From: Macrolepiota albuminosa
Taxonomy: Eukaryota; Basidiomycota; Agaricomycetes; Agaricales; Agaricaceae
Assembly: GCA_027475525.1 (NCBI GenBank)
Contig: JAMWFC010000031.1
Span: 186,001 to 250,000 of the forward strand
DNA: 64,000 nt
Direction of reading: 5' to 3'
Below are positions 1 through 64,000 of the stretch, piece by piece. The notes beneath the pieces are model-generated. The model was not told the origin of the DNA. It ran no database searches and saw only the letters and a program-made list of their open reading frames with translations. The position numbers and the translations under genes were made by a program. Positions within the stretch are counted from its first letter, which is position 1; the number at the start of each line of letters is the position of its first letter.

Positions 1-360
1 AGGTAGGAGCATTTGGACCTTGCCATTTGCACTGCTGGTTGACCAACCATATGGTGCCGGTGCTTCACCACCATGTCCAGCATAATATATGAGAATGGGA
101 TCATGTTTACTGATCACTGGATTATTGGCAAGGTTTTCCATAGCTGATATGATAGCCTCCCGTGTCGCCTTTTCATCACGCAGATTAGCAATGCGATCCC
201 TCGGGATGCGAAATCTTGAGATCAAAAAGTTTTCGACTTCATTGGCATCGTTTTTCGCAAAGCGAAGATCAACGATATTAGGATCTCTGTATTCATCTAT
301 TCCAATTATTAAAGCGAAGATAGGGGGGCTACGATTGCTCTCAGCACCGTTTTCGACCAT
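1..360 (-). CDS. Caspase-domain (metacaspase-like) protein, N-terminal part, runs off the window
   Basis: Cysteine protease of the caspase/metacaspase clan, probably cytosolic. The visible 120 residues form most of the p20 domain: the first strand with IIGIDEY, the DAN segment after it, and PILIYYAGHGGEAP, whose His is the catalytic histidine. The catalytic Cys segment lies beyond the window edge. The start is the ATG at 358-360, because an in-frame TAA lies two codons upstream. It closely resembles the genes at 24942-27064 and 28815-30122, so this is a local family of at least three copies. The substrate is not predictable; fungal relatives cut after Arg or Lys. The call is secure for the domain, and the downstream gene structure is unseen. 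Confidence 0.85.
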   Translation of the reverse strand, partial: MVENGAESNRSPPIFALIIGIDEYRDPNIVDLRFAKNDANEVENFLISRFRIPRDRIANLRDEKATREAIISAMENLANNPVISKHDPILIYYAGHGGEAPAPYGWSTSSANGKVQMLLP

Positions 361-1015
361 GATTTACAAATTATACCTTTTGCTAGACATATCTTCAACA
401 GCTATGGTTTCGGCAGTAATGGAGACTCGCGAGTAGCAGTGATAGCAAAATATTCCAATGCAACCTCTTGAAACGTAAGATGAGCCAAATTTGAAGATGT
501 GTATGACCACGGAGATTTATGTAGGCACCTGGGAGTCACAATCCATCAATCTCACAACCTGTCTCTGGTGGGAGAAGACAATGCTAAGCTTAGTCGCTTG
601 TCTTGACACCCTTAACTTTTTCATCGTGAGATATATTGTTGCTTGAGATTCCTTGGGTGTCAATTGTTGCATACAAATAACGAGTGCTTTTCCTTCTGGA
701 AAATGAGGGAACATGATGTTTCATTGCCACTCTTGTATGAAACATTGTAGGACCTACTCCTTTTGTGTGTGGTGGAAAGCTTTGTATTCACCTGAAACCT
801 TTGAGCATGCAGGAACATTCCTTCTGATAGTGGTGCTGTTTGAAGTATCTAGTGTCTTATGTTTGTCATGTTTTCTATATGCGTACGGTTTCTTTGCATC
901 GCATATTGAGCTTCCTCGACTGGATTCAGTAGTCGTAAGACCATAAGGTCGCAACTTTTGGCGGGGTTTGATAGTCATATACGAGGGAGACGTCAGTTGC
1001 ATCTCCTTGCTAGGA
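361..1015. other. Intergenic stretch, no recognisable gene
   Basis: Upstream region of the caspase-domain gene at 1-360. Only short overlapping frames occur and none shows a known motif, so I see nothing else supportable here. Confidence 0.5.
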
Positions 1016-1020
1016 ACCTG

Positions 1021-1276
1021 TGTTGAAGTCAGAGGGGTGTCAGCTCGTGACGCCCCCAGATTACAACAAGTACATACATCACTAGTTTAGTTCCGCACTG
1101 TTCTGTAGAAGATTACTATCGTAGCCAATACACTCGCTCGCGGTCATTCGTGTTCGGCGCATCGTGTGCGTCTCTGTGGGCCTGAAAAGGTCTCTTGTGT
1201 CTCTCTCGTGTTCATCTCGTGTCACTCTCGTGTTCCCTCGCGCAGTCTCGCGCCTCTCGCGTTTATTCCCGCAACA
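1021..1276 (+). repeat. 5' LTR of element A
   Basis: 256 bp, TG...CA, matching 2487-2742 by eye. It lacks the CCCTCAGT hairpin and the intron-like segment of the copia LTRs B, C and D. Confidence 0.93.
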
Positions 1277-1288
1277 GGTTATGGGCCC
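1277..1288 (+). other. Primer-binding site of element A (half tRNA-iMet type)
   Basis: GGTTATGGGCCC directly after the LTR. Its complement contains CAT followed by AACC, as in the anticodon arm of initiator tRNA-Met. Priming by a cleaved half-tRNA is known for Drosophila copia. The same site follows the 5' LTRs of B, C and D. Confidence 0.8.
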
Positions 1289-1353
1289 CGGCCCCAAACT
1301 TAATCAAAACCATCGCTGCTTCTTTGCTTTTCTCACACGTCATTCTCGCTATC

Positions 1354-2411
1354 ATGGCTTACATACTTCCTCATTCATTCGCCTCTACCCTGCATCACAA
1401 TGTTCCCAACAAGCTCGACGATTCCAATTGGTTCACATGGACCAAGAAAATGATGGGTGCCCTTCGAACTGTCAGCATGACTGGTATTGTCACTGGCAAA
1501 CTTCCCACACTCAATGGACCAAGAAAATGATGGGTGCCCTTCGAACTGTCAGCATGACTGGTATTGTCACTGGCAAACTTCCCACACTCAACTCTGAAGA
1601 GAAGAAGGACTGGGATAGGTCAGATGGGATGCTGAGTGGATTTATTTATGGATGCGTCTCAGATGAGTACCAGTATCTTATTGAGGACTGCGAGACCGGT
1701 ACTGCTGCTTGGACAGCTCTCAAAGCTTATTTTGAAAAGTCAACTATTGGGAGCCATATGGCTGCTCGTGCAGCATTCTATGACATCCAACATCAGCCCG
1801 ATCGCCCTATCTCCGCTTATATTCAGGCCCTTCAATCTGCCAAGGAGAGACTTTCTGCATATGGTGTCAAGATTGAGGACACTGAATTCAAAGATGTTCT
1901 TCTCATGCATCTTGATGAAGCCTATCATTCCGTTCGGCTTAGCATTCTGGCTCAATCCCCTGAGCCTGATCTTGCTCAGATCAAGCAGATGCTCACTAGT
2001 TCCATCGCCGCTGACTCCACAATCACAATCAAGTCTGAAGAAGTTTTAGTTGCTCGAGGTCGGACTTCTGCTAGGGTTGGCAGCTCATTGGTTGATGACA
2101 AGGGCAATCACTGGTGTGATCCCAAGTCTGATGGTTGTCATCGGTGTGGCAAAAAAGGTCACCGCGCTTACACCTGCATTTATGATATGCCTCGCAACAT
2201 CAAAGATTACATTATGAAGAATCCTCGCCCTGGTTCATCCTCACCTTCACCTTCCCGCTCATCTCGTCATGCCCATACTGCCGATGCCAATTCTGTTCCT
2301 GTCCGTGCTGGTGCCGCCTTCACTATTGATCCTAATTATGTCGACCCCACCTCTGATGATGAATGGTATACTGCACTCACAGCTGAGGAACGTGCCCCTC
2401 GTGTTCTTTGA
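1354..2411 (+). CDS. Gag of element A (CCHC zinc knuckle)
   Basis: Structural nucleocapsid protein of a copia-type element. From the ATG at 1354 the frame gives KLDDSNWFTWTKKM, the usual start of gag-polypeptide-of-copia domains, followed by a helical capsid region. A zinc knuckle CHRCGKKGHRAYTC lies at 2136-2177, and a Ser/Pro-rich tail ends at TGA 2409-2411. The frame is broken only by a 77-bp exact tandem duplication at 1437-1591, which shifts the reading by two. Counting one copy gives an unbroken frame of about 326 residues. I infer that the break is an assembly artefact, because twelve more duplications of the same length occur in the window. No pol domain follows. Confidence 0.85.
1437..1591. 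repeat. 77-bp exact tandem duplication #1 (inside gag of A)
   Basis: Two copies, period exactly 77. It shifts the gag frame. Probable assembly overlap. Confidence 0.95.
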
Positions 2412-2486
2412 TGGATATTCTAGAATCGGTGGGAGTCTTATTGGATTTGGTGGGAGTATTTTTGCGTCACGCTGGACAGGTGGGAG

Positions 2487-2742
2487 TGTTGAAGTCAGAG
2501 GGGTGTCAGCTCGTGACGCCCCCAGATTACAACAAGTACATACATCACTAGTTTAGTTCCGCACTGTTCTGTAGAAGATTACTATCGTAGCCAATACACT
2601 CGCTCGCGGTCATTCGTGTTCGGCGCATCGTGTGCGTCTCTGTGGGCCTGAAAAGGTCTCTTGTGTCTCTCTCGTGTTCATCTCGTGTCACTCTCGTGTT
2701 CCCTCGCGCAGTCTCGCGCCTCTCGCGTTTATTCCCGCAACA
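2487..2742 (+). repeat. 3' LTR of element A
   Basis: 256 bp, matches the 5' LTR by eye. Preceded by purine tract AGGTGGGAG and followed by the TSD copy ACCTG. Confidence 0.93.
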
Positions 2743-2747
2743 ACCTG

Positions 2748-3736
2748 TCGGTTCACAAGTGCAATGGGAATGTAAATCACTTTTCTGGTACCCAAACTGC
2801 CATTCATGGATGCGTGGGCCGGATTAACAGGTCCCACCTGACGAAAACATGACACTGACCGTCACACGGACCAGGTTCAATCTTTGATGCAGCATGGCCG
2901 ATCGTGGACAAGGTAGTCTTGAGGGCGAGTAGAAAATGTTCTGGAAATGTGGAGCTCCATGTGCCGATGGAATGACAAATGTCGGCAGAGATAACGTGAA
3001 GGCGATGCCACCCGGGTGGATCGGTTCTGCCTAATATCGTGTCAACACCTATATCTTCTGAGAATGTTTATGGATGAGCTTCTGATTGCTAGATTTGAAA
3101 CGTACTGTACCCACTACTGTTCACTCCTACGGTGTTATGAATACTAAATTTATCAAATAGAAATGGCTCCCTGCTAACGTGTTCGTCTGAACCAACGTTC
3201 TTCCTTGTTACCATTATATGGTGATGCGTCTGCCTCAAGGTTTGAGGCAGATAGAACGAAGTAAAAACAGTTCCCAGATATACCCTAAGATGCTGAATAC
3301 CGTGAGCATTCGTCGAAACCCATAGATGAGGAGAGACTGACCCTCGAAAACCCATGCAATGACAAGCCAGCGGAGCAGTAAGTGTGAAAGCAACGATCAA
3401 AGATTGATCGTACGGACACAGCCGTAGGTGGCAGTGCCCGGCAGGGACGAACATCCCATCAACACCTGACGTCATGGCACAGTCCACCAAGAAGGATGTG
3501 CTTCTTGCCTGCCACCTTCCGCCGCTCAGCCGCAGCTGCTTCTGCGCATGGAGCGCGTTCATGCCCCCCTTCCACAACTTTAGTATTCGATCTCATTCAT
3601 TTCCAACACATCCGATTTCAATCCAGCCTTATCCACTTGGTGATATGCGAAGTGTATGCTAACTCCCTCTGTTACATCATCATCTGCTATACGAAATTCG
3701 CTCTCTACAGCACCCATCTTATCGGAAAATCTTGAA
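2748..3736. other. Intergenic stretch, no supportable gene
   Basis: Lies between element A and the CLN3 pseudogene. A 162-codon minus frame (3089-3577) has no recognisable domain. I see no repeats or RNA genes. Confidence 0.45.
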
Positions 3737-4572
3737 ATGCGACCGCTAGATAACGTCCCTGTGGACCCGTCGCTATCGACCGTTTGTCTGGGGTAGACGA
3801 CGACGAGCTATCACAGATTGCAAGGAACAAGAAAGGTATTGTTTGACAAGTTCTGTTGCACAGCGACTCTGTAGTATGCTGACAAACATTCAATTTATAC
3901 AGGACACGAACGAGGGCTTTATTGCAGACTTGGAGTATCTTTCTTTCTTTTTGATCTTCTCAACACCGATAAGCAAGCCCTTGATTTACAATCCCTCATT
4001 AAGGAGTGACATTATCGTATGCTCAGTTCTCTACGTCACCATACTTTCTGCCGCCTTAGACCTTGTACCGCCTTCAACTCCCAAAGGAATAATCGCCTTT
4101 GTTAACATCGCCCCCGCTCTACTTGCCAAGATTGGATGGCCTTATCTATTGAAGGGTCATATACGATACACGAAACATCTCATAGGGTGTTGCTTGCTTA
4201 GTTCCACTGGGATGATTGTACGCCCTGTGCCTTCTCTTCCCTCAGCGTACCTGATTGCTTTTCAAGGTCGTTGCCGCTTTTGATAGTCTCAATATGCGGC
4301 TTCTTGGGATCAGCCTCGCATCTTTCTCATCAGGTAGAGGACTCTGCCGTCGACGTGTGGATACTCAGCTAAACACTCTGACATTACTAGACTTAGGTGA
4401 GTTAACTTTCTTATAACTGTCGACTACGTATGCGCTACCTTCCGTCGCTGGCCGTAGTGTTGGGTAATCTACACTTTCTGGTCTTGGAACCACAATAATC
4501 AGACGCGTTTAGGTATTTTGCCTCTGAAACCGGAGCGGCCGGTCTCGGTGCATTTCTTTGGTGGGAGGTTCG

Positions 4573-4867
4573 TGTCAGAGTAGACTCATCACTGTGGCGG
4601 CGGCGTTTCTCGGTTACTTCCCGGCAACTCAACAGTTTTTCTCTTTTTATTGAATTCACTTATTTACTTCTCCAGGGCGATCGTATTCAATCGTCCTGTA
4701 TAGTTTACTCAGCCACCGGGTCTCTATGTGTGGCGTGACCCGGTCCTATCCCTCAGTTCTTTTACCAAAGACTGAGGGTATGTCACTTTCGATATATGAA
4801 TCTGTCTTGCTTACTTACGTCCGACCTGTATTTAAGACTTCGTATTTAAGACTTACTTCGTACTACA
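4573..4867 (+). repeat. Solo LTR F inside the CLN3 pseudogene
   Basis: Starts TGTCAGAG and ends CTACA, flanked by a perfect TSD GTTCG (4568-4572 and 4868-4872). It carries the CCCTCAGT...ACTGAGGG hairpin (4750-4779) seen in copia LTRs B, C and D, followed by a GTATGT...TTTAAG segment (4778-4836). The second, joined exon copy of those families is absent. It interrupts the exon coding for the WWEVR region. Confidence 0.85.
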
Positions 4868-4919
4868 GTTCGAAGTCTGGGCGTGTGAGTTGGCGTTGGG
4901 CTCTCATCAGTGCGCCTTG

Positions 4920-5073
4920 CATTGCTTTTTGAAATCTTCTCGCTGACATCGTGTTGTTTAGATTATGCCCTGGATCATACCGATCACGTATTTTTTCATT
5001 GCTTTTTGAAATCTTCTCGCTGACATCGTGTTGTTTAGATTATGCCCTGGATCATACCGATCACGTATTTTTT
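4920..5073. repeat. 77-bp exact tandem duplication #2 (CLN3 intron/exon)
   Basis: Copies 4920-4996 and 4997-5073, duplicating a splice acceptor and the start of an exon. Probable assembly overlap. Confidence 0.95.
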
Positions 5074-6493
5074 CCTATTACCCCACAGGTCTGCCTTCCT
5101 CCATGCTGCGTCTCCGTCACTAGATGAAAACGCAACAATGCCTGCGGAAGACTATGACGTAGCATACACGCCACTGCCTGCAACGGAGGATGAGGCAGGA
5201 GAGGAGGCGGGTTCTATGTCTTCTGGTCCCAAACGGGTAGTATCGTTATCTGCGAATGATAAATGGCGTCTAGTCAAGCCTTTATTGATTAAGTATATGC
5301 TACCTCTATGTGGTATGAAAGGTGTCGCATTTTCAGAAATTCACTGACATATCATAGGTTGAATACACGATTAACCAAGTACGTACGATATTTGTGTGGT
5401 TTATCAATGCTCTTAGGAGACTGTTAGTCGCTCCGACCCTCCTCTATCCTGTACCCAATGCCAAGGATCACTCTATTCTCAACAAGCTCATTCACAGTGT
5501 CCGTGATTATTATCCACTCTGGCAAGTACGTCTGTGACCAGCTCCTTATCTTGCCAATCTTATTTCGATGGACCTTTTCAACAGCTCGTGTACCAGACGA
5601 CCGTCTTCTTGTCCCGATCCTCCATTACATTAGGTATATACCGCCCCTTCCAGCCGGTCTGCTTTCTCTTCCCGCTGTTCTCCAGGCCTTGATCTTTACT
5701 ATATTGGCTTTTGAGTCTGCTGTAGGGTTGTTCCCAGCAGACGATGGCGCTGTAAGCATTATAACCGTATTTCTGCTCATCAGCCTTGAAGGTGTCTGTG
5801 GTGGTCTTGCGTAGTGCGTTCTTTCTATAGCGTTGAACGTTTATCTTGACTGGCCATTCACTCTCATCAGCGTGAATGTGTTCACCGTATAAATCAGAAA
5901 CGCCTAGACTCACAGAGTGCCCACGACGTCGAACGCACCAAGCAGGAAAGGGAGTTCAGGATTAGCTCAATTGGGTTCGCTGATTCGTGTGGGATTTTGT
6001 TTGCAGCGGTTATTGCTGTGCCGACGGAGGTTACGCCGTTGCAGGGCACAGATCAGCAGAGGCAAGACGCTTTGTCAAGGCTTGTAGAATTACACATGTA
6101 TGTCCACGTTTCATTACCATAATCTTAATAAATCTTATGCTTGTCAATATCTGCTGAATGATGTTGCCTGATTGTGTCGTATGTCAGTACCGAATATAGC
6201 TCGTTTTCAGACGCAGGGCGGAAATTGGTGCACTACAACAAGAAGACATTGTCCAAAGAAAACGTTGCTGGGGTATCTTAAGGACGTCCCTCGTCTGTGA
6301 TGTCCGTTATCAAAGATTCATCTCTTTTGAACTCAAAAGCATCCTTGCAGAATGCTTGCGGCGAACGAGATATGATAGAAAGATACTCAAGGACTGTCTT
6401 CCGATTGCCATGGGTTCATGTACGTCATTCGAAGAAAATTTAGCCGTTTTCATACTGGTACAGTATCTTGTGACCGCATCAGCTGGCGACACC

Positions 6494-7774
6494 CTACTTC
6501 TTCTGCGACCACGTCATGTACACCTGTAGGTAGACGCTCCTTAAAGGGTCTTCGGCTTCTCGAAATATTTCCTCCCTCATACCGGAACTCATAATATCAT
6601 CGTCAAACCACTGGAGGGTCTTTGTCTTTGCCAAAGCTTGACATAAAGATGTCCACATTACCTGACCCATCCACTGGGTATTGGGGTCTGAGTGATTTGA
6701 TGCTTTAGTCTTCCATTGTAATCACACTATTTTGAGGGGCTTACCACCACGATCTTTGTCATTTGTATAACACCTAATTCCAATGTTGTGGACTTGACTT
6801 GTAAAAGGATTGAGAAATCACTAATGGTCCACACAAGTAACTCATAGAAGAGACTCACGAAAAGCTTCCCAATCCTTTGAGTACTGGGTAGAGCGATGAA
6901 GCGGCAAGTACATCGACGTTTCTAGACCTCGAATATAAAATGCACTTCTCATTGAACACCTTTAGGGACGGCCCCAAGTCCTGAGGTCCATCGTCATAGA
7001 GATAAATGTCTACCTCCTCAATCCAGAACCATCCTCCAGGTTTCAGGAAAGAGATGACATTATTGAGTACCTCTTTCCAGTTGGGAAGCTGGAGGGGAGA
7101 GATGATTACACCACCGTAAGGCAATAAATAGAACAGACATACATGCATAAAGACGAAGCGTGCATGAATAATATCAAAACTTTCTGGTTTAAAGGGTAAT
7201 TGATTCGTGATATCAAGTTGTTGGAATTGCATATTTGAAGGTAAGGGACGTGGAGGTAATGAAGATTTGTCAACTGCAACGACTGTGGCTTCAGGATATG
7301 TCTGTGCAGCTTGAATGGCCCTTTGTAGATCATTGAAAATTATGACTGTACGCTACAGAGTAGACATACCAGGCACCACTGCCACAGCTATCGACGGAAT
7401 TGGTGAGCCAATGACCTCTAGAGTCAGTCAAATTTGACAATGCCTCACCCGAGCTCAAGAATTTGCTTAATGTTTTGGACTGGTGGGCACAAGGTAAGCT
7501 TATGGCCCAAGTAAGCGTCGATTCCTTTGTGCATTTCATCTAACCTTTTGTTAATGATAACAAAAGTTAGTCTGAGTACAGGTTTGATGGAAGGCAGTAA
7601 AATCAAAATCACCTCTCCCATTCTGAAGCAGTGTTCTAGCTTTGGATGAGCATCACATACCACAAGAAATTTCGGACTGACTGTCAAGTAATATAGCTCG
7701 CCGGTCTCATTGGATGCAGGAGTTGTATCAGTTACCATCATCGCTTTACAAAACGGCGGGTTACCACAATTCAT
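6494..7774 (-). CDS. Class I SAM-dependent methyltransferase (LaeA-like fold)
   Basis: Transfers methyl from S-adenosylmethionine to an unknown substrate. About eight small exons are inferred. They read ERLD-like RLDEMHKGI, then ILELG, then CGSGAW (motif I, on an 18-nt exon at 7370-7387), YPEATVVAVDKS (motif II, acidic residue binding ribose), FDIIHARFVFMHV, and FLKPGGWFWIEEVD (post-motif). The C-terminal exons end EDPLRSVYLQVYMTWSQKK with TAG at 6494-6496. Joining ILELG + CGSGAW + AIQAA keeps phase exactly, which supports the model. The start is taken as the ATG at 7772-7774, but a nearby in-frame Met is possible. It resembles the stand-alone methyltransferases common in mushrooms. There is no operon or cluster context. 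Substrate unknown. Confidence 0.8.
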
Positions 7775-8621
7775 TTTATACTATCTTTGAGCTCGAAACA
7801 TTTCCGTTCACACGCTGTGCCCCTGAGAAAAAAACATGTGGACACTTTCCCATTAAAGTTGAGGAGAGATGACAGGAACTTGCGGTTCTATCTCAATAGC
7901 CCATTCAAAATTAAGGAATGTACTAACCAAAATGGCTTCTTTTGTCTAATCAAGTTCCTCCCGTCTCCGGCAACAATGCTTTATCCTGACATTAAGTTTA
8001 GAGTATAGCTGCAGGAGCCAGTGGGCTGGTGCCCAGTAGCATGGTTGGGGAAATTCTGCGTCAGCTCCGAACCGGAAGAATCAACGTGCGTGAATTTTCG
8101 CATAACGTTATGACGACCATGTGAAGCTCGCAACATGTGCGAAGAGCTCAATCAATTCGATGCCCTATATTGAATACTTTGCCCAGTGAGACAGAATTGA
8201 GAGAGGTTAAACTTGCTGACCAAGCATGTCCTAGTCTGGGTAGGTGGGAAAAGAAGGTGTCAATAGTTCAATCAGGCTGCCAACATAATGTGTGGTCCAT
8301 TGGATGGGTCAGCATAGCTGTTGAGGTTGGAGCAAGGTTGATTTGATCAGCTGCTTATCGTTGGCTTAAAACTGGCAGGCAGCAGGACTGTCATTGGCCT
8401 ACTCAGCTGACTCATACCGTTGTGAGTTCTGAATCTTGGGATTGATCTCAAGAAGATACCATCCAGGTGCAGGAGAGGTTATAGTGTCGTAGGGCCTTAC
8501 TGGGAGTTGCAGCTTAGAGGGAGCCAATAGGCGATCAGTCTTCTAAGACCTACACCAACCAAACACCAGCAAGCATTGCTGAGAGTAGAAGGGTCAAGAG
8601 AAAATAGGGATGGCATGATAA
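7775..8621. other. Non-coding stretch upstream of element B
   Basis: AT-rich and CpG-poor, with no frame of recognisable content. Confidence 0.5.
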
Positions 8622-9002
8622 TGGTGGATAAGTTGAGGTCTTAATATGGAGAAATACTATACCTTACTATACCATGTGACCTAGAATACAATACCCAAGC
8701 AATATGCACATAAAAATAGGTCTCAAAAAATAAAAGAGTTCATCATCATCATCCTTTGTTACTTACACATATTTATACCACTACCTACTACACAGCACCC
8801 TCAGTTCCTTATACAAAACTGAGGGTGAGTTTTGACATACTCATTAGAATATGCACTGGACACTAATCGTATCTAGACAGATTAACTTACTACAAATCTG
8901 TATAGGTACAATGACATCAATATAGTTCTTTATACAAAACTGAGGACAGATTAACTTACTACAAATCTGTATAGGTATTGAAACAGGTCTTTTATTCTAA
9001 CA
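8622..9002 (+). repeat. 5' LTR of element B with intron-like segment and joined exon copy
   Basis: The end (CTAACA before the PBS) is firm and the start is approximate. Contains exon-like block Y at 8805-8824, GTGAGT...CTAG at 8825-8876, block X at 8877-8905, a 20-nt linker, then Y and X directly fused at 8926-8974. Confidence 0.75.
8825..8876 (+). other. Spliceosomal-type intron inside LTR B
   Basis: 52 nt with donor GTGAGT, branch-like CACTAAT, and acceptor CTAG. The sequence expected after its removal is present downstream at 8926-8974 with one mismatch. Confidence 0.7.
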
Positions 9003-9221
9003 GGTTATGGGCCTTTACTGTGTCAACTAAAACAACACACATCGGAATCTCCTGTTCTATCATACCTATCACATCCCAGGTTCTGAATCCCTGATTAATC
9101 ACTCACATCGTTAACAATAGCTTGATTCTATTCTCATGCAACACTCTAAAATCAGGAAGACATGCAATAAGCTCTACCCTCTTGACTGTCTCCCCAGCCA
9201 GAACCACCCACCTTTCCATGA

Positions 9222-12200
9222 CCTCCATGATCTCCAATGATGCTGCATTCCCACAAATGTGCCCTGCCAAGCTCAATGCCCACTGGCCAGCTTCCAAAAT
9301 CCTCTTTGATCAAATGACTGGAGAGTTTACAAAATGGTCCACAAAGCTAGAAATCTTTCTTCAGCAGAGCAGTCTGAACTGATACATCTTTGTTCCAGAA
9401 ACAAAGCCTGTCCATCTAATCATGCAGCCTGATCCCAGTGCCAAACCTGTCACATATACAAACTGGCTGAGCAACAATAATCTAATCATTGATGTCATCT
9501 ACATGGCCATCTCAGATGCTGAACCAGAGGGCCTGGTCACAGATAGCACCACCAAAGAGTGCTACAATGCTCTAAAGTCTAGAGCGCACCAGGAAAGACC
9601 AGTCAAACAGGTTGCCTTGATTTGCAAGGCCTTGTCTATGTATGCATCTGTATCCAAACCCATCAAGATTACTGCCCAAAAAATATGCAACCTTGTTGAC
9701 CAGGTGTTTACAATAGGCACTATAAATAAGAATCTATTAAAATGCATTGCCCTGCTCAATTCTATCAATGACAAAATCTTTGAATCTATCTAAGCTCAGG
9801 TCTCACATGGGCTTGCTGACTCAACCAAGGAAAAGCCATACACATCCAGCAACATTTGCAAGCTCTTCCAGATGATCAACAGTCTTGCCACCCTCACTAA
9901 ATTGCCTGATACAGCATTAGTTGCCAAATCTCCTACCCATACTCACAACTATGGCCCTGGCTATCCTTGCTGCAAAGTATGCTTTGACCTTGAGCTTTCC
10001 TGCCATGGACACATGAAGCCTTGGTGCATCAAGCCCCAGGGATAAATGGCAGGTAAAACAATAGAAGAGTCAAAAGCTGCATGACAGGCCACATGAGAAG
10101 GAGGAGAGAAGACAGCAAAAGGTTCAAAAATGGGGACCCCAAATAGCAACTCCAAGATCAGCATCACTGTCAAGGGGCTTGATGAACAGGCCTACATAGT
10201 CAACATGTCTCAACTACAGAAGATACAGATCAAAGCCGTGATAACTGATGCACCCAGTTTTGCCAGCATTGCCTCCAATGTTGTCCCAACTAACTCCACT
10301 AAGTTCTTTGAGTATCAGGGCTTTATGGCAATCAAGAACAACACTAACAACTTTGGCAATAACCTCAGGACCTCTGTCAACTGAAACAACAACATTGCCA
10401 AAGATTGCAAAACCATACTTGCCACAATGGCAATAGAACTGCTCAACTAGTTGGAATGGACAACCCTAGTATCTCTAAATGAAAAACTGTTTTACCTCAA
10501 CTCAGGGGCCACCGTCTATATCTTGCCATGCAGATCAGACTTTGTATCTCTTCAGGCCATCTCACCACATGTGATAAAAGAGATTGGAGGATCATTTATA
10601 AGCACAATTGGAGTCAGTAGAATTTGCTTTCATATTCAGAATAAGGCCAAGATCATACTCAAAAATGCCCTATACATATCGACTTCCACAGTTTGTTTGA
10701 TATCTGTTTCCACTTTAGTCACCAGTATGAATGCCATCATCACCTTCAACTATCTTAGTGTCACTGTCTTCAATAGTAATAGCAAGACCCTGCTCACCTC
10801 CAGACTGTTGATCCCTGGCTGCCACCTCTACACATTAGATCTGCAGGCAGCACTAGCAGAACATGCTCTCATTGCTTTCCAATGACCCATCAAGCTCAAC
10901 ACCTGGCATTGGCAACTCAGTCATGCCAACTACCAAGTCATAAGCCACTATGGCTTGTGCCGGCCTGCTCCCAGGTACAACACCATCCTTGCTCCTGATG
11001 CAACTTAAATGTGACTTTTGTCTCCTCAGAAAACAGACAAAAACACTGGTTCCAAAAGTATGGGAGGAGGGGCATAGAGCAACTAAGAAGCTTGAGATCA
11101 TATGGATAGATCTGGCAGGACCTATGCATGTACAGTCACAAATGGGCAATAAATACATTATAGATGTAGTTGATGACTATACCAACATGTTGTGATCTAT
11201 TCCTCTCAGATCAAAAAGTGAAGCACTGACTGCACTGCAGGCTTGGAAAAAGGCAAGAAAACTTGAAACTGGCAAGCATGTCAGCATCTTTTGTACTGGA
11301 AACAACAAAGAACTCAAGAACCATCAAATGAAAAAGTGGCTCCAGTCTACGAGATTGAAACAACAACTTGGCACACCTTACACATCGCAGCACATGGGGA
11401 GAGTAGAATGTATGCATAGAGCATTGCAAGGGAAAGCAAGGACAATGAGAATAGCAGCAAAATGTCCTGAATCAATGTGGGACAAATTCTATCTGACTGC
11501 TTCTCACCTGCATCAGAAAGCTTCCACCAAATCCCTAAAGGGAAGCACTCTCTTCCAACTGTGGTATGGGTGCACACCTGACTACTCTTATATGAGAGAA
11601 ATAGGTTGCTGAGTCTTTGTACTTATCTAAAACCAGTACAATCTCAAGTTCAGTCTGCACACAATAAAGTGTGTTCTTATTGGCTATGGCCAAAACTCAA
11701 AAACCTACAGATGTTACAATTCTTGCACCACCAAGATCTATGAATCTTATCATGTACAATTTATTGAGAGACATAATAGACATACATACAATGTCAATAC
11801 ACTCACAGACAACTCCATGAGCAAGCTGACAACAATCGAACAGATCAGGAACATGTCTACCGACACACCCACAAACTCAGTCGACAATGATGATGCCCAC
11901 ACCTATATACATGCCTTTGATTGCTCCTCAGAACAAGGAGAACCAGCCCCCAGCTGCTGATCATGACTCCACACCTCATAGGTCTGGTTGTATCCCAATA
12001 CCAACTCAGTGTGCAAAACCAGACAACTCTCCTACAACATATCTTGAATGCGCTGTTCAGGAATCAAAGGAAGCCACAGCAAGAATCCAGGCAACCAGAG
12101 CCAAGAAGTGCCAGCAGACCTCAATGCAGCACAGACCTAATGCCAGCACTGCACAACTTGATCAACCAGTGCAAGGCGACCTCTCTGAGAGTTGCAAGGA

Positions 12201-13130
12201 GACCGAAGAACACTCTGATCTGGCAAACATTGCCTTTCTCAATGAGATCAAATATTTCTTGGCCTTGGCAGAGTTGTATGCAGACCTGATCACACTAATC
12301 TCAGAGATGAACCTTTGACATGGAAGGAAGCCCAGGCATCTGTTGATGCCATGAAGTGGAAGAAGGCTTACCAAGAGAAGCTCAACTCACTAAAAGACAT
12401 GGGCATGTATAGGCTCATCCCACAAGATCAAGTCCTGGCAGAATACAAAGTACAAAAAGAGCAACTGGTATTCAAGATTAAAAGAGATGAGACCAGAAAG
12501 CCTGTCTGCTATAAAGTGCGCCTCATTTTTAAGGGCTTCAAGCAGATTTATGGGAGAGACTATACTAAAACTACCTCACTGACTGCATGCATGGAGTCAT
12601 GGCAAATCCTTCTTCATCTGGCAGTGGCAAAAGGCTGGGATGCTACCCAAATTGATGTGAAAACCGCTTTTCTATATGGCATGCTCCCTGAAGATGAGAT
12701 CCAATACATGCAACAGCCTGAGGGCTTTGGGGAGCCTGGTAAGGAGGGTGGGTATAGTGTCTTGTCCAGGGCCTTTATGGGATGAAGCAGGCTGGGCACA
12801 TCTGGAATCACATAGGAAACAACAAGATGATTTTGTGGGGCTTCACATGCCTTGCATGCAAATCATGCATTTACTATAGGACCATGGATCATGGCCATGT
12901 CATTGCAGTGCTTCACATTGATGACTTTCTCTCAATAGCAAGCCACAAAAGCAAAAATGACAGATTCAAGGATCAACTCTGCTCAGCCTGGACTATCACT
13001 TGTCTAGGGCTGCCCAAATATGTTGTTGGTGTAGCAGTAGAATGGGATCATGACAGATTCCTGATACAACTTTCTCAAACAGTGCTGATTGACAAAATCA
13101 TCACACAATTCAGCCAGAAGGATGCAGCGC
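9222..13130 (+). pseudogene. Gag-pol remnant of element B
   Basis: Pieces in order: gag PAKLNAHWPAS and FTKWSTKLEIFLQQS (9260-9380), continuing to 9793; protease-like LNSGATVYILPC (10497 on); integrase pieces IDLAGPMHVQSQ (11107 on) and GRVECMHRALQG (11398 on); RT with GWDATQIDVKTAFLYG (12636 on) and LHIDDFLS (12910 on). Stops interrupt every block, for example TGA just after the gag LQQSSLN. It is the same arrangement as element D, with which it shares whole segments. Non-functional. Confidence 0.85.
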
Positions 13131-14115
13131 TAATGAGCCTGCATCATGGCTGGCTACAGATAGCACCAATACCTGCACCTCACATTGGCCCACTAGTACC
13201 ACCAGAAGCACCACGCTCTAGCACTTCCAGCACTATTTCTCTCATATTTTTACACTAATAACTCACAGCTACAGACTCCAATTACTCTCAGACCACTTTT
13301 TATGGCACCACTTATTCTTTGCACCACTATTGACACCTTGCTGCACCTTGCCACTTGCACTCCAAGGCTATATGTTTACACAGACACTTGGCATCAGTCA
13401 ATCTGGAATAATGCTCTTAGCCAGTGGCAGCATTCACAGAATAGAATGATGAAGTATTTCTGTGACAGCATCATTATAGACCTTTTTACTATATAATTCA
13501 ATTCACTGCATTTACTTACATTTTTATCAGTTCACCACCCTCTAGCAGCGCTTAACCTCTTGGTGTTGGCTAACTTTCTTTACTATAAATACTTACTTTT
13601 TGTTAGTAGTAGAAGGGGAATCAATTTGGCAGTAGGCATTGTATCCCAACATTTTGGTCACCATACGTGACAGACTACCTCTTGTTGACCATGTCAAGCA
13701 AGAGGACTCTGCTCTAGTTTTTTATATCTCTCTCTCTAGCACCTTGCAACTATGGCTTGGCTTTTGTGCTTAGATCTGCTAAGCAATCTCATCCTTTTAT
13801 TATCATATTCTAGGTGCTAACACTTAGCGCCTCTTAGCAACCCTCTCCCACACCTCTTAGTGCCTTCCTTAGCGACTTTCCCATGCTCTTAGTGCTCCTC
13901 CTTAGCAACTTTTAGCACTCTGTAGCCACGTTTTGAAGCCTTACGCAAGTGCCTCCAATCATTTACTTTTCTTGCCACCAACCTCTTGCCTACTGTGTGT
14001 TCTCTGGGACCTGTCCAGGACTCTCTCACACACTTAGCACACCCAAAGCTATATCAGCTAAGTAGCTGTACTAGTGATAGTCTATGCAGTACTCAGCTCG
14101 ATTTGGGCATCATCA
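13131..14115 (-). mobile_element. Element M, copy 1 (about 985 bp), inserted in the RT of B
   Basis: Similar along its length to the reverse complement of 18655-19760. Termini TAATGA (mutated TGATGA) and TCATCA. 4-bp target repeat GCGC/GCAC (13127-13130 and 14116-14119) with one mismatch. No coding capacity seen. TG...CA ends and a 4-bp TSD fit a solo LTR of an unseen LTR element; a Ginger-like or other non-autonomous transposon remains possible. Confidence 0.75.
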
Positions 14116-14262
14116 GCACCACTATCACTACCAATAGACCCAGGTCTAAAACTGTGCAGGATCGATCAATCATCCCTGTCTCACAGTGAACATGCTATTC
14201 TAGAACGCATGCCATACCAATCCCTAGTTGGCTGTCTGCTCTACCTTGCAGTTTCCACTTGG

Positions 14263-14745
14263 CAGAAGAGGGATGGGGATGGGGAGAAAGAGCAGGCAGG
14301 GGGGAAGGGAAGGGGCATGGGTGTCTACTGGCACATCAGCAGACAGTAATAGATGTCAGATCAGGGAGAGAAGGAGGGAAGCAGGGTGCATGAGTGTCCA
14401 CCACATGCAATGGTGTATGGGATTGTATGAAGAGTGGAGAGGAGAGATAGCACTGGGGGGAAAGAGGAGGAAGGAAGGAAGGGCATGGATGTTCACTGAA
14501 CAGTAGCAGATGTCAGATCAGGAGGAGAAGGAGAGAAGCAGGGTGCATGGACATCTGCCACATGTAGTGGTGTGTGGAGTAGTATGGAGAGTAAAGAAGC
14601 AGGATGCATGGGCATCTGTCACATGTGGAGGTGTGTGGAGTAGTGTGGAGAGTAGAGATGAGAGATGGCATCAGGGAGAAAGGGGGGGTGCATAAGTGTC
14701 TGGTGTCTACTGGATAGTAGCGGATGTCAGTATGTGAGCCAGCTG
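14263..14745. repeat. Degenerate G-rich minisatellite
   Basis: Imperfect repeats of a G/A-rich block: GATGTCAGATCAGG, then GGAGAGAAGCAGGGTGCATG, then a GTGGTGTGTGGAGTAG-like part. About three to four irregular copies; unit length varies. It truncates element B. Confidence 0.6.
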
Positions 14746-16592
14746 ATGTCCAAAGAAATCTCTCTGTGTAAAAATAACAAATATTTGAATAGAAATAGTA
14801 CTGAGTTAAAAGAAAGAGGAATGAGTCTGATAGACCTGTGTCTTGTCCATGAGCAAATGAATAGATCAAATGAATTTACCAACTTAATGACATGTGATGG
14901 TATCTTTTGACCAATCTATTTGTACACCATACTGAGTTGTAGTAAATTGAGCTACCTGTACACTGTACTAACTTGATAGTAAGCCCTTGTAATCCAGTAG
15001 AATATTGATAAATTTATATTTCATATGATGCACAAGAGGCAGGTTTGACTCCCCCTAGTGCACGTATAGTAGTCAGGACCTCTTCTGCTCTGCTTTTGAC
15101 TTAATTTTGTATAATGGTGTTTTTTGACCTGCTGAACTAATTTATATTTAAACCACACTAGTCTGTAGTAAAGCGCTGTAGCCTAGTGCACAATACTAGA
15201 GTAATATTTATGTACATCATATCTACTACAATCAGGTCCTATAGTCTAGCAAAATATTCTCAATTGATGTTCACTTTAGTGCACAATAGAAGGGTTTGAC
15301 TCCTTTATTATGTATCTGTCAACTTGTGTGTAGTTTTTTGCTGATGTGTCCTGTCCCCTGTCTATGAGCAGCAGAACAAATCAAATGAATTTATGATGGA
15401 TTTGTCATTAGCAAAGCTTGAACAGTTAATCTTAACAAAAAGTAACCAAGAGAAAAGCCATGAATTGTAGTGAGTATTAAAAACATTAATCTTCTGATGT
15501 GTATTTCTCCTCTGTATTAGATCCATGTAATCCATCTGAATAGAAGACATCCTCATCAAATAAGTAGTCATCTTTTGTCAAGAATACAAAGTTGTCCTGT
15601 GTATATGGCCTCTGAGGTCTGGTCAGTTTGATGTCTTTATCATTGGCTATCAAGCATGATGATGAAGATGGTAAGAGTGATTCTGACATATCAGCAGACA
15701 CATTATCAGTATAATCAGCCAGATTGAAAAGGCCAATGGGCCTACATCAACCATGTCATGCTCTAGAGCAAAATTCTTATTTTGTAGACATAAATGAACT
15801 CTGGTTTACCAGTGCCAAATTATAACTTATGTTGTTGATACAATTCATTGATTCTTCTCTTATCCTCACATCAAATCATACATGTCTCATATTTCTCCTA
15901 CTGGACATTTTTACCAGTAGATAGGCTTGGAGAACAAAATTGTTAGGAGGGGAAATACTGAGATGGAAGTTCTGTCTGTTCAGCCATTACATCAAATAGC
16001 AGTGGAACATTTTCTTTGTTCAAGGCCTCTATGCCTCTATCCATCTCTTCTGCCATCAAAACAAATAGCAGTAGAAGGTTTTTTCTTTGTCATTGGCACC
16101 TATACATTTGCTGCTACTGACTGCTACAGTCTCAATTGCTGTCAGTCCTTCTGCTATAATCTCCTTCACCAATAGTGAATAGAGGTGGCAAAGAATTGTC
16201 TTCCATCTTCTCTTCTGTAGAAATGAACAAAGAAGACAAAGAATTGTCTTTCATCTCCTCTTCTGCAGGAATGAACAAAGGAGGCAAAGATTTGTCTTCC
16301 ATTTCCTCTTCTGCAACAATGAACAAAGGAGGGATGTCTTCACTTCTACTCACAACCTTTAAGTCTAAATCATGAATAGATGGATTAGGAATATTCATCT
16401 GGTCATTGTCAGACACCCCTAGCTCCATGAATGTCGGGCAGATATGAGCTGCTGGGGCAGTGATGATGCCAACTGTAGTTGGATGCACTGGACATTATGC
16501 AGTACAATGCCATCTCCAGTGCCTGGTGTGTGTAGGGTGTAAGAAGTCCTGACAGAATCCTGGTGTGCTCAAGCAGATGTAATAGGACAATG
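14746..16592. other. AT-rich, CpG-poor non-coding DNA
   Basis: No gene with a recognisable domain. A short frame at 15486-15701 (minus) and the repeat-coding frame at 16132-16488 (minus) are the only notable open stretches. Confidence 0.5.
16174..16340 (-). repeat. 48-bp minisatellite, about 3.4 units, in frame on the minus strand
   Basis: Each unit codes for 16 residues of the form LPPLFIPAEEEMKDNS. It sits inside a 118-codon minus frame (16132-16488). Identity of the host gene, if any, is unknown. Confidence 0.65.
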
Positions 16593-16683
16593 TGTTAGGA
16601 ATTGATGAGGTCATAATGTGACCAGTGTGATAAGTACATGAACAATGGTCATTAAGCACTGACCTGGCCACCTGGCCACTATG

Positions 16684-16837
16684 CTGCTTTGTCTGCACAC
16701 ATACATATAGTCTATGTTCATGCAAAGTACCCTCAGTTTGGTTTATACACAACTGAGGGGCTGCTTTGTCTGCACACATACATATAGTCTATGTTCATGC
16801 AAAGTACCCTCAGTTTGGTTTATACACAACTGAGGGT
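16684..16837. repeat. 77-bp exact tandem duplication #3 (5' LTR of C)
   Basis: Removing one copy makes this LTR 352 bp, identical in length to its 3' partner. Strong evidence that the duplication is not biological. Confidence 0.96.
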
Positions 16838-16891
16838 ACGTTGCTCATAAACTCACATTACATGCACAATACTCACTAAAGATGTACCTAG
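16836..16891 (+). other. Spliceosomal-type intron inside the 5' LTR of C
   Basis: 56 nt, donor GTACGT, ACTAAA near the 3' end, acceptor CCTAG. Its removal would create the Y-X junction found at 16955/16956. Confidence 0.7.
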
Positions 16892-17267
16892 ATTATAACT
16901 TACGTGTATCTGATCTAGGTACTTACAACATAGTTTGGTTTATACACAACTGAGGATTATAACTTACGTGTATCTGATCTAGGTGTGATTCACCTATAAC
17001 TAGCCAGTACCAGTTTCAACAGGTTATGGGCTGCTGCTAGAGCAGAATACTTGACGAAGTACCACCTGCTCATTGGAACACATCCCCTTCTTGTTTCTTT
17101 TGTGATACGACACCGATTACGTTGGACTGTGCTATATGGAGTTGCCATCCGTCCTTTGTCTCCAGCCAGGGACATCTTGCCTCGCCCTTTGTCTTGCCCC
17201 AATCCAGGCAAATAAGATCACCGTTGTTTCTACGTGCTGAACGCTGACCCCCCTCCCATCTTGAAAT

Positions 17268-18654
17268 ATGCCTACTGATGCCACCACCCCCTCTATTCAT
17301 GCAATCTCCATTCATGGAGCTGACTGGAAACACAACAAGTTCAACAGGAACTCCACGACTGCAAACTTCTCCAAGTGGTCAAAGGACCTCCAGATCTATC
17401 TCTCCTTTCTTGGCTTAAAGCCCTATGTATTCAAACCCCTCATCTCACCCCCGAGCGCTCTGACTGCGCCAGTCACGTACCAGAACTGGTGCCTGAATGA
17501 TGACCTTGCACGTGCTGTCATACTGACAGCCCTAGATGACTGCGAGTACAATGGTCTGGATGAAACCAAGACTGCTGCAAATCTCTACAGTCAGATAAAG
17601 ACCCGCGCAGAGGGAGAGGGCCCTGTCAGAATGATTACCCTAATCCAGGAAGTACTGAAGATCCAGTGCTCCCCCACTGAACCCCTGCCGGTGACAGCCA
17701 GACAAATCTGTGATATCGTCAACCACATTTTCTCTATCCAGGCACTCAATAAAGACCTGTTCAAGTGTGTTATCCTCTTGAATAGTCTCAACAGCCCCCA
17801 GTATGAGCCTATTCAGGCCCAGGTCTCCCATGGTCTTGCCGATGCAACCAAGGACCACCCATACAGCTCCGATCACATCAGAAAGCTTCTCGAGATGGTA
17901 CAAAACCTCAATGCTCTGAAATTCTCTGCGTCTGAACTGACCACGGATACTGCCCTTGCTGCCACTACAAAAGGTTGTTTCCAATCCAACAAGCCTTGGC
18001 TCCCAGGGCACAATCATCCTACAGGTGTAAAGTGTTGCGCCACATGTGCCACCCATGGACGACCCTGCACAGGGCATGATGCACAATTCTGTGCCTATCC
18101 AGGTGGGGCCATGGAAAAGCTGGGCATTGGTGCTGCTTGCGACACCGCTCATGCTGTGGTGGCTGGCCAAGGTCAGAAGCAGACAGCTGCCACCACCACA
18201 AAGGTCTACACACAGCTGACAGGACCACAGGGCAAGGTCTATCTAGTGGAGGAAGGCAACCTTGGGAAACTGCAGACCCTGAGCGGCGCTCCCACCCTGG
18301 TAGGCTTTTCCGGCCTGGCCACAGACACACTACCATCCACATCCTCCATTGATGACACTGAATGGGAAGGTTGGATGGCCACCATTGTTGAGGAGGAGAT
18401 ATCAACTTCGATTGACTGGAATCAGTACTTGAAGAGCGCCAATGGTGACCCCGACATTGTCCTCATCACTGCCGCAGAACACCCATTTTTTATCGATTCC
18501 GGAGCCACTGTTCACATTTCTCCATACTGCTCTGACTTTGTCACACTTCAGCCAATCACCTCTAAAGCCATAAAAGGGGTAGAGGGATCAACAATCTCAG
18601 CCCAAGGAGTTGGATGCATAAAATTACACACCTCTAGAGGAGCATGGCTCACAC
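17268..18654 (+). pseudogene. Gag and protease start of element C
   Basis: Open from ATG 17268 as Gag of a copia element: NFSKWSKDLQIYLSFLG, then TYQNWCLNDDLARAVILTAL, and a Cys/His-rich stretch CCATCATHGRPCTGHDAQFC at about 18034-18093 that stands where D has its own Cys/His cluster. The protease follows with FFIDSGATVHISP (18487 on, active-site Asp). Element M cuts the frame at 18655. It is the best-preserved part of C. Confidence 0.85.
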
Positions 18655-19760
18655 TGATGACACCCAAATTGTGCTAAGGTGCACTATCACTAGTACAGCT
18701 ACTTAGTCAATATAGCTTTGGGTGTGCTAAGTATGGGAGAGAGTCCCGGACAGGTCCCAGAGAACACACAGTAGGCAAGAGGTTGGTGGTAAGGAAAAGG
18801 GGGCGATTGGCACTTATGTAAGGCCTAAAATGCGGCAAGAGTATGCTAAAAATCACCAATGAAAGGTGCTAAGAGGCATGGGAAAGAGTCACCAAGGAAA
18901 GGCAAAATGCGGCAAGAGTATGCTAAAAATCACCAATGAAAGGTGCTAAGAGGCATGGGAAAGAGTCACCAAGGAAAGGCGCTAAGGAGAGAGTTGCCAA
19001 GGAAAGGCGCTAAGGAGCGCGGGAGAGAGTCGCCAAGGAAAGGCGCTAAGAGACACTGTAAAGGAGTCACTAAGAGGCGCTAAGTGTTAGCACCTAAAAG
19101 AGATGATAAAATGATGAGATTGCTTAGCAGATCTAAGCACAAATGCCTTGTCGTAGTTGCAAGGCACTAAGAGATTGCAGACAGAAAGAGTGAGAGAGAA
19201 CTAAAGCAGAGTCCCCTTGCCGACACAGTCAGCAAAAGGTAGTCTGTTGCGTAGGGTGACCGAAATGTTGGGATACAATCCCTACTGCCAAATTGATGAT
19301 GTACTACTAACAAAAAGTAAGTATTTATATGTAAGTGAATGCTGTGAATTAAGCTATATGGTGAAAAAGTCCACAATCATGCTGTCAGTCTGAGTCAGCA
19401 AGAAGCTAAGCGACGTCAGGTGCTAAGGTGAAACTCCAAGCTGTCTGTCATAAAATACTTCATCATTCCTGCTGCCACCGGCTAAGAGCATTATGGGTGC
19501 CAAGTGTCTGTGTCCGTGTATGGCCCTGAAGGGTGAGTGGCAAGGTGCAGCAAGGTGTCAAGAGGAGTGCTAAGAATAGATGGTGCCATAAAGAGTGGTC
19601 CTGGAGTAATTAGAGGCTCCAGCTGCGAGTTATTAACATAAAAATATGCAAAAATTAGCCTCTGGAGCGCTAAGACGTGCCGCTCCTGGTGATTCCAGTG
19701 TGCCAATGTGAGGTGCTTGTGTTGGTGCTATCCGTGGTTATCTACAATGAGAGCTCATCA
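18655..19760 (+). mobile_element. Element M, copy 2, inserted in pol of C
   Basis: Begins TGATGA, ends TCATCA, flanked by ACAC on both sides (18651-18654 and 19761-19764). Includes artefactual duplication #4, so the true length is about 1,029 bp. Carries an internal run of units containing AAGGAAAGGCGCTAAG (about 18960-19090). No coding frame of note. Opposite orientation relative to its host when compared with copy 1. Confidence 0.78.
18827..18980. repeat. 77-bp exact tandem duplication #4 (element M)
   Basis: Copies 18827-18903 and 18904-18980, period exactly 77. Confidence 0.95.
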
Positions 19761-19764
19761 ACAC

Positions 19765-22700
19765 TTGAGAGAGCACTCTACATGCCAAATTCCACTGTCT
19801 GCCTGGTCTCTGTTAGCCACATCTCTACAGACAATGACACGTACTCATGCTTTAATAACCAAGAAGTCCAAATCATGGATCGCCGCATAAACGGCGTCAT
19901 TGTCAATGGCCCACTGATTAAAGAAAAGGGGCTGTATACAATTGATCTCTCTCATGCCGCAATCAAATGTGCCTATACCATCCACCAGGCAGCAGACATG
20001 GAGACATGGCACCGCCGCCTGAGCCATGCCAATTATCAAGCTATTCTCCAGCTAACCTGCAATCAAAGGATCAAAGGTGCGCCCTCCCTTCCTCATCAGC
20101 CCCCACCTAAATGTGATGCGTGTATCCTTGGGAAACAGACATGATTATCAGTTCCAAAGATATGGGAGAAGGGAGAAGGGCAATGCAAAAGCTTGAGATT
20201 GTGTGGGTGGACCTGATGGGACCTGTGAATGTATGCTCAAGATCAGGAAACCACTATGTATTAGACATCGTAGACAATTATACCAACATGCCCTGGTCCA
20301 TCCCTCTTAAAACCAAGGGAGACGCCTTCACCACATTAAAGACATGGGAAAAGACCCACAAAAACAAAGCTGGGCTGAGGGTTGGCAAATACAGAACTGG
20401 TTTTGATGGGGAACTAAACAGCAGCAAAATGGAGAATTGGCTTGCAACAAGAGGAATCCAGATGGAGTGAGGCGCACCCTATACATTGGCACATATTGGG
20501 CATGTCAAACAAATGCATTGGATGCTCATGGGGAAGGCAAAGACAATGAGGATTGAATCAAAATGTCTGGACTACCTTTGGGATGAGTTTTACTTGACCG
20601 TGATGCATTTACATGGAAAAACACCCACCAAATCACTTGGAGGAAAGACCCCTTATTAAAAATGGTTTGGACACAAACCAGACTACTTCTACATGTGAGA
20701 AATCAGGTGCTGCGCATTCGTACTCATCCCAACCCACAATCCCAAATTGCAGCCACAATCTATTGAGTGTGTCCTGATTGGATATGGACTGATCTCCAAG
20801 ACATACCAATGCTGGAACAGATGCAAAAATAAGGTTTTCCAAACCTACCATGTAAAGTTTATTGAGAAACACGAGTCACAACAGCTGAAACAACCCACAA
20901 AGTCCACTACCGGCGGCAGTACACCTCCAATCCCTACTCTGGATGACCTCAACAAATCTGCATCTACGACTCCTCAGGAATATGGCGACGACCTTGGTGA
21001 GCTTGAAATTACAACCATTAATCCAGTTACAGCACCGGAGCAACCACAGCTAGACAACAACATACCTCAACAACCAATGCTAAGGAGATCAACGAGGACC
21101 CGCCAACCCACAGAGAAGGCCGCTGCCAATGGAGGCAAAGTGCTGACATGACTCGATGAAATTATGAAGGAGGTAAGGGAGGAGGAACAAAGAGTAAAGG
21201 AAGCAAGGATGGAGAGAGCGGCGAAAGAACAAAATGAGGAGGTATTATTATCACAGCCACACACAGCCACCGGACAAGCGCCCACACCCACAAATCATGA
21301 ACCTGAAATCGAGATCGATCCTGACTGTGTCCTGGCAGCAATATCACAAATTGGCAACATCGAGCCTCTCCCCCTTGGAGCCGAGGAGGAGCCCAGAACA
21401 TGGAGGGAAGCACAGGAAGGGCCAGATGTGTCGAGGTGGGAAGAAGTGTACCGTGACAAACTCAAATCCCTAAGGGACATGGGTGTATACCAGCTTGTAC
21501 CCCGCTCAGCTGTCCCAAAGGGACACAAAGTTTGAAAAGGATGCCTGGTGTTCAAAATCAAATTGGATAAGCATGGGAACCCCTCACAGTACAAGGTGCA
21601 TCTAGTCTTTAAGGGGTATGAACAAATCTACAGAAAAGACTACAATAAAACCACTTCCCTGACAGCATGCATGGAGTCATGGAGGATCCTGCTGCATATC
21701 GCTGCAATGGAGGGCTGGGACGCCACACAAATCAATGTTAAGACAGCATTCCTGTGCAGCATACTGCCAGATGACGAGATACAATACATGGAACAACCGG
21801 ATGGCTTCAAAGAAGCAGGAAGGGAGGACTGGGTATGTGAACTTGTTAAGGGGCTTTATGGCATGAAACAGGCCGGCTGGATATGGAACCAGACACTCAA
21901 TGAGCACATGAAGGCATGGGGTTTTACTCGACTAGCATGTGAAGCCTGCATGTACTACAGAAAGTCATGCACTGGCACAATAATAGCAGCCATCCATGTC
22001 AACAACTTCTTGTCCATAGCCAGCTCTAAGGAGGAGAACGATCGCTTCAAAAATCAGATGCACGAAGCGTGGAGCATCTTGGACTTGGGCACACCCAGAT
22101 ACCTTGTTGGTGTCTCAGTCGAATGGGATCATGGCAACAAAACTGTGTCCTTATCACAGACAGCATTCATAAATCACGTAGTACAACAGTTCAGACAAAA
22201 AGATGCACACTCCTTGTCACTCCTCATGGAACCTGGCCTAAAGCTGAGATGACCGAAGCGAGACCTCCAGACACAAAGCAAACATGACAACATTGCCAAA
22301 CTCCCCTATAGGTTGCTAGTCGGATGTCTCTTGTACATTGCAATAGCAACCCGACCTGACATTTCCTACTCTGTCCAACAGTTATCTCAATTCTTAGATA
22401 ATTATGACAGGACTCACTGGAACACAGGCATTTGGTTGGTCAGATACCTCAAAGGGTCAAGCAACCTAAAGCTGTGGCTTGGAGGACCTTCAACTGTATT
22501 ACGGGGGTTCACCGATGCTGACTGAGCAAGCTGCCTGGACACCAGGAGGAGCACCGGCGGGTACACCTGGTCCCTAGGCACCGGGGCCATTTCATGGTCT
22601 GTCAGAAAGCAGAAGATGGTTGCAAGCTCCTCCTGTGAGGCCGAGTACATGGCCATCTATGAGTCCACACAGGAATATATCTGGCTATGAATGCTAATGA

Positions 22701-22963
22701 AAGAAATCAGCTGGGACTTCACCACACAACCCACGACCCTGTTCTGTGACAATAAAGCCGCGATCATGCTGTCAGAAGACCCAACGTCGCACACCAGGAT
22801 AAAACACTTCGACATTAAGTACCACTTTATCCATGAGTGGACTCAGATGGGAGAAATAACTATAAAGTACGTCAACACACGGGACAACGTCACTGATTTA
22901 TTCATGAAGGCCTTGTCCAAACCACTCTTCCTTCGACCATGGCACATCCTTGGGCTCTGCTAA
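19765..22963 (+). pseudogene. Pol remnant of element C (integrase, RT, RNase H)
   Basis: Continues after element M with RALYMPNSTVCLVSVSH, the GAG-pre-integrase part METWHRRLSHANYQ and CDACILGKQT (20109 on), integrase piece WVDLMGPVNVCS (20207 on), RT with GWDATQINVKTAFLCS and YGMKQAGWIWN (21715-21890), HVNNFLS at the catalytic site where D has HVDDFLS, and RNase H pieces CEAEYMA and CDNKAAIMLSED (22637-22780). Stops include TGA at the Trp of the FTDAD-W motif and several TGA at former Arg codons, mostly transition-type. The change of the catalytic VDD to VNN alone would kill RT. Confidence 0.85.
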
Positions 22964-23009
22964 CGACTCCATGCAAGGAGAATGACCATCAGTTCGTGGT
23001 AAGGAGGAG

Positions 23010-23361
23010 TGTTAGCAATTGATGAGGTCATAATGTGACCAGTGTGATAAGTACACAAACAATGGTCATTGAGCACTGACCTGGCCACCTGGCCACTATG
23101 CTGCTTTGTCCACACACATACATATAGTCTATGTTCACGCAAAGTACCCTCAGTTTGGTTTATACACAACTGAGGGTACATTGCTCATAAACTCACATTA
23201 CATGCACAATACTTACTAAAGACATACCTAGATTATAACTTACATGTATCTGATTTAGGTACTTACAACATAGTTTGGTTTATACACAACTGAGGATTAT
23301 AACTTATGTGTATCTGATCTAGGTGTGATTCACCTATAACTAGCCAGTACCAGTTCCAACA
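23010..23361 (+). repeat. 3' LTR of element C
   Basis: 352 bp. Y 23154-23175, intron-like 23176-23231, X 23232-23258, fused Y+X 23274-23322. In X the CG of the 5' LTR has become CA in one copy and TG in the other. Confidence 0.9.
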
Positions 23362-23366
23362 CAATG

Positions 23367-24941
23367 TGCTAAATAATGGCACCTCGGATGCTACCTAGCA
23401 AACTGTAAGTGCTGTTGCTTAGGCAAAGATATTGTAAAGGGAAAGAATAGTGCAACACAATGTGCCTGTAGGTTGCACTGTAAACAACGAAGACAATAAA
23501 AATGATGCTAGCACCCAACTTAGTGATGAAGTTAGGTCAAGCTAGTGCAATTTGAATGCTGAGTGTAACTGGATGCTCAATGGATTATGATTTGTTGTTG
23601 TGTACATGTGAAGTAACTATCTTTTATACTATGTGCTACTGTATTTTCAAAATAAGTCTATTCATTGCACTACCAATTAGCACCTCTCCTCATAGTTACA
23701 GCTAATGGTGACCTGTCAACAGTGACCTGTAGCACATGGATAACAGTGACCAATGGCATTACAGCCCATTGGCTATGGTGACTCTAAAACCACTTAGAAT
23801 TATACAAGTCTGCTTACTTTTTAATGTAATCCTGATTGGCCAGACCACTCTGGAGTATGGTCAGAAAATTCTTGACAGATGCTATGAGTGCTAATGTTAG
23901 CGCTAAACATTGTATCATTTTCTAATAGGTTAAAATGTTGTGCTTGGGTATATCCTGTGCTATTGTCATTGATTCTTTATACTTCTGATTGAGGTGCCTC
24001 AGCAAATGGCAGTTCCTAATGCTAACCCCTTTTGGAATTGATTAGGGTTTGGTCAGAGTCACCTCCCCACCATCACACTAGCATTATGAGTTCTGAGCCT
24101 CCTAAATCCTTGATGTCAATGGATAGTGTGTGCTGAAGGACTGACAAATAGTAGTTGAGACTGATAAGTAAAGCTTGTAACAGGGCACCAAAGCCAGAAA
24201 TATCCTGTGTCCAAGAAGGTTGCTAGAGTCTCCAGACTGACAATTGTCAGTAGGCTTATAGTGTTCCTTGATGCGCTCAGCCTGAGTAGAAGCCTATCAG
24301 TGGAAGGAAGTTGGAATGCTGCTTGAACCACAATGTGAGAGTCTTTCATTGTGGGGCTATACACCAGTCCAGGTTTACCTTTACACATAATGGCAGGCAT
24401 TGGCAGGGGTGTGTGGTTGAGAAAGTGGTGCCAAGGTCTAGGGGCATTTTTTTTTTTTGGGGGGGGGGGGGTTCTGAAGTGGTTTCTAGAGTTGGGGTCA
24501 TGACAGCCAGCTATTGGAGGCAACTGAACAAATTAACAGCAAAACCCATGTTAATACATATACAAATATAGGTAATGTATAATATCCTATGTTCTAAAGA
24601 ACCTTTGTTTGTACTGTGTATTATAGAGCCAGCAGACTCCACTATACAGTAGCAGAGCCACTACAATGTAATGTATCATATGGTGCAGCAAAAGTGTTAC
24701 AATGTAACATATACAACATATGTAGTGGACCACCACTCATCAAATACAGCTGAATGAATCATTGAAAGATGTTCTAAGAGTCTGTATGTGTGTTACGCCT
24801 GTAAGCTTATTCTGCAGCACTACTGGCTCCCACACCTCTTGTGCATATCAAATCATTCTAAACAGGGACTGGGAAAATATCTTGCCGGGTCTTGTCATGG
24901 CCTACTACCTATCGAGTCATACAAAGCATCATTCAGGAGAT
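23367..24941. other. CpG-poor non-coding DNA with a homopolymer run
   Basis: No supportable gene. Contains a run of 12 T (24447-24458) followed by 13 G (24459-24471). Resembles old repeat-derived DNA. Confidence 0.5.
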
Positions 24942-27064
24942 TTATCTACGTTGTTGTATGATGGGAATGATAAGTGCATCCCAAAAGTCTTCACGTATTG
25001 GGAAATCACCACTTCCACGTGTGTCTATGGATTGGAAGGGAGTTGATTGAACCATACCGGAGTAGTCAACATAGCTTGTCGAAACGTAGATTTTTAAAAA
25101 TCCGACGTCAACGTTTTGACCTTCTCTAAGGTAATATGTGCGAGGAGGATCGTCATAGTTGTCAATTCCAATAGTCAAGAATCCCTTTGGTAGAAGAGAG
25201 AAGTCGGGTTTATCAGTGGTAGACAAACGCTTCGGTAAATAATAATCCACTAGAAACTCTCTGGTCAGTCGTGACTCGAAAAAACAAATGTTGCAGCAAT
25301 CACCGATGCTCAAATCGCTAGCATCAAAATAAAAGAGGGCTACGTAGAGAGGAACATCAGATTTATTGGTGACCTTGTAACCGTAGGGCTCATTCTCGTC
25401 TCCAACATCGATGAATATTGTACCGTTGATGTTCAAATTCCTACCGCTGGACTCGGGAGCGAAGATATCGTCGAAGTCATCTGTCAATTGTCCGGTCGCT
25501 TCAAGTTTGAAACACTCGACATTGACCATGCTGGCCAGTGAATCATTGTTGCCCAAGTGATGCAGATGCCGATAGAAATCGGCCGCACTGAGCAGGATAG
25601 AGCGGAGATACTCGGATTCAGTTACACTGACCTCGTGGAACGGCATATGGGTTAGACCATACTGACGGCATATCTTGTCCTTGACTTCAAAGCAAACCAC
25701 TTTGCCACGGGTACTGAGAACGAGATCCGGCTCCTCAAACTCGTGTTTTGCAAGGCGGATAATACATTCGGTTGGTTTTGCCTGTATTTCTTCGAGTAGT
25801 TGTGTGAGATGGTGACAATATGGGTCGTTCGGAGGTATGAAAAGACGAAAGTCTTGCCCTTTCTTGATATGTGTTTGAATGGCGTATGCAGATTGTGACA
25901 GTGTGAATGGTGCGCCACCGAAAGCAAAACATTGAGATGTGAAGGGGGTTGTATCGATCGCAACAATAGAACCGAGATGGATGGACAGAGCTTCATCAGA
26001 ATAAACCATAAACTCGGTCCCATTCACTATGCCATGTTCTTCACCTGCTTCCAGGATAAACACATTTGGCTTCCCAGGCGTCTGACGAACAGAATACGTC
26101 CTGGGAAGTCTATTGGCCTTGAGGTCGAACAGTCTGCGACCTTGGTTTACTCCTTCGCATTGGGGACTTTGGCTGAAAAGCATAGAGTGAGAAAATAAAG
26201 AAGAGACAAGGATTTACTCACCAATGAATATACGGCAAATGTTTTATTACATCTTTGCAGGTAAGCTTTTGTATGCCTTCTTCTTCGAGCAGGTTCAAAA
26301 ACTCTCGGGTGAAAACTCCACGACCCTGACTCTCCAGAGCTGGCTGGCCTGGTTCACAGGCGGCTAACAAGACGTGAGAACTCATACTTTTCTTGTATGA
26401 TCCTGAAGCATTCAATTCTATGCATGGTTCTGAAATGAGGAAACTGGCAGGGATGATATAGTCATGTGGTAACCGTACTCCACGGATCGTATGGACTCCA
26501 TCGCTCGTATTCTTCTTGTCGCCGGAACCGGAGTAGCAGCAATCAAGAATAACCGTCTGGTTCCGTTCCAGAATTAAATTCCGGAATGGAATGAGGACCT
26601 GACAGAAAACTTACGATGTTATCCGATTTGGCCATGGCGATGTCGGCGAAAATTTTACAAAGTGTGATATCAAAGATACCCTGACCTTGCACAGCATTTG
26701 ATCCTTGTAAATTGAAATCATGAGGGAGGAGCATTTTGATCATGCCATTCGCAGCACTGCCAGCGGTTGGTGATGGACATTCACTGCCATGACCAGCGTA
26801 GTATATGAAAATAGGATCCTGTGCGCGAATTGCACTATTTTGAGCAAGACCACGCAAAGTTTTCACGATTGCTTCCCGCGTCGCCTCTTCGTCACGTAGA
26901 TTCACAATACGATCTTTCAAAACACCGACTTCTGATATCAGAAATCTCTCAATTGCGTCTGCATCGTTGACGGCACCACAGAGATCGGGAATATTGGGAT
27001 CCTCATACTTGTTAATCCCAACTAAAACTGCAAACAAAGTGGTAGGTTGGCTGCCACGCGTCAT
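24942..27064 (-). CDS. Caspase-domain (metacaspase-like) protein, intact
   Basis: Cysteine protease of the caspase clan. Three exons (27064-26615, 26556-26222, 26172-24942) total 2,016 bp and keep phase, giving 671 residues. The N-terminal p20 domain has LVGINKYEDPN, PIFIYYAGHGSECPSP (catalytic His) at about residue 90, and VILDCCYSGSGDKKN (catalytic Cys) at the start of exon 2. LLAACEPGQPALESQGRGVF marks the last strand. The C-terminal 400 residues are an unnamed domain often attached to mushroom caspase proteins. Introns are 58 and 49 bp with GT-AG ends. The start ATG 27062-27064 is the first Met of the caspase fold. No signal peptide or membrane span. It faces a paralogue at 28815 on the other strand. 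Substrate unknown. Confidence 0.9.
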
Positions 27065-28418
27065 CTATCTACTCTTCATAATGTGACTGGAAACCTACCT
27101 TTCGAGGGCAGTCGATTGGAGTGGCTCAGCAGTGGGAGAACTAAAAAAAACAGCACTCAGCGACGGAAGTACACAAAAAAAATGTGGAACCAAGGCTCAC
27201 TCTTGGTATTTTAACAGATGTTTGGATGGCAGGACGCTGTTTTCTTCTGAAAAAATCGGGGTAACGCCTTGCTTAACTGCAGATGGTCTGTAACCTGGTG
27301 AACAATTTAAAATCAACTTTGGACAACATCTCACGTTGATGATGAATGAGAGAAAGTTGAAGCACGACGGATACACTGGTAGATTTGAGCCATACGGTGG
27401 ACCAAACATTGCGCAATAGCCGCTATTAAGTACCAGAGACAATTTGCAAAACGTTGAATAGACGTAGACACCTCGAGCCATGAGAGCGACATTGAAGTGA
27501 GAAAACAAGTCAAGTGAGGATGACACGTGTAATCGGGGGAGTTCTAATCGAAGCCGGGATTAATTATTGGGTAATAGTGATCAATGTGCAACGTAGACCA
27601 TGAGGCAAAGCCGAGCATGAAACGAGTTGAGCCATAGAGTCAGAGCAAACAGGTGTTGAAAACGAGTCTGCAGCAGGCACGAATGGGCATTTTGATGAAT
27701 ATATCAAGTCAAGCTGCAAGCACCTAAGCCAAGGTAAGCATAATTAATTATCTCAATGCGTATCGTCCCAAAAAGTTAATCATTGTCAAAGAAGCCTACT
27801 CTCGGTGGCGCGAGGAAATCGTTACAACGGTATCTGGTGCTTGATAAAAGACATCAAGCCTATGTGCTGAGTTTTGTCCCTTTCTGTCCGATTCATGGGA
27901 CCCAGAGAAGTTCGCACAGAAATAAAACTGATGTCAAAATCTGTTCGCACAACCAAGCACAACATATCAAGATGACAAATTACAAGACTTGATAAGTGAA
28001 ATAAGAAACATAGTCACCCCGTATGTCAGAAGCGAGCTCAATCGTGTAGACCCCCATCGATCCTTCCTTGGCCTCATGCTCCAGAACAGTTTGGGTGTCT
28101 CTTGTGCTGAGCAATTGCTGCGACTGGATATAGAATCTATAAAGATCGATGACAATCTCTCTCAGAGGTGGCTGAAACTCCATTTCACCTTTGCTAACAA
28201 TGTGGAAGCAGAAGCTATCGGGAAAGTTGAGTGATTTTCCATAGCACCATGGAAATCTATTTTAACGATGAGCTTGTTTTGAACCGGGCGTTGACAAGGC
28301 AACGAGGGAGCGATCGGACTTGAATTGCATTGTGAAGTATCGTGCACTGTATTGAGGAGCGTTAGAATGAAGTCGTTGGGATCGTGAGTTTGTGGAGGCG
28401 GATGAGGAGGAAGAGGAA

Positions 28419-28453
<35 letters not shown>

Positions 28454-28814
28454 GACTCGTACCGAGGGAGAAGAGGTTGCAGCCCTGGTAAAGGTAAGCT
28501 CTTGTGAGGATGAGTGGAGGCTGGAGTGGCGTAGTTGGAGTGTATAGGGGAGGCTCGACCAGTGGGTGGCTGGGGTTCCTATGCGTAACTGCTTGGAGAA
28601 TACTTCCTTTCTTGCCTCTCCTCGCCCATTGGTTAAGGACCCGCATGTCACAAGCCGCCGCAGCAAACCGACATAGCGTGACTCAATAATTTATCTCTCC
28701 TCGTTGTCTATGTTTTCTTCACCCCTGGCAACTCCCCGACTACCAGCACTTCAGGGCCCGTGAGGATGGTCAAGGCGTAACTCACTGGTGCTTCAAAGGC
28801 TCAACTAAGATAGC
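27065..28814. other. Region between two divergent caspase-domain genes
   Basis: No confident gene. On the minus strand 27980-28340 there is a short stretch reading MEFQPPLREIVIDL then YRFYIQSQQLL, which looks protein-like but I do not recognise it and no gene model holds. Includes a GA microsatellite. Confidence 0.4.
28422..28450. repeat. (GA)n microsatellite
   Basis: Uninterrupted GA run of about 14 units. Confidence 0.9.
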
Positions 28815-30122
28815 ATGTCGCAGGCTTCATTCTTGTTTGTCGTCCTGATTGGAATAGACAAATACCGCAACCCTTCGATAGTTGATCTCCACGGTGCCGT
28901 CAATGATGCAAACTCGATCGAGGATTTTCTTCTGTCGGAAGTTGGTGTCTCGAAGGATCGCATCGTGAAGCTCTATGACGAGGAGGCAACACGAGAGGGA
29001 ATCTTGAACACCATGCGGAATCTTATCAATAATAGTGCTATCCGCGCGCAGGATCCCATCCTCATTTATTACGCCGGTCATGGCAGCGAAGCCTCTTCAG
29101 GCGTCGGCAATCTTTTGAATGGTGGAAGGAGTCGTGTGCTGCTGCCCCACGATTTCGGTTGCAATGGCTCAAATACGGAGCTTGCCTCGGGAATATATGA
29201 CGCCACACTCGATCAGCTTTTTGCTGATATTGCTGCAAGAAGATCAGACAATATTGTTGAGTTGTTATCCACTTACAATAAATTGATCCTGTCACTGATG
29301 AAGGATAGTCTGTTATTCTCGACTGCTGCCACGCAGGCTCCAGGACACGGAACTTCTACAATAAAAGTCATTCTTTGCATCGAGCCACCGCCAAATATAT
29401 TGGCTCAAAGAATTCCTTGACATTCAATATAATCCCTCCAAGTTCTATGCACCCGGACGACACGACTGGGGGCAGTCCTTGTACCTTATTAGCGGCCTGC
29501 GCACCAAATCAATTCGCTATGGAAATTCGCGGACGTGGAGTTTTCACTTCTGCGCTCCTAACTCTGCTTAAAAGAGAAGGCATCAGCAACCTTTCCTATC
29601 AGGACGTCATAATGCGTCTGCCCGATTTTCCTGAGTAAGCATGGTGACTGAAATTTTCAGTCATCGATGGCTGAAGTTGGGTTGGACCATCGATTATTGA
29701 TCATCTATTCAGTCAGGACCCTCAGTGTGAGGGTGTTAACTCTGATCGCATACTCTTCAGTTCAAAGGTCGCTCACCCTCATCTAATCCCAGATAATAGT
29801 ACTCGTCCAATGCTTGAGAAATCAGGCGAAGGTACTATGGATCCAGATGCAACGGTGTACGGACGATGATATAATAAGTGTCGTACAACACTCTACTGCA
29901 GAGAAGAGGTGCCTAGGTGCGTATGATATCCTTAACACTATTTTATGTGATCGAAAGTGGTGTCGTCTGGACGGCAATGTTTTCGAGTTGAGAATTTCAC
30001 GATTGTGGTGGACGAATATGAATGCACAGGCCTATTATAATTTATCGATCCCGCTCAATCATGTCGCACCTGTAGCTGCCTGTAGCGACCATGTATCCCG
30101 CCTTATCAGGCATGGAGTATGA
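28815..30122 (+). pseudogene. Caspase-domain protein, 3'-truncated paralogue
   Basis: Same family and exon plan as 24942-27064. Exon 1 28815-29255 (LIGIDKYRNPS, PILIYYAGHGSEASSG with catalytic His), intron 29256-29308, exon 2 29309-29634 (VILDCCHAGSRTRN with catalytic Cys, LLAACAPNQFAM), intron 29635-29712, exon 3 from 29713 (DPQCEGVNSDRILF). The protease core is therefore intact in phase. Exon 3 then meets a stop (TGA near 29868) and a frame change; weak similarity to the C-terminal domain continues in another frame to 30122, and the last roughly 250 residues are absent. It could still make an active short protease, or be decaying. Confidence 0.72.
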
Positions 30123-30804
30123 CCCATGTTGCCTAATAAGGCGTTAATTCCTTAGTTTACTGCTTCCTGCAATAAAGATGCTCTATCGTATGACTTGAGG
30201 TCTGAGACTGTTGCCCGGCTATAGTCGTGCACTGTTGCCGGTGGATGCTTAGGCTATCAAGCACTAAGGCGGGGTAAAGTGATGGTTACAGGTGTCATGT
30301 CGTACTTTGTCTTTCACAACGTCCCAGAAAGGCTTTATCTGAAAAGGTCACTATTTATGTAGGAAATACCACGATCAGTTATGCAATCGTCCTTATTGTG
30401 TCTCTTTCAACGGAACTCGGTGGAATTTTATTCCCCATGAGGGGTGCACCAAAACCTTAGCAGAACTACTTACCACGATGAAACGTGTTCCCTGATGTTC
30501 ACATGAGTTTTGAGGACAAATTTGTCTCCGTATCAGAACATCAAGCTAAGAAATCAAGCAACTACTATTTAGCAGAAAGAAAGGATTATAGCGACTACCA
30601 CGTAACCAAAAAGGAACAACGAATCGGATATCGTACAAATGCAAAGCAAGGACAGATACTAAGTATACAGATGTCGATATAGAAAGAAAAGCATCTTGCT
30701 CCTCCCATATTATTACTAACGCCCACACATACCTTTGTCTTCGCACCATTGTCTTCTACTCGGACGCTTAAGAAAAATGCAAGAAATCCATTTACAGAGA
30801 AGCT
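30123..30804. other. Intergenic, no supportable gene
   Basis: Nothing recognised between the truncated caspase gene and the kinase. Confidence 0.5.
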
Positions 30805-32987
30805 TTAGGAGGACTTGCGATCATGTTCCTCCAAGCATGTTTTAGCGAGCTTGCTATCCAAACCATCATCACCGGACGCGTCGGCGGAACCATCAGTCTG
30901 CCTAAACTCTTTGCAGCTTGGGCTGCTGGGGTGCTCGTGATTGTGATGATGGGTGATATCTGCACACTACATTGAAAGATCTCAGCATTGGTATAACACT
31001 CACAAATACGAAAGAAAACGTACCTCCATATCCTCCTGTGAATCAAGTCCATCAAATCAACATTGTTACACAAACTGCCGAAATAGGGGGAGGAGCGCAC
31101 CTTTTCTGACTCCGCCTTGAATTGCTGCACCTCTTCTCGGAGCTTTGCGAGTTCGGGTGAATGATTTCCCGCGAGAGTCGCCATGCGGGTCATCGCACGA
31201 ATGCTAAAGCCAGCCTTGCGCCCTAAATACCCAACGAATACCATGAGAAAATATTATTACCGATACCCTTGAGCAAATACGTACACAATTGTTTCGCATT
31301 GAAAGCCTTCTTGACATGCGGCAACAAATCAGCAGGCTTTCCGCTCTCTGGATCGGGCACAAAGTGAGGCTTCTCGTCCGCCAACCACTTCGAGGCGTGG
31401 CGGGCAACCAAAATCAACATTCACCGGCACACTCAACTAACGGACGCAGCGTACCTTATGCTCCAGCATCTGGTCGGCCGTCGGGCGCTTCTCTGGATCA
31501 AGGTTAAGGCACTTGCGGATAAAGTCCTTCGCCGTTTCGGAGACATTGACCCAATACTCCGCAGGCTCAAACTTGTAATCACCCGCGATGATAGCCTCCA
31601 TCTCGAGCTCTTGCGAATCACGGTCGAATGGCGTGTACCCGCCCAACAAGAAGTACGTCACGACGCCCATCGCCCAAACGTCCACAGGTTTCCCATGTCC
31701 AGCTGTATTGCAACGATCACATCACCGAAACATATCAAAAGGAAGAATCACGAACTTTTTTTAAAAATCTCGGGCGCCATATACTGGGAGAAATTGACGT
31801 CGATCGGCCAAAAGGACAAATACCGACGAGAACAGACTCACACCAGGGGTGCCGCAGACTTCTGTCAGCAAATTCAGCTTTTCCTCCTCCATTACCCTGC
31901 TAAGACCGAAGTCAGCGATCATGATATCAGCGTCCTCCTCTACTGTTCGGAATAAAAGGTTCTCAGGCTTGAGATCTGACATGGACAGAGATCAAAATCA
32001 AGCGAAGCAGCTGATACGGGACCACGCACCCCTGTGAACAACGCCTGCGTCGTGGATGTACTTAACGGCACGGAAAATCGTGCATACGAGGTTAGCAGCA
32101 TCAGCTTCGTAGTAATTGCCTTTGGCACATATCCGGTCGAAAAGCTCGCCTCCTGTACATAGATCGAAGACGAGGTAGAGGTTGTGTGTTGTCTAGGTTG
32201 AGGATAGAGTGAGTCAGTATGACTCAAGTCGACGACGGCCCAGGGGCCCTGACCTCAAAGTAGTCATGCAGTGTCACGATATTAGGATGACCACTAGAGA
32301 TGCGCTTCAGGACTGAAATCTCATTGCGAACCTAGTAGCACGGTGTAAATGAGCAACACGTCAAGTTTACTGAACAGGATCCATCGCACCATATGTTCTC
32401 TCCCCTCCATAAGTTTCTTGTTGATGACTTTGCAGGCATAATACTTGCCCGTCTTGATGTGAATCGCTTCTTTTACGATGGCATAGGTTCCACTTCCAAG
32501 GGTCTTGCCAGTGCGATACTGATGGAGTCCTGAATTGCGAGCTATCCAGATCTTGGACGATAACGCACCTGACAGGGCACAGTAACGGGCATTGTAGATC
32601 GTCGGCACCAAGACTATATTCGTAAATATGAGCGGAAAGAACGAACACAACGAAGAAAACAGAAGGAGGCGGTTAGATAGTGGAAGGGAAATCCGTAAAA
32701 CGCTTGATAAGTATAGATTTGTTGCACAGCCACGTCATGGTTTGGCACTAGCTGGCATCACGGGGGAATCTGCTCACCGTTGTCTTTGCCATCACCCCCG
32801 GGTCGTCCTCTATCCCGTCCTCCTTCGTCGAAATGTCTCCTGACCCCTTGGTATGCTCAGGCTCGTCTGGAAGCTGCACCACCGTGGAGACCATCGAGTC
32901 CCCATGACGTATTTTTGAGACTAGAGAATTCTTCATGCGGCTAAAGTGACTTCTTTGCGAGTTCGACCGGCTTTGATGGGCTCCCAT
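30805..32987 (-). CDS. Calcium/calmodulin-dependent type Ser/Thr protein kinase
   Basis: Phosphorylates Ser/Thr on protein targets, probably under Ca/calmodulin control, in the cytosol. About ten exons. Glycine loop GKTLGSGTYAIVKEA (32500 region), ATP lysine in YYACKVINKK, HRDLKPENLL split over an intron (about 32030/31985), ADFGLSRVMEEEK (31900 region), YMAPEIFKK on a 28-nt exon (about 31760-31790), DVWAMGVVTYFLLGGYTPF, and RPTADQMLEHK. The tail reads LPHVKKAFNAKQ, the usual position of the autoinhibitory/calmodulin segment, then a His-rich end (THHHNHEHP) and a TAA at 30805-30807. All catalytic residues are present. The start is either the ATG at 32985-32987, giving a Ser-rich extension (MGAHQSRSNSQRS), or the in-phase ATG at 32590-32592 (MPVTVPCQ); the second is closer to the usual length. 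Confidence 0.87.
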
Positions 32988-34825
32988 ATGTTTGAAAAGA
33001 ATTTCTCGTCGTAAGAAAAACGTATGCTGGGCGTAGGAGAGAGCTCCTGAAACGTCACGAGCGAATATGTAAGGTAACCTTGGGCACTGCCACTTCGCAT
33101 GGTCATGACATGCATATATTTATATCATTTCTCCGCGAATGAGACCTTGTCTTCACCCATTTCATTCCCCTTTCTCGATAGCTCGTGGCAATCACTTGGA
33201 GTGCAAAAAGCGAGGTCCTCGGAAACATTCAGCATGCCATTAGCCAAAATGAGATCAGTTCTCGATTTAGACTCCTATGGAGCGAGCTGACCAGGTGACA
33301 GTCTTGCCTTGCGGTGAAACGTTCCTTCCGTCAGGTTAGGTAATTCATTCATGATTGACCAAGGAATACACACTAACCTTCTTATTACAGAAGCCGTACC
33401 ATAACAGCCCATTCACGTTGTCATGGAGTATCCAGATATCAAGCCATCTGCATATTTAAAAATATATCTAGGGTAAGACATAGAAGGGGATAAAGCTCCG
33501 AATCAGGTACAAATGTATGTCAACGAGGCGTCGAGACAAGTACTTTGCATGGCTGTGGCCCTACCTCATCAATTTTTGATATGTGGGGCTTCGGCAGGTT
33601 TAAGCTTTACGCAAGAGTATGAACCGTATCTGTGAGGTAATACATACCTGCATTTAAGAAAGTCAGTTCGACTTTTGATATGTCCTCAGTGACCAATTAA
33701 GCCGTTGTATGGCTTACTCGCGCCGTTACTCGGACAAGGCGCCGTAAATACTTCTCAGGGCTGGACGGCATGATACCAGTACTTGAAAAGTTGACGAGCG
33801 TTTGATTCATCAATACCTGTATGCCGCCTGCCTCGCAGCTTCTATGATGACGTGAAGTGAATCAACTAGCAAGTATTGATCAAAGCCTAGGAACAGCCCC
33901 ACAACCCAACGCATCTACCAATGTGCCTTTCCGCAGCCAACAGCTTCTGGATCGGCACCTATACATGAAACGATACATTACACATAGCTCATCTACCGCA
34001 CAATTCCCATGACCTCCTTCCATTAGTACTCGCCATTGCTATACTTGGTACTCGCCACTTCCCATCCGCCCGGGGTGCAGAGTCGCGGGTAAGCAAACAC
34101 CGTATATAAGCAGCAAGCCAACTTGGCAGATAGCTTGACTAGTAGTGTCAACAACCGGCATCAAGTGAAAAGGGATCGGGCCAGAGAACAAGTCAGAGTG
34201 TCCGTAAATAGCTTCCTCCGACAATACTGTAGGGTGGATGACATACTATACCCTTGTATATACCTTGAAAAATAAAGTTCCGAAAGGGAGGATTCAAAAC
34301 AAAAACAAAAACAAAAAGAAAGACAAAAACAACTGTGCATTTTACACAAAGAATATACATATGCAAATCATCAGCTATAGGCTTTAACATATTATCCCCG
34401 CTAATCATTTGCATGCAATTTGTGGAGAAGATGCCAAGACTTGTTCCTGCCATGTAGGCTTTAACATATTATCCCCGCTAATCATTTGCATGCAATTTGT
34501 GGAGAAGATGCCAAGACTTGTTCCTGCCATGAGTGTACATATGGGGTATGGGCTTTACAAGTTCCCCTGCTAGGTTGACAAACATATCTACTTACATGTT
34601 CATCAAGTATACATGACTTTATATCAATCGATTAAAGGTGAAGAGCATATGCATGGTAACCTAATGTAGTCCACGAGACGAATGATGTAAATCTTACCAT
34701 TCCAGAACCAACTATAAAGTTCTTTCTGATTCCTATAATCTCAATATACATCAAGCAATATCAAGTTAAACCCTTTAAAATCTCATGAGCTCCCTCCACC
34801 GATTCTTGCCATCTCCACCTTGGCC
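32988..34825. other. Intergenic, no supportable gene
   Basis: Upstream of the kinase and downstream of the exonuclease. Contains duplication #5 and short frames only. Confidence 0.5.
34378..34531. repeat. 77-bp exact tandem duplication #5 (intergenic)
   Basis: Copies 34378-34454 and 34455-34531, period exactly 77. Confidence 0.95.
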
Positions 34826-36203
34826 TCACTGACCTGCAGTCATCTTCGCCCCACCTTGCACCGCAAGCCGTTTCTGTGTCTCCAGAGCTCGGTCAATCAA
34901 CCACCTCCGATGCCTCGCCCACGACGCTGTATCCATCGACACTAGTCTCCTCAACTTCTCAAGATCAAACGGCAACCTCGGGTCCGCCTGCAACGCATAA
35001 ATCACGTAGGATCTATCGTTATCCGTATCAGCCTAATACTCCCCCAACAAGGAGAAAAACATACATCACCGTAGAGCTCTTCAGCGGTCCCTCATCCGAT
35101 ACGCCCTCCTTCTTCACCCGCATCTCAGCACACATCCTCTCCAGTGCCATCCCCGTCTTGTGCCACAGCTCATGCGCACGGCGCCACTGCAGCCTCATCT
35201 TCTCATCCGTCACCACGACCTCCTCTATGTCTTTAGGCAGGTACCACGGCACGTCGGCACCGACAGGCGTGTCTTTGTGCGGAGAAAGTGAACGCAGGCG
35301 TTTAAATATCTCCATCGAGCAGTGCACGTCGTTCGCCGCGTCTAGGGGACGGGATGTGAGCAAAAGGATCCGTGACAAGAAAGAGGACGTACAATCTTTC
35401 TGAAGCTCGTCGAGCTCTGGCACTTCCCAGTTACTCGTGCGTTCAGCGCCCTTACCCAGCGTTTTGCCACAATAAGTCTCAGTGAGCTATGTAGATATCA
35501 GTGAACACGTCTTTTGTTGGGGAAACTGGGACCTACCTTCGCAAGACTAGTGATCTTGCGTGTAATGGTGTTTGCAGGGTCCCAAGCGACAGCAACAGCT
35601 GCGAGCTCAAGTAGATTCTTCGCAAGAACTCCATAATCACGGAAGAGTTTCTTTCCGTCGGCTATCGCAAAAGCCAGTTGTTAGACGCTCAGAAATCTGA
35701 AAGAAACCACGCACCCAATATATTAGCGCCCAACTTCGGAATTTCCGGGTTCTCCAATAACTCCTATGAATTTTGCTAGTGAGGGGCCTTAGTCTCTTCT
35801 GAGGCTTTGATAACGTACCCGCAGCGCCTTCGGGAACCCTATAAATAGATGAAAGAAACAAAATCGGCTTCCAAAAAAAAGTACAACATCTCAAAAACGT
35901 ACGTGGCATCGCAGACAAATGCACAATAACCACTAACCCCGCCGAATCCGCTATCTGAACAACCGCCGTGTTTCGTACTTTCAACTTCCTACTAAATAAA
36001 GAGAAACACCACTCCATGTCAAAAGCCACAGGCCCAGGCTTGAGGGCCGCGATAAAATCATTTGCCTCGTCGACGTCACGCGTGTACGCAATGCGGGGCT
36101 TTGGGTCCGTATAATCCTTGTATGAGTATGCTGGAAGGACGATGGGAGGTTGTGATACTACAGACACAGCGGCGGCAAAGGAGCTGGAGGTCGTTGAAGC
36201 CAT
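34826..36203 (-). CDS. 3'-5' exonuclease domain protein (DEDD, RNase D/WRN-like)
   Basis: Metal-dependent 3'-5' exonuclease of the DEDD family, acting on RNA or DNA. Motif ExoI is AFDMEW (about 36030, Asp and Glu). Further exons give ENPEIPKLGANIL and DGKKLFRDYG (ExoII Asp), then AANDVHCSMEIFKRL (35330 region, ExoIII Asp). The third motif has His at the place of the usual Tyr, so the subclass is uncertain. The last exon reads ADTDNDRSYVIYALQADPR and ends GAKMTAGQ with TGA at 34826-34828. Start ATG 36201-36203 (MASTTSSSF); the frame upstream of it begins only with a TTG. Six or so short introns. Fungal proteins of this type are poorly studied. Confidence 0.82.
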
Positions 36204-36294
36204 TTCAGTCAGCGTTGATCTTGGCTTTCTGGTTTGTTTAGTCAAAGTCAAGCTTGAGGTTCGGGAGGAAGTCGAGGAGACGCTTGTAGGTTCA

Positions 36295-36813
36295 CTAACA
36301 CGGGAGCGGGTATTGAGGTTTCGTCAGGAAAAAGTTGAGGTAGCCGAAGAGTGAGTGAGGATTAAATAGGACGAGATTAAGCGCTGTGGCGTACGGTCCG
36401 AAACCGGGGTTGTGCTCTTGGTCAGTGGCACCCCCTTCCGCCACAATTGTTGTCCTCGCTTCTAATTGTGTTTCCCATTTATTTGAACCGAGAAATGGAC
36501 CAAAAGCTTCAATATCACGTTCCAATCGCTCTTGTTCCTCGCGGGTCGACCGATTGTCGCGAAACTTTGCTGGATGAGAGGGTGCCAGAGTGCCGTGATG
36601 TCTGTTTGCACTCCCTGTGGGTCTTGATCGTATGGGAGAAGAGCGGAGATATTTAGAGACAATATTGGCGGGCTCGCGCAGACCTTGCGCCATGTCGGGC
36701 ACTACCAAGCAACGGTGGCCACAATCAACAATAAAAAAGGCGGATCGCGTTTCAACTTCTCGAACCATCACGCGATTGACCGTGAGTTTCACGTGACGCG
36801 TTGTTCTTTCCAT
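36295..36813 (-). CDS. Possible unknown protein, 172 codons
   Basis: Single-exon frame rich in charged residues, with STREEQERLERDIEAFGPFL in the middle. I do not recognise it. Its start codon is only 17 bp from the divergent start of the BTB gene, which leaves little room for promoters, so it may be spurious or part of an upstream region of the exonuclease gene. Confidence 0.3.
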   Translation of the reverse strand: MERTTRHVKLTVNRVMVREVETRSAFFIVDCGHRCLVVPDMAQGLREPANIVSKYLRSSPIRSRPTGSANRHHGTLAPSHPAKFRDNRSTREEQERLERDIEAFGPFLGSNKWETQLEARTTIVAEGGATDQEHNPGFGPYATALNLVLFNPHSLFGYLNFFLTKPQYPLPC

Positions 36814-36830
36814 CCCTTGTCAATACTAAA

Positions 36831-37919
36831 ATGTCCACCACACTGAAAGCCGACAAGCCATACAAAGCTAGGCGTCTCATACTCACCCCGTGTGCTGCTC
36901 CTGTTATCTCAGGAAAATGTACAGTATCATCTCCAGTCTCCCCTCCTTGTTGATTACTGATACTTCCAACGAACTATACATACATGTATATAGTCGACGC
37001 TTCAGATGCAGATGTCATATTTGAATTTGATTACTGATACTTCCAACGAACTATACATACATGTATATAGTCGACGCTTCAGATGCAGATGTCATATTTG
37101 AATCGGTGATCACGTCCGGTTCTATATCCACCGTAAGAACTTGGAGACCCAAGCCGGGGCTTTTCCTCCAGTCGAATTTGGCACCAGGGGAGAGATCGTA
37201 CCGCTGACTGAGGACTCCTCAACGCTCGAAAACCTCTTTGGTTTCATGTATCCTCGAAGACATCCGAGCGTCGATCTTCTGTCCTCCGAAGACTTCTTCA
37301 GATTGGCAGAAGCTGCAGAGAAGTACGAAGTGTTTGCACTAATGAACATCTGTAGCTTGCACATGCAGTAAGCCTCTCGTCTCATTGCTAACGATAAGCC
37401 TGCTGTGAACTGGAGCGAAAATAGGCAAATATTTGCTGAGCATCCAGTGAGGTCTTTAATTTTGGGAGGAAGCACGGCTATCCTGCCCTATCCAAGTTGA
37501 CAGTCCCGTTTCTCTTGGACATGTCACTGGAGGAAATCGTGACAAAACTATCTCCACATCTTGTCATACCCTGGGTATTTGTATTCTTGAGATGACAGAG
37601 GGTTATTCCTCACAAAATCTCCTAGGTCCGGTACTGGAAGTGTCGGTACCATGCTGCTCAAAAAGCAACATTCTCCATCTTCGGTGGCAGTGACGGTTGC
37701 GATGACTGCCCAGCCTGTGGTCATATTTTAAGTCCTGGACCCAGCAGTTTCACCATTGGTGCTGATCAGCCACTTTCTCTTAAATGTCTGCGGAAACTGA
37801 TGGAGTCATATTCTCTCCTTGCCGTTCATAAATGCCCCGGCTGTGGGATGGGTGAAGATGATATGGAGGAGCTGGAAAAGGCTCTCAATGAAGTTCCTGA
37901 CTTCTCGACCTTTTTCTAG
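36831..37919 (+). CDS. BTB/POZ domain protein
   Basis: Protein-interaction domain, often an adaptor for cullin-3 ubiquitin ligases; large family in mushrooms. ATG 36831 (MSTTLKADKPYK), an intron holding duplication #6, then DASDADVIFES and FYIHRKNLETQAGAFPPVEF (BTB core), STLENLFGFMYPRRHP and EKYEVFALMNICSLHM. C-terminal exons give KHGYPALSKLTVPFLLDMS, RYWKCRYHAAQKA and a Cys cluster DCPACG plus KCPGCG, ending TAG 37917-37919. Two frame problems: one missing base near 37107, four bases beyond the end of duplication #6, and another near 37450. The first may be an assembly error; otherwise the copy is decaying. Confidence 0.68.
36950..37103. repeat. 77-bp exact tandem duplication #6 (BTB gene intron/exon)
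   Basis: Copies 36950-37026 and 37027-37103. It duplicates an intron acceptor and the start of a BTB exon. Confidence 0.95.
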
Positions 37920-38344
37920 CTTAAGAAACAGTCCCCAAGAAATATGATCTTGCTGCTATCTTGCTATCTGCTGAGAAGAAATTCTCTTGTTTCTTTTTCC
38001 GTTCTTTGTTTTTCTTGAAATAATTCTTTTTGAGCTGGATATATTTGTTCTTAACCAGGTGGAACTCTGCAACCACATTACATATATGTATATTTTTATA
38101 ACAATCTACGTAAACTTGTACAGATAAAGGCGCTGGTGTAGTCAGAAGAGATTTGTAGACTTTTCTTTCATCAAACAAGCAGATGTCGGTGTGCTCAAAA
38201 TGAAGGATTTCACAAAGAAAGAGAAGAGGCTATAGAGAACCATTCTTCTGTTCACAGGACAGTTAGGTTTCAGTGCTGCTTGCAAGTTCCCTCGAGAAAC
38301 TTCAAGGTAATCACGAGATGTACTTACCGTATCCCACTATATCC
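37920..38344. other. Intergenic, no gene seen
   Basis: AT-rich stretch between two convergent genes. Confidence 0.5.
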
Positions 38345-38670
38345 TCAGTCATAGCACTCTGCACCATTGCGACAATCGGCATCCCTTGTGCAATACACGT
38401 ATCTCTCAGTCCAGCACCAATCACCGCCTACAGTGGTCCATTTCCAGCAGCTGTGAGGGTAAAATGTGGTTCCACAATGAGCTTCTCCAGGAGTGACTTT
38501 GGGAGCAGATCTGGACAAGTTGAATGAACAATTAGCGCAGGTAATAGTAGAACCTCATACGCCGTGTCAGAGCTGGTACTACGCTTGAGAATAGTGTCAT
38601 CAGGGCTTCCGACGACAGCCTGAGTGAGACTGAAGAGAAGGAGGATGCAGGTGTGTAACTTGATTTCCAT
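38345..38670 (-). CDS. Small secreted cysteine-rich protein (91 residues)
   Basis: Probably secreted. Exon 1 38670-38561 codes for a signal peptide (MEIKLHTCILLLFSLTQAVV) followed by a Kex2-like LKR site. A 50-bp intron (GTATGA...CCAG, with GCTAAT before the acceptor) joins in phase to exon 2 38510-38345. The mature part carries six Cys in contexts HC, SC, WC, YC, DC and EC, ends ADCRNGAECYD, and stops at TGA 38345-38347. The total of 276 bp keeps phase. The family is unknown to me. Size and Cys content match the small secreted proteins of fungi that act in interactions or defence; its role cannot be stated. Confidence 0.75.
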
Positions 38671-39324
38671 GGCAAAAATGGTTGAGAACGAGTGCTCAAG
38701 CTATACAGTTAACACAGATGTGGGCACTACGAGGACAGGGTAAGTGATTTTATAGATCCATGACCACAACACGCCGGCATAGGTGGCAAAAGTTTCCTGC
38801 TGGAAAGCCTCACGTTGGCAACATACATTCATCGGAAGCGTATGGCCACCATAATACGATGATAGGCAGACAACAACACTCCTCAAGAAGTTATCCTAGA
38901 AGAACTGGAAAGTCACTGTTGAAGTAGGGCATGCACGTTGTGAGCAAAGATCGCATTCAGAAGCATCTGGCAGAGTTCTTGAAATCCACAATCTTGAATG
39001 ATTATCGGATCATATGCTAAAATTATTCCCGTCAATGTGAACAATGTTAACGTACCATGAGTGACATATCTATCAGGACAAGCAATCCACATACATATAT
39101 GGCATGTCCTTCATAGCTATCAGTACAGAAGCACGAGATTATTCTGTCCATAAAAAAATAACGGTCAGATGCTTCTACCTGCTCGACCCACAATCCGTTT
39201 GCAACGTGCCCGAACGTGTCCAAATAAGAAGCTACACTTTCTGGCTCTTGCAATGCCTATGATCGTTGATAACTAATCAAGGTCTTTAATAGATTGTGAA
39301 AAGCCCATTATCGTATCCCCATTC
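38671..39324. other. Intergenic up to element D
   Basis: No supportable gene. Confidence 0.5.
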
Positions 39325-39661
39325 TGTTGGATTACATGGCCACCGTCACCTCGCCCCATCACATACATCACATATCACATTACTTTCTTTGTACGCCCTA
39401 CCTCTTTGATCGATTATTTCTTCCATTGTTTGAACACTTATATATACTACTACGTACACAGACGCACCCTCAGTCACTTATTCTGGACTGAGGGTACGTC
39501 AATATTCACACCTACGGACTATCAACTTCCTCTAACGTCGTACTATTAGACTCGCATACTTACGAACATAATAGGTACGACATAATCATTCAGTCACTTA
39601 TTCTGGACTGAGGACTCGCATACTTACGAACATAATAGAATATTGGTCTTGAGTTCTAACA
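39325..39661 (+). repeat. 5' LTR of element D with intron-like segment and joined exon copy
   Basis: TATA-like TTATATATAC at 39439-39448, Y 39474-39493, intron-like 39494-39549, X 39550-39574, 19-nt linker, fused Y+X 39594-39638. Both Y copies (20 nt) and both X copies (25 nt) are identical. Confidence 0.93.
39494..39549 (+). other. Spliceosomal-type intron inside the 5' LTR of D
   Basis: 56 nt, donor GTACGT, branch-like TCTAAC 12 nt before the end, acceptor TTAG. Its predicted spliced product is present at 39594-39638 without a mismatch. Same at 57329-57384 in the 3' LTR. Confidence 0.75.
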
Positions 39662-39888
39662 GGTTATGGGCCATTGTGGTTTCACTTGAAGCACCACATA
39701 ACGAACTCACTGCACCTACATTTCTTCGTCTATCACACCTCGGGACCTGAAGCCCGATCGATCGATTACATTTCCAGACCACTTGATCCTATTCCCGCGC
39801 AACAACTAAGATCTCTTTGTTCCTTATTGTCCTTTTTTCCGGAAAATAACGCGACGGAATCCATATTTCACCTGACTCTCAGAACACG

Positions 39889-41999
39889 ATGACTGACAAA
39901 CCCTCTATGCAATCCGTCGACGCATCATACCCGCGCATTCGCCCCGCCAAGCTGAACGCCCACTGGCCGGCCTCGGAAACCCCATTTGACCACGCCACAG
40001 GGGAATTCAGCAAGTGGTCTACGAAGCTCGAAATCTTCCTTCAGCAGAGTGGTCTCGACCGTTACATCTTTGCACCGACTACTAAGCCTGATCGCCTCAT
40101 CACGCAGCCCAATCCCAGTACCGAGCCCAATGCCTATGCCAATTGGCTTTCTAACAATGATCTAATCATCGGCATCATTCGGGCCGCGGTATCTGATGCT
40201 GAGCAGGAAGGCCTGGTCACTGACGGCACAGCCAAGGAGTGCTACGATGCATCATTCGGGCCGCGGTATCTGATGCTGAGCAGGAAGGCCTGGTCACTGA
40301 CGGCACAGCCAAGGAGTGCTACGATGCACTGAAATCCCGAGCACACCGCGAAGGACCAGTTAAACAAGTCGCCCTCATCCGTGAGGCCCTATCCACATAC
40401 ACTCCCGTCTCGGAACCAATCGAGAACACTGCACGGAAGATCTGTGAACTCATCGACAGAGCTTTTGTGTCACGACCCCTCCCCCCCGGAACCTCCCCGG
40501 GACACCCCCGGAGCCCCGCCCGGGAACCTCTTCCGTCAACTCCCACAATGCACCCCGCCCCCACAGCTGCCGACGCCGCCATCACACGCATCAAGGACCG
40601 CCATCAGCCATCAACGATCGCCATCAGCCAGCCCCCCCGGGACCCCTGCATCACGGACCCCGGGATCCACCGCCATCAACGATCGGATCACGCGGCTCGC
40701 ATCCGGCCATCACGCATCACGCCCCACGCATCACGACTCCCTCCGCGCCAATTGATTGCGCGTCCCCACACGCGCGATCCCGGTATACAGTCCCTGGCCG
40801 CTACTCAATGACCCCCGGAACTCATCCCAGACACCCTGGAATCCCGAGACACGAGCCGTAGTACTTATAGTGTAGTTCCCCGCTGTATTCGCGAGTCTTG
40901 ATATTGCATAACTGTTACTTTGGATATTGCGTGCCCCTTGATTGACTGGTACGCCTTGTTTGGTACGCTTCGACTGGCACGCCTTAGTATTCGCGTGCTC
41001 TAAGCTTTGGTACGCACTTCGCGACTCTTAAGTTACTAACTTGGTCTCGTCTTAGAACCTCCGGTTCACGACTCGACCCCCTCTAACTCTCAGCCACCCC
41101 CAACCCAAAACTCCCGGACTCTAGTCCCCTCTCCCGGGATTACCCCTGTCCTCGTCTTGAACCCCGGAGTCCTAGCCCCGGAGTTCCAGACACCCGAGTA
41201 TCCGTAGATCAAGTCCGCATCGTAAGGGCGTTGCTTTCCCGGAAGGCCCCCGACTCAGCGGAACCTGACATTTTGCCATCGGGGACATCAATAAGGACCT
41301 CCTTAAATGCATTGCGCTGCTGAATTCCATCCATGACAAGTCCTTCGAGTCTGTCCAGACTCAAGTTTCCCGCGGCCTGGCCGACTCCACCAAGGACAAA
41401 GTCTACAGCTCTACCGACATCCGCAAACTCTTCCAGACCATAGACAGTCTTGCTACCCTCTCGAAACCCTCCATGGACACTGCCCTGATTGCTAAGTCAA
41501 CCGCTCGACCTCACAATCACGGTCCCAACTTCCCATGCTGCGAAGTTTGTTACCAGCTTGGCCTCAACTGCCGCGGACACACCAAGGCCTGGTGTATCAA
41601 GCCGGGAGGGGGGATGGCAGGAAAAACGATCGAAGAATCAAAAGCAGCGCGCCTGGCAGCACGAGGAGGAGGAAATAAGACAGGAGGAGGGAACAACAAC
41701 AAGTCAGGAGGAGGATAAAAGCAGCGCGCCTGGCAGCACGAGGAGGAGGAAATAAGACAGGAGGAGGGAACAACAACAAGTCAGGAGGAGGATCGAATAC
41801 TAAAAACGGCATCGCGGTAAAAGGACTCGACGGCCAAGCCTATATTGTGGACGCATCCCAGCTTCAGAAGATACAACTCGAAACCGCAAAAACGGATCCC
41901 ACAGGATTTGCCGGCATTGCGTCATCCACCTCTTTAACAAACTCCACCGACTTCTTCGAATACGAGGGATTCATGGCCATAGAGGACGACGCCAATGAC
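39889..41999 (+). CDS. Gag part of element D gag-pol (split by solo LTR G)
   Basis: Structural protein of a copia element. Starts ATG 39889 (MTDKPSMQS). AKLNAHWPASETPFD and FSKWSTKLEIFLQQSGLD open the Gag domain; KICELIDRAF is cut by LTR G at 40468 and resumes at 41276 with INKDLLKCIALLNSI. A Cys/His cluster CCEVCYQLGLNCRGH (41536 on) precedes a Gly/Lys-rich stretch. Duplications #7 and #8 shift the frame and are probably artefactual. After counting them once and skipping LTR G the frame is open to the gypsy insertion at 42005. The Gag is thus intact in the ancestral copy but interrupted in this locus. Confidence 0.85.
40172..40325. repeat. 77-bp exact tandem duplication #7 (gag of D)
   Basis: Copies 40172-40248 and 40249-40325. 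Counting one restores the frame. Confidence 0.95.
40468..41270 (+). repeat. Solo LTR G (803 bp) in gag of D
   Basis: Starts TGTCACGACC and ends CCTGACA, with short inverted ends TGTCA/TGACA and a perfect TSD TTTTG (40463-40467, 41271-41275). C-rich with many CCCGG. Probably the remnant of a Ty3/gypsy element of a different family from E. Confidence 0.88.
41640..41793. repeat. 77-bp exact tandem duplication #8 (gag of D)
   Basis: Period exactly 77; creates a TAA in gag that disappears when one copy is dropped. Confidence 0.95.
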
Positions 42000-42004
42000 T
42001 TTGG

Positions 42005-42239
42005 TATAGCGTAGTCCGCTATGTGGCGTTGGCCACATAGCTTTACTTACTTTACAGTAGATATTATTATATTATATTTATTATAATATAATATTAATTA
42101 CATTACTATATAACTTAGTTTACCAGCTGCTTACAAAGCAGCTTATTTTTGTGTATACTACATTGTCAATAGACCGGTCTGGTCTGATTCAGTGTCGTGT
42201 GTGCACACTAAGCTCTCTAAACTTCGTAACTTCGTTACA
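42005..42239 (+). repeat. 5' LTR of element E, hairpin-dense
   Basis: Begins TATAGCG (TG mutated to TA; the 3' LTR has TG). Contains GCTATGTGG/CCACATAGC, an AT-only palindrome, AGCTGCTT/AAGCAGCT, AGACCGGTCT and GTGTGCACAC within 235 bp. Confidence 0.93.
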
Positions 42240-42370
42240 TTTTTTTGAATCCGCCAGCTAGGATCTATTGCCTAGCATCCGACGTCAGTCGTTGAGTTCG
42301 TTGACAGAACTCTATCAGCTTCTCGAGCTTCTTGCACAGCCACACCGTGCAAATTTCAAACAGGGGATCG

Positions 42371-45300
42371 ATGAGTAATCCCATACCTGCAGCGCCCACT
42401 GACGGCGGGCGAAATGCCCACAACCTACGGGGAGACCCAGCAGACACCCAGGACGCGTCAGCGTCCAATGCGGGTCAGGTAAGACCCAAGGCTCGAGACC
42501 GAGGTCAGAGTGCTGACCTGGCCGGGAATGAGAGCGAGGCCCGGAGAGCTGAAAGCTCACAACAGGATGGTCCGCAACGCCTCCAAGACAAGATGCCCGG
42601 GGGATTAACGCCCCCAGTTACGCAGTTGCCAGGAGGACCGCGACGGTCTAGCCAATTGGCTTCCAAAGGACCCCCGCAGGATGGCCGACAGTCAACCGGC
42701 GCCTATGGCGCCCCAGGAGACGCCGAGTCGTCAGTACGGACTGGGAGAACCCTCCCTGCGAGCCGGAGCAGTGGGACCAGGCGGTCCACAGCAGGCCCAA
42801 TGCCTTCTAAAGTAGCGGAAGCCCACTTAGAAGAGGTACCGGAGGAGGCTGCAAGGCCTGAAGGATACCGCGCGGAAGATCGATTTCCGCGCACACCAGC
42901 AGTGGAGGAAGCTCCGGAGGTTGTAGAGCTTCCAGAGGAGGTGATGGAGTCGTCAAGTGACGACGATGTCGGAGCAGAGGAACAGCGGCTGAAAACCGCG
43001 TACACCGTGCACTTGCGGGTGTTCTGGGACTTGCACCCAGAGGTGATGAAATACACCACCCAAGCACGACTCGAGCGCTACGCGTCAGCCCATATAGTAG
43101 CACTTAGGCGACAAGGGCACGAAGTGCCCAATGTATTCAGTACGAAATATACTGATTTGATGGTGAGAGTGCTCACTATGGAGCTGCAAATGTATGTGCA
43201 GCGTAAGGCCACACGGCAATCGGGGGTCTCGACCCCCTGGAGCCACACGTCCGAGGAATGCTCAGCACGACGCAATCAAGACGTCGGAATCGAGCTAGTG
43301 GAGGCACTAGCACGGGCGCAAGAAGTGCCCGAAGTAAGACCGGTGAGTACTTTTTATACTCCAGCAGGACAAGGGTGGCGTGAGGAGCCCCTGCACATGC
43401 GTAACCATGACCGTAGGACAGATATGTCAGGTCCGGATGGGCACGATAGCACTGTGCTCAAAGTGGAAAGCGAGGCATCCGTGATGCCACGCGTGCCCAT
43501 GGCCGAAACGTTGAGCGACAGAGTCGCGTACCAACGTATGCGCAATGGCGACCTCAGGACTAAGGGACAGTCCTTTATAGATGATCAGGGCATCGTATTC
43601 AAGGGCACTAAGCCCATTGACGAGATGCGTCGTCAATTCGTCACGCAGGGTCAGGAGAATCAAGCTTCTCCAGGTCCAGGGCGGCGCAATGATCATGATC
43701 GAGGAGACTTCCTCGATTGAGATGGCGCCACAAGACGTGATGGCCCTGGTAACGGCCGGGATGACGGCCCTAGGTCGATTCCTCGAGACGAGGGCAATTA
43801 TGCCCACAGTCGAGGAGGCTCGGGACGTCCCCCGCAAGGTGGACGGGGAAAGTCACTTCCCCATGCCGCTGATTTGGCGACTAGATCCCCGGGTCAGCGG
43901 GAAGCCATCCGCAAGGTGGACGGGGAAAGTCACTTCCCCATGCCGCTGATTTGGCGACTAGATCCCCGGGTCAGCGGGAAGCCATCCGAATGCATTGTGA
44001 AGCCATGCACGATCGCCTGCATCAAGTAGTCGATGATGCCCTGGGCGTAACCTTACGGTTACCAGACGGAGTGAAGCTGCGTAAAGCAGACAGTAGGCAC
44101 ATTCGCGCCTATACAGGCGCGTCCAAGTTCAGCGACCTGGAAGATTGGGCGATGGATGTATGCACCCATCTTGCCATGTGCTTATACGGAGGTGACTGTA
44201 TGGAACGAGAACGAATTTTCGTTCTGCCTGAGTTCTTGGCCGGAGAGGCCATGGGTTGGTTTCGACGGGCAGTACTGCACGTCAATCGTGTCCAATATGA
44301 CTGGACGTTTAAAGGAGTCCTTACAGGACTGTACGATCGATTCGTACACCCCTCAACGCTCCAGGATGCAAGGCGGGACTTCCAGTCCGCCAAGTACACC
44401 GAGAAGTTGGGAGTACAAGGGTTCTATGATACCCTTAATGACCATGCCCAGAACATGGCAGTATACCCGGACGGGTATACAATGCTCAAAACGTTCTTGG
44501 ATGGCATTCCAGCGGATATGCGCCGCTATTTGATACGTGAGGACGGCTTGTCCCCAGAAGTCAACGATGTGGAAGAATTTGTGGCATATGCCATCTGGTA
44601 TGAGCAGTCTCTGAAGACTGCTAACCACTACGAACATCGGAGTGGACACAAAGGGGGATCCAGGCGACTACCGCCTGGTGGGACGCCCTCACGGGGTCAG
44701 CATGTGGGGACCTTCCTGGCCAAGAAGACTGATTTGGATCGTGACCGCAACACGCGGTTTGTTGTACGCAAAACCCCTGTTGCGAACCGAGGGCGGAGCC
44801 GCCCACGCCCAGAGCGGGCGCCGGACGGAGAACGTCCTAAATCAAGGCCGGACTTCAAACCGGCCAACCCACCAGGTCAGACGGGGACTTGTTTCGCGTG
44901 TGGCCAACCAGGCCACTACGCTACCAACTGCCCTGCAAAGCCAGGACCCCCAAGGAAGGGGTATACACCCCGCGCCCACCTTCGAGCTGCACATACTGCA
45001 GCCGCGAGTGGGAGTGACAGAGACGTATCTGCCGATTCTGAGGCGGAGAACCCCACAAACGACCAGGAGCCCCCAGAGGAGGCATCGGGCGCCGAGCCCG
45101 AGAGTGTGGTTGTGGAGGGGGAGGAGTACGTCACAGTCGACGTATATGACGACGTCTAGCATCGGGCGCCGAGCCCGAGAGTGTGGTTGTGGAGGGGGAG
45201 GAGTACGTCACAGTCGACGTATATGACGACGTCTACAACAATGAGTATTACAGTCGCGACAGCGACTCTGAGTGCCTAGCGGCGATGACGGATTGGCTGT

Positions 45301-48300
45301 CCGCAAATAACCCCGAATGGAATAACGTGGTTCGGATGAAGAAGGTGACCCTTCGTCGTGCAGAGGGCACTTTGCAGCGCCCTACATTGAAGCGAGCAGA
45401 CAAGGAGTGCCTGGTCTCGTATGTGGACGTAGACGGCCACAAGGCATGGACCCTATGGGACTCTGGGAGTACCACATCAGGCATAACATCCCAGTTCGCC
45501 CATGTGTACGGAATATCCGTGCAGGAGTTGGATACGCCATTGGCGTTACAGCTGGGCACCGTAGGGAGCCAAGCCATGGTGCAGTATGGGACAAATGTGA
45601 ATGTCCAAACGCCGGGCTCACGTAGCCGGGAATACATGGATGTAGCGAACTTCGATCGCTACGATATGATACTGGGAACGCCATTCATGCGGCGTAACAA
45701 AGTCATACTAGACTTTGACCAATGTCAGGTACTAGTGAATGGGAAAGTGATCCCAGCCGAACGAGCAACAGCAGACGACACTGATAATCGTCTGCGACGT
45801 CATCGCACTACGGAGAAACGCAAGGACTCTCCATGACTTGGCCGGCGCAGAGTGCCGGCCGTGGAGGATGTGGAGGAGGAAGTGCAGGCTATGCCTGGAC
45901 TGAGAGCAGACCACAACGTGGTAATGATGAGCGAGGAGGAGTATCAAGCCTCCAAGAGGAGCAACGAGCGAATAATCGCTCCTGAGATTCGAGGCGCAAG
46001 GCCTCCGGACAAACGCCATCGAAAGGCGAGACGACGGGAGGACTCAGTGGATGTATGCCCACCTACGTCCTCACGAGTCAAGTTGGAAGACTTGAAAGAC
46101 AGCATCCGAGAGGCGGAAGCCTCAGTAGAGGGGGACACACGGTCCCTATGGGAGCGACCAGCTCCCCTACCGGAGTACGACTGGGCATACGACCCCCGAA
46201 TGCCGCAAGAGTGGAACGAGCTGGTGGCAGCCACGTGTGCGCGAAATGCGCACCAGAGATGGATGACCGTCAAACCAGTGTATCGCCAGCCAGCCCTGGA
46301 CGAGGTATCCGTAGCGTACTTGCTTGTACGTGAGGGAAGAAGCCTCGTGGCTTGTAAGGCAGCGGTAGCGGGTGCCCCGCTGAGACTACATATACCTGAT
46401 GACAGTGTCAATCGGGTGCTCGCAATGCGAGAACAGTACGCGCCGCCGCCTCGGCCACCCTCAGAGACGGTGGAAGTACTTCCCCCGGTACGCATGAAGG
46501 GGAAGCAGAAGGCGACAAGCCTTCGTGAGGAAGATATCCCTTGGTTGCGTCAGCAATGGCAAGAAGAATTTGCCGACATGGTCAATGGGACCAAGGAGGA
46601 GCTCCCGCCATGGTCCCTTGGTTGCGTCAGCAATGGCAAGAAGAATTTGCCGACATGGTCAATGGGACCAAGGAGGAGCTCCCGCCATGGCGGGAGGTGA
46701 ATCATGAGATTAATCTCATAGACGAGAACAAGCAGTATAAGTACCACTTGCCGCGCTGTCTGCGTGCCCTCCAGGAGCAACTACGCGATAAGACTAATCG
46801 CTACTTGAATGCTCAATGGTGGTCCCCATGCACCACCGCTCAAGCTGCACCGTTATTGTGCATCCCGAAGAAGGATGGAACCCTTCGAACAGCTCTTGAT
46901 GCGCGTCAGCGCAATGACAATACTATAAAGGATGTAACTCCTTTACCAGATCAAGAGGTGATCCGGGAAGACGTGGCTCGGGCGAAGTATCGCTCGAAGA
47001 TTGACCTTACTGACGCTTACAAGCAGGTGCACATTTGCACAGAGGACGTACCCAAGACCGTGTTTGCGTCAATCATGGGTACATTCACGAGCAATATAAT
47101 GCAAATTGGAGACTGCAATGCTCCAGCAACTTTCCAGAGGCTAATGACCTCTATCTTCCGAGACGTAATAGGACGTTTCATGCATGTCTACTTAGATGAC
47201 ATATTCATCTACTCGGATACCATGGAGGAGCATGAGCAGCACCTCAGAGTCGTATTCGAACGACTGCGCAAGTACAAGTTGTACTTGAAGTGGAAAAAAT
47301 GTGAGCTCTACGCTCAGAGTATAGACTGCTTAGGGCATGTCATAGACAAGCGGGGTATCCACCCTGATCAGGACAAACTCGATCGTATTCGGGAGTGGCG
47401 CACGCCCCGAAACTACAATGACATCCAACGATTCGTTGGCCTGGTCAACTACATATCGAGCTTCTTGCCCGATGTCACAGCCTATACTGGGCCACTTATG
47501 GCCATGACGCAGAACGGATCACCGTTCAATTGGAGGCCGTTACACCAACGGTGCTTCGAGATGGTCAAACGGATCTGTACAAAGACTCCGGTGATTCGAC
47601 CGATCGACCCTAGACGGGACGAGCCAATATGGCTCATTTGCGACGCGTCCAAGACAGGCGTCGGGGCCATGTACGGCCAGGGAAGCAGCTGGCAGACATG
47701 CCGTCCAGCAGGGTTCATGTCGAAGAAGTTCACGACGGCCCAGCAAAACTATGCGGTGCACGAGTTGGAGACTCTTGCCATACTCGAGGCTCTCCTCAAG
47801 TGGGAGGATAAGCTGATGGGATACCCCATCCACATCATAACGGACCACAAGGCCCTTGAGTTCTTTAAAACTCAGGTGAACTTGTCGCCGCGTCAGCGAC
47901 GGTGGATAGACTACATGTCGAGATACCAGTTCGACATCACCTATGTTAAAGGTGAACTCAACAAAGTGGCAGACTGCTTGTCACGCTACTTTGAGAGTGA
48001 TGTAGTCGGGGAGGCTCACGAGCCTCATGAGTATGTGCAGGCAGACTGCCGCATAGACCCTGATGGAGAGGATTTACCTCTCCACCGATACCAGGAGCTC
48101 AGGGAGCATGTCCTGGAAGTACGCGCTATGCGTGACGATGAACGGAGGCGAAGCACTCGCCTCAGAGAGCAGCGTGAAGAATGGGACGTAGCCGCCCAGT
48201 TGCTCAAGGAGCATGAAGCCGTGGACCCAGCATCCACTAGGGAGCACGAGCGCCACGATGTACCCGTTACGCTTGCGGAGATGCTCGAAGGCGAATTGCC

Positions 48301-49816
48301 TTCATCCCAGCCTCCTAGCCTGGTCAATGACGACTTCCGGCAGGAGGTGGTGCAGGACTATGGTGATGATCCTCTCTTCGCCGAGATAATCGCCAATCCT
48401 GACGACCATCCTCGGTTCAGGCATGAGCCTGGTGGACTCATCACGACGGAGAACCGTCAAGGGGTGGCAGTGGTATGCCTCCCCCGTACGCATACCATTG
48501 TTACGCGGGTCTTGGACCAGGCCCATGCCCTGGTGGGGCACTTTGGTGCCGCCCGGACATTGGGCTACATCCGGCGATGGTATTGGTGGCCACGTATGGC
48601 CCAAGAAGTGACTAAGTTTTGCGCGTCCTGCGCAGCGTGTCAGAGGGCAAAGTTGCCCCCTGGATCCCCTCTCGGGAAGCTACACCAGCTACCCGTGCCG
48701 GTGAAACCCTGGGACTCAATTGGAATGGACTTCGTAGGTCCCTTTCCCAAGTCCAGAGGGTTCGATTACCTCTGGGTAGTCATATGTCGTATGACAAGCA
48801 TGGTGCACCTCATACCGGTGCGAACTACGCTGACAGCTAAGGAGCTGTCGTGGATCTACCTGAGGGAGATCGTTAGGCTGCATGGGCTGCCTAGCACCAT
48901 TGTAAGCGATCGTGACTCGAAGTTCACGTCTCAATGGTGGAAAGAACTCCACAAACTGCTAGGAGCGCGACTCCTCATGTCGATGTCCTTCCATCCTCAA
49001 ACGGATGGGCAGACAGAGCGGGCTAACCGCAGTATAGGTCAGATTTTGAGGGCGGTTGTTCGCCCTGACCAACGGGACTGGGTGGACTGGTGTCCACTCA
49101 CCGAGTTCGCAATTAACGCCAGTATCTCGGATACCACAGGGTATGCGCCCTTTGAACTCAACGGAGGGTACTTGCCCTCCATGCTGCACGAAGTTCGTGC
49201 TGATACGGTGGCTCACCGTGGAGTGGTCGAGTTCGCCAGGCAGGCCCTGGAGAACATTGCGGCAGCGCATGACGCCATCATAGAGGCGCGAGTCTTCCAG
49301 GCGAAAAACGCCAATCACCATAGGCGAGTGGACCCGCCAATAGCTGTAGGAGCGTTGGTATACTTATCAACGCGTAATCTGAGGCTCCCGAAGGGACGGG
49401 CGAGTAAACTCTGCCCGAAATGGGTAGGCCCGTACCGCGTCCTAGACGCGGAGCCAAGTACCTCCAACTACGTGTTGGAGCTGCCTCTGGCATTACAGGA
49501 ACGACGCATCGTTCCTAAGTTCCATGTGTCGCTGTTGCGACCTTATAGCGCGTCTGATGATGCGCTGTTCCCTAACAGGGCGACCCCGGGCCCCTATGAT
49601 TTTGGGGCTCGAGACGATGACGAATGGTTCGTCGAGTGCATAATTGGGCACCGGTGGACTGAGCGTAACACGCTCGAGTTTGAGGTACGATGGTCCCTGG
49701 GGGACACAACATGGGAGCCACACTCCCATTGCTCCAAGCTAGCGGCACTTGACCGTTATTTGGAGTTGAAGGGCGTTAAGCGCCCACATCAATTAAGTAA
49801 GCGTGCCAGCACTTAA
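42371..49816 (+). CDS. Gag-pol polyprotein of chromovirus E
   Basis: ATG 42371 (MSNPIPAAPTDGG). A long Pro/Glu-rich N-part, capsid-like region (LPEFLAGEAMGWFRRAVLHV, about 44225), zinc knuckle CFACGQPGHYATNC (about 44893), protease LWDSGSTTSG (about 45455), RT with KIDLTDAYKQ and YLDDIFIYSD (about 47190), RNase H (LICDASKTGVGAMY, HELETLAI, ITDHKAL), integrase with HALVGH...CASCAAC zinc finger and the D, D, E of GMDFVGPF, VSDRDSKF and ERANRS, and a C-terminal chromodomain-like WSLGDTTWEP (about 49700). Counting duplications #9-#11 once makes the whole region one frame, broken only by TGA at 43718-43720 and 45834-45836. Those TGA may be CGA-to-TGA changes or readthrough sites. All pol catalytic residues that I can see are present. 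Confidence 0.92.
43832..43985. repeat. 77-bp exact tandem duplication #9 (gag-pol of E)
   Basis: Copies 43832-43908 and 43909-43985, period exactly 77. Confidence 0.95.
45082..45235. repeat. 77-bp exact tandem duplication #10 (gag-pol of E)
   Basis: Copies 45082-45158 and 45159-45235; introduces a TAG that is absent when one copy is counted. Confidence 0.95.
46537..46690. repeat. 77-bp exact tandem duplication #11 (start of RT in E)
   Basis: Copies 46537-46613 and 46614-46690, period exactly 77. Confidence 0.95.
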
Positions 49817-49819
49817 TTT

Positions 49820-49909
49820 GATCGGCAGTGCCGATCGCGGCTTGGCTGAGTTGGTCAGCAGCTGTGGCTGAAACACGTTTTAAAAGGCAAAATTTCTTTT
49901 TTGCCTTTT
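49820..49909 (+). other. Two perfect hairpins between gag-pol and the extra ORF of E
   Basis: GATCGGCA/TGCCGATC with a 1-nt loop (49820-49836) and AAAAGGCAAAA/TTTTGCCTTTT with a 6-nt loop (49882-49909), both in the 103-nt gap. The second ends 10 nt before the next ATG. They could act in reinitiation, RNA processing or packaging; this is inference. Confidence 0.6.
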
Positions 49910-49919
49910 TTCCCCAACC

Positions 49920-52900
49920 ATGGACAGCATGCCCGTGGACGTGAGTGACCAGCAGCAATTTGAGAGTACGCCGTCGGTCTTACCGTCGGCTGAAGGGGGG
50001 GGGCAGATGGCTCCCCCGCTGACCCAAAATGTGCCCCAGTGGGGACAATCGCAACAGGCGGTGGGCTTCCCACAGCAGCAGCAACAACCAGCGGGCTGAC
50101 CCAAAATGTGCCCCAGTGGGGACAATCGCAACAGGCGGTGGGCTTCCCACAGCAGCAGCAACAACCAGCGGCGGGCTACCTGCCGCAGCAGCCGGTGATC
50201 AGTGGCTATCCGCCACTTCAAACTATGCAGGGCAACTTCATGCCCCAGAACGCACCTGTGGGTGGCTATCAGCCCCAACAACCAGCACCGGGCGCTTATG
50301 CGCCACATCACACCGAGGGCCAATTCCAGCAACAGGCCTACGGGGGGCTAGTCAGCCCCCAAGCAGCGTCGGCATGGAGGCAGCTTGCCCCTGTACCGGC
50401 AACAGGGCAACTGGGGACACATCCTTTTCCCCAGTTTACCGCCCCGGCGCACTACCCTGGGATGGGTGGTGTGCCCGTAATGATGCCGTACCCCCCGGCT
50501 TGGATGGGGGCTTGGGGCGCAATGCCCCAGTACAGCGACTCACATGAGTCGCAAGCCAAGGGAGGCCGGTCGATTTCCCTGTTGACCACAGTACCAACCG
50601 ATAACCTAGAGGGACGCCGAGCATCCCTCGTGCAGGCCACCGCGGCCATTGAGAGAGCAGAAACTCTCAATACAGAACGAAGCGTCGGTTCATCGTCCGA
50701 TGCGCCGACGGAGAGCCTGGCCAAGCTCTCCTTGCTACAGCGGCTGGAAATGCCGCACCAATCCGAGCCCAGCTCGGAAGAAGAGTCGCGTCCTCGACGC
50801 GACAAAGGAAAAGCACGGGCTGTCAAGCCCACTCACAGCCAGGACTTAGTCCTGGCTACCCTTCTCCAACGACTGGGAGATAACGGGTACGATGTACCCG
50901 CAGAGTCATCATTCCTCCGCGATGCGGAGGCAGTCGTCCTCATCTGCCAGATGATGGACGACATGGATCACATGCACGCTCAGCGCAAAACTGATCTCCT
51001 TGCCCTCTCGGCCGCTCGTAAGCGGCAGTCTACACCCCCGAGTCGGGACACTGACTCCAGCAAAAGGGCACGTCGGCAAGGAGTGGAGGACGCGCCCTCC
51101 TGCTCGATTAAGTCGAGCGTTGCTGCCCCTGGCCGGGAGGCCGGTCTAGGACGGGACATCCTCCCTTATGAAGATGTTCCTGCTCCAGCCGCCCCCCGGC
51201 TTATCCAGCGCCTCGCCAGCGGCGCGTCTGAGGTCGCGTCTTCGCGACCAGTATCCGTGGTATCCACCACGTACTCTGGGGAGCAGAGTTCCAGGGGTGT
51301 GAGCACACGTCCCACTGAGGCCAAGGCCTCACAACCCCGAAAGGATCGTCGGGGTAAGCAACCGGAAGTGCGCGCCTACGTCAACGTGCACTTCCCCGAG
51401 GATGCCCCGAAAGGGGCCCCAGGGGCTAACATCCCCTTTTTACCCGCTATACTGGTAGAGGGCCTGCCAGCCCGACTCCCACGGTGTGTGTGGGCAATGG
51501 ACCCACGATCTGAGAAGTCGGAGCCAGAGAGGCTGCCTTCCCCTCCCTCCGACGACGATTGGTATGAGGAGCCTGAAGAGGCTCGTATGGAATCCCCAGT
51601 GCCGCACGAGACGGCGGCACAGCGTATGGCACGCGAACGGCGCAACAGCAATCAACGAGCCAAGATGGAGCGTCGGGCGCAGAACAGCGCCAAACGAGGG
51701 GCCGCCCTCCTTGAGGACGAAACCGGGCGCATCCCTGATGCGCCTGGTGTGGTGATCTACCGTGATCACACTATTGAGTGCCAGAACTCATTCTTTGGCG
51801 CGGGGTTGGCTCCCCAATTCTATTGGTCGCCAATGACCAATACCATCTTCGTCGGGCAAGAAGCCCGTGCAGCCAGGTCCTTTGAGGACGATAAACAGGG
51901 CAACGCCGCCGCGACGCCCCACAACAGTAAGGTGTACCAAGTTGCACCTCGCGGGTTTCCCCGCAGTCCTCGAGAAGTCCGCAGACTTCACGCACTGGTT
52001 AACAACCAGTTTACGCCGCTTCGTCAGCGTCAGTTGGGCTACCTCTTGCTCAACGAATTCAAGCGGGTGGCGCTCAACTGCCACCCTACGGCCCGAGACA
52101 GAGCTATGTCTCATTTACTCGACGAGGTCGAGTATAGGACTATCGCGGTACCCTTCGCAAGTCCAGAAGAGCGGGAGAACGTCCCGCAAATGATTGTGCC
52201 GTCGCGGCTCTATCGCCGCAAAGAGGGAGGGAAAATCGCCTTCGTCAGCCTTAACCCTCCTGATCCAAAGCAACCATTTGCTTTGGACTACCTGGGCTCA
52301 TACGCCCTCCTCTATGGACGCCCTGGGACGTCCAACGTGTGGACCGGTCTGGCCATGGACCGAGCCATGCGCATTCATTGGCGCAGCCTCTTTGGGTTTG
52401 CGCTTGTATGCGCCCTCAGCGCCAGCCGCCCCTCCAAGGCCACGGTACACAAGTACCTGGCCTACGTCTTCGCCAGGCCAGGCCTCTACAAAGAGGCCGT
52501 GGCTGAGTACGAGGCGGCCACGGGGCAAGCCTTCGAGCCTCTCCACGCCGACGACCCTACCTTCGAGGTTCGGGCTGTGGACATCCCAGAAGCGTCAGCT
52601 TCCGTATTCACCACTTCGGACGCGTTACGCGTCCTTCTTCACAATCAAATTCTGGTCAGCTGGGCTGACCACGCGTACACTTATGGGGTCACCTACTTGG
52701 CCCATCTATTCTTCAGCGACAGCCGGCTCTACAACGAGGCGGCTGCTATCGACGACAAGAGGCTACAACGCCTCGACCACTACGGTACACCCCAGTCCAT
52801 CCCGCAGTGGGATGGGTGGCGCGAGGCCACCATTGGCGACTGCCAACGCCTGATGCTCCAGCAGCAGGACAGTCGGCGTGCATACGACGACGCGCTCGCC

Positions 52901-53215
52901 AAGGGGATGTACCTCTCTATCGGGCAAGACATTCATGCCTGCGAAATCTGGACGCGCCAGTACCCGTCCGACACCGGGGATCTGCCTGATCCCCAACCAC
53001 CTGTCCCGGGGTCGACCGTTGACCCCAATCTCACACTGTCCCCCCTACGGGACTATGACGATTCCCTGCCAGTAGCAGGGCCTTCGGGTACTTCTTATGC
53101 GCCCGCACCCAAGGATGAACTCCTCGACTACGACATGGATGACGCGACTGCCGATCCATTCCGGGAGCCTGGGGGCTCTCCTATTGCCCCCGTCCCCGAC
53201 TTACCGATAGCATGA
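49920..53215 (+). CDS. Uncharacterised extra ORF (about 1,072 residues) of element E, in the env position
   Basis: Starts ATG 49920 in an ideal context (CCAACCATGG) and ends TGA 53213-53215, 45 bp before the 3' LTR. Open throughout once duplication #12 is counted once. Residues 1-190: Gln/Pro/Gly-rich, low complexity (many QQQ, QPQQPAPG). Middle: charged, with SSKRARRQG and ARERRNSNQRAKMERR, possible nuclear-localisation stretches. From about 580: a globular-looking half (VVIYRDHTIECQNSFFGAG, LDYLGSYALLYGRPG, RIHWRSLFGFALVCALSAS) and an acidic end (DELLDYDMDDATADPF). No signal peptide and no convincing membrane span, so it is unlike a retroviral envelope. No gag, pol or known enzyme motif recognised. 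Function unknown; location suggests an element-specific accessory protein, conserved enough to stay open. Confidence 0.85.
50018..50171. repeat. 77-bp exact tandem duplication #12 (extra ORF of E)
   Basis: Copies 50018-50094 and 50095-50171. Without it the ORF runs from 49920 to 53215. Confidence 0.95.
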
Positions 53216-53260
53216 CCGTCGTATTATCTCAAGACCGTAGCTCGGTCTGATTGGGGGGTG

Positions 53261-53495
53261 TGTAGCGTAGTCCGCTATGTGGCGTTGGCCACATAGCTTT
53301 ACTTACTTTACAGTAGATATTATTATATTATATTTATTATAATATAATATTAATTACATTACTATATAACTTAGTTTACCAGCTGCTTACAAAGCAGCTT
53401 ATTTTCGTGTATACTACATTGTCAATAGACCGGTCTGGTCTGATTCAGTGTCGTGTGTGCACACTAAGCTCTCTAAACTTCGTAACTTCGTTACA
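53261..53495 (+). repeat. 3' LTR of element E
   Basis: 235 bp, TG...CA. The two differences from the 5' copy are both transitions (LTR position 2, and one T/C in the run after AAGCAGCTTATTTT). Confidence 0.94.
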
Positions 53496-53500
53496 TTTGG

Positions 53501-56500
53501 AGACAAACTCCAGGTATCCATTGATTGGGGAGACAACGTCACCCAGGACTGCAAGACCATCCTCGCCACTACAGCCATCGCTCCCCTCAACCAAACCGAG
53601 CATACTACACTAGTCTCCCTCAACGAGAAGCCATTCTACTTAGACTCAGGAGCCACAGTACATATCTCTCCGTGCAGATCCGATTTCGTCACTCTCCAGG
53701 CCATATCACCACGCGCAATCAGAGGCATAGGTGGCTCATCCATAGAAGCAATTGGCATTGGAAAAATACAACTAAACATTCAGAACAGAGCCGAGATCGT
53801 CCTCGAAAACGCCTTGTATATACCCACATCTACCGTACGCCTGATATCAGTCTCTGCATTAGTCTCCGGGATGAATGCTTCTATCACTTTCACCAACATG
53901 GGCGTCACTATCCTCGATAGCAACAGCGGCACACTCCTGGCATCTGGCCCCCTGATTCCAGGACGACGTTTATACACACTTGATCTTCAGGCTGCACTCG
54001 CCGAGCACGCCCTCACTGCTACACAACGACCAATCAAACTCGATACTTGGCATTGGCGTCTGGGCCATGCTAACTACCAGGTCATAGCAACAATGGCACG
54101 TGCAGGCATGCTCCCAGGTACGCCATCCACTTCACTCCTAGCACAACCGAAATGTGATGTTTGTATCCTTGGGAAACAGACAAAAACATCGGTTCCGAAA
54201 GTGCGGGAGGAAGGATGGAGGGCTACTGAGAGACTTATGATCGTGTGGATAGACTTAGCGGGTCCAATGCATGTCCAATCACGTACTGGCAATAAATATG
54301 TTATGGACTTAGTCGACGATTACACAAACATGGTGTGGTCTATCCCCCTCAGATCAAAAGACGAGGCCTTAACGACACTGCAAACCTGGGAACGAGCTAG
54401 GGAACTTGAGACTGGCAAACGCGTTGGCATATTCCGCACAGGAAACGACGGTGAACTCAAGAGTCACGAGATGAACAAATGGCTAAGTTCTATAGGGACC
54501 AGACAGCAATTCGGAGCGCCCTACACCTCAGCCCACATGGGCCGTGTCGAACGCATGCACAGAACGTTACAAGGTAAAGCTAGAACCATGAGGTTAGCTG
54601 CCAAGTGTCCTGAATCCCTATGGGATGAATTTTACCTTACCGCTTCGCACCTGCACCAGAAGACGCCCACTAAATCCCTGAAAGGTAATACACCATTCCA
54701 GCTCTGGCACAATCGACCACCCAACTACTCATACATGCGTGAGATAGGGTGCCGTGCATTCGTCCTGATTCAAAACGAGTACAACCCGAAACTCAGCGCA
54801 CGAAGCATCAAATGCGTGCTTATTGGCTACGGGCTAAACTCCAAGACGTATCGTTGCTACGATCCAATAACAAGGAAAATACATGAGTCCTATCATGTAA
54901 GGTTCCTAGAGCGACATGACGGGCACCCAATTACCACCGAGGTTACCACTTCACTGTCGACACCGACTGCGCCACAGGACGAGCCAAGAACTATCAGCCA
55001 AATCGAGAATACATCTACAGACAATCCTATCGCCCCAGACGACGATGAAGACGAACTACCTATTGCCTCAATCCCATCGACTCCACATGTCCTGGATGAT
55101 CATGCTGCACCACGAGCCGCCGATAACCCGCCGCAAGAAATGATACCACGAAGATCCAACTGCATACCGATACCAACGACTAGGTCGCGACCGGAAAATC
55201 CCCCAGCTACACGCCTCGAACGCGCTATTCAAGACTCTGCATACCGATACCAACGACTAGGTCGCGACCGGAAAATCCCCCAGCTACACGCCTCGAACGC
55301 GCTATTCAAGACTCTCGTGATGCCGCAACCAGGGTTCAAGCAGCAAGGGCCAAACGCCGCCAAGTCGAGACAGCACCAGCTAACACAATACCACAAGACG
55401 CAGCTCGCAGCGACGATCCAGTCCCAAACATCCCCGACCTAGCCAACGTCGCAACCATGGACGAGATAGAACACTTGCTTGCGCTTGCCGAATCGCAGGC
55501 TGATCCCATTACCCTAGATCTAGGCGATGAACCATCGACGTGGCGAGAAGCACTCGAGTCACCTGATGCACACAAGTGGCGAGAAGCATACGAGGACGAG
55601 CTACGGTCACTAAAGGACATGGGAGTCTACAAACTCATACCTAGAGATCAAGTCCCACTGGGCCACAAGATCCGGAAAGGTAGACCCGTCTTCAAAATCA
55701 AGCGCGACGAGACTGGTAAAGCAGTACGGCACAAGGTACGCCTAGTGTTCAAAGGATTTGAACAAATCTATGGGAAAGATTATACTAAAACAACCTCACC
55801 TACTGCACGCATGGAATCATGGCGAGTTCTCCTTCACATCGCCGCTGCAAAGGGGTGGGATGCCACTCAGATCGACGTTAAGACGGCCTTCCTATATGGC
55901 ATTCTCCCCGAAGACAAGACCCAGTACATGCAACAACCAGAGGGATTTGAAGAACCGGGCAAGGAAGATTGGATCTGGTGCCTTATGCGCGGCCTATACG
56001 GGATGAAACAAGCCGGTCGCATCTGGAATACAACCGTGAACGAGAAGATGATCTCATGGGGTTTCATCCGTCTTGCATGTGAGTCCTGCGTCTATTTTCG
56101 CAGACGAGACTCAGGCACTACGATTGCTGCACTGCACGTCGACGACTTCCTGTCGATTTCCAGCTCCAAAACCGAAAACAATCACTTTAAATCGCAGATG
56201 CGCTCCGAGTGGACAATTACAGATCTCGGCATACCAAGATACGTCGTAGGAATTTCTGTCGAATGGGATCGCGGCAGGAAGCTAGTTCAACTATCTCAAA
56301 CCGCATTAATTGACAAGATCATTCACCAATTCGGCCAAAAGGACGCGGCACCACTTTCCCTCCCCCTCGATCCAGGCCTGAAGCTGCGACGGATTGATCG
56401 CTCGACAGTCTCTCATGAGGAACAGCTCGCTTTGAACCGTACGCCGTACCGTTCCCTCGTTGGCTGCTTACTCTACGTAGCGATATCCACGCGCCCGGAC

Positions 56501-57121
56501 ATAGCTTACGCCGTACAACAATTAACGCAGTTCGTCGACAATTACACCACAATTCACTGGAACGCCGCGGTCAGACTGGTGCGGTACCTCAAGGGAACTC
56601 GCGACCTGAAGCTCACCCTTGGTGGCAACGATGGCGTACTCCATCTGACTGGGTTCACTGACTCCGATTGGGCGAATTGCCCAGACACACGACGGAGCAT
56701 CAGCGGATATGCTTGGAGCCTTGGATCTGGCGCAATCTCCTGGGCCGCTAGAAAGCAGAAAACAGTCGCGGCGTCTTCATGCGAGGCCGAGTACATGGCC
56801 GCCTTCGAAAGTGCCCAGGAGTGCGTATGGCTCCGCTCACTCATGAAAGGCATTGGTTACGGCGATATAGTCTCTGCACCGACACCCATCCTCTGCGACA
56901 ACAACGCTGCTATCGACTTGTCAGAGGACCCCACCCTCCATGCGCGAGTCAAACACGTCGACATCAAGTATCATTTCCTTCGCGAACGAGTACAGTCTAA
57001 CGAACTGTGTATCCGATATGTCAATACAAAACATAACGTAGCCGACCTCTTTACTAAAGCCCTGGCCACCCCATTATTCACCCGCCTGCGCGCCCTGCTC
57101 GGTCTTCAGTACTCACCATGA
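53501..57121 (+). CDS. Protease-integrase-RT-RNase H part of element D gag-pol
   Basis: Resumes in the frame of gag after the gypsy insertion. Protease FYLDSGATVHISPC (53634 on); GAG-pre-integrase DTWHWRLGHANYQ and CDVCILGKQT; integrase D, D, E in WIDLAGPMHVQS, RTGNDGELKS and GRVERMHRTLQG; copia RT with GWDATQIDVKTAFLYG, YGMKQAGRIWN and catalytic LHVDDFLS (56136 on); RNase H with GFTDSDWANC, SSCEAEYMA and CDNNAAIDLSED. Ends TGA 57119-57121. The only break is duplication #13 at 55160-55313, which shifts the frame between integrase and RT. Every catalytic residue I looked for is present, so this is the intact reference for decayed B and C. Confidence 0.93.
55160..55313. repeat. 77-bp exact tandem duplication #13 (pol of D)
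   Basis: Copies 55160-55236 and 55237-55313. It separates the integrase frame from the RT frame; counting one copy joins them. Confidence 0.96.
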
Positions 57122-57159
57122 TCCCACGCGAGGAGGAGCGAAGTTCCGGTGAGGAGGAG

Positions 57160-57496
57160 TGTTGGATTACATGGCCACCGTCACCTCGCCCCATCACATA
57201 CATCACATATCACATTACTTTCTTTGTACGCCCTACCTCTTTGATCGATTATTTCTTCCATTGTTTGAACACTTATATATACTACTACGTACACAGACGC
57301 ACCCTCAGTCACTTATTCTGGACTGAGGGTACGTCAATATTCACACCTACGGACTATCAACTTCCTCTAACGTCGTACTATTAGACTCGCATACTTACGA
57401 ACATAATAGGTACGACATAATCATTCAGTCACTTATTCTGGACTGAGGACTCGCATACTTACGAACATAATAGAATATTGGTCTTGAGTTCTAACA
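57160..57496 (+). repeat. 3' LTR of element D
   Basis: 337 bp, identical by eye to 39325-39661, with Y 57309-57328, intron-like 57329-57384, X 57385-57409, fused Y+X 57429-57473. Followed by TAATG, which does not match the 5' flank CATTC. Confidence 0.93.
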
Positions 57497-57925
57497 TAAT
57501 GAGATTAGGCGGCGTTCCTTCATAAGGCGGCAGTACCTCATGGACCTCGAAAATTAATCCTGGATACCGCATCGAACTTCACCGAGCATCTGTCATCTGT
57601 CCAATGTTTTTGTTCCACAGGTGACTGAGTTTGTAGCACCAATGGTTGCATTGGCGCTTGAATTCATTTACCAAATGTATATTATACAATGGCTCAGATG
57701 CGGAATGTCTATGTATTAGCGAAGAAAAAGTAAGAAAAGTCAATCGAGTGAAAACTAGTCAACGGTTCATCCCATAACACACCTTTTGTCCACTTTTCTC
57801 TTACAAGGACATTTGTTTAGGTCACCGGATGGTATATTAATACAGACTTGTTGAAGTCATTCAGAAAAAAATACATACATGAGGCCCGGTTAGTTATCGA
57901 CACAGGCCAGAGGGTAACGATCTTA
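57497..57925. other. Intergenic, no gene seen
   Basis: Downstream flank of element D and 3' side of the HMG-CoA lyase gene. Confidence 0.5.
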
Positions 57926-59130
57926 TTACAACTTCACCTTATGCTCCTTCTCTTCACGTTGTTTCCTCGCACGAATAGCGCGTCCTGCACGACTTACACT
58001 TTCCCGGCCCAACCGCTCACTCATCCACCATCCTATCTCAACCATCTCGTCAAGATTGATTGTCCCATTGTTGGTCCCCACAACCTTGTATGGAGAATCC
58101 TTCAGCGCGTACAGAACATCTTCAGTCGCAACATTTCCTGTTGCACCGGGTGAGTAAGGACAACCGCCCAAACCACCGACAGATGCGTCGATGGTGCGAA
58201 TGCCTTGAGCTAGAGCCGCGAACACATTGGCGACAGCGGTGCCATACGTGTCGTGGAACTTGACATATAATCAGTGACAGGAAATAAGGAGAAAACCTGT
58301 AGGTATCTCACATGGCCCTATAAAATGTCTTAAATATGAATTGTGAAGTATGAATATATAAGACATACAGCAAGTTTCTCAACCGGAACGCTCTTCTTCA
58401 CCTCGTGTACCATTTCCGCCACCTTGGTCGGTGTTCCTTGTCCAACTGTATCCCCCAGACTGACTTCATAACATCCCATATCCATCAATGCCTTCGTGAC
58501 CTCTCTAACGCGAGCAAAATCTACAGGACCAGTATACGGACAAGCGATTACCACACTAACGTAGCCTCTGACACGCAAACCACGGTCTAGAGCTGCACGC
58601 GTGACGGGCTCGAGACGCTGTAACGACTCCAAGATAGTCATGTTCAAATTGGCGCGTGTAAATGCATCGGTGGCAGCAGTAAATATAGAAATTTCGTCCG
58701 TCACTGGAGGGTCAAGTTTGGTCTCGTCGAGTAGTTTGAACAGGTTGTCAAGACCCTTCTGGTTGGGCACAAGCACGGGGTAATGGACTCCAGGCAATCG
58801 ATCCATTTTTGAGATGACTTCCGATGTACCAGCCATCTGGGTCTTAGCTCAATAAATGACAAAAAAGTAATATTATAGAAAGCTCGCCTGAGGCACCCAC
58901 TTTGGGCTTACGAAGCTGCCCGTCTCAATAATCTGAGCACCGGCTCTTCCAAGACGGTTTATGAGCTCGACCTTGACATCAACAGGTATGACTCCCTTTT
59001 CATTCTGGAGTCCGTCTCGCGGTCCAACCTCCACGATGTTAACTAGATTGCTTGTCGAGGTTGCCAAGGTTCTCCTACCAGTCTGATTGCAAGATGTTCG
59101 CAAGGCATATCTTAATGACTGTGATAACAT
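57926..59130 (-). CDS. HMGCL: Hydroxymethylglutaryl-CoA lyase, mitochondrial
   Basis: Splits HMG-CoA into acetoacetate and acetyl-CoA, the last step of leucine breakdown. Exons 59130-58888, 58836-58369, 58317-58312 (6 nt) and 58258-57926 total 1,050 bp, 349 residues, in phase. A Ser/Arg-rich leader ([14 protein letters not shown]) fits mitochondrial import. Then [15 protein letters not shown] (the conserved catalytic Arg-Asp of the family), [57 protein letters not shown] (metal-binding His pair) and [20 protein letters not shown] (catalytic loop Cys). The C-terminus ends HKVKL, not a perfect peroxisomal signal. Intron 1 has a GC donor (CAG/GCGAGC). The first intact metabolic gene after the repeat block. 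Confidence 0.93.
58312..58317 (-). other. 6-nt microexon of HMG-CoA lyase (Gly-His)
   Basis: GGCCAT between TTTTATAG and GTGAGA. Needed to restore the conserved GHFHDTYG stretch; both flanking introns are about 50 nt with GT-AG ends. Confidence 0.85.
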
Positions 59131-60107
59131 AGCGACGGGATTGCCTGACACTGACAGTTCTATTATAGACTCCATGGGTCGGACTAGAGTCGAAATCATC
59201 AGAATGGAACTCACTCTAACGTAGAACAAAGTTGCTCTTAAGGGCAGAGAGATACCTGCTCGTCGGCCGAAAGTCCTCTTAATGATGGACGTGGAGCTAG
59301 CCGATTGATTGAGCAAAGTGCCGATCAGAGTTTTCACGTTCCGAAACTGTGTCCTTTCCCGAACTCGTCAATACTGATATACTAGTACTGAGCTACATCG
59401 ATTTGATCAGTCTAGAGTAGACCTCACAGCACAAAACTTCCCTGCAATGGCCATGCCCCTTTATTCAAACAACCAGGACAGTAAGGACTAGTAAGGCCCT
59501 GCAACCACTTCATCAATACAATCAGAGAGGCACTGTCTCTCCTTGGCTTCAACCCTGACCTCCATGCAAGTCACAGCTTCAGGCGTGGCGCACATCTGCA
59601 GCCACCGCCGCAATTACTCCAATTAAGAAGTACAGCTTTCTAGCCCGATGGTTCAGTGACTCGTACAAGCTATACATCGAAAATGACCCAGGCCGTGTCC
59701 TCTCTTTCCTCCTTCATTTGGCCCACATTCACCTCGTCCCTTTCGAACCTCCGGTTCTACGTTACTTCACTTCTGTGGCTTGAGTTTCGGTTTCTCTCTC
59801 AGGAGGAGGTCCGGCCCTCAAGGACTCAAGAAATACATATCTCTCTCGCAAACCACGTTGGAACTTCCATCCGCTCTCAGATCACGCACTGCTAAACACA
59901 CAGCCTCGAATTAACACATTGTAACAGGCCCAAAGCGCATGTTATGCGCCATTACACAAACTCATATGATCAGATCGTCCCTTTCCGCTCAAACATCGTA
60001 CTTCAGCAATATCTTTACCTATCATTGGTTTCCCAGCCGAAGTTAGATGAGCCCTAGATCAACTGTGTCAAGAGCTGTCACAGCATAACGTCAAGTAAAG
60101 AAGTCAC
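59131..60107. other. Intergenic, no gene seen
   Basis: Upstream of HMG-CoA lyase and downstream of the F-box gene. Only short frames; an in-frame upstream extension of the lyase to 59337 is possible but looks like 5' leader. Confidence 0.5.
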
Positions 60108-62876
60108 TCACGACCTTGTGTTTTGAAAATGCAAATGGATACCTTCTAGAGAGTAAAGCCTCCATTCTCCACATTTTCGACAATAATATTGTGGCTCAGC
60201 AAGTAAGATTACGCCACAACTGGCGTACGGACGTCCATCGTAAAGTTTATTGAAGTAGTCAATCATCTCTATTGGTTTCGAAATCCCATGCCTGTCATTC
60301 ATGGTGTCATGGCGTGAGGAATGTCGGTCTGATTATCACCGTTACATCAAGGCTCACCGGGATTCCAAATGACGAAAAACGTCTTGAATCTTGATACTAC
60401 ATAAGATGCCCATATGATCAGAACAGTGGTTACAGCTCCATCCATGAACGCCTTCTCTGTTCTCGTATAGTTTCACACAAGCCGTCTCTTCGTCGCTTAA
60501 TCTTTCCCATCTCCTGTGATCCTTAAATTCTGCTTCAGTGATATGAGAAACCTTTTAAATTTGATACATGAGTACGAGTGCAAGACCAGAAGCAAAGCGA
60601 GCCTCTGACGCATTCTCTCCATGTAAATATCCTCCAGCCAGGCATGCGCCTTCCGTTCGAGCGATTCGGCGCAGGCCGTTGTATAAGACCGCAGTCCAAG
60701 CACCGAAAACGCAAATCCTGTATATCCAGTTGCAAGGGAGAATACTGTCCAGAAACTGCGAGGCCAAAGAGTGGGAGTAACCCTTGAACAATGGAGGAGC
60801 CATCATGAAAAAATTTGAGAGCGAGCTTGTCGCAGCGTCGGTTGTGCATCAGCACTTCTTTCCAACCTATAAGCGGCGACGAAGAGCTTTCTGAGCAAAG
60901 AAAAACAGCCGTCGCAGTAGCAAGGTGCCCATAGTTTCCAGAACCTAGAGTACTTGTAGTCGCTTGTAAAACTCCGGATTCTGTCATAATTCTGTTCATA
61001 TTCCCCAGAATACGAGCTGTCCAGGTCCAGATGAATATTTGAAAATTGTTCCCGCAAGATGAAAAATCAACAGAAACCTTGGAAGGAGCCTCGATCTGCG
61101 AAACAAAAGGCTCGACGTTCAGCAGCTCCGATGCACGAGGAAGAAGGACCGATCGGGATGCATTCATCTGCCCACTGTCTACAGAGCATTGAATCCATGC
61201 ATGATAAGCTGCCTCCAGGCTACACCGTCGTTTCTCAACAAGCGCTTCGCGTTTCCTCCTCAAACGATTCGTTTGGACTTGGAGGATGCGAGGGTAGTAA
61301 TATTCTTTCACCCGTACCCAATCTATGACACCAGATCATTCAACTATGGCACAAGAATTCGAAGGGCTAGAAGGTACCATGATCACTGAGTGGTCTTGTG
61401 ACGTATATGCCAGGGTGTTTTCGAAAGAGATTGATATCCTTATCGTGGAGGCCTAGTTCTCGAAATTTGTTCCCGATCCTGGAATGCAGCCAACTTCTAA
61501 GAGCGTTCAAGGGATCATATTTGATTGAAGTCTTACTGCTGGACACGATTGATGCGCACCATAAAAAGATCTAGTTTCTGCGCCCTTTTGATACGATTTC
61601 CCCATTTCTTACCATCCTTGGCAATCTGAGAGGGCATCCAGTCAATCGCTGTCGACGACAAAAGTGTATGCTCACTTGGTCCAGGAAACGGAAGAGTTGT
61701 TTCCTTTTCTCTGCAAAATTAAGCCAAGCTCGTACTTGTTCATCCATAGGTAGCGTAGTTGACAAGAACTCGCCGCGCTTGTGGTAGACATAGATGACAT
61801 CAGCCATCCAGAACTCCTTGGAGCCAGTTGAACATTTATCGGTTACTGTTCATCAGAAAGGTCAAAACTAAAAGGAAGCAACCGACACAAGTAGGTTGGG
61901 CAACAAACATCTAGAATATTGAACAAGATGGAGTATGTTGGCGCTGTGACCCTTGAACTTCTTTCGAAATTCATCGGTCGATATAAGGCTAAGTTGTGTA
62001 TCAGAGGACATCGAGCTAGATGACAATGTGGACGCACTTTTCCGCAAGACAGTCTGGACAGATACGCCGTAGTAACCAGAAGTTGATTTCCCAGTCCGCT
62101 ACCTCTTTCACTCCGCATTCCTTTGAAGGCAATCAGCGACGAGTACGAGTATATTAATTCTTTGATATACCTGACAAAGTCGGCTGCCTGCCATAAGCTG
62201 CATCCAAAAGTATAAATTCAAACCTGCCGGGCAAGGCATCAAGTTAGAGCGAGCCAGGCTTGCGATCCAAATCCATTTATTTTCGGGTGAAAGAGCTGTG
62301 CGATGGAAAGCGTGATTCACAAGAGAAAATGAGACGAGGTCTCGCGGTTCCAAAACAAAGAGGATCTGTAGCACTGGTATATCAGCGACGATATCAGTGA
62401 CAAAGAAGACCGTGACCTCGCTAATGATATCAAGCGGAAGGCTGGAAAAATAATCTGGACCACTTGGCTCAGGTAAGGATATTTCTGGCTTGTGGATGGC
62501 TACAAGAACCTTATAGCAGAACAAGAGAACAGAAGCACAAAAATCGCATACCGCATCTAAAGAATTTCCAACTAGTAGGCGATGGTGGGAGCATCCTATT
62601 GTGTCTGTTGCGTTCGAATCCACCGAAGCTTCCATCGCCTTCAAGGTCTTCTAGCCACTGCTCATCGTTTGATTCATCATTGGAACTGATACTGCTAGTA
62701 GTGCTCGTAGAATCATCATCGACACTTTCAACCTCGTCATCATCATTTGGGTCTGATGATAGATCTTCATACTCATACGAGTCGCTGTCATCCCGTGTGC
62801 TAGCTTCCGAATCAGTGTCCCATTCAGAATCACTTTCAGCTGCAGAGTCGCTGCTGTAGAAATCTGGGGAAAGCAT
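60108..62876 (-). CDS. F-box and Cys/His zinc-finger protein (mushroom family)
   Basis: Likely substrate adaptor of an SCF ubiquitin ligase. ATG 62874-62876 (MLSPDFYSSDS), then a long Asp/Ser-rich acidic stretch. F-box: FSSLPLDIISE + ILFVLEPRDLVSFSLVNHAF, split by an intron (about 62440/62370), then NKWIWIASLARSN. Next CGVKEVADWEINFWLLRRIC and PDCLAEK, a CxxC-type pair near 62030. Further exons read KEFWMADVIYVYHKRGEF, DWMPSQIAKDGKKWGNRIKR, FRELGLHDKDINLFRKHPG, EYYYPRILQVQTNRLRRKRE and SELLNVEPFVSQIEAPSKV. Near the end come zinc-finger-like WSCNHCSDHMG...FRHLESRH and YYCRKCGEWRLYSLEGIHLH. Exons join as in related mushroom proteins, but several junctions and the 3' end are approximate. It could be two adjacent genes; the continuous order of family segments argues against that. 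Confidence 0.68.
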
Positions 62877-64000
62877 CACAAAAACACGGAGCCCAACAGG
62901 TGGAACAGTGAATATGTACATACCGCGAGACTACGCGTTAAGATTCACATGTTTTTTTTTGGCAACAGTATGGTTCCTTAACGTATTGTGAGATATTCAC
63001 GAGGCCAGCCAGCTGTCATTCAAATCGTTCTTTAGGGTAGGACGAAATGATTCCCGTGATGATGTATTGATCCCGTATTTGAAAGTGCGACGATAGAAAT
63101 GGAAACTATCCGATATGATAGTAATCCAACATGGACAGTCAATTGCGGGTGGGAAGACTAGAGTTGATATTCCAAAATCTGATCTGTTTCACTGTATTGA
63201 TAAGGCATCTGCAAACCAAGGCCAGGGAGACTGTGGGTCCAGGTACCCTTCTTCGCTAGGAGAAACGCTGGAGAAACACAATCAGATTAGGATTTACACG
63301 GAGTCCTTTTTTGTTCGTATGAAAAGGATACTATCATCGCGGTAAGCGATGAGTTTGGGCGCAAAAAAAACCTCCGAAGGCTAGTGGTAAGTTTGGCAAG
63401 GGACTGACGTGGTCTCGCTAAAGCTGATTCTCAATGGGTTTGGCCGCATTCAAAGCTAAGGGATAAGTACACAGCTACAACTGTTATCGCGACAGTAAGC
63501 ATCGATATGGATCAACATGTTACGAGTAAACCTCATCAAATATGGGGACAACAACCCGAGCCCTAACTCGACATGGAAAGCCAATGAATAAGTCGTCGAA
63601 GTGTAACCGACTTGTCGCTATAGGCGATGCCTCTGACAAGCATCTTTGGTCATTCCTTTTCGATCTGTATAACCAGTTCGCAGTAGCCATGTGTTCCATT
63701 TACGATCAAGATAAACCTGTCTGCGCACTCGAAGTCATTTTGAAAGAAACCAGAGGAAATGCGAAGGTATTCAGCTCTTTTTGCGTTTGAATCCTACATA
63801 TTTCACTATCACACGGACGCGAACTGATGTGGTGAGCTTCAATTCAATCGGGCCTTGAGAGCAGTCGTGATTCGGATGTCAAGCAAATATAGGATCATCT
63901 GAAGAACCATTTGAATGTTTTGAGATGGAAATACATTTCTGTAAGCTTACATTTTATGTACTTCTATGGTCGATGCAGGTTTTCATTTAAGAGTGGCTAT
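62877..64000. other. End of window, no supportable gene
   Basis: Only short frames, the longest at 63542-63790 (plus, 82 codons), without a recognised motif. Confidence 0.5.

Follow-up and report, generated by a model that had tools for sequence, protein, structure and literature searches.

Long terminal repeats with an intron-like stretch and an intron-free copy of its flanks, probably renewed from spliced RNA, in a basidiomycete genome

Introduction

Passage through spliced RNA should erase introns, and intron loss is a classic mark of retrotransposition. A 64,000-nt stretch of Macrolepiota albuminosa DNA (the window, analysed here at its full length) contains a long terminal repeat (LTR), that of element D, which holds both an intron-like segment and, further downstream, the sequence that its removal would leave. 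The locus thus raises the question of how both forms came to lie in one LTR and how they are kept together.

Results

An intron-like segment and its excision product lie side by side in LTR D

Element D is bounded by two LTRs of 337 nt, the 5' LTR (TGTTGG...TCTAACA) at 39325..39661 and the 3' LTR at 57160..57496, which are 100% identical and carry the same array; all features of the window given below are on the plus strand. The order and junctions of the array are those claimed in a first-pass annotation made from the letters alone, with slightly longer blocks: Y1 (22 nt), a GTACGT..CTAAC..TAG segment (56 nt), X1 (25 nt), a linker, and Y2 fused to X2. As that annotation also stated, excision of the 56 nt gives exactly the downstream Y2-X2 copy.

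Y1, the predicted first exon, occupies 39472..39493, and its A at 39472 is the predicted transcription start. The TATA box (39439..39446) has starts 33 and 31 nt upstream of this A, and an arm with the sequence GACGCACCCTC (39461..39471), referred to as the left arm, lies immediately upstream of it; when the 3' LTR context is folded, this arm is predicted to bridge the donor by pairing with 39490-39500. The predicted intron 1 follows at 39494..39549, with CTAAC at 39532-39536, and sequence comparison places X1, a predicted 25-nt exon, at 39550..39574. The linker L (39575..39591) begins with GTACGA, the predicted donor of a second intron. Y2, the copy of Y1, begins at the predicted cap base (39592..39613), and X2, the copy of X1 (39614..39638), ends in CTTAC..TAG, where intron 2 (39575-39638) is predicted to have its branch site and acceptor. 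By its sequence we assign the remaining 23 nt (39639..39661) to U5. The primer binding site GGTTATGGGCC (39662..39672) presumably fits the anticodon arm of initiator tRNA-Met.

An Rfam search of 39300-39700 matched no family. Element D has no matching target-site duplication (TSD) despite its identical LTRs (CATTC versus TAATG; 39309-39325 and 57497-57510), and is possibly a recombinant or a misassembly. The repeat pair 42004-42242 / 53260-53498 sits inside it, perhaps as the LTRs of a nested element. Thirteen exact 77-bp tandem duplications were found at unrelated places in the window (1437-1591, 4920-5074, 16683-16836, 18827-18980, 34378-34531, 36950-37103, 40172-40328, 41640-41793, 43832-43988, 45082-45235, 46537-46690, 50018-50171 and 55160-55315), and the same is seen at a copy of the LTR at C1. 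Reading frames are shifted by these duplications, which probably arose as a k-mer artefact of the assembly. We rejected a 77-bp tandem duplication as the origin of the array, because the array units are not 77 nt.

The array recurs in many diverged families of copia elements

The Y1-I-X1-L-Y2-X2 array, where I is intron 1, is found in two other families within the window, at 8803..8974 in the second (donor GTGAGT) and, by sequence decomposition, at 16812..16982 in the third, the second LTR of which carries it at 23152..23322 (donor GTACAT). Genome-wide searches were performed in the 100-Mb assembly containing the window. The pattern CCCTCAGTN{10,22}ACTGAGGN{95,125}ACTGAGG, which covers Y1, Y2 and their spacing and leaves X outside its test, gave 555 exact matches against 0 in the reversed control, and Y1 followed by a GTRNGT donor gave 110 against 0, with palindromic places partly counted on both strands. 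When part of LTR D was used as the query, at least 42 related places were obtained (40 of 51 candidates scored). Among the 31 related places listed, inspection by eye found the full array with differing letters in 23 and a degenerate one in 1, whereas the Y1 side was missing in 2, the linker-Y2-X2 part was missing in 3, and Y-X stood alone in 2. Decomposition by script of the full arrays in the fetched loci and the window yielded 80 unique arrays, or 78 after removal of two 77-bp artefacts, and these were grouped into 34 families at 75% intron identity. The array is thus present in at least 34 diverged families of this genome, each of which keeps its two copies alike. The arrangement of LTR D is real, far beyond chance and common to many elements of this genome.

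A scan of IMG/VR with the array pattern gave 0 matches. The array is not universal among elements with this primer site, since the first copy of a repeat pair 1.5 kb apart (1020-1276 / 2486-2742) precedes GGTTATGGGCC but lacks the array. At G000:C23:310592-310654 (minus strand), a Y-X unit runs straight into the CACCCTC arm of another Y1.

In one array-bearing element (L041), open reading frames encode gag (below the cut-off), gag_pre-integrs together with rve in one frame, and RVT_2 in the next. Ten proteins beside array LTRs were scanned, and RVT_2 was detected in four (at L071, L055, L066 and L157), copia gag in two more and nothing in four. RVT_2 downstream of the integrase core, two LTRs, a primer binding site and 5-bp TSDs (GTTAC in C89, GTATG in C95, ACTTC in C86 and AAAAG in C111) were found as in Ty1/copia elements. 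Among named pol proteins, those of Lyophyllum shimeji and Hypsizygus marmoreus are the nearest, which points to an agaric as the likely host. By their domains, the array-bearing elements belong to the copia superfamily.

A copy that begins at the predicted cap site and lacks a segment with intron signals

When the surroundings of Y1 and Y2 were compared, identity was 94% at the A of AGT, 44% at -1 and 18% at -2. TATA[AT][ATG] lies at -29 to -33 from this copy-start A in 21 of the 34 families, against 0, 3, 0 and 2 in control windows. A GT-AG reading of the segment that the copy lacks is possible in 63 of 73 arrays (5 of the 78 were left out for unequal lengths) and in 27 of 32 families, compared with 1 of 1560 shifted controls. 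The first donor is GT in 76 of 78 arrays, mostly as GTACGT, GTGAGT or GTATGT, and CTNAY is present in 71 of the 78 intron 1 segments, which are 44-61 nt long. The intron-like donor, branch and acceptor sequences first remarked on in LTR D recur across families. Host introns can be gauged roughly from actin exon matches: where the profile positions of two matches are nearly continuous, the distance is 38-63 nt in six pairs, and in four further pairs it is 16, 31, 164 and 272 nt. Judged by its letters, with GT-AG ends, a GTRNGT-like donor and a branch site, intron 1 would be a U2-type intron. These findings suggest that the copy in the array is most likely cDNA of a spliced RNA end, renewed repeatedly.

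AT replaces GT at the intron 1 donor in L139, L141, L142, L144, L147, L148 and L151. Some of these AT donors reflect decay, since the 3' LTR L139 has AT and its 5' partner L168 has GT. In L141, Y2-X2 is perfect.

The two copies resemble each other within each element

Y1 and Y2, as well as X1 and X2, share about 97% identity within an element, whereas identity between families is 71% for Y, 57% for X and 59% for the intron. The best match of Y2 was its own Y1, and that of X2 its own X1, in all 34 families, with exact equality of Y in 20 and of X in 17. Transitions account for 75 of 96 differences between copies against 743 of 1784 between families, an excess that would follow from copies that were identical or nearly so when the element inserted and that decayed afterwards. 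Within families, divergence is lowest in Y. The three linker bases that adjoin Y2 differ in 26% of within-family comparisons, against 9% for the remaining linker (some arrays were left out of this comparison for linker length), so that the joint looks as if it had been remade with an imprecise end. A single base at this joint separates element D from a sister at C1 that is 99.7% identical to it.

The matches of each copy to its own partner in 34 of 34 families, together with the hot spot of variation at the linker-Y2 joint, indicate that the copy has been renewed or homogenised repeatedly. The first-pass annotation had regarded LTR D as a record of splicing of its own R region, left by one past joining of spliced cDNA to an unspliced R. 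The record of splicing most likely holds, given the GT-AG borders, the start at the cap site and the C89 element described below, but the single event is not supported, in view of the own-partner likeness and the joint hot spot. A single accident is too small a reading of the array in LTR D.

A predicted second intron and a hairpin over the first donor

The linker-Y2-X2 segment starts with GT in 71 of 78 arrays, where the start was set by a script preferring AG before GT or AT; X2 ends in TAG or CAG in 72 of 78, and CTNAY is present in 57 of 78. The donors of this predicted intron 2 are often weaker (GTACGA, GTACAG or GTACTT). Since the segment has intron ends of its own, complete splicing would leave a leader, Y1-X1-U5, with the same sequence as Y2-X2-U5.

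The predicted start lies within the palindrome CCCTCAGT..ACTGAGGG, whose right arm overlaps the donor, and CCCTC precedes Y1 in 76 of 78 arrays. Because the left arm lies in U3, it would be absent from RNA of the 5' LTR and present in RNA of the 3' LTR; the hairpin could therefore form only in U3-containing RNA, and only the donor of the 3' copy could be hidden by it. Accessibility and covariation were analysed in 33 of the 34 families (L081 was left out for its short flank). The mean predicted accessibility of donor 1 was 0.151 with 60 nt of U3 and 0.235 without it, being lower in 23 of 33 families (p 0.002), and it returned to 0.231 when the left arm was shuffled (p 5e-6). For the outer pairs of the hairpin, 0 of 5000 between-family shuffles reached the observed fit, a comparison in which family relatedness is not removed. 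Beyond the CCCTC/GAGGG core the pairing excess was modest (reached by 88 of 10000 shuffles); it was seen within GTAC-donor families (122 of 5000) and not within GTGA-donor families (4037 of 5000). The predicted fold of LTR D contains the hairpin in the 3' context. When the left arm is absent, as in the 5' context, U5 would instead pair with the end of the exon and the first intron base, with donor 1 partly paired.

Pairing within the array was analysed in 31 of the 34 families, three being left out for linker length. Complementarity between the 3' end of intron 1 and the donor of intron 2 is greater within arrays than across families (0 of 5000 shuffles), and such pairing could set the order in which the two introns are spliced. 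Mutual pairing of Y and X also exceeds pairing across families (z 4.0, 0 of 5000 shuffles) and is possibly a fold of the spliced leader. Altogether, the predictions make a second intron and a donor-hiding hairpin in the 3' copy plausible, if less certain.

Losses of introns and gains of units

In the C89 element, the 5' LTR reads Y1-X1-linker-Y2-X2-U5 without intron 1. The 3' LTR of this element is nearly identical in sequence but contains 54 additional nt, which can be placed in only two equivalent ways, one of them GTGAGT..TAG, and the borders of the deletion have only one base in common. This is the only exact loss of intron 1 with an intron-bearing sister LTR, and among 25 candidate rows C89 was the only clean intron-1-less array; the others were, by eye, mostly 77-bp duplications or one place on both strands. 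Since standard reverse transcription gives like LTRs, the unlike LTRs of C89 require an extra step; for instance, the 5' LTR could have been copied in part from another RNA molecule with a spliced 5' end. L171, from another family, is a second intron-1-less array, in which the left arm has decayed and Y1 and Y2 differ. C108 (L161) was rejected as a second intron 1 loss because its X is unrepeated and its loop inverted. An inverted loop between the Y palindrome arms, relative to the other Y copy, is seen in L161 and in Y1 of L015, perhaps as a hairpin flip from self-priming.

The C86 element has Y-X-U5 in both LTRs, yet C111 of the same family, 100% identical over query 25-272, carries the full array. 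We rejected C86 alone as proof of splicing, because exchange between Y1 and Y2 yields the same product. Intron 2 is missing in the 5' LTR only of C95 and in the 3' LTR of C6. Intron 2 losses numbered 2 with the primer site and 15 without it, against 28 and 62 full arrays, and thus showed no concentration in 5' LTRs; for these counts we used the FULL, other_gap81-85 (full by eye) and I2_lost rows of the array-state table, as I1_lost and both_lost rows mix antisense matches and 77-bp artefacts.

Extra Y-X-L units are intron-free in L170 and L172-L175. Neither these nor the intron 2 losses were accepted as proof of splicing, since X1/X2 exchange could give both as reciprocal products. Four scored multi-copy arrays hold one intron each, as does L173 by eye. 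The upstream LTR L070 (C32:160501) has an extra unit that starts from the cap base and bears an internal deletion of Y and intron with the 3' part of the intron kept, whereas its downstream partner L071 is normal. A pattern test for intron-duplicating units returned 10 rows against 1 in the control; judged on their first 80 letters, C25 and C110 (two places) could qualify, C72 is the known four-Y array and the rest look unrelated. In L174 the array surrounds an intron-like piece of 25 nt, which is too short for normal splicing. The array-unit pattern itself was unspecific (77 rows against 161 in the reversed control) and units were chosen by eye; seven regions were fetched from it, among which L176 has no array.

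Discussion

We propose that each LTR contains two short predicted exons on either side of an intron-like stretch, followed by an intron-free copy of the joined exons, and that reverse transcription of spliced RNA from the element itself is the likely source from which this copy is rewritten; from the pattern of the letters we assign this reading a probability of about 0.7. Transcription would begin at the copy-start A of Y1. Intron 1, and likely also intron 2, would leave the 5' end of the RNA to give Y1-X1-U5, with the 3' R remaining unspliced. The Y1-X1-U5 strong-stop cDNA could then pair with Y2-X2-U5 in the 3' R as its landing site and be extended through the linker, X1, the intron, Y1 and U3. 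Such extension would bring back both introns and replace Y2-X2 by the sequence of Y1-X1 while keeping the length of the LTR. A stricter form of this cycle, in which the R repeat exists only after splicing, the hairpin hides the 3' donor, and splicing thereby licenses reverse transcription so that the intron survives each cycle, is a tentative proposal to which we give slightly less than an even chance.

A different history is conceivable, in which one ancient event (the joining of spliced cDNA, or a duplication with a deletion) created the array, and exchange between the repeats or selection has since kept the copies alike with no further spliced RNA. Repeat exchange probably occurs, since the intron-2-less arrays and the extra Y-X-L units are its expected products between X1 and X2, and repeats of about 22-29 nt may suffice for template switching. 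Nevertheless, this history would require Y and X to be converted separately in 34 of 34 families without the intron being moved, and it leaves the start at the cap base, the variable joint and the 5' LTR of C89, from which precisely intron 1 is missing, unexplained, so that we consider it unlikely.

Reverse transcriptase might also skip the GT..AG segment through RNA structure or template jumping, with no part played by the spliceosome. Against such skipping, GT-AG borders, GTRNGT-type donors and CTNAY recur across families with intron identity of about 59%, and the C89 borders have a single base in common. We regard it as very unlikely even though the LTRs are predicted to fold strongly (z -2.29 and -4.59) and L070 carries a jump-like deletion within Y and the intron. 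Hardly any weight is left for the idea that the pair of direct repeats acts in regulation or packaging and resembles an intron arrangement only incidentally: the low divergence of Y within families would suit such signals, but GT-AG borders in 63 arrays against a single shifted control would not, and X is conserved only as likeness within an element. For the array, which is real and widespread, the best explanation is that spliced RNA ends are reverse-transcribed and the copy is thereby renewed over time.

If the rewriting from spliced RNA is true, the array would be a built-in way round intron erasure, with the intron kept in the unspliced part of the RNA and the spliced form stored as the homology on which strand transfer depends. 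Many copies would then be available in which DNA alone allows tests of splicing, of strand transfer and of the asymmetry of 5' and 3' LTRs. A study of Cryptococcus neoformans reports that introns raise the mRNA levels of most tested genes (PMC3744415), and the array could explain how an element retains a leader intron in a fungus where introns boost mRNA levels.

Within the portions of the open full-text literature that our searches returned, we found no description of an intron inside an LTR together with its own spliced copy; one candidate for an intron in an LTR (PMC5542766) was rejected because, in the text retrieved, it concerns the leader of a vector named LTR1. In the plant LTR elements Ogre and EVADE, the RNA is spliced and the introns serve subgenomic RNAs, and the passages retrieved describe no intron within the LTR repeat, unlike here (PMC12786077).

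The elements described here share with Ty1/copia elements of the RVT_2 type the copia order of gag, integrase and reverse transcriptase, 5-bp TSDs and TG..CA LTRs, and differ from them in that R holds one or two intron-like segments plus a ready-spliced copy of the predicted exons. Penelope-like elements retain introns through retrotransposition, but we know of no such LTR strand-transfer replication in them and of no spliced copy beside the intron. To our knowledge, foamy virus introns end outside the LTR and the LTR does not keep a spliced copy, whereas here the whole intron lies inside the LTR. Foamy viruses are nevertheless the closest known working parallel: as one study reports, their LTR has a splice donor upstream of the poly(A) signal, at which RNA structure blocks U1 in the 3' LTR only, and the hairpin of the present elements is predicted to act alike (PMC3694450).
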